A DNA stretch of 64,000 nucleotides from Pegea sp. RAD2-039 (lineage: Eukaryota; Chordata; Thaliacea; Salpida; Salpidae): assembly GCA_034620365.1 (NCBI GenBank), contig JAQGEQ010000201.1, positions 62,001 to 126,000 of the forward strand, given 5' to 3'. The position numbers and the translations under genes are program-made. Shown here one piece after another: positions 1 to 64,000 of the stretch. Below the pieces are notes generated by a model. The model was not told the origin of the DNA. It did no database searches and saw only the letters and a program-made list of their open reading frames with translations. Position 1 is the stretch's first letter; each line of letters starts with the position of its first letter.

Positions 1-49
1 CGGTGTCCTGGGTTTTCTTTGACTTTTCTTTGCTACAAATAAGTAATCG

Positions 50-480
50 CTAACACACATTCTCACAAATAATATATATTGAGTTGGAAATATAGAAAGC
101 AAAAGATGTAACACATGGCATTTCAGTAGTCCCAAAAGCAAATAACAGTGAACAATTACATAGAATGTTTGTAATATAAAAAAGTGAAAAAATCACAGTT
201 TGAAAATTACAATGTTGGCAATATTATAACGGTTCAACTTCTTCTTGAACAACACGAGTGATTCTGACATGACAATGTCTGATGGCAGCTGGTTCCGTGT
301 ATTAATTGTGCGGTTTAAAAAAAATTTTGCTCTGATTAATGTACCAGGTGGTATGGGCTAATTAAGATGTAATGTGTGTTGTCTGAGTTGATATAACTTG
401 AGGGAAGATGTAATGGAAAAGAAAGCAACGAATTTAAGGTCAATTAAATTGTGGATAAATAAGAATTGAATCGAATTTAA
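50..480 (-). mobile_element. Non-LTR retrotransposon (family A), 3' fragment
   Basis: Read on the minus strand, this matches the 3' part of the LINE copy at 42.99-44.07 kb: the codons for the C-terminal end of the RT ORF (the FKQKLNR-type tail and the stretch before it) and then the 3' UTR down to the ATATTATTTGTGAGAATGTG block. The upstream RT domain is absent, so it is a 5'-truncated, decayed copy. The bounds are set by where similarity to the other copies fades. Confidence 0.8.
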
Positions 481-1079
481 TTTAAATTAAATATTTAATT
501 CTGAAGTGATTAATATCTAAATTGTATTTTATGTTTCATCATAAATATTAAATTTATTTAACTTTTTGGTTTTTACATTTAAATATATGACAAACTATTC
601 CATTAAAGTATCTGCTTAACAAAAATGTAAATATTCTTCAATTGAAGCAAGTATTAAAATCTTCAAAGCTAGCAGATTTAAGTCTTTTTTTAATTTGAAA
701 ATCTCAAGTTATCTATTTAAAGAAGTCTGTATCACCAAAAATTTGCTTACAAGCTCTGCGCTGACAAAATTAAAATAACAGAAGTTGAAAGGAACAAAAG
801 AAAGTGTGAAGTTTTTAAAACAAACTACAAGCAGTTTTGTACAAGCTCTATGGCGAAGACCATTTTACTTTTATCAAAAATATCAACTTTTGAATTTTTC
901 AATTTTATTTTTGATGCTTCCTAAAAGATATCTGCATTTAATGACGTCATCGGCAACTGACGTCATCTTCATGGGATAGACATTGATCTTGCATCTCAAA
1001 ATCTTCTTCGCTCCTATCACTACTGCTACGTCGTCTGTAAAACCTCTAAAGTTAGTAGAAATAGTGACGATGAAGTCAC
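481..1079. other. Intergenic, no gene seen
   Basis: AT-rich sequence between the LINE fragment and the SLC22 stop codon. Two TGACGTCA sites occur at 942 and 958. Open frames here look like chance or shadow frames. Confidence 0.5.
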
Positions 1080-3606
1080 TCACTCGAAAAGTGAGTTGTA
1101 AACTTTCATGTTGTGGCGAAAGAAGGTTTCTGATTCGTGAAGAGAATTCAAACAAGGACTTCCTTCTGTTTCAGGGAAAAAAATACAAACAGCGGCAGCA
1201 ACAAGCGCTAAAACCCCGAAGATTGTCTGCAAACTACCCGATGCCGTCTTCAAAATTTAAGGAGCATTATGATGTCACTTGTGTAAGCCAAGGAATAGTT
1301 TGTTGGAGCTCTACAGTAAATGGAGTTGCTATGCCACCGACGCGAGCTGTCATTGACCCTAAACCGATTCCTGTTCCTCTGTTGATCACTTAAATGGATC
1401 ATGTTGATATCGATGATGTCACAATTAACTCACCTGAGAATTGTTGGGTAGATATCAGCTGTTACGCTGTATATAAGAAGGAACGAAGCCTGCGCACCCA
1501 TCTTGCCGATAATAGCGAGGATTTTTCCGGCGGTTAGCAAACCTGGAATCGATCAAACGACTTTTGATCAAATTTATTTCAAGGTAAAAACCTTGATTAG
1601 TGCCCAAAGTTGCAAATAAAGTTGAAGATAGACAAGCAACTCCTGATAGTAGATAAGAAAAGCTTGTCATGTTTCGCTTTCCTGTAATGATCAGAAAAAG
1701 ATCAGATGAAGGTCAGATAAGATATTTGTACCTGTCCACGGGACTAATAATACTATAAAATTCCCTAAAATTTCGATTCCTGCGTTCAACACTCCGTTGA
1801 AGTAAATATCTCCTAAAAAATTGAATTTTATAAAAATCAATAAATAAATAAGTAATGACGCCACAAAAGAGTAGTGATGTCACCAAAGAATCATACCTGC
1901 AAGATGACCTACATTGAGAATGAGGCCGTAATACACGAAGTTGACGGTGAACCAGCAATAAGCGACAGCGATTGAAATCGCTCGCGTTCTGGGCGCGCGA
2001 AACAAATCGATCATTGAATATTTCCGGTTTCGTTTTCTTTCCATTCGCTGAAAATAAGATTTCAGTTGTTGATATTACAAAGGCAAACTGACCTTCGCTC
2101 GTTCCGTAGCAACGACAAGCGTCCAATCAGTGTCCAGGAGATCAGTACCGTTGCTATGAGCAAAACGCTGAACAATAACGCGAGCTTCAAGAGAGCGTTC
2201 TCGAACAATCAACCATCTAAAGATCAGCAGAAGATCAGAAAAAGAAGAGAGAAGAAGATTAGATAATCATCAAGAGAAGAGAAAATTTTAAAATGGTGGA
2301 AATGGAATTCAGATTAAGACAAAGATCACCTTGGAGATTCGGGAATATAAAAGAAGATGAAGAGCGAAATTATTGGAAGAAGTCCCGTGAACAATTCCAA
2401 CTTTCTCCAATCCCGCATCAGGCTTGCGAATAGTGGTAATGATGTATGTGCAATACTAGACGACATCGAAACCCAGATTGCTACATTTGTTCGATTTCGT
2501 ACCGGTGACATCTCAGAAGCTAAACAACACCATCAAAGGTTGCTGATGATGGTATCATACTCACCAAACGTGAAGACAGTGATGTAAATAGCAACATAAG
2601 GAACGGCCACCATGATCCTTAAAAAAGCATAAGCTTCAAAAGATGTCACATACGCAATAGCTGTTTGAAAGATGACATACAGAGCCCAGAATATTATCAT
2701 TGCTCTTTTACGACCAAACCTTTAAAAATAAACTAATCAGAAACTACCTCCAAACCAATCAACAACCATCTACCAACTAATCAACAAACATCTACTAACT
2801 AATCAGCAATCATCTACAACCAATCAGCAACCATCTACCAACCAATCAGCAAACATCTACAACCAATCAGTAACCATCTACAACCAATCAGCAATCATCT
2901 ACCAACCAATCACAAATTGGACCACATAAAGCTGAACCAATGAAGTATCCGATGAAGTAAATCGAGTTAGCTATCGTCATCCAGATTTTGTTGTTGCAGA
3001 TGATGTCATACTGAAATATCATCGATTAACAGAAGCCCATAACAAATTTCAAGTTTCAAAAATCGTTTTTTTTTCATCAAATTTCGAAACATGTTGAAAC
3101 CTGTGACGTAACAGTCGATGTAAACACGTCTGTATCGTAATGATAGCCATCGTGGCATTCGCGTAATTTCGCTTTAGTGACGTCATCATAGTTTGTTGAG
3201 GTATAGTTGACGTCATAATGAAGGCATGGACGGTTTGGTGAAATTAGAAGTTTGAATTTTTCTTCGGTGATATTAAGGACCTTCTCGGGGCCTCCAGCGT
3301 CATCAACTACTGCGATTCGACATCTAAAAGCCGAATATAATATTTTAAAAAAAGAAGTGAAAAATCAAAATTAAAAAAAAAAATTAATCTGCTAAAACTT
3401 ATAAAAGTTAAAAGAAAAATTATCTACATAAACAACTTTTCGAACCGAAATTTTGGGGAAGCCCCAATGAAGACATTTATTTGAGAAGCTGGTCCAGTCG
3501 TTATGGTGAGAATTGTTGCCAAGAAACAAATACAAATCTGATATTTACTGATTCCTCCTAATTTATTCATCAATTCATCTAAATCCATTTCTTTGTTTGA
3601 CTTCAT
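1080..3606 (-). CDS. SLC22-family organic ion transporter (12 exons, 544 aa)
   Basis: Major-facilitator carrier of the SLC22 (OCT/OAT) family, expected to move organic cations, anions or carnitine-like solutes across the plasma membrane. Exons on the minus strand: 3606-3446, 3323-3101, 3010-2907, 2719-2565, 2519-2330, 2216-2093, 2047-1897, 1812-1732, 1681-1592, 1542-1434, 1378-1279, 1226-1080. All have GT-AG borders and the sum is 1635 nt in one open frame. Seen: N-terminal amphipathic start and first TM, a large extracellular loop with Cys, the CDWFGRKR loop between TM2 and TM3, the family motif PESPRWL after TM6, YYGLILNVGHLAG near TM7, TM8-12, and PETEGSP near the C-terminus. Length matches the usual 540-560 residues. 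Substrate cannot be told. The exon 11 acceptor was chosen because the nearer AG at 1389-1390 breaks the frame. Confidence 0.93.
2745..2906. repeat. Tandem ~20-bp minisatellite in SLC22 intron 3
   Basis: Units of the type ACCAATCAGCAACCATCTAC repeat with small changes about eight times, filling the intron of the SLC22 gene up to its splice donor. Non-coding. Confidence 0.8.
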
Positions 3607-5881
3607 TTAGAAACGAAATTAGAATTTTATCAACGAATTATCAGTTTTTTTTCTAAAATAGATTTCCATCAAAGTTTTATACTGAGATTTTTATAGTTTT
3701 AAATAAACTCTCTCAAGCTAAAAGAATATTAAAATAAAATTCCCTTTCTATGGCACAACGTTAAGGGAAGTTTTAACTCGTTAAGCTTCATTTGCTCAAA
3801 AAGCTTTTAAAAGTCAATTCTTCTTATCAAAAATTTGTTCTCTTTGTTTTCTCTTAAAACTGTTAAGATCAAACATTTTAATTAATCATATTTGTTGTAA
3901 GTTTATCTTTTCTAATTTAAATTTTCTCAAATTTTCAGTTTTAAGCTCATTATCAATTAACTAAAGCCTTTCCTAAAGATGTTATCTATTTTAATCTTCT
4001 TAAAAGATCTATAGCTGATTCTGTGAATGATAAATAGCATATATTTAAACTATGACTAAACAAACTGTTGTTATTTGTAAGAACAGTTTCTTTTCAAACT
4101 TTTTCCTACCTAGCAGTGTGAATTTTCCAAATATTTTTTTATTTACAGAATTAAACGTAAAAAAGAGAAATTTTTCTCACAAATAAATCTATTACTTTAA
4201 ACAAACTCAACTTAATTTTTTTCAAAAAACAAATTCAAATTACAAAAACCCCAAAGCATAAATTTATGTAGAAATCTTAGAGCTGTAAACATTTATAAAA
4301 AATATTCTGACTCACCAACGGAAAAGCTGAAAAGCATTAAGATTGAAAATCTAGTGAAAAATATATATGATTCATTTATAAACAAGAAGAAAAATTGGGT
4401 AGAGTTGGCAGGAAGCTTTGAGTTAGGTTCAAAAACCAAAAACGTCTTTAAAATATCCTTAATAAATTTTTAGATTCAATAAAATAAAGCATTTAAAAAA
4501 ATCAAAATTTAGGATAAAAATCTTTTAAATAAACTTAATACAATCCAAAATACTTCTAAGAAAGTTATCTTCAAAAAAAGCTGGGAGAAAAAGATTAATT
4601 GAAGTTTTTTTTTTTAAATTGAAGTTCTTCAATTGAAGTGTTTTCTTCATATATATACAATAACTTAATTTGGAAATTATTTAAATGAAATGAAACTTAA
4701 TTTTTTGCAATAAGGATTTCAGCTTCAAATCAATATTCAACTATAAGTTCAGCTTGTTGAAAAATGTTCAAGTGTTTTTTTGTAAATACTAAAACTAATT
4801 ACAAATTATTTAGGAAATTCTGAAAACAACTGTTACTATTTAATTTTGAAACAAATACTTTTTCAAAAGTAGAAAAACATCAAAATAATATTAAATGTAA
4901 AATTATAGAAAAATCTTATTTATTCACATTTTACGATCTTGTTTTAGATTTATTTTGTTTTTGTTTGACTTTAAAAAATACAGTTGAATATATTCTCATC
5001 TTTTCATTTTCTTTAACATTTATCATTTTTTACTTTAACATTTTTTATTCAAATTTGTTTAACATAGAATTTAAGATTATAAAATTCACGCTTCATTTCA
5101 TTTAAAGTCAAACTGTATGACAACAAGAAGCAGAAACATTCTTTTCGAGATATTTAATATTTCTACCGAATCATTTTTAAACCTCTTTTTATTAATAGAA
5201 AACAGTTCTAAAGAAAAATAACTTAAATTAATTTAACAAAAAATAAACCACAAAAATGTTAAGTTAAAATTGGATTTAAAATATAGACTGAAAAGTTTTG
5301 AAAAATTACAAAATGTTTTGAATTTATTTTCCAGAAAATATAGGTAAATAAGATTTGAGAAATTTAAATAAAAGTTTTGTTGCTTTTCAATCGTCTGTAG
5401 AATTTTACTTTAATAATTATTCAGATTTTTTAAGCTGTTTTGATTAAAAGAAATTTTTTTCATTGATTTTATAAAAATTTTTTTCATTTTGAAGAAATAT
5501 TTTTTGCATATTTTTCATAAATGTTTCAAAATAAAGAAGTATATATTTTGAGTAAAACTTTTATTTATAATCGGTAAAATGTATATACAAAAGTATTAAA
5601 TGAAATTAATGAAAAAGAGATAAAAAATAATAAAAACCAAATACAGAAAATTTAGAAAGATTCAAAAAGTTATTTCTAAGAAATCGATTAAGTAATCTTC
5701 AATCTTATTTTCACGGAATCTTAATTTAATCTCATTTAAACGGATCCTATATTTATATATAAAATCTTATAATCTTACATATAATCTTTAGATTTATGAA
5801 ATATCCATTTATTCTAATGTTAAAATTATATATATTTCCTAATAAATAATAAGTTTGAAATAATTTTCAATGATTTTTTTA
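3607..5881. other. AT-rich spacer, no gene seen
   Basis: Upstream of the SLC22 start. Long A/T runs with no convincing open frame, RNA gene or repeat array. Confidence 0.5.
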
Positions 5882-6073
5882 GTGTTGGTGTATTTAAAAA
5901 TGGAAGACTTGAAATAATTGCCAATGATCAAGGTAACCGAATCACTCCATCATATGTTGCATTCACCCCTGAAGGAGATCGATTGATTGGTGATGCTGCA
6001 AAGAATCAGCTGATCTCAAATCCTGATAGTGCTGTCTTTGATGCCAAACATATTAGAGTATACAGAGTATAGA
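5882..6073 (+). pseudogene. Orphan BiP/HSPA5 (ER HSP70) exon fragment
   Basis: The frame reads the nucleotide-binding-domain stretch that follows the GTTYSC loop in BiP: VGVFKNGR, then [17 protein letters not shown], then [11 protein letters not shown] and VFDAK, about 57 codons in all. The text is closer to BiP than to cytosolic HSP70 ([16 protein letters not shown]). It is preceded by a T-run ending in AG, like an acceptor, and after FDAK the frame leaves the family and reaches a stop at 6070-6072. No other HSP70 exon is visible for several kb on either side. Most likely a fragment left by duplication; a real exon of a gene with very long introns is less likely. Confidence 0.75.
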
Positions 6074-6569
6074 TTACAGACTGTACTGAAATGATTTTCA
6101 TTAAAGGTTTGATTTTTGTAACACTTAAGTCAGTTTTTTTGGCACAAATAGAAACTGTAATACCGTCTTATTAGATTAGTACTTATAATTTCTGTGAGAA
6201 AAGTTCTACTCTTTGAATAATAAACCAGATTAATTATTTGGGATTGATCTGATAAAATATTTATTTTTAGATAGAATTTTAATTCCTTAAAAAGTATGAA
6301 AAGCTACAAGAAACTAATCAAAAAAGGATTATATATCTAGTGCCCAGCTGGCTCTCAAAGTTTTCATACCGAATTATAAGAACTTTTGTAAAAATTGAAT
6401 CATATTTCATAATTGATAAATCAATTTCATTAATTTGACAGTTTTATTTCTAGTAAAAGCTTTGTTTTAGAAATATGATGTTAAAAATTAATAACACTAA
6501 TAATTGAGGCCTTTAGTTTTAGAAATGTTCTCCTCTTCTTCGAAGTTAGTTTATCTCTATCATTTAGTT
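6074..6569. other. No gene seen
   Basis: AT-rich sequence between the BiP fragment and the LINE tail. Nothing recognisable. Confidence 0.45.
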
Positions 6570-6790
6570 GTTTACAGAGTAGAGAGCGCAATTCGGAGCA
6601 ATCCGCTTCAATATCCTTCCAATTGCTGCTGCAGATGCTGAGTGATTTCATATTGCGCTTGCAAGTGTATCCTTAAAACGAAGATAAATGCGACCAATGT
6701 TACGACCGAAAGTTTTCCAGATAACAGATCCTTTGAGATCCGTCAGTGTTTCATCCAAAGTATGTAATCAAGCCACCAAAACTGAGTTTG
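6570..6790 (-). mobile_element. Decayed LINE C-terminal tail (family B)
   Basis: On the minus strand a frame with one shift reads GRIYLRFKDT, then MKSLSI, NWKDIEAD and LRSLLCKQ. This is the typical end of an RT protein in endonuclease-type LINEs (R.YLRFKDT...MK.L...W...A.DR..WR.L). The end of the gene resembles the copy at 53.8 kb, including a shared Lys/Arg-rich terminus. Stops and a frameshift show it is dead. Confidence 0.7.
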
Positions 6791-7400
6791 CTCAGTATGC
6801 TGTATATTATTGTCAGGTCAATGTACTTCAAGACTTTCTTCTTTAAAACCTTTTATTATTATCTTATACGTAAGATACGACGAAGATAACAAAAATGAAA
6901 GCTTTTGGAGTTTATTTCTATCTTAATTTTAACATCTAAATTACAGCCATATTATCATCACTATTAAATAAAAGCCATTTTGTTGATCAACACGTATGCT
7001 TGGTTTAGTTGCTTCCTCAACAAATATCTTTATATTTTCAATAAAGAAGAAACTTCTTTATTTAAGAAGTTCATTTTATTGCTTTTTTGAGGTATATAAT
7101 TATATTAGTAAATTTTTAGTACAGTTTTTTAAATCTAGTTTTATAAAAAGGTGTACATACAAAATTCTTTCTGTTTAAAAAATGTATTAAAATAATTTGT
7201 TTAACATTTCATTATTTTATAGTTTTTAAGTTTGATTAAACTCTAATGATTTGAATGATCTAATAAATAAGTTATTTTTCAATTAACCTAATTTAAAAAA
7301 AGAACTTAATAAACTATAAATTATAGACTAATAACACAATCTTTCAATTAAATTGTTTATTATTTCTTATTTGTTTTTAGTCTAATTTTTTTTATACAAT
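6791..7400. other. AT-rich region upstream of ZIP7, no gene seen
   Basis: No convincing coding sequence. It would contain the ZIP7 promoter, or the outron if the gene is trans-spliced. Confidence 0.45.
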
Positions 7401-7406
7401 TTTTTC

Positions 7407-7408
7407 AG
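7407..7408 (+). promoter_or_regulatory. Splice acceptor just upstream of ZIP7 start
   Basis: A pyrimidine tract ending TTTTTTCAG finishes 7 nt before the ATG at 7416, and no 5' exon is apparent. This is the layout expected for a spliced-leader trans-splice site. A distant cis 5' UTR exon is the alternative. Confidence 0.55.
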
Positions 7409-7415
7409 AAATAAA

Positions 7416-9700
7416 ATGAAGTTTTTTCTGATTTTCTTTTTTTTCTTTTTCTTTTTTCAAACTTTTGTTTCTTCTGATGATTTAGAAATTCAAAAAGGGA
7501 AAGAAAAATGGTATAAGAAGCCGGAAGAGATAAAAAATCATGACCATGGACACCATCATGATCATGAACACCGTCATGAGCATGGACACCATGAACATGG
7601 ACACCATCATGAGCATGGACACCATCATGAGCATGGACACCATCATGAACATGGACACCATCATGAACATGGACACCATCATGAGCATGGACACCATCAT
7701 GAACATGGACACCATCATGACCATGGACACCATCATGACCATGGACACCATCATGGCCATGGACACCATCATGACCATGGACATGCAATGGGCAGCAAAT
7801 TCACTCGTAAATCGAAACGAAGCTTAACAGAGCTAGTTGACATTTGGTGGCGAGCTATATGTTCCACTTTACTTATTTCAGCCGCTCCTTTTGCTATCTT
7901 GTGGACAGTCCCACTTGAGAGTAATTCAGAAAGTTATCAGCCTTTACTTAAGGTGCTCCTTAGTTTTGCATCAGGTGGACTTCTTGGTGACGCCTTCCTC
8001 CACCTTATTCCTCACGCCATTCACCCTCATTCACATGGTGATCATAACGACCATCACCATGACGACCATGATCATTCAGCAGCCACTTCAGTAGGGTTGT
8101 GGGTAATGTGTGGTGTTGTGGCTTTTCTGCTCATTGAGAAGATCGTTCGATTGATACAAGGCGAAGATGGACATCATCACCATGATCATGTGATGTCACA
8201 AGCTTCCGAAGGAGCAGAAGATGACGCCAGTAAAGATGAGGATGGGGTCAGGAAGAGAAAGATTACAAAAGAAGGTGATGAATATCTAGTTTTTGAGTTT
8301 TAATAATTTAAAATTGCCTCAGATCTAAAAGATGGAGATGCGAAAAATCAGAATGAGGATCAAAAAGAAGAGGATCAAAAAGAAGAAGAGGATCAAAAAG
8401 GAGAAGAGGATCAGGAAGAAGAGAAACCGATGAAGGTTGCAGGATATTTAAATCTAGCTGCAGACTTCTTCCACAATTTTACTGATGGACTTGCAATTGG
8501 TTAGTTTAAACCATCAAATCATCATCTAACTTCTTGAATCTTAGGTGCTTCTTTCCTTGCCGGCAGAAGACTTGGTTTCATCACAACGTTAACTATTCTC
8601 TTTCACGAAGTGCCCCATGAAATTGGTGATTTTGCAATCTTGATTCAATCTGGATGCGGGAAGAAGAAAGCGATGTGGCTTCAATTGTCCACAGCAACTG
8701 GTTTGTTGTCAAATTTTATTTATACAGCTACCAGGTTATGGACATGTAAAAGGTCTCAGAGTTTAATTTTAGGAAGCTTAGAGTATGTTTAAAGAGTTCA
8801 GAGCATTTTCAGAGGGCCCAGAGTATGCTCAGGGGGTTTTTGAGCACGTTTAGATGCTCAGAGTATGTTGAGGGAACTTAGCGAAAAGACTTTATCAGTT
8901 TAAACGACACCAGCATATAGCAACTTGTTCTTCTACTGTATTGGTAGTTTAAATATTTTTTATAAATCAGCCGACAAAGAAAACTGCAGACTTGGAAAAA
9001 TATCAAATACTAATCTGAAGAAATTTCCATACTTGTTCAAAAAATTTATATAACTTCTAAAATCCCGTTTACAATTCAACTTCATTTTGTTGTTTACGTT
9101 TACCTCGATAGTATCCTTCACATTTATACCTTCACTTAGAACTAAATTAACAATTTTAGAACCCTATGGACTCTTCTAGTTCTAGCACCTACTTTGATGA
9201 TAATTTGAATAGTATAAGCTTTTCAATCTTCTAAAATAAAAAGATTTTAATCTAAAGGCCTCAGTTCTGAATCTTGTACAGGTAAAAGCATCGTTAAAAT
9301 GTAGCAAGGTTCGTTTAACACTTTGACTTATAAAAACAACGATGGTCAACAACACCACGTCATAAATCTTATCTTACAAGCAAATGTTGTGCTTATGGGT
9401 CCAGGATGCTGAGGACTCATCTTTTCTAGCACCAACTTTGTTGGTAGTTTAGAATTAAACAAACATTTTGTAGGTGCAATGCTTGGCTGTGTGATTGGAC
9501 TGTTAGCTGAGAATGTTGGTGAAGCAGCAACTTTGTGGATTCTTCCTTTTACTGCTGGTGGTTTTATCTATATTGCTACCGTGTCTGTGATTCCTGAATT
9601 ACTTAAAGATACATCTGATATTAAACAGACTATTAAAGAAATAGTTGCTATGTTAATTGGTATTTTTATGATGGTTATTATTGCAATGTTAGAACATTAA
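7416..9700 (+). CDS. SLC39A7: Zinc transporter ZIP7 (SLC39A7), 4 exons, 472 aa
   Basis: Zinc exporter of the ER/Golgi lumen into the cytosol (LIV-1 subfamily of ZIP carriers). Exons 7416-8274, 8323-8499, 8545-8700 and 9474-9700, all GT-AG, total 1419 nt in frame. Domains: signal-like hydrophobic N-terminus (1-22); His-rich lumenal arm (about 42-125) of [12 protein letters not shown] repeats; TM1 near 145-165; TM2 with [13 protein letters not shown]; a second His/Asp loop; TM3; an acidic cytosolic loop of Asp/Gln/Glu-Lys; TM4 with [15 protein letters not shown]5 with the metal site [17 protein letters not shown], the ZIP7-type variant; then TM6-8 ending in MLEH. Metal-binding His, Asp and Glu are all present. 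The start is the first ATG after a splice acceptor at 7407-7408. Confidence 0.96.
7537..7790 (+). repeat. 18-bp coding tandem repeat (His-rich arm of ZIP7)
   Basis: About a dozen units of GGACACCATCATGAGCAT, with GAC/CAT and GAA/GAG variants, encode GHHHEH or GHHHDH. The near-identity of units at the DNA level implies recent expansion. Other frames are open by chance because of the short period. Confidence 0.9.
8765..8885. repeat. Imperfect CAGAGTATG-type repeat in ZIP7 intron 3
   Basis: Phrases such as CAGAGTATGTTNAGGGAACTTAG recur with changes, and a related phrase occurs near 23,573-23,605. Intron 3 also holds a degenerate duplication (about 9165-9215 versus 9405-9450) around TCTAGCACCNACTTTG. 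Confidence 0.5.
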
Positions 9701-9718
9701 AATTTCACATTAGTTGTA

Positions 9719-9724
9719 AATAAA
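9719..9724 (+). terminator. Poly(A) signal of ZIP7
   Basis: AATAAA 19 nt after the stop codon. Confidence 0.7.
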
Positions 9725-10084
9725 AAAACTTCAAGCAAATTAACAAAATTCCTTGTAATTAACATTTATTTGTTTTTGAACCTGATGTAATCTCATATAT
9801 TTCGTTTACTTATAACCTTTTGATTCAATGAAATGAGTTTGATAATTAATGACAATTTGTAAGTGTTCATGGGATTTTGAAAGTACATTTTTCATATTTT
9901 GTATTATTTAAAATGTTTATTAAATATTTTGTTTCAAAAAACTTCGTCTTTTTGTGACAAGAAATTAAACTTTGAGAAATGATATAAAAAGAAATGTTGA
10001 AAACATGTTTTAAGATAATTAAGTATTCTTTTATTTCAACTTTACCACTTTTTTCTTTAATAATTAAAATTTAATATTAGATCT

Positions 10085-10290
10085 TGCCTGTAAGCGTCGA
10101 ATGTCAGTTATTAATAGATCTTTGGCAAATTTTTAAGCCGTTTCTTGGTTCATTCTTCTTGCTATTAAGTTTCATCTCAATTATCACTGCCAAGTGGTTT
10201 GAGGTCGACCTCTTCTTCGCTTCCACGTTTGTGGATTAGCATTCCATCTAATTGGGACACAGGGACTTTTCAACGAAGACTAAAAGTATG
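10085..10290 (-). mobile_element. Decayed LINE C-terminal tail
   Basis: The minus strand reads WKRRRGRPQTTWQ followed by a broken frame resembling IEMKL and then K-LAKD. This is the GKRGRGRP.TTWRR...E.....W..L...A.DR module that ends many RTE/CR1-type LINE proteins. Stops interrupt it. Confidence 0.6.
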
Positions 10291-10530
10291 TAAAGTTTTG
10301 TAAAAGATTCAGAACTTCCCGGAGGAGATTAGTATGTTCAGAGATCTCCGAGATTTCTTAATTTCACAAAAATAAGTTAAATATTTCAATTTTTAGCAGT
10401 TTGAATAAATACTGAACAATTTTGATAAAAGCTATTACAATTAATAACATTTTACCAATTACTAAGTTGACTTGTAAGCAAGTCCTACAAAATAGCGAAT
10501 TCTAATAACAGGATGCAAAATGCTATTTAC

Positions 10531-10536
10531 TTTATT
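10531..10536 (-). terminator. Poly(A) signal of the RRM gene
   Basis: AATAAA on the minus strand (TTTATT on plus), about 135 nt past the stop codon at 10670. Confidence 0.65.
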
Positions 10537-10669
10537 TAACATAGCCTTAATAAATTTGTCAACGAAAAGATATGTACAAAGACACAAAGTAATTACAAAA
10601 TTTCAATTATTTTTAACGTGGAATGAACAACACTCGTTTTTCACCCACATCAGCTTCTTCATATTCAAC

Positions 10670-13600
10670 TCAGACAGCTATCACATCAGCTACTGGTTCA
10701 CCATCTTTTTTAACTACTGGTTCACCATCTTTTTTAGCTACTGGTTCACCATCTTTTTTAGTTACCGGTTCACCATCTTCTTTAGCTACTGGTTCACCAT
10801 CTTCTTTAGCAACTGGTTCACCATCTTTTTTAGCTACTGGTTCACCATCTTTTTTAACTACTGGTTCACCATCTTCCTTAGCTACTGGTTCACCATCTTT
10901 TTTAGCTACTGGTTCACCATCTTTTTTAGTTACCGGTTCACCATCTTTTTTAGTTACCGGTTCACCATCTTCTTTAGCTACTGGTTCACCATCTTCTTTA
11001 GCTACTGGTTCACCATCTTTTTTAACTACTGGTTCACCATCTTCCTTAGCTACTGGTTCACCATCTTTTTTAGCTACTGGTTCACCATCTTTTTTAACTA
11101 CTGGTTCACCATCTTTTTTAGTTACTGGTTCACCATCTTCTTTAGCTACTGGTTCACCACCTTTTTTAGCTACTGGTTCACCATCTTTTTTAGCTACTGG
11201 TTCACTATCTTCCTTAGCTACTGTTTCACCATCTTTTTTAGCTACTGAATCATCTTCATCAACATCCTATTAAATTAATTTAATTAAAATCGAACAAACA
11301 GAAACCAACGAACAAACCATTTCAAGCAAGTCGTTAAATTCTCCATCAAACAATTCCTCAGTAAACAGACTCTCACCAGCAATCGAGTCACTCGAATCAA
11401 TCAACTGGAAATCTTCGTTTAACTCACTTTCAAGTGGATCATCTAAATAATCAATTAATCACAAGTCATCAACAAATGCTCTTGACAAACCTTCTACCAT
11501 CTTTTCTTCACTAATTTTAATTTTTTTTTCTTCGACCACATCTTTTGGCAAATCTATTTCAGCCTCTTTTTTCTTTTTTACTTTCTGTCGTTTGATTTTT
11601 GTGATATTTTTACCTTCTAAACGATTTCTGATGTTTTTTTGCTGAATAAAATTGATTAAAAATCATATTTTTACTGCCGAATCACCTACTTTTGCTTTTC
11701 CTTGTAACACAAGATAGTTTGAGCGATCAACTCTTAATTTACAGCCCTTCAATATGGCTGGTTTTGTTTTAAAGTTAGCTAACAACTTTCCAACACTTTC
11801 GCTTCGTTCGAACTCTACAAAAGTCTGTGGGAAAAATTTGAAAATCGAAAAAGTCGAATTGTTATTGATGAAATTACCAATTTGACTTTTCTATTTTTTG
11901 CAGCAGAATATAATCGAGCTATTCTTCCAAATGGCGAAGCTAAATTCTTCAAATCTTTACCTGTTATTTCAGAGCTTTCGTATCTAATACAAACAACTTT
12001 GCCTTCTTCATTATTTGACTTCATATTTCGTCTATTGATTTTCTGAAAGTTTGATGAAAAATTTTTTGATACAACTTTTTGTCAAACTTACATTTCGATT
12101 GAAGCTAAATTGTTGAGGTTTATTTCCAAGTTTTGGTATATTGTAGCTTAGTCGATTGTTGATATTATTGTAGCTTAGTCGATTGTTGATACTATTGTAG
12201 TTAATTCGATTGTTTATATTATGGTAGGTAATTCGATTGTTTATACTGTTGTTGGTAGGTCGATTGTTTATACTGTTGTTGGTAGGTCGATTGTTCATAC
12301 TGTTGTTGGTAGGTCGATTGTTCATACTGTTGTTGGTAGGTCGATTGTTCATACTGTTGTTGGTAGGTCGATTGTTTATACTATTGTTGGTAGTTCGATT
12401 GTTTATATTACTGCTATTGAATCTTTTATTGTTGTTTATTCTATTATTAGAGCTACTGTTAAATCTTTGATCAATTCTGTTATCATTAGAAATTTGTGCT
12501 AATCTGTTATTTATATTCACTCTGTTGTTGTCCATTCTGTTGTTGTCCATTCTGTTGTTGTCCATTCTGTTGTTGTCCATTCTGTTATTGTCCATTCTGT
12601 TATTGTCCATTCTGTTATTGTCCATTCTGTTATTGTCCATTCTGTTATCGTCCATTCTGTTATTGTCCATTCTGTTATTGTCCATTCTGTTATTGTCCAT
12701 TCTGTTATTGTTCATTCTGTTATTGTCCATTCTGTTATTGTTCATTCTGTTATTGTTCATTCTGTTGTTTATTTTGTTGTAGTTCATTCTGTTAAGATTG
12801 CTGTTTATTTTATTGTTGTTGAAAATTCTGTTATTTGTGCCGATTCTGTTCACAGCATTGAAGTCATAATTGTTGTTATCAAATTTTCTCCTTTTGGTCT
12901 TTGGAACATCATTCACTAAAAACAAAATTTGTAAGAACAGCCAACAAAAATAGAAGATACTGACCAAAAGATGACTGTTCAATGGCTTTGATTCGTGCTT
13001 GAATCATACTTGGGTCTTTCTGCAAAAAATATATTTTCGAACAAATTCAATTTTCTACGATTCAAACTGACCTTGTTTGTCGGAGGAGGAAAAGGTTTTT
13101 GAGTATTTGATGATGATTGCAGATCTCTATTAAATATTTGAGGTGGATCTCCTAAAATAAGAAAACTCAATTGAAAAATTGTTTAACAACTAAACTAAAG
13201 ATAAAATTACCAAGTAGACTGCTGCTAGAAAACCTGTTGAAGTGCTGAGGTTTCTCGAAATCATTTTGAAATGTCTGAAAAACATCAAAATCAGTATAAT
13301 TGAAATTTAATTTTTGTAATATTTAAATACCTGATTTCTAAATCGAGGGTTTACACAAGGCTGGAAAAAAATCAATCAAAATTTGGGAATTAAACAATTT
13401 TGCAAGTTGATACTTACAAATTTCTGCTTCGTATACTTCGGTAGCTTCTCCTAAAATGAAATAAATATTAAACTTGCGTTAAAGAAAATTTAAATTATTC
13501 TGAAAATAACAACAAAATATTGAATAGAATAGAAAAAGAGATTTTGAAAAGCGTTCTTTTGAAATTTGGTTTATCGGATTTATAACCAAGTTTTAAAGAT

Positions 13601-14194
13601 TAAAGACAAAAGGGCTTTTGCACCACATACTTTTCAAGACATAGAACGATTTTGAAACCAAAACAAGATCTTTCTCCTTACCTTAGTTAAGTATTTGTCA
13701 TCATTATATCTTCTACTAAAAGAATCATGATTTAAATCATGTTTATTTCCTTGCCAAGCATTTTGAGTGAAACCACTTGAGTTTGGGTTTTGTTTAACAA
13801 AAGAATTTAGAAAATTGGTATCAGGATTTGGCATAGCACCTAGAATACCTGAGCAGTTTCTTTGATCAAAATCAGCTTGGAAATTTTGATAACCAAAATT
13901 TTTAAAGCTACCACCAGACAACAGAGATGGATGCTTGTTGGTTGGTTGCATGTATTCATGAAAATTGGTTTCAAAATTGCTTGTAAGCTGGTTGCCACTT
14001 TTGTTGTTAAAGTCATTTGAAAGCCAAGCATTTTTATATGGTTCAAGACTCCATTTTCTATCAGATGTTTCTCGTGATAACTCAATAATTCTAGAGTTGA
14101 TACCAGACAAATGGTTTGGTTTGTATGAAGACTGGTGGTTAGATATTAATGGCGAGCGTCCATTAAATTGTTGCCAATTGTAAAACTGATCCAT
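10670..14194 (-). CDS. RRM protein (matrin-3/PTB-type RRM) with three low-complexity repeat tracts, 12 exons, 923 aa
   Basis: Probable nuclear RNA-binding protein. Exons on minus: 14194-13682, 13450-13418, 13360-13331, 13274-13211, 13151-13072, 13019-12965, 12915-12092, 12042-11878, 11824-11690, 11641-11491, 11442-11318, 11266-10670. Total 2772 nt, one frame. Residues 1-258 are Asn/Ser/Phe-rich. 259-533 carry DNNRM 5-residue repeats and NNRPTNNSM 10-residue repeats. About 546-625 form one RRM: VVCIRYESSEITGKDL, SPFGRIARLY, then TFVEFERSESVG and GCKLRVDRSNY, with the weak RNP motifs of matrin-3/PTB RRMs. A Lys-rich linker follows. 726-923 is an array of KKDGEPVA octapeptides. A TGA at 11459-11461 falls inside a 48-nt intron (11490-11443). 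The function beyond RNA binding is inference, and no orthologue is certain. Confidence 0.87.
10690..11250 (-). repeat. 24-bp coding tandem repeat, 23 units
   Basis: Each unit encodes K-K/E-D-G-E-P-V-A/T/V on the minus strand (exon 12 of the RRM gene). Blocks of several units recur in the same order of variants, so the array grew by segmental duplication. The plus strand is also open, as TGSPSFLA octapeptides, but has no gene support. Confidence 0.92.
12140..12420 (-). repeat. 30-bp coding repeat (NNRPTNNSMN)
   Basis: Minus-strand units encode the decapeptide NNRPTNNSM/IN, decaying to NNRI/LxYNxI at the C-terminal side. Part of exon 7 of the RRM gene. Confidence 0.88.
12525..12800 (-). repeat. 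15-bp coding repeat (DNNRM)
   Basis: About 17 units of 15 bp encode D/N-N-N-R-M on the minus strand within exon 7 of the RRM gene. Plus-strand frames reading Cys/Pro/Phe or Leu/Ser/Ile are shadows. Confidence 0.9.
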
Positions 14195-16690
14195 TATAGA
14201 AGAAAACCTTCACCAATAAAGTTACAACAAAATAATTAAGATAGATAATAACAGAAAGGAAAGAGAAGAACTTTCTTGCTAAACAGTTTAAAATAAACTT
14301 TCAAAATCTTTCTAATAGCTTTCTCATTTTAATTGAAAAAAAAGAGAAAAAAGCTTTGAACAATTTAATGAGAATTTTTAGGACAGAAGCAAAAGGTGGA
14401 AACCCCCCAAAAGAAACTTAAAGATAGAAAAAAATTCAAACCCAATATAAATAAATTTAATTAAAAATAATTTGTAAAATATTTAAATTTAAACAATAAA
14501 TAAATATGATGTAAAATCTTACTTTAAATCACAGTTAAAAACTTGAATCCAAAGTTTATCACCAACATACCTGTTAAAATATAATTTTTAGATTTAGAAA
14601 CATTAAATATTCAACTTTCTATTTCATAGATATATGGAATTTTACAAAATACAATAAGTTATATTTTAGTATATAATAAAAAGCAAAATATTTAAACATA
14701 TAAAAGCTTGTAATTCATAGAAAAAATTATAATAAAAAAATGAAACATTAAGTTTAAATCAAGTTAACAAAAAGTAAATAAATATAGAATTAAGTATCTT
14801 AAAAAAGTAAAATTTTAATGTGTATAAATGGATATAAAAAATTTCAAAGTTTATTTTAAGGTTAACAAAAAATCATTATTATTATTTTTTTTATAAAAAA
14901 ATCAAACCATAATGCAAAAGAAATAAAATTTAAAGAAAAAGTTGTCAACGATAAATTAGTATCAACATTTATTTAACTTACAAATTTCTTTGTAATTTTA
15001 CTTTTCTAATTCATAACTAAAAGAAGACAAATAAGAATAAAAATTTAAAAAAGAATCATTTACACAAAAGTGAAAATTTTTCATTGCGTTATGATAAAAA
15101 ATATTTTTAAAAAAGTGAATAATTACTTAATATATTTTATAATATGAACAATACTAAAAATAATCTTATTTAAAACTTCTAGATGTTAAAAATATAAAAT
15201 GTCAAAAAAGATATAAGCAAAACCTAGGGATACTAGACAAAGCTTAAAATGGTTTCTATAATAAATTCCCAATTTAATAATTGAAAAAAATATTAAGAAT
15301 AATTGCTCAGTAAACATTAAAAAGTTAAGCGAGAATTTTAAAATGATAAAAAAATAAACTGGAAAAAAACTGTATTTATGATTAAACAATGATTAAATCA
15401 AACTAAATAAAGGCAGTTTTATTTTTGTGACTAAGGGTCTAGCGTATATAAAACTTTTAAAAGATAAATAAGCTATTTGGTTTATTTCCAATATTTTTAT
15501 AACTCTATTATCTAACCCGGATAAACAAATTTTACAATTTTGATAAATATATCAACACTTTTACGTTTTTAGAAAACATTTTGAAGCTTAATCTTATTTC
15601 ATAGAACGCAAACATCATTAAATAAAGAACATAGAGTGTAATATAAAATTTAGTTGATTAAAAGATTAAACTCATAAATTACTGTAAAGTGCTTTTTCAG
15701 AATAAAATAATTAATGAAAACCAGTTGGGTTTAATGCACTTTGACGGATAAAATAATTTATAGCAGTAAGAATAAGACAAACATTTATATCTCAAATAAA
15801 TCTTGCACTTAATGGTTGTAGAATGTTTTATCTAAATGTCTTTAGTTTCTATCAAAAACTTTTTGTTTAGAATATTACATTTTTAAATTTTGCGATTTGA
15901 TAGATAATTACTTAACTAACACAACTCTCTAAGATAATATAAATGTTTCACTTATTTTTGATACAAAATTAACTCTAAATACTGAACATTGAACACTAAA
16001 CATATGACAAACTTAGGCCATCGGTAAAGTGTGACAGTAAAAGTTTTTGAAATGGAGTAAAAGATTTTGTTGTTAATTTTGGTTAGATAATAACTCCTAA
16101 TTGTAAGAAATACAACTATCTAGTAAAGACAAAGTAATTCTTAATATTTATTATAAAATTAGTTTAGAAATCGTTTTCGTTTTACTTCTATTTATTTGGA
16201 TTTCCTTTTTTTCAGTTAGATTTTTTTATTAAAAAATATTTTATTTTTTTTTAAAGTATTTTTTTTTATCTTGTTATGAGAAGTTTTGGGGCTAATTTTA
16301 AATTTTTTGATATTTTTCTGCTACTGGAAAACATTCAAGCTTTTTTCCCAAAGTGTTAATATATTTTAACTGAAAACAGTTTTTTATACAAGACAATTTT
16401 TTAGGGGTTTTTACTTTTGAAACATAATTTTTGTTTCAAAAACAACAAATTTATACTTAAAGTAATTGATATTGTTAGAGATACCAACTTTATCAACAAT
16501 TTGTGTGAAATTTGTAAATATAACAGAAACAGTCAGAAAGTTTGCAATATATTTTAACATAATTTACTTCTTAATTGTATATTTAACTTTGTTTATTTAA
16601 ATTAATTACAAATGGATAGATATACTTGAAGTCTACTTTTCTATGGTTTTAAAATTGTATGAAATTATTTACAAAATTGTTTGTCAGTTT
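14195..16690. other. AT-rich spacer, no gene seen
   Basis: Very AT-rich with long A and T runs. No coding stretch, RNA gene or array was recognised between the RRM gene start and the YPEL5-like gene. Confidence 0.5.
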
Positions 16691-16691
16691 C

Positions 16692-16693
16692 AG
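16692..16693 (+). promoter_or_regulatory. Splice acceptor just upstream of the YPEL5-like start
   Basis: TTTGTCAGTTTCAG ends 14 nt before the ATG at 16708. The gene is otherwise intronless. Candidate trans-splice acceptor. Confidence 0.5.
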
Positions 16694-16707
16694 TTCTATT
16701 TTATAAA

Positions 16708-17052
16708 ATGGGTAGAAAATTTTATGAACACATGGGCGGAACAACCATTTATGCTTGTAATGTTTGTAAATTGTCAATTTCAAACATTGAAAGTCGAATA
16801 TCCACCGAATACCAAAGTTCAACTGGTTCTGCTAGTTTATTTAAAAAGGCGGTTAACTTTATTGAAGGTGAAATAAAAGTTAGTGATATGGTAACTGGCC
16901 GTCATTCTACTTGTGATATTTTCTGTAAAAAATGTAATCAGCGTCTCGGATGGATCTATAAGAAATGTGAAAATCCTATAAATGGATTTAAAGAAGGTTA
17001 TGTCATTTTAGAAGAGGCCCTAGTTCATCTTGAACTTAATGTTGTTGATTAA
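16708..17052 (+). CDS. Yippee-like zinc-binding protein (YPEL5-type), 114 aa, intronless
   Basis: Small Yippee/Mis18-fold zinc protein. YPEL5 is known as an adaptor of the CTLH/GID ubiquitin ligase and is found at centrosomes and the spindle. The start is the ATG giving MGRKFYEHMGGT, as in YPEL5 (MGRIF.DH.GGT) rather than the YPEL1-4 N-terminus; an in-frame TTG upstream was not used. Zinc ligands are two CxxC pairs, CNVC near residue 18 and CKKC near residue 71. Family motifs include TGRHSTCDIFC, QRLGWIY and FKEGYVILEEALV. Sequence is diverged from vertebrate YPEL5 in the middle. Lack of introns could mean retrocopy, but the frame is intact and an acceptor-like site and poly(A) signal flank it. 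Confidence 0.88.
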   Translation: MGRKFYEHMGGTTIYACNVCKLSISNIESRISTEYQSSTGSASLFKKAVNFIEGEIKVSDMVTGRHSTCDIFCKKCNQRLGWIYKKCENPINGFKEGYVILEEALVHLELNVVD

Positions 17053-17124
17053 AAAAGTGGAATTTCATTTCGATTTTTAGTTGAAAATTTTGATATTTTT
17101 GCTTCATCTGATCTGTCATTTTTT

Positions 17125-17130
17125 AATAAA
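17125..17130 (+). terminator. Poly(A) signal of the YPEL5-like gene
   Basis: AATAAA 73 nt past the stop codon. Confidence 0.65.
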
Positions 17131-17504
17131 AGTTTGATTCAAAAAAACCTTTTTTAAGAGATCAGTAAAAATTTATATGAATTGTTGTCCACAGCACAAA
17201 GCAAATTTTATTTCCTCGATAATATTGGATAAAAAGTATAAATAAGAAGTAAATATGGTATAAAAATGTAAAAATATACGCAAACATCGTTTTTAAAAAC
17301 ATTCACATTAATGATACTTAAGTTACTTAAGTAAAAAAAGTTAACTTATAGTTTTTAGTATACAAACTATAAAATATCTTTGTTTTATATAAAATACAAA
17401 CCAGGTAACCACTCATTAGATTTACTTAAGAAGTATTTACTCATAAAAAATACTTTTATAGAAAACTTGTTTATCTAACTAGTCAATGAAAATTTCCTTT
17501 AATG

Positions 17505-17600
17505 TTGAATTTGTAGATATTATTTGTGAGAATGTGTTTTATTGGGAGGTGCTCTCTTCAGGCACCCTTCTTTGCATTTATTGAAATAAATAAACAAGCT
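17505..17600 (+). mobile_element. Solo 3' end of family A LINE
   Basis: Matches the last ~95 nt of the other copies: TTATTTGTGAGAATGTG, the GAGGTGCTCTNTTCAGGCACCC block, and the end TTTGCATTTATTGAAATAAA. A very short 5'-truncated insertion. Confidence 0.75.
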
Positions 17601-19740
17601 TAGTGTAAACTAACTTTGGTGTAAATTATAAAAGTTTTAAACTTTACATACAAAAAAGATTGTGTTTGGTTGATTTATTTGTTTAGTAAGCTCTTACAAC
17701 TTTCTTGAACTACATTATTTTACAGTCATTGAAATTTAGAAAACTGCTAAGAATTAAGAATGAAAATCAAAAAGTAAAATTGATAGTTAGGATGGTTTTA
17801 CTAATCAAAATATAAAATTAAAGTTTAAACAAGTTAAAGAACGGGTAGTCGAGGGAAGACGGATTAAACCTAACGAGTTCGAAAACATAAGTTGAATAAA
17901 AGAATAATAAAAACGAAATTTTGTGCGACATTTTTTGAAACATTGTGTTGAAAGGAAAAGTTTTGATAAATGTTACATTTAATTAATTCGTAGTTTTAAA
18001 CAATCAGAGCAAATCATTTTATTATCACCGATTCTTCCAATTTGTTTATTTGAATCATAAATTGTATTTGTTAAATATTTATTAAACAATCAAATCTGAA
18101 GAAAACATTTATTTTAAGTTGTAAAAGTTTACAAAGTGAACTTGAAGTGAAAGTAATTGAAGAAATCAAAATTCGTTTATTGCTTAACTAATAGAGATTT
18201 TGCTAAGCAAAAAAAAAAGAATAACTGTTTGTTTTGAATAAAATATTTTTAATATAAAAAGTTTATGATTAATTGTTAAATCAATTTGTTACAAAGTCAA
18301 GTTGTACTAATGTTGTCAAATAATTTCATAGAAGTTGATGATTGATGATAAAATGAGGCTTGTTTGACTAAACAAACAATGTGGTTGTAATTAATTTCTT
18401 TCTAAATTATTTGTTTTATAAAAAGTGATTTTTTAGGTTCAAAGAACAAAGGTAGTAGAAATAGAAATCATTTTTGACTTTGCCTAATTTATTAAAATTT
18501 AATCATTATCAGTAACTGGAATCAAAACATTCCAAGTGGAAAGTGATGAGAGTGAATAATCAGGATGATTACTTGTGTAGGTCTTATTTACTACATTGAA
18601 ATATAAATATATTAAATAAACAACTTTGGATACGAAGATAAATCTGTTTTTTACATTTCAATTTGTGATAAATGTAAACAGCTACATATGGATGGTTGTC
18701 GTTGAAATGATTCAAGTGTCAGATACTAAAATCAGACTAAAATGTTTGTCAGAAAATCAAGTGTCAGCAAAAATCTTTCCAATTATCACTTTCACGTCAT
18801 ACAAACTCGCCATTTACCCCGACTGCAAGCTTGTTGATCATCACATAAAAGGTTTTAATGAAAGTAGAAACATCTGTATCTGATAATCATTTTCAGGCTC
18901 TTTTCTCAAGCGTTAGTTGCTAATATCAAAATGGCTAGTTTTAAATATTATTGATTTATTTAATTTACGAAATCAATATTTTATTTAATTTTAAAGTTTG
19001 ATCACAAGAGCAAAACTTATCTGCCTAAAAGGAATCCGAGTTGCTATTATATTTAATCGAGGGAGTTAGTACAGATGTTTCTAAAACGAAATGTATTATT
19101 CCTAGCTCTTACGAAAAACTTTCTGGTGAAAAACGTTACCTTAAGAACATTTGAAAAGCGAAATATGAGGGATGATATGGCCGGGAGTGATGATCAATTT
19201 AGTAACCAACTCATGTAACTTGTAGCAATTTGATAATATAGAATTTGGTTTTCATATTTGCTGGAAGGAAAGTTGTTTCATTTATAAGATAGAAGGAGTA
19301 ATTGTTCGTAAGTTTTGAAAGAAGTTTGATTTTCAATTTACTGTATAGATTTGAACAACAGCAATCATCGCTGCTTTCTAATATGAAAAGCGATTTATTA
19401 CAGAAAGTACAAATTGATATATAAATACAGAATTGCTTGTGTGGTACTGGAAGCAATATGCTGAAAACGTAGCAGGTTGTTTTTATGTGTCATACCTAGT
19501 TCATTCTGTAACATACTGTAGTGTGTTCGTAGCGTGTACTGTTATTACTCATCGTTGTTGTTAGTCGCCTTTTAGAGATTGAATAGAGATATATAAATAG
19601 TTATCATCATTACACATCTAAAAATAAAACTGACAATTGTAAAGTATTTCTGTATTTACTGCGTATATTCGACTGACTAAAGTGGCCACCTCAAACAACA
19701 CTAAGTGGCACAGTAAGAAATCATCGGTTGTTTGTTGCCA
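17601..19740. other. No gene seen
   Basis: AT-rich up to about 18.9 kb, then somewhat richer in GC. Short frames at 18.6-18.9 and 19.2-19.5 kb have no recognisable family. Confidence 0.4.
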
Positions 19741-20567
19741 GTATGAAAAATGATTTAGACAAAAACATCAACTGACATATTAGATCAATCCGACTGAAAG
19801 AAACTGGTGAATGTGGGAATTATAAGAAATCATTTCGCAGAAAATATCTCTTTTTTTTATTTTTTATTTTATTTTTACTACCAGTTGCTGTTATCTCTAA
19901 ATGAACCAAAAAGGACTATATCCTGGATTGCCTATAAGTAGAAAGGTTGGAAGTTACAGATGTCATCCTTCGTCATCATCGCTAAAGGACTTATGAAGGT
20001 GTATGTCTGCTACCCTTATGCATACGTATTGGCTTTAATTATACTGGCGAGTAACGTGCGCTGAACTAACCATATTTTTTAGATCCGCTGCTCGTTGATA
20101 CGGGCCATGAAACGTCACAGAATATAGATTTAAGGTGTGGGTTTACTCCCATAAATTTTGCTTCTGCCAAGGCAACCACAAGGTAGTAGTACTATTTACT
20201 AATAACCGGGAAAGATACTTTTTACGCCTGATAGTTGACATAATATAATTGTGGACGACGGTTGGATTCGAAATCACACACAATGGATTAGCAGCTAATC
20301 AATTTTATCACCGAAAGTGCTCCTTACAAAACCACATTCGAAATTTTGTTTGTATTGAATGTGGAAAATCAGTTGGACATTCAAGTCATCTCACAAGACA
20401 CGAAAATCACATTGGCAAGAAACTGTTTCATTGTAAATTTTGGTTTTAAATCATTTACACACTTACCTAAATTAGAGGCCATGAAATCAGGCAACACGAG
20501 TAAGTTTCTACAAAACTGTAGCAATTTTCAAAAAGATTTTCTGAGTTCTTCTACTTTAAAAGCTTAA
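19740..20567 (+). pseudogene. C2H2 zinc-finger gene remnant
   Basis: Around 20,240-20,449 the frame reads RKCSLQNH, then FVCIECGKS and SSHLTRHENHIGKKLFHCKF, a C2H2 finger with a TGEKPF-like linker. After a frameshift near 20,445 the next frame reads GFKSFTHLPKLEAMKSGNTS and ends in FLSSSTLKA, a further finger with lost Cys/His. Near 19,795-19,850 a degenerate KETGECGNYKKSFRRK is also finger-like. Frameshifts and missing ligands show it is not functional. Confidence 0.6.
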
Positions 20568-20716
20568 CTGTACACTTATAGTTAATTTTAGGAAACTTTC
20601 ATTTGCTCATCTATTTTTTTACTTTTCTCTTTGTTAAGTTTATTACTTTGATCTCTTAATAAAGTTTTGTTTACTCGATTTACTGTGATGTCAATTTAAT
20701 TGGTTTAAAAACTTAT

Positions 20717-22960
20717 TTTTGAATTAAACAGACAGTGTCAAAAATAACTCAGTCATACTGGCGATTTGGACTACTTACCCAAGATCTTAGTTATCTGGAT
20801 ACTATCAATACCGCTCTCAGTGAAGTTCGGGTAATGAAAGCTCTGTTTATGTGCTGCAAACGAGTTGACAAGAAGCGTCACTCAGGTTTCAGTTTCATGG
20901 TCAAAAACTTGATTGTTAAAACTTGGAAAGCTCCCTGTATATCATGCGTTTTACGATCAACAATTTGTACGCTACACTTTTTAGTGTATTAAATTCTACG
21001 CTTCTTCTTCAAGATCTACGCACCACCTCGGTTCAAATGTTCCTGCGTATAACAAGGTTCTCATACTTTCTCATACTGTGAGTTTAACAGTGTTCATCGA
21101 TAAATAAGTTGATAATGAGGCGCTTAAGATAAACATGGCAGGGAAACTCATATGGATAATGAATTCATTTTACTTGAGGTTTATGCTGAACAATAGTTTG
21201 TCATCACAAATGCAATGTTTCAACAAAAGAAGTTTAAAAATCACATGGATACATCCTCGTTCAAGAGCTCGGACCTAATTGACTAAATGCTAAATTGCAA
21301 AAGAAATTTATACAAGGACGATTGATTGCAAGCTAAAGCTCCGATTCAAACCCAAAGTTTAAAAGGCGTCAAAATAAAAAGTTTAGAGATAAAAAGAACG
21401 AAATCATCGATCTCTAGTGCTTGTAGAAAAGATTAAAATCTGCAATCGTGAAATTGTCGGAAAAACAACTGTTTTGGGAAATAGTTTGCTAGACGCAAAC
21501 GACAAAGGCGTTAAAACACTTCTAGCAAAGAAACGATTAGCCCATCAAGGTGTTCTGTAAAAACCAAACTATCCATTTAAAAAAGAAGCCTTCCACGTCA
21601 TTTGTAGACTAGCCTGTAGAAACTTTGTGTGATGCGGAACAAGTGGTGGAAAGTACTTTCTAAAGAAACCCCAATTGTACGCAGACACTGATAACCAACA
21701 AATATTTGACAAAACTTTTTCAACGGTAAATGGCCCATCATCTACGGCTGAGAACCCTTTGCAAAGTTTGCATAGCAATATACTGACTGATAAAAGCTAT
21801 ATTTTATCGCAGATGAGGATTACAGTCACTCTTCAGTGCTAAACGCTTAATCTGCAACACAGCTCTTCTGTGTGTACCAAAACGTCAAGTGATGTTAGAA
21901 CTTGGTGATTAAGAAATTACCAAAGCAGTCAACCAGCTTAAATATGGTAAGCTGCTAGTATTGATGGAATACCAGTATAGCTGTGAAATGAAGGCAGTGA
22001 AATACTTTACAAGACCCCACATGTATATAGATAGTTATTTGCTGGAAAAGTGGGAAGTTACTTTTATATACTTTACCAAGGTCTTTAACCATTGTAATAG
22101 AAAATCCTTGATTACCAAACGTCTTGGATGTTCACCAAAGTTTACCAATATGGCAAAGTAACTCCATCAAGGTAAAAAAAGCAGGTAAAATATTGAAATG
22201 ACCTTTCCCAGCGTTTGTGAGAGGAAATGATGTGAAACAAGGATGTGTGCTTACACAACCCTTTCTTCGATGTTCTTCAACATAATATTAACACATATAG
22301 TCTTAAGCTTCGATGACCAACATTCAGTCCATGTTACCACCTTGATGGCTGCCTCTTTAACTGGACCGATTTAATATCTAAAATAAGACAAATTTTCACC
22401 GCATGACAAACTTTTTTCGATGATGATTCTGTTTTAGTGGCACTCACTAATTAGGTACTGCAAATAACATCTTGCTTCATAGAGGCCGCATGACACTTCG
22501 GACTTACAGTAAGCCTAAATAAGACCGAAGTTCTTCAACAAACTGCTTCACGTGACACCGTCAACAGCAAACAACCCAGGTCTCTCCAACACTTCAAGGA
22601 TTTCGTGCTAATTTGATGCTAATATTAATAGGGAAGTAGACAACAGATTAGCAATGGTAGATATGGCCTTTGAGGCTAAGATTAGCCTGTGTAAATCTGT
22701 TTCTCTGATCATACTTTTGTACGGCTCTGAATGTTAGGTCTTAGAAGTTTGTTATTTGTAAATCCTGGATCATTTGCTTAAATGCTTCTTCCCAAACATC
22801 ATCCGCATTTAAAGGTTCTCAATTCACTGTGCTTTGCAACTACGTTGCCCAGCATTGAAATTTCATTTACAAAATTCAGACTTCATGTCAATCCTGTCTC
22901 AGAATTTAGAACAACCGCCAACCCAAAGTTGCCTATCATCTTACAACAGAGGTTCTCTAA
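20717..22960 (+). mobile_element. Degenerate endonuclease/RT LINE (family B, RTE/CR1-like)
   Basis: In order on the plus strand, with many stops and shifts: an AP-endonuclease part (NTALSEVRV near 20.82 kb, HSGFSFMVKN near 20.9 kb); FVITNAMFQQKKFKNHMDTS near 21.2 kb, the VITNT.F...TW..P module; then RT text: AVNQLKYGKAASIDGIP near 21.93 kb, RLGCSPKFTNMAK near 22.13 kb, a VKQGCVL-type box near 22.24 kb, LNKTEVLQQ near 22.53 kb, and the DANINREVDNRLAMV to SLIILLYGSEC thumb region near 22.62-22.73 kb. Clade is inferred from these boxes only. Clearly inactive. Confidence 0.82.
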
Positions 22961-23740
22961 TAAAAATATAAAAGGATATAATAAAAATTTCGTTGGAACA
23001 GCTGACTATACTACACTCTTAATTGTCTCAACTTACAGCAGATCGCACAGCTTGGAGAAAGACCTTTTACGCCGCTTATTATCTTTCTTGAGCCGACAGT
23101 CTAGATAAAATAAGAAAGAGTAAAAAAGATGAGTTTTAAGTAACCCAGTAATCAATAAAAAAGCTACATTATAGGAAGCTTATTTCATAGAAAATTTTCG
23201 AGAAAGATGATTAAATGCATTAAATAAGTAAATACAAGTTATATAAATGAGATTCAGACCACTCAGAAACAGGTTCCAGGCTGACATGAAAGCTAACTTC
23301 AAGTGTAAAAAGTCAGTTTCTACTTTGAAAGATATTATACAAATATCCACCTTGATTCAGTTTATAATCACTCTAACAACTTTGTAATATTTGACTCGTT
23401 CAATTTCAGCCTATTTATTAGTTCTTGATTACTTAAAGAGGAATGACACTTCAGATTCGTATATTACAAAATAATTTTGCTTTTTGCGTTTTCTCAAGAA
23501 ACAGATAACGTGTAGTTATTTTTACATAGCAAATCTCCATGTAGTCAATGAGTTTGTTTCAAGTAAATTCAGAGTACATTTAGGGAACTGAGAGCATGCT
23601 TAGATCATTAGCATCTTTTGATAAATACTTTTTTATGCATCGATAAGTTTCTTCAGAATTGAAATATTATCAGAATCATAAAAGTATTTTTTGATCAAGT
23701 TATTGGATTAAAAACTAAAAAAGATTTGTTGAAAGTTGTT
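22961..23740. other. No gene seen
   Basis: Decayed flank of the LINE and spacer. The open frame at 22,782-23,108 begins within LINE-derived text and has no recognised product. Confidence 0.4.
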
Positions 23741-23748
23741 TTCAACTA

Positions 23749-23754
23749 TTTATT
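23749..23754 (-). terminator. Poly(A) signal of DCTN3
   Basis: AATAAA on the minus strand about 60 nt past the DCTN3 stop codon. Confidence 0.65.
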
Positions 23755-23812
23755 TGCAAACAACATTTTCGATACAAGAAACATTTAAACACAGCATGTA
23801 ACAAAAACATTT

Positions 23813-24701
23813 TTACATTTCTTCATTTTTCAATTTTTCAGCCTCTAATTTACTAATTTGTAAATTCCAATTTGCAAATGAAGAATCTAAAACTGTAATC
23901 TGTAAATTCAAAAGATCAAAATGAAGACTTCAAGATGAAATTGGAACTTACAAGATTATTGTAAGTTTGCAACAATTGTTCAAGATTTGCAGATACTTCA
24001 AAAGTTGTCTCCTGAAATAAAAGTATTTCGCGCTTCAACTATTTCTGAAGTCATTCAAACGTTGCAAAATTACCAATTGCTTCAACTGAACTATCTTCAA
24101 GTCGTTCAAATTCTTCTCATAATTTTGCAAATCTGACAATTGATCATTTTTATTGAGGCATAAGCTAGAAAGTTGAGAAACATTATCCAGCTTATGAGAA
24201 ATTTCCATCAAATCTTCACTTCTACTCAACAGATATTCAACTTTAAACTGATCATCATCCAAAATGGCTTCTTCAAAACCTGGCTTCATCATTTTACTAA
24301 TTTGAAGAACTACAAAATTAAAATTTGTGATAATTGATTAGACAATTTTAAATTTACCTTTATTGAAACTTTGTTTAAATCTTTCTCTTTTTGAAGAAAA
24401 ATTTTCGAAATTATTATCAATAATTTTCAAAGAGGTCAACAGCTGAAAAATATACAAAATTGTAATTATTTCAGTTTGAAAAAAGTCATAAACGATATTA
24501 TTTTTCATATCAAAGCCATTAATAATTTGTAAATTTTTGAAAGATATTTTTTGAATAAATATTTATTTACATCATATATTTGTAAATTAACAAAAAAAAG
24601 AGAAAATACAGAAAACTTACTTTAGTTGAATCTTCATTTTTTTCTGATATTTTTGCTTCTAAATCAGATATCCTTTTTTGAAAACTTAAAATATTTTCCA
24701 T
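23813..24701 (-). CDS. DCTN3: Dynactin subunit 3 (p24), 5 exons, about 183 aa
   Basis: Shoulder/sidearm subunit of dynactin, the cofactor of cytoplasmic dynein. Exons on minus: 24701-24621, 24442-24358, 24309 to about 24074, about 24012-23952, 23899-23813. Seen: N-terminal coiled coil (ILSFQKRISDLEAKIS), the family hallmark SSKRERFKQSFNK, a central helical part, and a C-terminus NNLITVLDSSFANWNLQISK-LEAE comparable to the W-containing end of p24. Length agrees with vertebrate p24 (186 aa). The exon 3/4 junction is not settled: the best local frame of exon 4 (SANLEQLLQTYNN) needs another phase than the donor at 24073, so an alternative donor/acceptor pair or a 1-nt error is possible. The start lies 7 nt after an acceptor AG. 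Confidence 0.85.
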
Positions 24702-24708
24702 TTTAAAT

Positions 24709-24710
24709 CT
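24709..24710 (-). promoter_or_regulatory. Splice acceptor just upstream of DCTN3 start
   Basis: The minus strand reads TTAAATTTCAG, ending 7 nt before the ATG, within the 269-nt gap after P4HA. Candidate trans-splice site of a downstream operon gene. Confidence 0.55.
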
Positions 24711-24970
24711 GAAATTTAACAAAAACTTTTTAATGATTTCTTCCTAGCTTCAATGAAAAAAAATGCTGAAAATTATCGAAAATTGCCCAGAAAAAAGTTC
24801 TACAAATATTTGGCATATCGCGGATTAATACAGAAACATGAAAATAAAAGTTTTTTTCAAAATTTTAACTACCATAAAACTACAGTGAAATAAAACTGCT
24901 GAAAGTTCTTAAAAACTACAAAATTTTAGACGGATAAAAATTATAAGTTCTTAAAAACATGAAAACAGAA

Positions 24971-26542
24971 TTAAAAAATCCGATTATCATGAAATTCATC
25001 TCCGAAACATTTTCGTCCAAACTCCTGTCCTCTTTCATGAATCCATTTATTTCCGACCCATTTGACCCCAACTAGAACAGGACAAGCTGCATGTCTGGTC
25101 CTTTCATCGCCCCGACCACTTGGGTACAAGTTGTACCAAAAAACTGCAGAACCTTTTACAGGTCTGGCCGCGATCTCTGGTTCTAGAAACACGGTACTTC
25201 CTCCAAATTGAATATCCGTCAAATAGATGAGAAAAGTCGCGATTCGATTACCGATGACGTCATCAAACTGACCAGCGTCGCTTTCACGAGCGTAATCAAA
25301 ATGAGGTTCATATTGACCTCCAATTCCGTAATTAGCGATCTGAAGATCTTCAGCACTATCCATCGAAAGTCCTGTGACGTCAGTGATGCGTTGGCAAACG
25401 CGTCTGATGACGTCATCTTCATCGTCTTTCAACCATGCGCTTTTACTGACGCGGTACTCGGCACTTTCAAGCACACCAGTTTGTGGATTCTGTACAGTGG
25501 CCCGATACAAACGCGGTTTTGCGATTCGTTTGATGACGTCAATCTCTTGATTGCTGATGATATCGTGGAAGCGCACGATATGGGGTGACGGATACATCTC
25601 TTCCAGTTTGACAGGGCTAAGTAGCAAACGTGGTTGGTTGTTGTTTGTCCAATAATAACATTTCAATTGTTTCTCGATTCGCGATGGAAGTGGTGACGTC
25701 ACACGGCATAGACGTTCGTATTGTGTGATTTCTGGACGTCGTGATTGAGCGGTGACGTCATCATCTCCTTTTTTATTTGCTTTTAAATGCTGTCTAAAGT
25801 ATTGATAGTTGTTTTGGATCCGGGTATTTCCCGGTTCAATCTGCAACATTTGGGATGTGTACTTCAGGGCTTGATGGAATCCGCCTAATTTTGAGGTACA
25901 AATGGCGAGGTGATCAAGAACGTCAAATCGCGTAAAGTAGGAAAACTGATCCTCATCCATTGAGAGCACTTGTGACATCCACATCTTACAATGGAAGAAA
26001 TCATAGTTCAAATAAGACTCTCTACCGATGTAGTAGCAATCCTCTGCTGTTAAAGATTGATTTGATCTGATTCCTTTGATGTTTCCATCTGCTAATTTCC
26101 CAACATCTAACTTGTAAGTATCCTGGAGTCTTAGGATTGCTTTTGCAGAACCTTGAAGATCACTTTCAGTTGGGAAGTTGATCTGCTTCGATCTAAAATC
26201 CTCAATAAATTGTTGGTTGTTTTCTGAAGTTAAAAAATCTTCAAGATGCTTCCATTCAAATCCAAGTCTTTTGATTAAACGAAATTGATTGATTGGATGG
26301 CTTAGATAATTGGTGACGTCATCAGAAGAAGATTTTGAGATTGATTCCAGAGTTTTAAGATTTTGTTGAAGTTTATTCAGACGATTATATTCAGATTTGA
26401 GATAATTATCAAGAGATGAAATTAGATCAATTTCACTGTTCAGAAGCTCCTCCATGTGTCCCAATGACGAAAACCATTCTTCTGATTTTGTAAAGATTAA
26501 AAGAAAAGAAATAATGATAAGAAAAGTTGAAGAAAACTTCAT
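24971..26542 (-). CDS. P4HA: Prolyl 4-hydroxylase alpha subunit, intronless, 523 aa
   Basis: Catalytic subunit of collagen prolyl 4-hydroxylase (ER lumen; hydroxylates X-Pro-Gly using Fe(II), 2-oxoglutarate, O2 and ascorbate; partner PDI). Order: signal peptide (1-20); P4Ha N-terminal dimerisation region (about 22-150); peptide-substrate TPR region (about 160-255, with DCYYIGRESYLNYDFFHCKMW); catalytic 2OG-Fe(II) dioxygenase domain (about 330-515). Iron ligands are H414 and D416 (PHFDYAR) and H484 (TRHAACPVLVG). The 2-oxoglutarate lysine is K494 in VGNKWIHERGQEF. Length and spacing match vertebrate P4HA1. No intron, unlike most animal homologues. It may be an old retrocopy, but is intact. TGACGTCA occurs at least six times in the reading frame, encoding Asp-Asp-Val-type text. 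Confidence 0.96.
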   Translation of the reverse strand: MKFSSTFLIIISFLLIFTKSEEWFSSLGHMEELLNSEIDLISSLDNYLKSEYNRLNKLQQNLKTLESISKSSSDDVTNYLSHPINQFRLIKRLGFEWKHLEDFLTSENNQQFIEDFRSKQINFPTESDLQGSAKAILRLQDTYKLDVGKLADGNIKGIRSNQSLTAEDCYYIGRESYLNYDFFHCKMWMSQVLSMDEDQFSYFTRFDVLDHLAICTSKLGGFHQALKYTSQMLQIEPGNTRIQNNYQYFRQHLKANKKGDDDVTAQSRRPEITQYERLCRVTSPLPSRIEKQLKCYYWTNNNQPRLLLSPVKLEEMYPSPHIVRFHDIISNQEIDVIKRIAKPRLYRATVQNPQTGVLESAEYRVSKSAWLKDDEDDVIRRVCQRITDVTGLSMDSAEDLQIANYGIGGQYEPHFDYARESDAGQFDDVIGNRIATFLIYLTDIQFGGSTVFLEPEIAARPVKGSAVFWYNLYPSGRGDERTRHAACPVLVGVKWVGNKWIHERGQEFGRKCFGDEFHDNRIF

Positions 26543-26562
26543 TTTTACATTCCCACAAAAAA

Positions 26563-26564
26563 CT
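26563..26564 (-). promoter_or_regulatory. Splice acceptor upstream of P4HA start
   Basis: The minus strand reads TTTCTTTTTTTAG, ending 20 nt before the ATG of an otherwise intronless gene. Candidate trans-splice acceptor. Confidence 0.5.
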
Positions 26565-27774
26565 AAAAAAAGAAATTAAAATATTTTAGAAAATGATAAG
26601 TATTAATAAACCAATTACTTTTTTGTAATTAAATTAGAAAATAATAATAATTGATTATTTAATTAACAATCAACAACTAGTAAAAACACAATATCGATTA
26701 TTATCTATAATTATTATGTTTCATTAATTAGATTGCTATTACTATTAATAAAATAATTAAAATAATGGCTACTTAACAAGCTCAAAATAAAATTTTACAT
26801 TTTAAGGTTTAAATAAAAGTAAGCTTTCAACTGACAATCTCTTATTACTAATTACTACTAAAATACAGTTAAGTAGTAAATGCACACTTATTAGTTAAAA
26901 AATTGAAATAAATTAAAATGAATAAATATAATCTTTAAAAGCTTTAAGTAAACCCCAAATAGAATTAAATTATTTTTAGACGGATACTAAAATAATTGTT
27001 TAAAGATTTATAATTTATCTTACATAAGATACAATTTAATTATAGAGAAATTAAACCCGCAAAAATTGAACTTGAATAAGATTTTAAATTTTTCAAAATA
27101 AAAAAACAAAACAATTTACTTAAAATTTTTAAGTTTAAATATTTCAAAGTTTGAAAAATTAATTTTTAAAATATTATGATAGAAATTGACAAAATAAATA
27201 AATAAAAATATCTTTAAGAATAAAAATCTATTAAAAAAACATATTATCAAAAATAAAAATTTTATATCAAAATTATTCATTTTATAAATAAAATAAGTAA
27301 AGAAAAAGACTTCAAATTCTATTTAGGTGATCATCAAAAGCTAAGATTAAAATTGTAAAAAAATAATCAAAAGAAAAGTTTAAAAACAACTTTTAGAGAC
27401 TGGTTAGCTTTAAAACTTTCTAACAAAATAAAAATCTAGTTCTCTGCAAACTAAATTCATCGAAGCAAAACTAAAAATGTCTTATAAGGAACTTAAAAAT
27501 TCACCCAAGCAAATAAAACATACTTAAAAGCAGACACAGACATTTTGGTCTTTGACGCATCTGACTTAAAAAGTAAGCAACTATTTATTTATTTTACCCT
27601 AAGCTATTTTTTTATAACTTTGCTTTGTTTAATTTTTTTAACTTTATGTTGACATAATTTTTTTTCGAAATTATTATTAGTAACAAAGAAAATTGTTTTA
27701 AATCTACATAAATAAAAACTTGCAAAATTGTAAATTGGTGAAATATAATGAACAAGCCATTTCATTTCAACTAA
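26565..27774. other. AT-rich spacer, no gene seen
   Basis: Strongly AT-rich with many A/T runs. Nothing recognisable. Confidence 0.5.
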
Positions 27775-27985
27775 CATTGTTCTGTCAGAGTCACTCATGT
27801 TGTTTAAGCAGAAGTTGAACCGTTATAATATTGCCAACAGCGTCATTTTTGAACTGTGGCTTGCTTTCATTTTTTATATAATTAACATTCTATGTAAATG
27901 TTCACTGTTATACGGTTTGAGGACTACTAAAATGCCATGTGTTGCATCTTTTGCTTTCTATATTTCTAACTTTAATAACAACCAC
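27775..27985 (+). mobile_element. Family A LINE, short 3' fragment
   Basis: Begins in the codons for the C-terminal FKQKLNRYNIAN text and continues through the 3' UTR to TTGCTTTCTATATTTCTAAC. It lacks the terminal block seen in other copies. Confidence 0.75.
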
Positions 27986-28777
27986 TGGACTAGCAGCTTT
28001 TCCATAATATAATTTTAAAAATTCTTCCTATCTTCATCACTATATCAAAATCTACCTTTTTTTAAATTTTGTAACAAATATGTTTTACGTAATTTCATTA
28101 ACAACAATTCATAACACTTCCAGCTTCTTCATTTTTTCCATTATTTGATCAAATTATATTTTTGAGTCACAAATGAATATTTTATAAATGCTTCTTCATT
28201 TTTTGTATTCTTTCTAGAATAATTATTCTCAATTGTTTTACTGAAGTCATTTTCATTGTCTTTCCACTTGTTTTTTATTTATTTATTTTAATTATTACAG
28301 TGGATTGAAAAGAGTGTGTTTTTTTTTCTTTATAAGAGCTGTAGAATTTATCACTCGCAGCCACGTGTTAAATAAAATTAACAAATAACTTTTATTACTG
28401 AGACTACTATTTTTTAATTGACGTTTAATTGTTTTTAAAGAGTTTCTGAATAGAAGATTTTGCAAAATTAGATATTAAAAAGTTATCAAATAATTTCAAA
28501 AATAATTCCAAAAACTGTAAAAAAATTACTGACTTTTACCCAAAGTTTCAAAACAAAGATACTCCAAGTATTTTCTAGATTGTTAATAGAAGTAAATTAA
28601 ATTCTAAATAAGTTGTTATACATAAAAATAATGATAAAGGTTATAACGTGTAAATAAACTTGAAAAAAATTACCTACAGAAAAATACAAAAATATCAAAA
28701 ATTTAAAGTTTATCTGTAAAGAAACATTTTATAGAATAAGATTTGGTATATTTAAATTTACGGTAGATTGAAGATAA
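27986..28777. other. No gene seen
   Basis: AT-rich sequence between two LINE fragments. Confidence 0.45.
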
Positions 28778-29985
28778 CTTATCAGGTAGAGCCCAACAAA
28801 TCGTGTAGAAAGATCTTTATCTACTCCTAGTCAAATCACTAGTGGTATTCCTCAAGGTTCTGTTCTGGGTCCCCGTCTCTTTTTAATTTTAATCTAAGAC
28901 CTCATCAGAAGACTAGTAGCAGTAGATGATGTCAGTGTGTTTGTGTATGAAGATGATATCAAGCTATCATCTTGTAATCTTTCAAAACTTCAAACTGCAC
29001 TACATACTGTAGAAAACTAGTCTACGAATTGGCAGCTCAGAATCCAGCCCACAAAGTCTGAACTGATAACTTTCTCCCGTAAACCAGCTGCAAATTGATT
29101 AAACCAATATTCCATCAATAGATTTATTATTTCATAAATATCTTTGATCCTGAGCTCGGAATTACCCTATCATCTGACTTTAAATGGCACAATTATGTTT
29201 CTAAAATCTTTGCAAAACCAATAAACTCAATGTAAAAACCTTAATGTAAAAACTTTTAATTCTAAGGATCCATACTTCTTTATCAATTTTTTCAAATTGT
29301 ACGTACGTCCAATTCTTGAATACAATATCAGTTCATAGATGCCACATTAAGTGAGTGATATATAAAAAATCAAATCTGTTCTGGCAACATTTACGAGATT
29401 GGTATACAGGAAACTTAATATTAAATACGATAGTTATAAACATCGTCTTAGCTTCTTAAATTTAGATACTTTGGAAATTCGATGGACTAAGTACGACTTA
29501 ATTCTTATTTCTAAAATTATCCACAATTTAATTGACCTTAAATTTGATGCTTTCTTTTCCATTAGTCCTTCCTCAAGTTATATCAACTCAGGCGACACAC
29601 ATTACATCTTAATAAGCCCATATCACCTGGTACATTAATCAGAGCAGATTTTTTCTCATACCGCACAATTAGTACTTGGAACTAGCTGCCATCAGACATT
29701 GTCATGTCAGAATCACTCGTGTTGTTCGAACAGAAGTTGAATCGTTATAATATTGCCAACATCGTTATTCCTAAACTGTGATTTTTTCACTTTTTTATAT
29801 TATTAGCATTCTATGTAATTGTCCACTGTTATTTGCTTTTGGAACTACTGAAATGTCATGTATTACATCTTTTGCTTTCTATATTTCTAACTTAATATAT
29901 ATTATTTGTGAAAATGTGTGAAGCAGGATTTGCTCTTTTTAGGTACCCTCCTTTGCGCTCATTGTAATAAATAGAAAAATAACTA
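28778..29985 (+). mobile_element. Family A LINE, 5'-truncated copy with broken RT
   Basis: Starts inside the RT domain: TSGIPQGSVLGPRLF near 28.85 kb, then an Y-D-D box region near 28.95 kb (here the box has drifted to FVYEDDIKL), thumb and C-terminal region with several stops and shifts, then the 3' UTR to GCTCATTGTAATAAATAG near 29.98 kb. About 80% similar by eye to the 43-kb copy. Inactive. Confidence 0.85.
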
Positions 29986-29994
29986 TTAGAGTTA

Positions 29995-30050
29995 TTTAGG
30001 CTAATCAAGCACCTTAACTTGTAAAAACCTCTTGCCTAACAAACCAAACC
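29995..30050 (-). repeat. Dispersed short repeat (AAGGTGCT family), copy 1
   Basis: On the minus strand reads GAGGTTTTTACAAG then TTAAGGTGCTTGATTAG. Related text occurs at 42,408-42,510 and 50,700-50,830 and partly near 50,930. Confidence 0.55.
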
Positions 30051-30830
30051 GATATGTCTTCTTTTACAAATATTTTGTAATTGAAAGTTTTTAAGACTCT
30101 CTTGCAATTATTAGTAAGTAAGAAAGCTTTTGCTTAAAGAAAATAATTACTAAAAAATGTATTTTAGAAAAATAACTCAAAAAATAATTAAGATCGAAAA
30201 AATGACAGAAAAAACTAAGTTTGTTTAAATAATACAAATTTATAGAATAATTTTTTTCGAAAAGTTTGAAACAAATCTGAGTTAATAAAATCAATAATTA
30301 AACAAATCATTCTAAAAACTTCAACTTTAGAAAAATGATTTTTAAAACTATTATATTAAGATTTAGTTGATTTTTATGAGGTATCTACAACCTTTATATA
30401 AACTTTAGAACTGATTATAAGAAAATTGTAAGAAAAATATGGCAAACAACTAAGTTTTTATTATTTGATTTAGAAAAATATTATCAAAAAAACTTTATTC
30501 AAAGTTCAAATGATAAAAAACAGTTTTGTTTCTTTAAATTGAGATTTTACTGAAAATTTTCTGACAAAAAAATATTACAACGAATTTGCACTTTGACTTT
30601 ATTTTCAGTCAATTAATTTCTATTATTTTTTAAATCTGAGATAAATAGAAAACTATCAAATCAAGAGCAAATAAATTTTACAAAATAATCGTCTTTGTAA
30701 TGACTGTGCAAAAAGTTATCCATTTTGATGACGTAATCACCTGATAGCAAAGTTAGCTTTAAAAGTATGACAAACAAAACTATAGTCTCGTCTCACACGT
30801 ACGGCACACACACAAACCACGTGATGAACT
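30051..30830. other. Upstream region of ferritin
   Basis: AT-rich, no gene. Near the 3' end are a TGACGTAA site (about 30,728), an E-box CACGTG (30,818-30,823) and then the TATA box. Confidence 0.45.
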
Positions 30831-30834
30831 TGTG

Positions 30835-30841
30835 TATAAAA
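30835..30841 (+). promoter_or_regulatory. TATA box of ferritin
   Basis: TATAAAA. A start site about 25-30 nt downstream would fall at the 5' foot of the IRE stem, so the IRE would be very close to the cap, as needed for translational repression. Confidence 0.65.
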
Positions 30842-30866
30842 ACGAACTCCGCAAATGTTGTTTATC

Positions 30867-30897
30867 AGTTTTGCATCGTCAGTGAATGATCGAAACT
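30867..30897 (+). promoter_or_regulatory. Iron-responsive element (IRE) in ferritin 5' UTR
   Basis: Canonical hairpin: loop CAGTGA (30880-30885), 5-bp upper stem (30875-30879 with 30886-30890, one G-U pair), a single bulged C at 30874, and a 7-bp lower stem (30867-30873 with 30891-30897, one U-G pair). It is the binding site of iron regulatory protein (IRP1), which blocks ferritin translation when iron is low. Confidence 0.93.
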
Positions 30898-30916
30898 TCT
30901 TATTTTTTAACTTTTC

Positions 30917-30918
30917 AG
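30917..30918 (+). promoter_or_regulatory. Splice acceptor between IRE and ferritin ATG
   Basis: TATTTTTTAACTTTTCAG ends 22 nt before the ATG. If used by a spliced leader or with the GTCAGT inside the IRE loop (30878) as a cis donor (41-nt intron), the IRE would be removed or split. Use is not proven. Confidence 0.45.
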
Positions 30919-30940
30919 AATAAAATCTAAATTTCCGAAG

Positions 30941-31775
30941 ATGGGTTCAGAAAATCCACAAGCAGTTGACGTAAAAAATTATTACTTTTTAATCTGAACG
31001 TTTTATAAATAAATTATTTAATTTAAATATTATTTTTTCATAATTCTTTTGATTTAATTTTATCTCTTCACTCATTATCTTTGTTTTTAGAAAAATTCTA
31101 CTCAAAAATGGTCAAAAGCATGCGAAGATCAGATGAATTTACAAATTCAAGCTGAGTTATTTGCCAGTTACAAATATCTTTCATTTGTAAGCAAAAACAA
31201 AAAACTAAAAATCAGATTTTGATTCTTTTTTATTTAGGCGCAATACTTCGAACGCCAAGACGTCGCCTTGCTAAAAATCGCAAAATTTTTTTATGATTCA
31301 GCAAAAGAAGAGAATGAACATGCTCAAAAGTTCATCAAATACCAAAATAAACGTGGAGGAAGCGTCCGATTCTTCCCTCTTGATGTAACTTCATGACGAA
31401 TCACTTTTACTTTAAGTTTTCAACTATTTTGTTTTAGATCGGGGATTTACCGGAAAACTTTGGTCTCTTACCCGCGTTTGAAGAAGCTTTAGAGCTTGAA
31501 AAAGATGTTTACCAAAAGTTACTGAAAATGCATGATACGGGTCCTAACGATCCAGAGGTTTGTGACGTCATCGATTTTGCTTGTTTAATCGCGTTTTCGG
31601 GTTTTAGATGCAAGACCTTATCGCTTCTGATTTTCTTCATGAGCAAGTTGAATCAATAAATCAGCTGACTTCATATATCACTGATATTAAAAGAGTCTGT
31701 CCGTTTCAACCTGACGGCTCTCGGTCGGAAGGTCTTGGTGCTTATTTGTTTGATAAAAATTTTGGTGATAAATAG
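30941..31775 (+). CDS. Ferritin, heavy-chain type, 5 exons, 186 aa
   Basis: Iron-storage protein that forms a 24-mer cage and oxidises Fe(II). Exons 30941-30970, 31091-31186, 31238-31384, 31438-31557 and 31608-31775, all GT-AG and all phase 0. Ferroxidase-site residues of the H type are present: the Glu and Tyr in [12 protein letters not shown], Glu and His in EENEHAQK, Glu in [11 protein letters not shown], and Gln in HEQVESI. No signal peptide is visible, so a cytosolic form is expected. It has a TATA box and an IRE upstream and AATAAA at 31818. A pyrimidine-rich acceptor (AG 30917-30918) lies between the IRE and the ATG. Confidence 0.97.
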
Positions 31776-31817
31776 ATGAAAGTGAAAGTGTGAATAACGA
31801 ACATCTAAATTCGATTG

Positions 31818-31823
31818 AATAAA
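31818..31823 (+). terminator. Poly(A) signal of ferritin
   Basis: AATAAA 43 nt past the stop codon. Confidence 0.75.
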
Positions 31824-33080
31824 GTTTGATTGAACTTAAAAAATATATTTTTTTATTTTGCTTTTCAGTTTAGATAAAGGCATTTTTAATGAAAAGATTA
31901 ATCTTTAACGTTTTGAAATTTACAAAAAAAAGTGAAATTATTTAAAAATAAAGTAAATAAATTTGTTGTTTACATCAAGAAGGGGTTAGGGTTTGTAATT
32001 GATAACGTCATCTTTTGATGTTTAAAACAAACAATAACAAGTTGAAAAAAAGATGACAGAAAATAAAATAAAAATGAGGAACTTATAAATCTTTGAATAA
32101 AATAATTGAAATTTGTGTGGCAAAAACTTAATGACCAAGTTTGAGTTTGATGACGTCTTCATTATTCAGCAGAAGTCAGTGAAGCAGAACAAGTTGCAAA
32201 ATTGTTTGAAATAGTTGAAAAAGGTTGGAAATTATTAAGTTTAAAATCAGACCTTAGAAAAAGTGATTTTATTAAAAACCTTTTCAATTTAATTATTGTG
32301 GTTAAATTTCATTTAAGGCCTTTCAAAATATTGAGGTAAAATTGGAAGTAAAAAGATGGAAAAATAATTTTGTTTTGAAGCAGAAATGTTTCAACATCAG
32401 ATGACGTCACGAAGGTAAAAGGTTTTCTCCTTTGTATATTTTTGTTTCAAACAAAGATAACATTAAAAATCCACAAAGTTGACAAATTTATTTTTATAAC
32501 TAAAATGTAATTGATAAATTTAATGAAAATTAGTTTTTACTTTAAATCTAATTTATCTTTAAGTCAAATTATGGCAAGTTGGCGAAAAAGTCTGAAGCTT
32601 ATTTTTACTTCAAATTTATAAAATTTGTACAAAAATTTGAAAAATTTGAAGCTAAATTGTTTTGAAAATTTATTAGGTACTTTATAATTCCTAAATATTT
32701 TTTTTGTTCAAAAATAATTTACATCATAGGCAAGAAGTTCAGACAAGTAAAAAAAAAATAAATCATAAGTTAATTTACGAACAATTTAAAATAATGTACA
32801 ATATTAGTATTATTTGGAAATCTAAAAATATCAGATTTCGTCTGCTGTATTTTAGAAACAATTAAAGTTATTGTTGAATTTTATTAAAGCCAATTTCAAA
32901 AAAGCAACTAATTGTCGGTGACGCGGCACAAAACTTTGCTAAGTCAAACATCACTTACCAAAAAAGTTGTTTTTGTAAAAATATTTGTAGCTCTTAAGCA
33001 CTGCTAGCGGATAAAATATTTCTTCAATATATACAAAAACTGCTACAAATAAGGAATTTTCGTGAATTAGTCCGAGAATT
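31824..33080. other. No gene established
   Basis: AT-rich. After an acceptor-like TTCATTATTCAG (about 32,165) a short open stretch reads AEVSEAEQVAKLFEIVEKG on the plus strand and ends at a GT. It may be a lone exon or chance. Confidence 0.4.
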
Positions 33081-33082
33081 AG

Positions 33083-34860
33083 TCGAGAGTTAAGATCTCT
33101 GATCATCCATCCACGAACGACTGATTCGATTTAAACTTAAAAGTCGAGAGTTAAGATCTCTGATTATCGTTCCAAGGGTCCCAGAATCATTTTGAACTTT
33201 ATAGTTGAAAGTTAAGATCTCTGATTATCCATATACAATTCTCATATTCGTTTTAAACTTTGTAGTCGATAGTTAAGATGTCTGATTATCGTTCCAAGGG
33301 TCCCAGATTCGTTTTAAACTTTGTAGTCGATAGTTAAAATCTGTGGTTATTGTTCCAAGCGTTCCAGTTTTAATTAAAATTTGTAGTCGAGAGTTAAGAT
33401 CTCTAATCATAGCTCTAAGGTACCCAGATTCGTTTTAAGCTTTGTAGTCAAGAGTTAAGATCTCTGATCATTGTTCCAAGGGTCCCAGATTCGATTAAAA
33501 GTTTGTATTCGAGAGTTAAGATTTCTGCTTATCGTTTCAAGGTCCCCAGATTTGATTTAAACTTTGTATTCAAGAGTTAAGTTCTCTGATCATTGTTTCA
33601 AGGGTCCCAGATTCGATTTGAAGTTTATAGTCTAGAGTTAAGATCTGTCATGATTGTTCCAAGGGTCCCCAGATTCATTTTGAACTTTGTAGTCGAAAGT
33701 TAAGATCTCTGATCATTGTTGTAACGTCCCCAGATTTGATTTAAACTTTGTAGTTGAGAGTTAAGATCTCTGATCACTGTTCCAAGGGTCCCAGATTTGA
33801 TTTGAACTTTGTATTCGAGAGTTAAGATCTCTGATCACTGTTCCAAGGGTCCCAGATTCATTTTGAACTATGTAGTCGAGAATTAAAATCCCTGGTTATT
33901 GTTCCAAGCGTCCCAGATTCGATTAAAATTTGTAGTCGAGAATTAAGATCTCAAATCATAGCTCTAAGGTACCCAGATTCGTTTTAAGCTTTGTAGTCGA
34001 CAGTTAAAATCTTGGGTTATTGTTTCAAGGGTCCCAGATTCGTTCTAAACTTTGTAGTCGACAGTTAAAATCTTGGATTATTGTTCCAAGGGTCCCAGAT
34101 TCGATTTGAACTTTGTAGTCGAGAGTTAAGATCTCTGATTATTGTTCCAAGGGTCCCAGATTCGTTTTGAACTTTGTAGTCGAGAGTTAAGATCTCTGAT
34201 CATTGTTTCAAGGGTCCCAGATTCGTTTTAAACTTTGTAGTCGATAGTTATAATCTCTGGTTATTGTTCCAAGGGTCCCAGAGTCGATTTAAACTTTGTA
34301 GTCGACAGTTAAAATCTTGGGTTATTGTTTCAAGGGTCCCAGATTCGTTCTAAACTTTGTAGTCGATAGTTAAGTTGTCTGATTATCGTTCCAAGGGTCC
34401 CAGATTCATTTTGAACTTTGTAGTCGAGAGTAAGATCTTTGATCATTGTTGCAACGTCCCCAGATTTGATATAAACTTTGTAGTTGAGGGTTAAGATCTC
34501 TGATCACTGTTCCAAGGGTCCTAGATTCGATTAGAACTTTGTAGTCGAGAGTTAAGATCTCTGATTTTTGTTGCGAGGTCCTCATATTTGATTTAAACTT
34601 TATATTTAAGAGTTAAGATCTGTCATGATTGCTGCAAAGTCCCCAGATTCATTTTGAACTTTGTAGTCGAAAGTTAAGATCTCTGATCATTGTTGCAACG
34701 TCCCCAGATTTGATATATACTTTGTATTCGAGAGTTAAGATCTCTGGTTATCGTTCTAAGGGCCTCAGATTCGTTTTGAATTGCTTAGTCGAGAGTTGAG
34801 ATCTCTGATTGTTTTTGCAAAGGTCCAAGCGTTGTTTTTGGCTCGGTTGTCGAGTGTTAA
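33083..34860. repeat. 61-bp tandem satellite, about 30 copies
   Basis: Units contain GTCGAGAGTTAAGATCTCTG, then ATTATTGTTCCAAGGGTCCC, AGATTCGTTTTGAACTTTGT. I count 30 starts of the GTTAAGAT block at roughly 61-nt spacing, with substitutions and a few indels. Variants differ mainly in the ATCATTGTT/ATTATCGTT and CGTCCCCAG/GGGTCCCAG segments. No open frame runs through it. Confidence 0.95.
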
Positions 34861-36458
34861 AAGTTTTAGCACTTTGTTTTAAAAGTGTGACATTTTCAAC
34901 AGTTAATCTGTGAAATAGATGAAAGAAAAGATTTTTAATGCCTCAATTTTTGTTTTTAATCCTTTAGAACACTTGGTAAGTATGATTATCTAAATTTTAC
35001 TATTTTATTATCTTCCAAATTATTATATGTAAAACTTTCAACTCGAAAAATATTATTTGACTAAGATTTTAGAATGAACTTTAATGTAAACAAATATAAA
35101 ATTGTTTAATATGGATTCAATAGTGTAAATAAAATATTATTTAAGAATGAAAATGCAATTTCAAAAGTCTCACTGAACAATATTTGATGTTTTTAAAGGA
35201 GATATGAAAGAGAAAAAAACTCGAAAATTTTGTTAAAAACTTTCAAATGTTTAACTTTTAAACCACATCAATAGTAAAACGTTAAAGATGCAGAGATTTT
35301 TGCTCAAATAAATTTTTTATTTAAATCTAAATAAAATTGGATTTCTTTTTAAACTAAAAGAATTATTTTTTAATTTCAAATCATTTCGAGTTAAAATATT
35401 TTTTATTTTGGAGAAGTTATTGAACAAAAATATATCTTTGGAAAAGCAAATATGATAAATAATAATATTTTTAATTTTTCAGATTTAATACATGCACATT
35501 TTAATACAGTTTTGAAGATTTTATAGATCAAATTTCTTTTACTTCCATTCAAACTGAAGCAACTTCTTAGCCACTTGATGGTGCTCAGGAGAATTTGTTT
35601 AAAATTTTTTTTGACAAAATTTGAAACTTTGAAAGTTAATTTACAAAATTTCCAACACAAACATGAACTTAGTTTCAACAATTAATAAAAATATGAAACA
35701 CAAAATGAATATTTATTTATGTGGATCAGAAAACTTGCTCTTTTGCAAAATATGAAAATTTTATAGATTTGTATGTTTTCAACAATTATAAAGCAATTAG
35801 AAATTTATAACTTCTATTTCCTCTAGTTTTCCTCACTTTTTTTTACAATTCAACTTTATTCAATTATTTCAACGAATTTTTATTTGCTCAAATTTTCTTT
35901 AGGCTATTATCACGTCTTGTTTGAACCAATTTTTTTATTGTCACACGTAGCAAGCTAATGCCAAAGATTTTGTAAAACAAGAGTTGAAAAGAAATAAATT
36001 TGTAAAAAAAATATTTTGAAAATATTTACTTTTAATTGTTGAATTCAATTTCAAAAAACTTTCAAGAAATTTTTACTTATTTTGTAAAATTAAGAAATTT
36101 ATGGTTGAAAAATTCTAAAAGTCGATTTCAGTTAAAAAATTTTTGTTTTTTTAAATTCCATAAAATTTAAATAAAACAAAATGTTTGTTAAAATGCTCCT
36201 AAAATTTTATTTGTTTGCATTTGAAAACTTTTCAAATTGCACAAAACCATAAATTTTTAATTTAGAAACATTAGAAAAATTTTAGTTTCTTATCTAGAAA
36301 CTTGTACAAAATCTTCTAATCCAAAAAAAATGTTCTTGAGGACGTATTTGCTAATGACGCAACATTTGATGATGTAATTGTCGATGACGTATATACTAAT
36401 TTGCATAAAAGTTTCAAGACTCGATCATAGATAGAAAATTGATAAAGTGATGATGACG
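34861..36458. other. AT-rich spacer, no gene seen
   Basis: No coding evidence. An open frame on minus at 35,403-35,681 has no recognisable features. Confidence 0.5.
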
Positions 36459-37652
<1,194 letters not shown>

Positions 37653-40600
37653 ATCAAAAGTATTTGTTTTCTAGATAAACTAAAATAAATAAACAAAAGT
37701 TTTTTTTTCAAAAAGTTGCTAAGCTTTCAACATTTTTTTAATCTAAAAACAAGCTTTTGAAGAAGAAAACTTTTCATAAACATCTTACTGGCGTTTAAAA
37801 CTTTTAAATGTTTGTTAAAAAGTTTTCTGATGCAGATTTATAACAGAATTCGAAAGTAAATATTTGTTCAACTTTCCTTTTTTACGTTCAACGTTTTGTA
37901 TCTAGAGTTAGCTATTAAAAATTTCTCCTTCAAAATTACAAGAAATTAAAATGTTAGAAGAAAAAGTTTTTGAAACAAAAAAATACGTAAATATAATTTA
38001 TAGATGAGAATTATGCAAACATTTTTCAAAATTAAAAATATTTTGATTAGCTTACGCTGATTTTTTTTGTAAGTTAATCAAATAGAACCGTAAATAAATC
38101 AGTTTATGAGCGTCAGTAACTAATAAATAACTATTTATTACAAACATTAAAATAAATATTTTAAAAGTTTGAAATATAAAATTCGACATTAAAAAATACT
38201 TAGACATTTTTTAAACTTTTAATTGATTAATTATATTTGGAATTTTTAAGTAAATATAAGAATGAATGGAAGAATTGTTAAAAGAAGTCTTTCTTATTCA
38301 TTTGTTCATTTGTTTGTTTAAAAAAAGTTTTTAAATATTCACGTTTTTAAAGCATTTATAACGAATTTGAGGAATAGGAGAGAAACAATGTTGATCGCGA
38401 CAATAAGAATTTTGTCTTTTCTGTTTTCTCTAAATAATTTTTCTTATTAAAAGAATTCAAACTTTATTAAAAAATTTATTTTTTAATTCAGTTCTTAAAA
38501 AAAGTTGTCAAATGTTTCTAAAGTGAAATAAAAAATTGTTTGAACCGTTGTGAAAATAAACCTGTATAGAAAGTCATTTAAATTCAATGAAGTTATTAAA
38601 AATAAATATTTGAAATAAACAAAAATTATTTGTATAATTAAAAATAAACTGAAAAGACAAATTAAGCCGTAAATTAAAACATGTTTAGCAAATTAATTTT
38701 TGACATTTATCAGATTATTTATTAATTAAACAAAATCTTAAAATTGAAGTTAATTAAAATGTTGAAAATAGGTCAAATATATTTTACATCATGAACAATT
38801 TAAAGAATTATTTCAGAAAATTAAATAGTTTAATTATTGAAAGACTTTTCAATCATTTCTTAACAAAATTTTATAAGTTGAATGAAAAACTGTTTCAATT
38901 TAAAAACAGAAAAACTTTTAGCTTAACTTTTCTTCAAGAAAAAATATTTTAAAATGAAAGTAAACATTTAAAAGGTAATAAAATTTTTAACGAAATAAAC
39001 TGAAATCGTAAAGACACCAATAAAAATACTAAAAGATATTTTTATAATTCTGTAAATTTTTAGTTATTCAGAAATGGTAAAATTTTTTGTTCATTTGTAA
39101 ACAGAATTACTTTAAAAAAAATAAAAAATTTTTTTATAATTCTTATAGAATATAAAACAAGAACGGTTTAGAAGTAATTAAATTACTTAAAGCCTTTAAA
39201 ATTGAATTTTATTACTTCTGTAGTTTAATCTAAACGTTTTTTAAACATATAAAGTTTATTTGCAAAGTTTTAAAAGGTTATCTGAAAAAGTAAATACTTT
39301 TAAATGTAATTTTCTTCCTAATCATGAATCAGCTTAAATCAAAATTTCTATTTTTACAAATTCCACGCACCAACAAACAAAGGTTGCTAGTTGAATTGCG
39401 TCATGACGTCATTGCTTTTTATGACGTCAAACAACTTTTTAAACTTGTTGTTGACAAATTTGTAATTAATTTTATTTTTTCACAAAAAACTCATTCTTTA
39501 TCAAATATTGACCTAAAAAATTGAATTAGATAAAAATCAAGTTCTGAATAATCTAATCTTTCGATCTTCAGATCTTTAAAATCTTCAGTTTTTATCCAAT
39601 GACCTTTATTCAGAAGACTTTAAACTTTGAAAATTGTCGGCAAAAAGAATTGATAAAAATTCAAATCGTTAAATATATCTAAAATTCATGAAAATTGATT
39701 CACAAAAATTTAAACTTAAAAAATAATTTTTTGGGACAATTACTTTAGGGCGTTAAAATAAAAAAATGGAATTAAATAAAACCAACAAATTAGTTTTCGA
39801 ATAGAATAGAATTACTGAAAAACAGACAAAAGGTTTTTGTTCTTGAAAATGTTTAAATGTTATGAAAGAGAAAACATTTTGTTTTAAAATTCATTCAGCT
39901 GCTATATCCGGTTGATTTCGAATAAAAGGTTTTAAACAAATTTGTAAAAATTTAAAAATCAAATTGGCAAATCAAAAACTCAAAAATTGTTCAAAAAAGT
40001 TTTAATTGTCGCCAATGAAAGCAACTAAAATAAATTTCAAAGGTTTGTTTGTTAGAAACAATTTTTTAATGTCAAACTTAAGATTTTAAGTGTTTACAGA
40101 CTTGTGTAAACTCAACTAACGACCAGAAGATAGTTAATTATTAAGATTAGAACAAGATAAGTGAACTAAATAAATATCAGAGGATTTATTGTTTTCATCT
40201 TAATATTTCATTAAAATATGAGACGATAAAAGTGGTTCACTAAACTCACAGCGAAGTTTCCAGATAAATTATTTTCTAGAAGTTATGCTTGTTGTAAAAA
40301 GTTTTTTTTAACAACTTTATTTAAAAAGTTTTATTTGAAATACCTTCAAATTATTTAATTCATTTAAAAGTAAAAATCTAAATTCATTCAAATCATTCGA
40401 TTCTATTTATTTTTTTCATTTAAATAAAGTTTAAGTTGTTTAATTGTATTTAAACGTTTGAACAAAGGTATCAATAATTTCTGAATTTAAGTTCGAATTT
40501 TAGTAATTAATTAAATGAATGTTAAAAATTGTTTGTTAGCTTGTTAGTTTGTTAAATTGTTTATTATAAATTTTTTTATTTACTTAAATATTTTTAATCA

Positions 40601-41219
40601 ACAGTTTTTATCGTTTTGTCACAATTCATTTTTTATTTTGATATTTGCAAAATATTCGTTTCGTAACTTAACAAATCTATTGGTTAATTTTAGCAAAGAA
40701 AATTTTCAGTTTATAAACTTTATACATATATATTGAGCTTTAACAAAAAATAAACAAATTAAATCTAATTTTAAGTTACAAGATAAAAAATGAAGAAATA
40801 TGTTAACATTTGTGTTTGACGTTGAAGTCTGACAAGTTGAAGAATTTGTTAATTAATTAAAATCAGTTTAAAAAGAATTTGAAGCAAATTCAGATATCTA
40901 TTTTCTCATCTAAATGTGTTTTGTTTACAAATGATATCTTATATATCTGATACTATTATAAATGTAAAAGTTCCTAAAATTTCCATTCTAATGAACATTT
41001 TTTGTACTTTTGAAAGGTATTGTTCAATTATATAGTTTCAACTTTCAGTGGAGTATCATTACAAGCACATAAAAAGTTTTGAAATAACTATTATATTGAA
41101 AAATCTAAAAATTACAAAACTAAATTCAGAAAAACAAACTGAAAAACTTTTCTGAAAATGAATAAAGTTTGAATTTATTCAAATCTTTCAGTTTAACTCA
41201 ATTTTGAAGATTAATTGAA
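37653..41219. other. AT-rich spacer, no gene seen
   Basis: Upstream region of the KLF gene. Two TGACGTCA sites at about 39,403 and 39,421. No coding sequence recognised. A weak acceptor-like TTTATCTAG ends 18 nt before the KLF ATG. Confidence 0.5.
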
Positions 41220-41225
41220 GTGAAA

Positions 41226-41468
41226 TGACTGAGAAAATATTTGATAAAGAAGCTAAAAGTTTGCTCAACTGTTTAAGGGTTGTTTGACAATTGTTCAAGC
41301 TTCCACCTTTCGATTGTTCTGCAACTGATAATCTAAAACAAACAAATCTCTAAAAAGATTAATTTATCATTTAAACGGTTCTTATTTTCAGAAAAAGAAG
41401 TCGACCAGGCATCTTTACAAAATTCTTTTTTGAATGGAGTTGCTTCGAACTTTGAAATGAGAAAACCA
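41226..41468 (+). other. Possible two short exons of an unknown gene
   Basis: An ATG at 41,226 opens MTEKIFDKEAKSLLNCLR up to a GT. After a 3' splice-like TTATTTTCAG near 41,390 a second stretch reads EKEVDQASLQNSFLNGVASN and continues to a GT near 41,470. Composition is protein-like, but no family is recognised and no further exons could be joined. Confidence 0.25.
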
Positions 41469-42407
41469 AAAGTACAACTTTCAACTTTTAATATAAATTT
41501 CTTAAATTGATTTTATTTTTCACCTCAAATTTTTTTTCTAAATTTAAAAATTGTTTCTTTTAGTTTAGGAACAAAAGTAACTTTTTTTCTCAATAAAATA
41601 TTCTAATGTTCTTTAAAAAATTTTCACCTAAAATTGAAATTTTCTGAAATGTTGAAGAAGTATGAGAAACAATTTCATCAAAAATATCTTTTAGTTTTAA
41701 CGATTTAAAATGTTTTTGAAACAAGCTTTAATTAAACACAAAATGTTCACATCATAAGCCTTGTTTTACAAAACCACAAAACTAAACAGACTTCTAACAA
41801 AATTAAACTTTTTGTACTTCTGGGGAAACTACAACATTTTTGTTTAAAGTTTTCACCAAGACTTCGTCTTTATGTGGAAAATTTTCTCTTAGCTCAAATT
41901 TTTTTTGTAATTTCAGACTTTGAAAAAAATTTGCTGAAAAATAAATTCAGAAATAAAAAATATCTGTTTGTAGATTTAATATTTGAAATTTTAAAAAAAT
42001 TTTTTTAAGTAAAATGTCTAATAATAATTTTTAAATAAAATTTTTGAGGGAAATTTTTAATTTTTGAACTTTTAAAACAAATCTCATAATAAGTGAAATT
42101 GTCATATTTCCTTTTTTCAATAATAAAATTTCGACAAAAAAACAAATCTGCAAAATAAAACAAGAAGAATACGAAAAGGATTTTAAACAATATAAAAAAA
42201 GATTTTCTACATTTTATCATAAGCAGTAGAAGATTGAATCTTGAAATCCAACTCGTTTCTGCAGCTTAACGGTATTTTGTTGTCATTTAAAGAAATAGAA
42301 ATTAGTTTCTGGTTTCGATATCTCCGTAATCTGTGGCAATAAAAAATTATTTGAAAAAAATCAAAGAAATCATCTCTTGAAAGTTGGTTATTAAAAGCGA
42401 GCAAGTA

Positions 42408-42510
42408 AGTCCTCAACACCTTCAATTATTAAGTGTAAGATTTTTTTGCCTTGCTGTTGTTAGTCGAACATTTTTTATGATTTAAGGTGCTAACTAGATG
42501 CAGCTAGACT
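42408..42510 (+). repeat. Dispersed short repeat (AAGGTGCT family), copy 2
   Basis: Shares with 50,700-50,830 the order AAGTAAGTCCTC..., CACCTTCAA, TAAGATTT, GTTGNTNGTCGA and AAGGTGCT. Lies just past the 3' end of the receptor gene. No coding capacity. Confidence 0.55.
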
Positions 42511-42592
42511 TTTATTATTTGAAATTAGAAGCTGACCACCTTACAAATCAAACAAACATAAAATAAAAACAAAATAATTTCACAATTTCTGC

Positions 42593-45500
42593 TCACATGA
42601 AAAATGATGCAGTAAAAAGAAGCAAGACTGCAAGACTAATTCCAAGATACAAAACAATTTTCAGATGATTCTTTTGCTTTGAAGACTTTTTGGAAGATTC
42701 TGGAAATAAAAAATAAAATTTTTCAAGTTGCAAGATTTGGGATTTCTACCTGAGTTATTTTTTGAAGTTACCAAATGAAAAGTAGATTTATTAAAGCTTG
42801 TTTCAGTTGCATTTTGATGGTTGTAAATTTCAGTTGTTGTTTCTTCAATTGTTTCTCCTTCAAAAGTTTCAAATTATCAGATATCAACAATATTGAAGGA
42901 TTTAATTAATTTAAAGACTATCTCAAATTGATCATAATAATTATTTCAATTATTTGGATTTTGCAAATATTTATGTAAATATCATCAAAAGATTAGTAGC
43001 AGTAGATGATGTCAGAGTGTTTGTGTATGCAGATGATATCAAGCTATTATCTTGTAATCCTTTAAAACTTCAAACTGCTCTGCACACTGTAGAAAACTGG
43101 TCTACGAATCGGCAGCTCAGAATTCAGCCCACAAAGTCTGAACTTATAACTTTTTCTCGTAGACCAGCTGTAAATTGCTTGAACCAATACTCCATTAATA
43201 GATTTATTATTCAACGAATATCTTTGGTTCTGGACCTTGGCATTACTCTATCATCTGACTTTAAATGGCGCAATTATGTTTCCAAAATCTTTGGAAAATC
43301 AATCAACCTTGTCTTCCTTATTATAAAGACCTTTAATTCTAAGAAACCATGCTTTTTTATCAATCTTTTCAAATTGTACGTACGTCCAATTCTTGAATAC
43401 AATAACAGTGCATGGATGCCATTTCAAGTTATTGATACCAAAGAAATCGATTCTGTTCAGGCCACATTTACAAGATTGGTATGTAGGAAACTTATTATTA
43501 AATATTATAGTTATAAACATCGTCTCAGCTTCTTCAATTTAGATACTTTGGAAATCCGACGGATTAAATACGACTTAATTCTTATTTTTAAAATTATCCA
43601 CAATTTAATTGACATTCAGTTTGATGATTTCTTTTCCATTAGTCCTTCCTTCAAGTTATATCAGCTCAGACGACACACATTACACCTTAATAAGCCTATA
43701 TCACCTAGTGAATTGGTCAGAGCAAATTTATTCTCATACCGTACAATTAATACATGGAATCAGCTGCTATCAGACATTTCTATGTCGAAGTCACTCGCAT
43801 TGTTCAAGCAGAAGTTGAACCGTTTCAATATTGCCAACATTGTCATTTCTAAACTGTGATTTTTTTTCTTTCTTATATTATTAACATTCCATGTAATTGT
43901 TCACTGTTATATGCTTTGAGTGATATCGAAATACCATGTATTACATCTTTTACTTTCTATATTTTTGACTAAATAGATGTTAATTTTGAGAATGTGTGTT
44001 AGCGAGAGGTGCTCTTTTCAGGTACCCTCCTTTGCATTTATTGAAATAAATAAATAGATAAATAAAATAAAATTTCAAAGCAAAAAGACTTTCTAATTAT
44101 AAATCACTTCAACTTGTTTTTAGATTAACTAAATTTAACTCAATTAACTAATTTAACAAATTATAAATTTTTTTACTGAAACTTGGTTTATAAAAATCTA
44201 ATAATAAATATTATTTGTAAATTATTATTCTTTTCAGGTTTTTGATATTTTTTTAATTTCTAGAAACATATTTTCTCAAAAGAGTTTTGAAATCTTAAAA
44301 GTTCAAAATTTTTAACCTGTTGTTTCTTGGCCTTCAATTCTTTCATTTTCGGAGAATTCCGGGAAATGAGAGCATTGATAAATGAAAAAATCTGATAAGC
44401 TCCAAACTTCTAAAGACTTCAAACAAACATTTCTGATTTTCTTTCCAAGCATGCCTGAAGTCAGCACTGAAATGTTTCCTCCATTCACACAAGTAATTGA
44501 ATATGCTAATTCGCCATCAACACACGTCACTTCAGTGGCTTCTAGATGTTCTGGGAGAGTTGGGCGTTCCCCACAACTGACATCTACTTGAATTGTAAAT
44601 GAGCAAAATGATTTGGCATTATCTTCATCTTCTGCTGAATAATTCATCATGTGCTTTCCCGAATTCAAATTAATTGGTGGATCTTCAACAGATGATTCTA
44701 ATCTGAGGTTTTCTGTTGCTGAAAAATTTGAAGAAAAAGTTGCAAATTTCATTATTGCGATAAAAAATAAAATTTTATTCCTTAATTGATTTCTTTATCA
44801 TGTAAACATATAGTTATTTATATAAAGAAGCTTTATTATAAATAGTATACAATAATATTTAATATTAGAAATTTGAAAATCTTTGAAATAGTTGTTATGG
44901 CTTTTATTCATTTAGTTCTATTAATAATAATCGTTTTCCAACCCGTGAAGTCGTCAACCCAAACCGGCAACTGCCAGTTCACTAAAAGTGTTTCTTGACA
45001 TTGAGCTAATTTGTAGTTTTGGTCAGGTGGACAAGTTTTGGCTTGTGGAGGTAAATCTGAAAAAAAAGAAACTGAAATTAAAGAAATCGCTTTGAAAGTC
45101 TTCTGAAAGTTTTCTGTGGGCTTTTTATCTCTCGAATTTTTATCTCTCCTTTAGATGAAATTTTCATCTGTCTCTTTGAGATTGATTAATTTAATGTTTC
45201 TAAGGTGATAATTATATAATTTATTCAATTTTCGTAAAAAAAGATTAATCTTCGATTTTTGAAAAAGAGTTTTGCTGAAAAATACCTAACAACATTTTTT
45301 TAAATAATTTTCGTTCAAAAAAATGATTTAATAAATATTTTAGCAACACTGTTTCAAATTTCAACAACTTTCAAACTAATTGATTTTTTACTACGTTGAA
45401 ATGTTCTTTTCAAATTGAGGAACTTTTTCAACTCACTAAATTTTCTGCTTGTTGAAACAATACAAGATCCATTTTCAGCAAATTCGAACCCATCATCACA

Positions 45501-48500
45501 AAAACATCTCTTCTCTTCAGCCCTAAAAGGAACACAAATCTGTTCACAAGGATCAAGATCACAAGGATTTTTGATCTCATCTGAAATATTTGAAATAAGA
45601 TTTGTATTTAAAAAAATTTAATTTTCATTTACTGAAATTGGATTTGAAAATTGTTGAACTGAAAAGCCGCAAGGATTGAAGTTTGAAAAAATCAGTTGGG
45701 CCAACTTTGACAGAAACCAAATTATTCTCCGAGTTATTTAAACTCAAACTTTCAACTCGGTTACTGGAAGAGTCGATGTAATACAAAATATCATCGTGAA
45801 CTCCGATGCTGTGAAACATAAGTCTACAAATTTGGTGTTTTTTGAAATTGAAACCGACTCAAGTATATGAAAGGGAAGATCATGATATTTGGAGATATCT
45901 TTGTATTTTTTAGGAATGTAAACATCTTCAGATTTTATTTTTTTCAAATCATTTAGAGGAAGCTCATAAACGAGAAAACCCTCAGAAAGGAATAAAGAAT
46001 CTCCTGAATAAAAGAAGGAACAATTTTAAATCTTATTTATTTAATTATTCCACGTGTAGCTGTGAGTGGCAAACTCTAAGGCTCTTATAACGAAAAAAAA
46101 ACAAAAACAATATGAGCAAAAAAATAATAAAAATGTCTTAGGGATCATTTAGAACATTGCAGAGGTAAAAGTAAAATAGAAAATGTGAATCAAAAATATA
46201 ATTTCATAAAAGAAGTGAAGAAACTTGAAGTTTTATCATTTCTTAAACAAAATTTTAAAGATTTTGATGTAGAAAAGACTCTTTTATTATTTTTTTTTAC
46301 TTTTGTAATCTATATCGAGAGCTGTTGGCCAGTTTAAGTTTCTAATCACTTCAGTTTTGTTGGAACCATCAAAATTTGATCTCCACAAACTTCCTACTTC
46401 ATCTAAACTTCTTGTGGTCCAATAAAGAAATCTGTAGATATAAAAATGTTAATCAAAATGAAAAGTGTTCAGAAAAAATAGAAAGTTTACAAAATCTTAG
46501 AACCTGTAGCTTTACTGTTAAAAAAGTTTTTACAAATTTATTTGAATCAAGAAAAATTGGTTTTTGTTGAAAATTACAAAATATTTAAATTTTTTAAAAT
46601 TGAAACTTTTCAAGAAATTTTTAAACCTGTTTCTGATATCCAAAATCAATTTCGTGATGATAGATTGGTTGATTTCATCAAACTTTTTTCTGACTATTGT
46701 TTTTTTCAATCTCTTTTTTGTGTCCAAAACAACAATATTTTGTGAAAATTCATCAACAAAATACAAATTATTTGAAATTGGATCAACTTCAAAAACTTTA
46801 ACTAAAAATAAAATTTGTTAAATAACAAACAATGAAGTTGTTAACAAACCTGTTATATTCGACAAAATAATTTTTTGTGAAGTTAAATTGGAATTTGACA
46901 TTTGAATGTTTTGATTTGTAGCCCAAAATAGATCTCCATTTCGAGGATTAATCTCAACATTTTGAATTTTATTTTGGGGATCTGTTGATGGAGTTGTTAG
47001 ATTTTTGATAATAAGTTTCAAACTTACCCTTTGAAACTGGAATTATTGAAGAGAATTTTGTTGAATCAAACTTTAGTTGAAATAATCTGCCCTGACCAGA
47101 ATCACATACCACTAAATAATTGTCAGATATCAAAGCTAGAAAAATAAATTTTGATGAAAAAAAAATAAAACATTACAATTTAACTTTGAAGTTTATTTAT
47201 TTTATCGGAATATATCAATTATTTACTCTTATTTAGAATATTTAATTTACAATTGAATGATTTTTGAAATGTCAAACTTTTTTCAAACCATCAAAATATT
47301 CAAAGTTTGATTGAAAAACTTTTTAATATTTCAAAATTTAAAAGGTTTTTCCAATTTTTGAAATTCGAATTCTTTAGGACGATAAAAATTGGGGCAAAAT
47401 CTTTTTGCAATTTATACTCTTTGATTTTTGTCCTCAATTTTCACAAATCACTGACCTGGCTCACATTTACTTTCATCTTCTTTTGATTTATGAAATCCCA
47501 ATGAGCAAACGCATTCGCGTGTCGCGTTGTGTCGTGGTAAACAAATATGGTCACAAGGTGGAGACTGACGACATGAACCTTCAAAGAAGTCTGAAAAATT
47601 TTTCGTTTCAAATATATTACAAAATTTCTCTCAAGAAATGATAATAAAAAATATTGTTTTTACTAAAGCCAAAACTTTCATTTGAAAAAGAAAATCTTTT
47701 TTGCGATAAAAAATTAAATTGAAGAAATATTTCTAAAAATTTAGAGACAAAGACCCTTCTTCAATCAAATTATTTTCTGTTTCATTTCCTCTTAATAATA
47801 ACAAAACTCCTAATTTAAATAATTGAAAAAGTTTTCAAGTTGTTAGAGTATAAAAAATGAAAATTTATTTGAATAGAAATAATCTTTTCACCACGAGATT
47901 TGCCCCAGAAGAGATTAAATCACTGTCTCAAGACATCTTCTCATAAACAAGTTTGGAAAACTGATAAATCAAAAAATATTCAAACTTCTTTCAAAGTAAT
48001 AGAAGCAAACGAATATTCTATATCTTTCACCTTCAAGTATTAAATTTGTTGAGAAAAAACTTAAGATTTTTGGCAGAGAAGTTGTTAACAATTAAGGTGC
48101 CAACTCAAATGGATTTTTATTTTTTATTTTCAAAATTTTGTTAAAAATTTGAAACTGATTTTTGTCATCTTGAGAGTAAACAAAGATTTCTTATAAATAA
48201 ACCTTTTAACTCATCTTTATCCGGTTTGCGGAAGATGGTGATTCCTCGGGGTTTCCCCACAATCTCATGTTGAATCGAATTCTCGTCAAAAGTTTTCTTC
48301 CGAAAAACCCATAAATGGAAAATTCTTTTCAATTCTGAGTTAATCTTCGGATGTAGATCCGTCACAAATAAAAAATCCTAAAAATATTAATTTATTCGTT
48401 TGAAAAAAGTCTGATTAAAAAAGCTCTCAAATCCCAAATACAAGTTTCATTAAAAAGTTATTTTCTCCCAAATTAAAGTTTTCTTGATTTCATCATAATG

Positions 48501-51411
48501 TCATCACTCACCAAGTAACTAGCAATTCCCCAGAATTGTGACGCAGGTTTCGAAAAGTGTTTTGTGACGTCATTTCCACTTAAATCCGAACTCATCACTA
48601 TTGCTCTTGAACCATCGTAGTCATTCCAATATAATCTGTCATGGCATCACAGATGGTGACGTCACAAGTAGTGATAATGACGTTACCTTTCATCATGGTA
48701 GTCAATAGTGATTCCAGTGACGTCATAGACATTTGGGAAGACGATGAGATGTTGAAGATCTTGCCCTGAGAGATCAAGAGAGGAAATTGAAGTCCCTAAC
48801 ATCTTGTAAGTTGAAAAATAGATTCGTCTGCGCGATAAAAGAATGTAAAATGGTCGCTAGGGAGCGTTAGAGGGTGAGAATACAACAAGAAAATGAAATT
48901 AGAAACAAAGTTTTTAAAAGCGTATTTTTTTGTTCTTACAAAATTGAACAAAAATATTTTCAACTTTAAGAACCTCAAAATGTGGTTCGACAGAGGTCGA
49001 AGTTTAAATGGGGAAATTAGATAGAACAGAGAAAGCTTTCAACATCAATTTTTAAAAAAAGATTTAAGTTCTTTTCAGCAACTAAGTCTTCAACAAATGA
49101 TGACGTCATTAATATGTGACGTTATCAACTCTTAATCCTTAAACAGTTTTAAACAAAGACGAGACATGACGTCATCGACAAGTTAAATTGGAAGTGATAA
49201 GAAGTTTGATGATAAAGCAAGGAAGTTTATAAAACAGATAATGACGTCACCTGTTTTTAGGATGAATAGCAATTCCATACAAAGGATGCAGAGATCTGTA
49301 TATGATTGCATATTTGTCATGGAAATCATTAGCTACCATAATACACATCATTTTAGAATCACTCCAATAAAGATTTTTGTTAATGGGATCAAAAGCTAAC
49401 CCTTCAATACCGCGAGCCATTCCTCCAAGGTGATTGGTTGTTTGATGAGTTGTCATATCAAAGACACCGATCTCTTCTGATCTGAAAGTGATCGTGACGT
49501 CATTAGTGATGCAGACGATTTAGATTACATCAACAAATTATAAAATAGAATATTTTTTTTAACTCTTATAATGAAGACAGTTCGTAAAATAATAATAACA
49601 AATATTTAATAATTTTCTTCAATGGTTCCAATAAAACTCTTTTTTTTTAGTTTTTAGCAACAAATCTTTACTTAAAGTCCGAAAAATAAATCTTCTTTTC
49701 TTCATAATCAGATGTTAATGACCAATACTCTGAATTAGGACTTTGAGTTTGTTGAATTGTTTCAAATTTGTCTATCATCTCAGAATCCAGTTTTTGATGA
49801 AGTAATTCTTGCTCAGCAAGCATGGAAGTAAGTCTTGAAATCCCATTGTCAGCAATATAATTTGTCAAAATTACTTTTGTGTCATCAGCTAAAAAATGTT
49901 TGATAAAAACTTGTTTCAACAAATTTCAATTAATATTTTTGTTTTAAACTTTTTAAAGATTAAATTTAGAAAAGGTTTTTGATTTTAGTATTTTTTAGGG
50001 TAAAACTTTTCTTCAAAATGATTTTAAACTAAAACTGTTGTTACAAAAAACTGATTACTAAAAATATTCTTTTAAAGATTTCCTTCAATTTTAATTTTAT
50101 AATTCTGTTTTTTACAACATAAGATAATATTTATTATTTTGATAAATACTATTTGAATAAAATTTAGATAAATTTTAGAAAGATATCATTGTTTTTAAAA
50201 TATTTATATTATAAAAAACTTAAAAGCATTTTTGAACAAAATTGTGCAACTTACGGCATTTGCTGATGTCACAATAGTCCCATCTCTTACTGGTGTCTGT
50301 AGTGTAACACCACGTGCCTTTTATGTCGTGATCAGGGTTTCTGACAAAGGAAAAAATTGACAAATGGAACATTTTATAAAAGTTTTGAAGTGATTTAAAT
50401 ATAAAGTTGAAAGTTTTGTTATTTGTTATATAATTTTTACTGACGACGTCATATTACATTGATTTAGGGAAATCACCTGCAGTAGTTATGGTGTGTATCA
50501 TTTTGAGGTTTTAACCGAACGAAATGAGGGGTATCTATGTCCCACCTTTGACAAGGAATATTTGATGATGTTATTGATCTTTTTCCAGTATAATCCCAAC
50601 TCAATCCTTTGATACATTCATCAGGTATGAATTCTAAAAGAAGATTTCAATAAGTTGTTTGAAAAATGATTTTTTGTGTTTAATGTTTTAAGCATCAACA
50701 CAGCTGATAGAAGTAAGTGAGTCTTCAGCACCTTCAACCACCAAGCATAAGATTTGTTTGTAAGACAAGTTATTATTAACTTGATGTTGCTGGTCGAGGA
50801 GTTTTTACAAGTCAGGGTGCTGGATCTCGTTATGAGAAAGATTAAAAAATGTTTTTAAAAAGAATATCTAAGATAGTTGCTGCTTAATACGTTATGAAAG
50901 ATACAAGTGATCACGATATCAAGGTGCTTGATTAGAAGCTAGTATCAAATGTTATTTAAGAGTTTTGTATTTACATTTAAATAATAATAATGATTTGCTT
51001 TGGCCGAGTATGTTTTACATCGTTAAGTATTGATCAGTTTAATTTTTTACAATCTAAAATTATAATAATTTAAATAGTTAAAAAAAACTTTCAATTGAAT
51101 CAAGATTTAACAAAATATTTAAAACTAAAACGTTTTTCGAAAATTCAATTTTTTAAGTTTATTTTTTTTGCAGCCTCAGGCCAAATGCTGCAAATCTCAA
51201 AACTACAAATATTAAAAATTGAAAAACTATTTTGATTTTAAAAAAATGTTATCTAATTAATAATAATTATTTCGTTACTTAATAACTGATTATTAAATAA
51301 TTAATTACCTTCATCACCAGAACTTTCGATAATTATAGAAGATTTCGAATATTTCAAAGATAACTTAAAAATTATCAAAACTAAAATTGAATGATATTTT
51401 GAACATCTCAT
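42593..51411 (-). CDS. Kringle-(YWTD propeller-EGF)x2-HYR single-pass receptor, 20 exons, 1036 aa
   Basis: LRP-like cell-surface protein of unusual build. Exons (minus): 51411-51309, 50633-50477, 50340-50255, 49888-49672, 49481-49251, 48827-48687, 48635-48512, 48377-48203, 47590-47456, 47135-47028, 46981-46850, 46801-46627, 46431-46301, 46003-45859, 45808-45633, 45580-45437, 45056-44943, 44718-44317, 42857-42750, 42699-42593; 3111 nt in frame. Order: signal peptide; kringle (about 41-116, six Cys, HNYCRNPD, GTWCYTT, WDYCDI); propeller 1 (about 117-412; [18 protein letters not shown]); EGF; propeller 2 (about 457-746; [17 protein letters not shown]); EGF ([13 protein letters not shown]); HYR ([22 protein letters not shown]); a Cys-containing region; Thr-rich stalk; TM; stop after FFM, so no cytoplasmic tail. 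The exon 14/15 border is the least sure. Confidence 0.88.
42985..44070 (+). mobile_element. Family A LINE, 5'-truncated, with open RT C-terminal frame
   Basis: Inserted in the 1.46-kb intron between exons 18 and 19 of the receptor gene, in the opposite orientation. An open frame of about 290 codons (to 43,859) has the RT box [12 protein letters not shown], the [20 protein letters not shown] thumb-side motif, [28 protein letters not shown] and a C-terminal [14 protein letters not shown]. It is followed by a 3' UTR and the end TTTGCATTTATTGAAATAAA plus AT-rich ATAAATA repeats. The fingers and endonuclease are missing. CR1/Jockey-like by motif style. Confidence 0.9.
50700..50830 (+). repeat. Dispersed short repeat (AAGGTGCT family), copy 3
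   Basis: In the first intron of the receptor gene. Shares blocks with 42,408-42,510 and, inverted, with 29,995-30,050. A shorter piece AAGGTGCTTGATTAG is near 50,930. Confidence 0.55.
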
Positions 51412-52955
51412 TTTTACAAAAAAAATTTTCAAAATCTAAAAATTTGTTCTCAAATTTAATTTTATTTTTTTCATAGTTTTTTTTGTTCTTATTGAACTTT
51501 AGTGAATTAAACTTAAATAACAAAATATTTTTAACCCGAAAATTTTCACTTTTAATTAATCTAATTTTACTCAAAAAATAGTTTCTAAATATCTAAACTT
51601 TTTTGAAGGCAATTAAATAACAAAGAAAAAAACAACTAAAACTAGCTTTAGAATGAAAATAAATTAGAGAAAATTTAATTTATTACCAAAATAAAATCAA
51701 GCTAATTAGCTGATAACAAGAAATCCAAAAACTTTTAAACTTTTCTTCACATTCTACTTAAGACGATTGATGTTGACAAATCTTCAAACCGCCTAAAGGT
51801 ATGAAGAAAAAGAAAAAATATTTGAGATAAAAACTCCACAACAAATGAAGCCTAAAGGTAAAACTTAGTCTTCAATAAATATTTATATTTGAAGTTTCAA
51901 TTGTTTACATCAACTTTGTTTAGAAATCAAATTTCAATCAGAAATAATGAAAATTATTTTCTTGAATTTATTTTGACGTCCAAAGATGTAACTGATGTTT
52001 TGATAAAATCTAAGTAAAAAAAATTTCATTCAATCATAATCTGGATATTTTATTCCAATTTTTGTCAATTGCTTTTATTAGAATAATTTTGATTTCGGTT
52101 TTAATCATTGAAATTGAAATCACCAAGTTTTAATTTCACCCAAAAATATCTTCTGATTTATTTTGTAAATTTTAATAAAAATATCTTTAAATTAACTGTT
52201 AAAATTTTAAAGAAATTAGTGAAAAAAATTAAAATCTTTTAATTCAATTAATTCTTATCTTAAATAATATAATTTGTTGCTGTTCAACATTTTCATAAAT
52301 TCTTTTAGAAAAAGTAAAAAGAATTTTGATTCTTCAAAATTTTTCCAAATGAAATTAATTCAAAGTTGTTTAAGGTGGAAATTTTGGTTCAATAATTCTT
52401 TTTTGAGTTACGAAAAGTTTAAATTGATTTTTTAAATATAAGTAAAGTTAAAAACTTCTTTACCTTCAAAAGCACTTGAAAATGATAAACAGATTTTTAT
52501 CTCACGACTCTATTTTAAATCTTCTTAACTTATTTATATTATCACAAAAAAATTAAATAAAAATTTCAAATAATTTCTTTTTCACCTTGACTTAAAAATT
52601 TTAAAAAGTTTTTTTTTAAAAACAAACCAAATATAGAAGCACAAAGAGATCTTATTGTTGGTGACCTAAGGTGCTAAGGGGTTAATTGAGTTTACCACTT
52701 AGCATATTAGTGGTGTTCAAACTATCTCTTTGCAAACAATTTGAAATATTTTGGAAAATGTTTTCCAAACTGTATTCTTTGCTCGATAAAAAGTAAAGAT
52801 GACAATCAGAATCATTTCCGGATCAGTCTCTAGCGGATGCCAAACTTTTGAAGCAAATCAAAAACTTTATTAAATTAGAAATTTATTATTTAGAGAATTC
52901 ATTCGATACTTTTCTTCCACAGAAATTTGGATTTTTAACAAAAACAGATAAAACA
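51412..52955. other. AT-rich spacer, no gene seen
   Basis: Between the receptor start and the end of the cathepsin C gene. Minus-strand AATAAA words at 52,866-52,871 and 52,882-52,887 could serve cathepsin C. Confidence 0.45.
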
Positions 52956-52959
52956 CCAC

Positions 52960-53033
52960 AGTGACGTCATCAACAAGTGACGTCATCAACATGTGACGTT
53001 ATCAGCAAGTGACATCATCAGCAAGTGACGTCA

Positions 53034-53036
<3 letters not shown>
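52960..53036. repeat. 18-bp repeat of TGACGTCA sites at cathepsin C 3' end
   Basis: Five units of the form AAGTGACGTCATCAAC or close variants. Three carry the perfect palindrome TGACGTCA and two carry one change. Confidence 0.8.
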
Positions 53037-55784
<2,748 letters not shown>

Positions 55785-55794
55785 TTAAATACTT

Positions 55795-55796
55795 CT
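55795..55796 (-). promoter_or_regulatory. Splice acceptor just upstream of cathepsin C start
   Basis: The minus strand reads GGTTTTTGGTTTCAG, ending 10 nt before the ATG and inside the 115-nt gap after the CRAL-TRIO gene. Candidate trans-splice site. Confidence 0.55.
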
Positions 55797-55899
55797 GAAA
55801 CCAAAAACCTCATTTTTAATAACCCCGCATAATAATACTTATATTTATGTGCAAATGAAAACTTGACTAGAGTAAAGAAAAGTAACAATTTCAAGAAAT

Positions 55900-56721
55900 T
55901 TATATATTTATAATCAAATTTCTCCATTCTTCAAACTTCAAATCCACCTCACCAACTTGTCCACCATATTTTAGCGGCAAAACTTCCTTTGGTATGATTG
56001 TAAGCAATTTCTCATAATTTGAACCAATCAACACAATTCTTTGTCGAATTTTCTCCTTTAAGAAGGGACTGATTATAGCGTAGACAATATTAAAAAAAAA
56101 CGATTCATTCATGATACAAATATTCTTCAATCGAATTGGCATTGCATCTTGTAAAAGTCTAGTTAATTTGCGACCAGTTGTTGGGCCTAGTTGACTTACT
56201 AAATACATGTTTGTATAATAAAGATCTTCTAATAAAGTGATGCCGTTTACCTGATTCCGTTCATCTTCTAAGAGTTTCTCAATAATCAGAAACACAGAGG
56301 CAAAAATATCTACAGAGCTTGGTTTGTTTGTCCCATAAGTAGGTCGCAACATAATTACTTTAGATTTATTATTAGCTGTCCCTTCTAAAACTGTGACAAA
56401 TTTCGTTTCAAGGAATGAACTTAACAGATTGGGTTTATCAAATTTAAGGAAAAGTTCTGGAAATATTTTGCTTCTTTGAAGATAGTTGTGGAGTATATGA
56501 ATAGATGCAGGTATCTGGAACTTCCTTGCCCTTAAAAAACGGATCAAGAAATAATCTGAGCTTTTAGGTCCTTCTAGCTTAAATTCCGGGTATTTTTGAT
56601 TATATTGATAACGTAAGTCATCAATAAGTTGAAGCCGTTCTTCATTATCTAAAGGTTCATTCAACTCAGTATGTGCTTTTGCTAAAGTATTTTCATCTAG
56701 ATTACAAATATATCTTTCCAT
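55900..56721 (-). CDS. CRAL-TRIO (alpha-tocopherol transfer protein-like) lipid-transfer protein, intronless, 273 aa
   Basis: Cytosolic SEC14/CRAL-TRIO protein that carries a hydrophobic ligand; the nearest named relatives are TTPA and clavesin/RLBP1. Seen: helical CRAL-TRIO-N part (about 20-85) with SSDYFLIRFLRARKFQIPAS; lipid-binding SEC14 domain (about 95-265) with VIMLRPTYGTN, ITLLEDLYYTNMYL, LQDAMPIRLKNICIMNESFF, and ending VLPLKYGGQVGE, the conserved LP.EYGG motif in the form PLKYGG. Length matches TTPA (278). Ligand cannot be told. Single exon. An acceptor AG lies 10 nt upstream of the ATG. It is followed after only 115 nt by cathepsin C on the same strand. Confidence 0.92.
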   Translation of the reverse strand: MERYICNLDENTLAKAHTELNEPLDNEERLQLIDDLRYQYNQKYPEFKLEGPKSSDYFLIRFLRARKFQIPASIHILHNYLQRSKIFPELFLKFDKPNLLSSFLETKFVTVLEGTANNKSKVIMLRPTYGTNKPSSVDIFASVFLIIEKLLEDERNQVNGITLLEDLYYTNMYLVSQLGPTTGRKLTRLLQDAMPIRLKNICIMNESFFFNIVYAIISPFLKEKIRQRIVLIGSNYEKLLTIIPKEVLPLKYGGQVGEVDLKFEEWRNLIINI

Positions 56722-56731
56722 TTTATGATAG

Positions 56732-56733
56732 CT
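56732..56733 (-). promoter_or_regulatory. Splice acceptor just upstream of the CRAL-TRIO start
   Basis: The minus strand reads TTCATTTTTTTAG, ending 10 nt before the ATG of an intronless gene. Confidence 0.55.
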
Positions 56734-58430
56734 AAAAAAATGAATATTTTCAATCTAATCTAGATAAATTTTGAAGTTTAAGACATTTAATTTTTATTGA
56801 AATAAAGCAGACATAAAAAGTAGAAAAATGTATTACTAAAAATCTAATCAAAACAATTTCTTTAAAAATCAGAACTAATGAAAAGATAGAAAAATATCAG
56901 AATAAACAAATTTAACACTAGGGTTAGATAAAAAAATATAAACATTTTAATCTATTTTTTTACATATTTTTACGCAGGTAATGACTGAAACTTTTATACA
57001 AATTTTGTAAAAATTTATAATAAAAAGTTTAATAAATAAAGAAATAAAATAATTACAAAAAATAATTTACCAAAAAAAATATAGTCCAAATTCTGAATAA
57101 AAAAAATCAAACCAACAGAAAATCCACAAAAAAAATATTTTCTGACTAATCAGCACAACAAACAGATTTTTTAATTCAGTTTTATAGTTATAAAGAAAAA
57201 TAATTTCTTATAGAACAAAACTTTCTTTGAAAATTGAATAGAATTTAAAAATTGAAACCATACTTTGAAGTAAAATTTTTTAAAACAAAAAATCTAATCA
57301 ACAAAAATATGAAATAAATAAAAAATTATTTTAATTGAAAATCTTTTAATTTAAAAAAATCTTTTGTTAAATATAATTATAAATACATATATAAGCTTTT
57401 ACATAACTATTGATTAATGAATAATAATATTTTATAACAAAAGTAGAAATAAATTTTTAAAGAACTTTTTATTTTACTTTTTTAATTGTTTTGTTAAAAA
57501 TAAAACTTATTTAAATTAATTTATCAGAAAGTTACAAAAAAAATAATATTATGAAAGCCAACATTTGAGTACTTGTAGGCTTTTAAATAAATTTTGTAAA
57601 ATAGTTGAAAAATGAATTATTTAACAAACATTTTTAAATCGGTAAAAAATAATTATTTCGTTTGTCCCCCAAAAGTTTGTCTGCTTAATTGCATTAAATG
57701 ATGAGTCAAAAATAGTCATTTGGTAAACAATAAATTTGTACAAAATTGGCTAAGTTTATTTTGGCGCTAATTTTGTAAAATCCTATTCTTCAACTGCAAA
57801 GTTCAAAAAAGTTTGAACATTTTCCAAATTAGTTTTCTTCAACCAAAATATTTAACAATTTCATTTCGCCTGCCGTATGGTAGCGCTCTTTGATTTTTAT
57901 ACATTAGAGGGTTTGTGGCTGATAGAATTTTGCAAAAATTGTTGACACTTATCAATAATCTGTATGGAAATTTCTTCTATACTTGTATTGCTCAAAAGTG
58001 TATTAAGTAAATTTATAAAAAACTTCAGGTTGAAGTAAATACGAATATGAAAAAGCTTATGATGTTTTTATTTTGAGTTTAATTAGATTTTTGATAAATT
58101 ATTTAAATTATATCGATTTGAACTAAAAATGCCCTGAAATTGAGTAAAGGTCAAACTCAAAGTAATTGCTTTTCAATTTTTCTTTTATAAAAATATATGT
58201 AAACAATTTTTTTTTGAAAATCAATAGCCTTCACAAAATACAACTCTAGCGATTTCAATTATTCAGATTATTTTTAGCTTTCTGTTAGAACTCAAAACTC
58301 ATAGAATCAAAATATTCTAAATTATTTAATTTAAGGAAAAATCGTATTTATTTCCCACTTAACTGTTCATCATGTAGTATCATGTTTGTCTTTACTTATT
58401 ACTAAACTTTTTTTTTTTCTAAAATAGATT
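56734..58430. other. AT-rich spacer, no gene seen
   Basis: Long A/T-rich stretch with no coding evidence. Confidence 0.5.
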
Positions 58431-58612
58431 ACCAAAAAGTGTTGTAATAAAAACACTTTAAAAAATTTTCTTCAAAACTTTTTGAAACTGTTCGTAATGA
58501 ACCAGAAACATTCGATCAAGAACTCGGCCTACAACATCTTGCTGAATACATCAAGCTTTCATTAATTCATTCAAAAAAACTGTTTGATGCTTTCAAATTC
58601 TTAGAGGTTGGA
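58430..58612 (+). other. Possible orphan exon
   Basis: After a T-run and acceptor-like CTAAAATAG, the plus strand has an open frame reading FETVRNEPETFDQELGLQHL and continuing with AEYIKLSLIHSKKLFDAFKF to a GT near 58,611. Composition is strongly protein-like. No family is recognised and no joining exon was found. Confidence 0.35.
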
Positions 58613-58762
58613 GAATTTTTTTTTAATTTCAGCTTATTTTAAATAAATGAAATTTTATTGTCAATTGCACAAAAAAAATTCTTTTTAATTAAAAAAAGAA
58701 AATATGAAAAATTTTTGGTAAAAACATTAAAAAAATAAGATTTAAATTAAAAAAGTGTCTTT

Positions 58763-61470
58763 CTAGTTAGTAGTTCTTCTTAAAACCTGCAAACTTTCCG
58801 TTGCATTTTCTTCTGGTTTTACTTGATAACGTGCAAACGACGTCATCAGTGTTCCTATAAAAGCATAAATCAAATTTGAAATCAAAATAAATAAATAAAA
58901 TGTGAACTTTAGAATTATGCAAAAATTTTGATGAATAATTATTTATAAAACAATAAATACTGAATTAACAAACAGGTAGTTATCATAGATTAATAATTAC
59001 TGTCAAATAAATAGTCTGATTGATATAAGAACAAATGTTTAACATAATTAAAAATAAATGTTAGTAAATTATAAAAGAAATAAGTGATAAAACTATATTT
59101 GAAAATATATTTGAATGAAGGCGATTATATATAACAAATGACTACAAACACAAAGAAAATATTAAAAGATAGATATACTATTAAATATATTTAAATGATA
59201 AACAATAACGAAATGAAGTTTAAATAAAAAAATTAATTTTTATAAATATAAAATAGATTTAAAATTAGTTTAAAGGTAAGATAAGGATAATCGTGTTTGT
59301 AAAATTAATAGAAAAAGAAATAATTAATGAAAACATACACAAAAATGATAATATAACATTTTTTATGAAAGTACATAAAACGAGTGATTGAAACAACAAA
59401 GAAAAGCCCATAAAAGTATTAATGAATAAAGTGAAAAAAAGGTTATTTTTACTACTTTAAAATAAATCCAAAATATTTCTAAATAGTTTTCAGATTAATG
59501 GAAAACATTTTGAAACACTAAATATAATGTAGTAGAATTTAATAAAACAAAACGCACCCAGCAACTTGACGTACCATCGTTAGTTCTGCATCTTTTATAG
59601 TGATGATGATGACTAGATTTTTGATGATGAGGACAGTTAGGATGATGCTGAGGTCTCTTATATCGAGTTTTTTCCGGTTGAATTCTTGTTACTTTGTCTG
59701 GTTGTTGAATGTAAAATTGTTGTTGACTATAAGATTGTTGCTTCTGAAAAGTACTTTCTCTTTGTGGTTGTTGTTTGTAGATTTGTTCTTGTTCAATATA
59801 TTGTTGTTGTCTACGGAGTTGTTCTTTACTTTGTGTTTGTTGTTTATATGGTTGTTGTTGAGTATACGGTTGTTTATATGCTTGTTGTTGTAAAAATGTT
59901 TGTTCTTTTGTTTCATGGTTGTAAGCTTGCTTTTTATTTTGTAATGGAATATATTGCTGTTGTTTATGTTGTGGTGGATATGATTGTTGTTTGTTTACTT
60001 TTTGGGGTTGTTGTTTGTATGTTGGTTGCTTTTGTGTTTGTTGATTATATTGTTGTTTGTTTTGTGATTGTTCATACTTCTGTTGTTGTTGATAAGTGTG
60101 TTTATGCTGTAGTAAATATGTATCTATATCTCCTTGCTCTAGTTGATACTTGCTGTTGTCTTGCTCTTGATATCTTTCTTGTTGTTGATATTTTTCTTGT
60201 TGTTGAGATTTTTCTTGTTGTTGATACTTGCAGCTGTCTTGCTCTTGATACTTTTCTTGTTGTTGATACTTTTCTTGTTGTTGAGATTTTTCTTGTTGTT
60301 GATACTTTTCTTGTTGTTGAGATTTTTTTTGCTGTTGATACTTGCAGTGGTCTTGTTGGTGTTGTTGTTTGAAAGTTCTTTCTTTATTTTCAGTTTGTTC
60401 TTTTTTTTTAGGATTAATTTCAGTCAGAACTGAAATCACTTGAGCAACTTCTAGAGCTTCTTCACATTCTCGATATTTTATGACACGAAAAGACCTCAGC
60501 ATCAACAAATCTTTAAAACTCAAACTTCTTGATGCATCTGACGTCACAGAAACCTCGCTTTTATCGCGTTCTAATCCCTTCAGACGGACAGCTCGAACTT
60601 TTAACAAAAATCCAATTAATGACGTCACGAACAAGACAAAAAATAAACAAGTCCAAGAAGCGGCCAGATAGAGAAAGATGACGTCACAACAAGACGCTAG
60701 CCACCAGAGAGCGATAGATGCAAGAAGGAAGAAGACACAAATGATGACGCGGCATAGATCCGGACGAATTGACGGATGATTTTGAATATAAGCCAGCTGA
60801 AAATTGAAAATAATCAGTACTTAAATTTGGTTGTCACAAATAACAAACATGCGATGACGTCAAGCACAAACATGCAAATCAGTATGGGAAAAACCCCTGT
60901 TCTGACCTTTATCGAAGATTTTTTCGAATTTTTTTTCAAAAAAAACATGTCAGATTGAATTCCAAGACGTCGGTTTCTTAGAAACAAGTTTGTCTTCGGA
61001 AAGTTATTGAGTGATGACGTCATACGCGAAAACCGTCGTCGTTGTCGAAGCGATTTTTTGGTCATTTTTTTCAAAAATTGCAGAAAAAAAAAATTCACAA
61101 AAGAATAGTTTCTTCCGCTGACAACAAAAACAACATTTAGACGATGACATCATCGCCCCTAGCAACGCGCATAACAACAAGAACAAAATCGAAAGGAAGT
61201 TATTTTTGGCGTTTTCCAAAAATGTTCCGATCGCAAAACGACAGTGATGACGTCATCACTACGACAACTAGACGTGACGTCATCACTAACCGGACTTCGT
61301 GACTTTAATTCACCGCCACTTTCTGGATCACCACTGACAGGAAGTCCCCCATTTCGAGATTTTTTATCTTCACTTCGAGTTTTCGGTTTTCGGTTCATAA
61401 AGAAATTTGCCCTGGGAGGTTTTGAGTACCCTCCTCCACTGGAAGGACTTCCAACTCCATTTCCGGCCAT
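58763..61470 (-). CDS. Multi-pass membrane protein with long Gln/Lys-rich tail, about 520 aa (model partly uncertain)
   Basis: Proposed exons on minus: 61470-61291, 60906-60838 (weak acceptor), 60796-59575, 58854-58763, which join in frame to 521 codons. N-terminus MAGNGVGSPSSGGGYSKPP is Gly/Ser/Arg-rich and lacks a signal peptide. Hydrophobic segments: VFPILICMFVLDVIACLLF, VIICVFFLLASIALWWLA, and a long one through CDVIFLYLAA and LFVTSLIGFLL, giving three or four passes. The tail of about 270 residues is rich in QQQEKYQQQEK repeats and Tyr, then a His-rich part. The last exon gives TLMTSFARYQVKPEENA to TTN and stop. The layout recalls MARVEL-type four-pass proteins, but the match is weak. 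Exon 2 limits could differ because the upstream frame is open to 61,098. Confidence 0.55.
60150..60345 (-). repeat. 18-bp coding repeat (QQQEKY/S)
   Basis: Units of CAACAACAAGAAAAATATCA type encode QQQEKY and QQQEKS in the tail of the membrane protein. Both strands are open in several frames because of composition. Confidence 0.85.
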
Positions 61471-61494
61471 TTCAAAGAATTACCTACAAAGCTT

Positions 61495-61725
61495 GCTGAT
61501 GACGTCACCACCAATACTTGAAGTTGATGACGTCACACTCAAAGTAGCGCTGTTGATGTAAAAATATGTTTTTAGCAAATCAACTGATGACGTCACGTTA
61601 CTACTGATGACGTCACTTTACTACTGATGACGTCACATTACTACTGATGACGTCACGTTACTACTAATGATATCACGCTACTACTGATGACGTCACGTTA
61701 CTACTGATAACGTCACAGCAGCATT
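61495..61725. repeat. Array of CRE-like palindromes with 21-bp period
   Basis: Upstream of the membrane-protein gene start. From 61,583 about seven units of TACTACTGATGACGTCACGT at 21-bp spacing; five carry perfect TGACGTCA and two carry changed sites. Two more perfect sites are at about 61,499 and 61,526. TGACGTCA is the consensus of CREB/ATF bZIP factors. Confidence 0.85.
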
Positions 61726-61735
61726 ATCTTGCAGG

Positions 61736-63550
61736 GATAAACCCGATCGATTCTATTTAATGAATTTAAATTTGGAAATTTATCGTAATTGATTTTTTGG
61801 TTTCTATGGCAACAGTGATGACGTCATACGTAGTTGAAGTAAGCAATTGCGGAGCAACAAGTCAAAAAATAAATAAATAAATAAGATATTTGTAAGATAA
61901 AAAATTGCTTCCAAAAATTAAAAAAAACAAAAAACAAATTATTATTTTTATATTTTTACTGGGAATTTGCAATTAAATTCTTCTGTTTTTTTGTTTTATA
62001 ATGTTTAAAGATTTAATATCATAAACAAATTACAAATGAAACCTGAAATAAACAAAAGAAAAATAAACTTTTTTCGTCAACTTAAATAATTGAAAATCTT
62101 AAAAATTAAACAAAAAATTGAAAATTAAACAAAAAAAAAATGAAATGAGATGAAATGAGATATTAAAGAAATTAAAAATAGAAATAAAAAAATATCGAAT
62201 TTTCAACAAAATTTTTCGACTTTAGCAACGAGCAGCTGAAGGCTTCTAAACAATTTATTAATGACGTCAACACAAGAAGCAAGTAATAAACGATACAGGT
62301 AGCGCTAGAGAGCACTCCACATGTTCACTAGATTACGTCATCAACTAACGCGCTTTCGCGGGTCAAGTTTTTCAATTTCAAAAATTTCAAATCGATTTTT
62401 TCTCAACTCAAAATTTATAAAAAAGGTTAAAAAATTTTAAAAAAAATCGGAATAGAAAACTAGTGGAATTATGACGTCTTTGTGTGTCTCGATTCTCAAT
62501 AACGTCACCAAATTATAAAGCTTAATTTGGTGAACCATAGATTTTAATCAATAGTTTAATAACTTATACGAGTTTTTAAACTTTGTTTTTTGGGTCAGGT
62601 TTTTGCTTTACTGTCACCTAGCGGTAATTATAAAACTATTTTGAAAATTAAATTTTCAATTTAGCAGCCTTTTCCCAGCAGTTAATTAAAAAACATTTTG
62701 ACAGCCCTCAGCTCTGCTAGTTTGTTTATCTGCAAATATTAACAGAGTCAACAAGTTACGCTTAATAGCGCTGTTGACGTCATCAATTTGATTGCGATGT
62801 AATTAACTGATGATGTCATTTTGATTTACAAAAAAATAGTAAATTGAAATCAGCGCAAAAAAATTTAATTTAAAAAAGTTCCTTTAAAATTGTTGAAGTT
62901 GAACCTTATGAGAAAAAATGATAAAAGTGAAAAGCTAATTAATTGAAAGTGAAAAATTGCACTTGACGTCATCATAGTTTCCAACATTCATCTATTATTG
63001 ATAAAGTTCAATTTTTTCACACTGAATTCAGTGATTTTTTGCATTTAGCCAAAATTTTGCCAAATTTGATTTAAAAGTTCTCATTTTAGAAACTTTTTTT
63101 TTCTCGTCAGAAATTTCTTTTCATAATTAAATAAAATAAATAAGTTTGAAATTCCTTGATCTGACTGAGAAATATCGAACTGAGAATATTTAAAAGTGTT
63201 TTGAAAATGATTTTTTCATTTATGTGAAGCAAACACGTGATCAGAAATGACGTCATCACCCACTACGTCATAAAACTTTGTCATTGAAACTTACTTAATA
63301 TTTGAAGATGAAAAAGAAAGATCTGGTAATTAATTTTTAATGTTTTTTGAATAATATGAAAAAAACTATTAATAGAGATTTGTAGAAAGTTGAAAAGAAA
63401 TTGTTTAAGTTTAAAAGATGATCATCTGATCATTTGATGAATCAAACAAAAATTTTATTGAAGTGTTAGGCAAAAGCTAAAAAGTTTTGTAAATTTAAAT
63501 ATTAAGATGTATAAATTTAAACATACAAAGAAGTAAGTTAAATTTACAGT
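61736..63550. other. No gene seen
   Basis: AT-rich spacer with scattered TGACGTCA sites (about 61,819; 62,262; 62,776; 62,963; 63,247). No coding sequence recognised. Confidence 0.45.
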
Positions 63551-63551
63551 T

Positions 63552-64000
63552 TCAATCAGCTGCAAATTCCTTGAACCAATATTCCATCAATGGATTTATT
63601 ATTCAACGAATATATTCGGTCCTAGACCTTGGCATTACTCTATCATCTGACTTTAAATGGCACAATTATGTTTCCAAAATCTTTGCAAAATCAATCAACC
63701 TTGTCTTCCTTATTATAAGGACCTTTAATTCTAAGGACCTATGCTTTTTTATCAATCTTTTCAAATTGTACGTACGTCCAATTCTTGAATACAATATCAG
63801 TTCATAGATGCCATATCAAGTTATTGATATCAAAAAAATCGAGTCTGTTCAGGCGGCAATTACGAGATTAGTATGTAGGAAACTCAATACAAAATACAAT
63901 AGTTATAAACATCGTCTCAGCTTCTTCAATTTAGATACTTTGGAAATTCAACGAATTAAATACGACTTAATTCTTATTTCTAAAATTATCCACAATTTAA
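63552..64000 (+). mobile_element. Family A LINE, runs off the window end
   Basis: Begins at the codons matching the [15 protein letters not shown] part of the 43-kb copy and reads [30 protein letters not shown], then a stop (TAG) where the other copy has a Trp codon. The 3' end lies beyond the window. Confidence 0.88.

Follow-up and report, generated by a model that had tools for sequence, protein, structure and literature searches.

A tunicate gene for an LRP-like receptor with a kringle and a predicted cytoplasmic tail

Results

The receptor gene and its neighbours

The window, by which we mean the whole stretch of 64,000 nucleotides of Pegea sp. DNA that was analysed, carries on its minus strand a gene for a predicted membrane receptor, which we assembled by hand from GT-AG junctions and the reading frame. 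The twenty exons in one frame that a first-pass annotation of this DNA had described were rebuilt at 51411..42597 with GT-AG introns and consistent phases, and the length it had claimed, 3111 nt (1036 aa, its stop included), was matched exactly once exon 15 was ended at 45633 (GTAAATG). An end at 45660 (donor GTTCAA) was dropped for this one, which restores the 3111 nt and agrees with a paralogue on contig C121. With one further exon, exon 21, the model extends to 3231 nt (1076 aa) and has GT-AG at 20/20 introns. The whole-protein searches of Pfam, the PDB (phmmer) and the genome used an earlier model of 1067 aa. The order of the domains (kringle, two propeller-EGF units, HYR-like domain, Cys-bearing region, stalk and transmembrane segment, TM) is almost certainly as claimed. 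The features are the following.

51309..51411, minus strand: exon 1, candidate signal peptide, weak h-region
50477..50633, minus strand: exon 2, kringle part 1 (Pfam Kringle)
50255..50340, minus strand: exon 3, kringle part 2, with the DxD...W.Y...RW lysine-pocket residues (Pfam Kringle, PDB alignment)
48203..49888, minus strand: exons 4-8, YWTD propeller 1 (phmmer to LRP6 and LRP2 propellers); exon bounds 49888..49672, 49481..49251, 48827..48687, 48635..48512, 48377..48203
47456..47590, minus strand: exon 9, EGF-like 1 (Cys pattern; 21/39 identical to the paralogue)
45633..47135, minus strand: exons 10-15, YWTD propeller 2 (Ldl_recept_b, 35.3 bits; LRP6 alignment to query 781); exon bounds 47135..47028, 46981..46850, 46801..46627, 46431..46301, 46003..45859, 45808..45633
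45437..45580, minus strand: exon 16, EGF-like 2 (FXa_inhibition below cut-off; 19/41 identical to the paralogue)
44943..45056, minus strand: exon 17, HYR-like domain part 1 (HYR below cut-off; paralogue segment above)
44317..44718, minus strand: exon 18, remainder of the HYR-like domain, then Cys-bearing region (gene model)
42750..42857, minus strand: exon 19, Thr-rich stalk (gene model)
42597..42699, minus strand: exon 20, transmembrane segment, ending AT/GTGAGC (mean hydropathy 2.39 over 19 residues)
42331..42596, minus strand: intron 20, of phase 2 and 266 nt, in whose opening bases the apparent stop TGA is read; the paralogue intron is alike
42207..42330, minus strand: exon 21, predicted cytoplasmic tail LRRYRNQ...TAYDKM and stop (acceptor score, basic tail)

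The signal peptide assigned to exon 1 by the first-pass annotation is plausible, with the reservation that its h-region is weak. A scan for starts from 50700 to 56000 gave exon 1 as the sole candidate adjoining the gene if one sets aside a start at 53317, which is unlikely, and the first exon of an upstream protease.

Upstream of the receptor and on the same strand lie a papain-family exon (53336-53689, minus; Peptidase_C1, 35.0 bits) and a possible first exon of that gene (55784-55631, minus), which we take to resemble cathepsin C. The window also holds a prolyl 4-hydroxylase alpha subunit in a single open frame (24974-26575, minus; P4Ha_N, 130 bits), a CRAL-TRIO protein, likewise in a single open frame (55903-56754, minus; 84.9 bits), and a ZIP zinc transporter frame (7386-8300, plus) with a long His-rich repeat that comes from an 18-base tandem array at 7537-7783. 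A LINE-type reverse-transcriptase fragment (42915..43856, plus; RVT_1, 33.0 bits, cut-off 29.6) sits in intron 18 of the receptor gene on the opposite strand, and a satellite-like array of about 28.7 copies of a 61-base unit with 79% matches occupies 33080-34826. The short sequence GATGACGTCA is present in 40 copies in the window against 0.02 expected (for example at 25253, 49099, 52962-52987 and 61586-61695), some of which belong to tandem arrays (16 and 20 bases), and the donors of receptor exons 5 and 6 lead directly into it (GTGACGTCA, GTAACGTCA). An Rfam search of the window gave no match.

The assembly measures 105.7 Mb. The spliced leader ATTCTATTTGAATAAG, which the text available from PMC7986045 gives for Ciona intestinalis, occurs in the genome in 272 copies (149 and 123 by strand), the reversed pattern in 0, and an array of it with a spacing of about 199 bases is found on contig C4. 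The 272 copies of a Ciona-type spliced leader indicate a tunicate genome. A search for COX1, as a guide to the mitochondrial code, gave no match. Elsewhere in the assembly we noted a cluster of three let-7-like hairpins spanning about 600 bases, none of which reaches the gathering score (L034, G000:C42, about 53785-54357), and a 1709-aa open frame with five kringle matches (L012, G000:C264, 370000-379900).

The ectodomain

The domain calls of the annotation were borne out by Pfam in part. In the 1067-aa model, the kringle was recognised, as was a single repeat of Ldl_recept_b (35.3 bits against a cut-off of 21, the sole repeat to pass), and HYR (18.6 bits, cut-off 21.7) and the EGF-type model FXa_inhibition (17.2 bits, cut-off 33.4) fell below their thresholds. 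The aligned segment of the C121 paralogue reaches 40.9 bits with HYR, above the cut-off; in a six-frame HYR search of the whole genome the window's own HYR was absent from the matches at E <= 0.001. In the PDB, phmmer aligned an LRP6 chain to query positions 181-781 in a single stretch. Its propeller matches were to LRP6, LRP2 and LRP4, and plasminogen and LRP2 head the matches (the best 60 of 117). By Ldl_recept_b and phmmer, YWTD propellers are thus followed by EGF domains, as in an LRP-type ectodomain.

The Cys-bearing region in exon 18 looks sushi-like by eye, from its cysteines. Pfam Sushi gave no match at E <= 1 to the Cys-bearing segments of the window gene, the paralogue and an LRP-HYR gene on contig C78, and the segment of the window gene, searched alone, matched nothing in Pfam.

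A second gene with the same domain order

A tblastn search of the protein over 20 stretches found a paralogue on C121 in which kringle, propeller, EGF, propeller, EGF and HYR follow in the same order. Our hand-built model of it has 22 exons and 1109 aa, and its kringle scores 63.7 bits in Pfam. The two proteins are identical at 339/1038 aligned residues (33%); by part, the figures are 47/75 for the kringle, 104/296 for propeller 1, 21/39 for EGF1, 75/283 for propeller 2, 19/41 for EGF2 and 21/85 for HYR, so that the kringle and EGF1 are the best conserved. Six exons are of equal length in both genes (86, 217, 141, 124, 108 and 114). All of the window introns (20/20) are matched in phase in the C121 gene, which has one extra, a figure weaker than an independent count because the phases in both genes were picked by hand to hold the frame, each with the other gene in view. 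In the C121 model, the first start chosen for exon 9 lacked AG and was replaced by one 12 bases upstream that follows AG. Intron 19 of that model is GC-AG and the last three exons depend on it; without this splice the frame halts at a TAG past the Cys-bearing region.

Searching the whole genome with the protein gave at least 32 matches. The gene itself, on C76, accounts for 19 and C121 for 6, and the 7 listed off these two contigs cover kringle positions only. The receptor family therefore has two members seen, a count that is a lower bound. Because C121 repeats the whole domain order, the architecture of the window gene is more than chance. The order is unusual, as the annotation had claimed, and a second gene has it too.

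The paralogue also bears on whether two genes, a kringle gene beside an LRP-like gene, have been fused in error. A model built from genomic DNA leaves room for such an error, but the kringle exons of C121 stand in the same place and in the same phases. Moreover, among the 13 other kringle stretches (L011-L023, which span the kringle matches listed for the rest of the genome at 9.9 kb each, so that farther propellers would escape), 1/13 also has a propeller match at E <= 0.001, and this one, L022, is the C121 gene. We regard an erroneous fusion as hardly credible.

The end of the gene and the predicted tail

The receptor had been described as lacking a cytoplasmic tail. The stop on which that description was based, TGA at 42595-42593, overlaps the phase-2 donor AT/GTGAGC (slash, splice site) that closes exon 20, and downstream exon 21 follows ...TTATTGCCACAG and reads LRRYRNQKLISISLNDNKIPLSCRNELDFKIQSSTAYDKM and a stop, adding a basic tail. 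A phase-2 GTRAG donor always reads xxG-TRA, so that a real intron would put an in-frame stop at this very place; the stop-codon reading is very probably an artefact of the donor. The predicted tail has about 40 residues, is basic just inside the membrane and ends in YDKM.

Splice-site scores were compared across the window. The exon 21 acceptor falls in the top 4.7% of 3124 AG by score. On both strands 288 acceptors of the window score as well or better, of which 33 open a phase-2 frame of at least 40 aa and 3/288, exon 21 among them, yield a 40-80-aa tail whose first six residues include three basic ones, the acceptor threshold of 6.7 having been chosen with the exon 21 site in view. The exon 20 donor scores 2.6, under all 38 matrix donors (lowest 4.2), and 30% of the window's 2960 GT reach this score. 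The paralogue has a phase-2 intron after its TM as well, TTTTA/GTAAGT, in which the donor again spells an in-frame stop (TAG). Its last exon gives the tail YRRGSSS...SYSVFN; the acceptor of that exon scores 3.5 only.

If the mRNA instead ended after the TM, the product would be a tail-less form, perhaps GPI-anchored, acting as a decoy or ligand trap. The weakness of the exon 20 donor would fit this, as would an AATAAA at 42516, within intron 20 and 77 bases beyond the annotated stop (one of 156 on that strand in the window), with none between 42206 and 41900, past exon 21. The unspliced reading also closes in a hydrophobic stretch, and GPI signals end in such a stretch; a C-terminal hydrophobic end without a tail holds for this reading only. 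However, the phase-2 GTRAG donor would read as a stop in any case, an acceptor and a basic tail lie downstream, and the paralogue has an intron in the same place and the same phase. We consider the tail-less form unlikely, and from the sequence exon 21 very likely belongs to the gene. The statement that the receptor cannot signal on its own had the absent tail as its premise, and that premise was very probably a donor misread as a stop. The receptor may still serve as a co-receptor, decoy or ligand trap, as the annotation had suggested.

The tail of about 40 residues, translated in full, contains no PPPSP and no NPxY. LRP6-type signalling through a tail without PPPSP is unlikely. A YxxPhi-type motif closes the tails of both genes, YDKM at the very end in the window gene and YSVF one residue before the end (YSVFN) in the paralogue; beyond this motif the two tails have little in common. 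The motif was spotted after the fact and not preset, and a C-terminal YxxPhi arises by chance in about 4% of cases per tail (38/1016 pseudo-tails; 2.8% and 2.6% in shuffles). YxxPhi is an AP-2 signal in the text available from PMC3522622, and the tail sequence has the form of such cargo, so that YDKM is a putative endocytic motif.

The kringle and its lysine pocket

The Pfam kringle covers aa 41-115 of the 1067-aa model (66.3 bits, cut-off 34.3), and the best single-kringle chains in the PDB are plasminogen kringles (among the best 60 of 91). For kringle 1 of plasminogen, the docking table of PMC8036777 gives the residues that contact lysine analogues as D55, D57, W62, Y64, R71 and Y72. In our alignment the same six positions (55/57/62/64/71/72) read D, D, W, Y, R, W in the window gene; the paralogue has D, D, W, Y, K, W. 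The window kringle thus carries the residues of the lysine-binding type and is predicted to bind lysine. D-x-D is uncommon in this genome, being found in 0/11 contiguous kringle second halves outside the window gene; it is present in stretch L013 and absent from L021, and L017 and L019 yielded no second-half string.

The kringle is bounded by phase-1 introns on both sides, with a phase-2 intron within. Its phase-1 flanks make it a class 1-1 module in the exon-shuffling sense, such modules being the unit of exon shuffling in the available part of PMC8001218.

A receptor for adhesion to matrix or for immune recognition could also use such a kringle, by binding lysine-bearing matrix or microbial proteins, with the tail only setting its turnover. 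The retained lysine-pocket residues and the HYR-like domain are consistent with this, the HYR fold being common among adhesion proteins, but the endocytic motif suits clearance equally well. We hold an adhesive or immune role to be possible, if doubtful.

Discussion

Three observations stand at the centre of the explanation that we favour: the domain order, the sister gene, and the conserved intron after the TM that leads to a tail exon. Taken together with the predicted tail and lysine pocket, they suggest that the window gene may encode an LRP-like type I receptor for endocytic clearance or sorting, with a lysine-binding-type kringle as its cap and a short tail, one of two paralogues. We give this reading a probability of roughly 0.4. 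The kringle and propeller 1 would together hold a lysine-presenting ligand, and the C-terminal YxxPhi would carry receptor and cargo into clathrin-coated pits. Such a receptor would serve endocytic clearance or sorting and would not be a tail-less decoy.

A variant of the two-gene family, in which the ligand is held between a Kremen- or plasminogen-like kringle and an LRP6-like propeller pair in one chain, where Kremen and LRP6 need two, and splicing or retention of the post-TM intron switches between tailed and tail-less forms, seems to us decidedly improbable.

If the clearance or sorting receptor is the right reading, then in the sister group of the vertebrates exon shuffling joined a lysine-binding kringle, as a class 1-1 module, to an endocytic receptor of LRP-like build, and the result was kept twice. 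It would then be possible to test whether a kringle can give an LRP-type ectodomain the means of capturing ligand that Kremen provides as a second chain. For the reading of genes in general, since a phase-2 GTRAG donor always looks like an in-frame stop, a search for a spliced tail exon is advisable wherever the frame of a receptor closes immediately behind the TM.

Comparison with known receptors

No description of the same domain order was found in the open-access literature searched, which is not proof of absence. An LRP-like receptor carrying a kringle is a combination new to the literature searched; it is unusual, and it is kept in two genes.

With LRP5/6 (Arrow) the window receptor has consecutive YWTD propeller-EGF units in common, and it is to LRP6 that query 181-781 aligns. 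However, LRP5/6 have four such units and the window receptor two; LRP5/6 carry LDLa repeats before the TM and PPPSPxS motifs in the tail, and the window receptor has no LDLa match (Pfam, E <= 1) and no such motif in its tail, whereas it adds a kringle and an HYR-like domain. With two units, no LDLa and no PPPSP, it is not LRP5/6. Pieces of an LRP5/6-like gene (propellers, LDLa, and PPPSP by pattern) lie apart on contig C37. The core LDL receptor family is marked by LDLa modules and an NPxY tail; the window receptor gave no LDLa match in Pfam, and its predicted tail contains no NPxY.

Kremen1/2, in the available text of PMC5014086, is a membrane protein of type I whose N-terminus bears a kringle and whose tail is short, as is predicted for the window receptor. 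Kremen has WSC and CUB domains; the window receptor matches neither (Pfam, E <= 1) and has propellers in their stead, and for want of a WSC or CUB match it is not Kremen. The two WSC matches in the genome are on C107 and C78, and neither contig is among those of the 25 listed kringle matches.

These likenesses bear on the Wnt/Dkk-type biology that the first-pass annotation had proposed, in which the kringle-propeller ectodomain would be a co-receptor or antagonist and one chain would do the work of Kremen and LRP6. The same text (PMC5014086) has the Kremen kringle and WSC domain holding Dkk1 against an LRP6 propeller, an arrangement that a kringle beside a propeller pair alignable to LRP6 could recall. 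But WSC and CUB are absent by Pfam from the window protein, only one feature is in common with each family, and a separate LRP5/6-like gene is present. A genome search with Dickkopf_N found nothing and no control matched either, so that this empty search stands without a positive control. The proposal thus found no support, Kremen-like kringle and LRP6-like propellers notwithstanding, and we think a Wnt/Dkk role improbable.

Plasminogen kringles have their lysine-pocket residues in common with the window kringle; plasminogen, however, has a protease domain, and the window receptor has none, being a membrane receptor with a single kringle.

Also akin to the window receptor is the LRP-HYR gene on C78 (L029, G000:C78, 559000-568900), read as open frames, which like it has YWTD repeats, EGF, HYR (46.9 bits, above the cut-off), a Cys-bearing segment, a TM and a tail, as well as a Thr-rich stretch. 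It differs in having no kringle match, more propeller pieces and an extra Cys-rich segment before the TM, presumably GCC2/GCC3-like. The C78 gene may resemble the scaffold that predated the entry of the kringle, and the kringle would have joined an LRP-HYR gene of this kind as a class 1-1 exon module.
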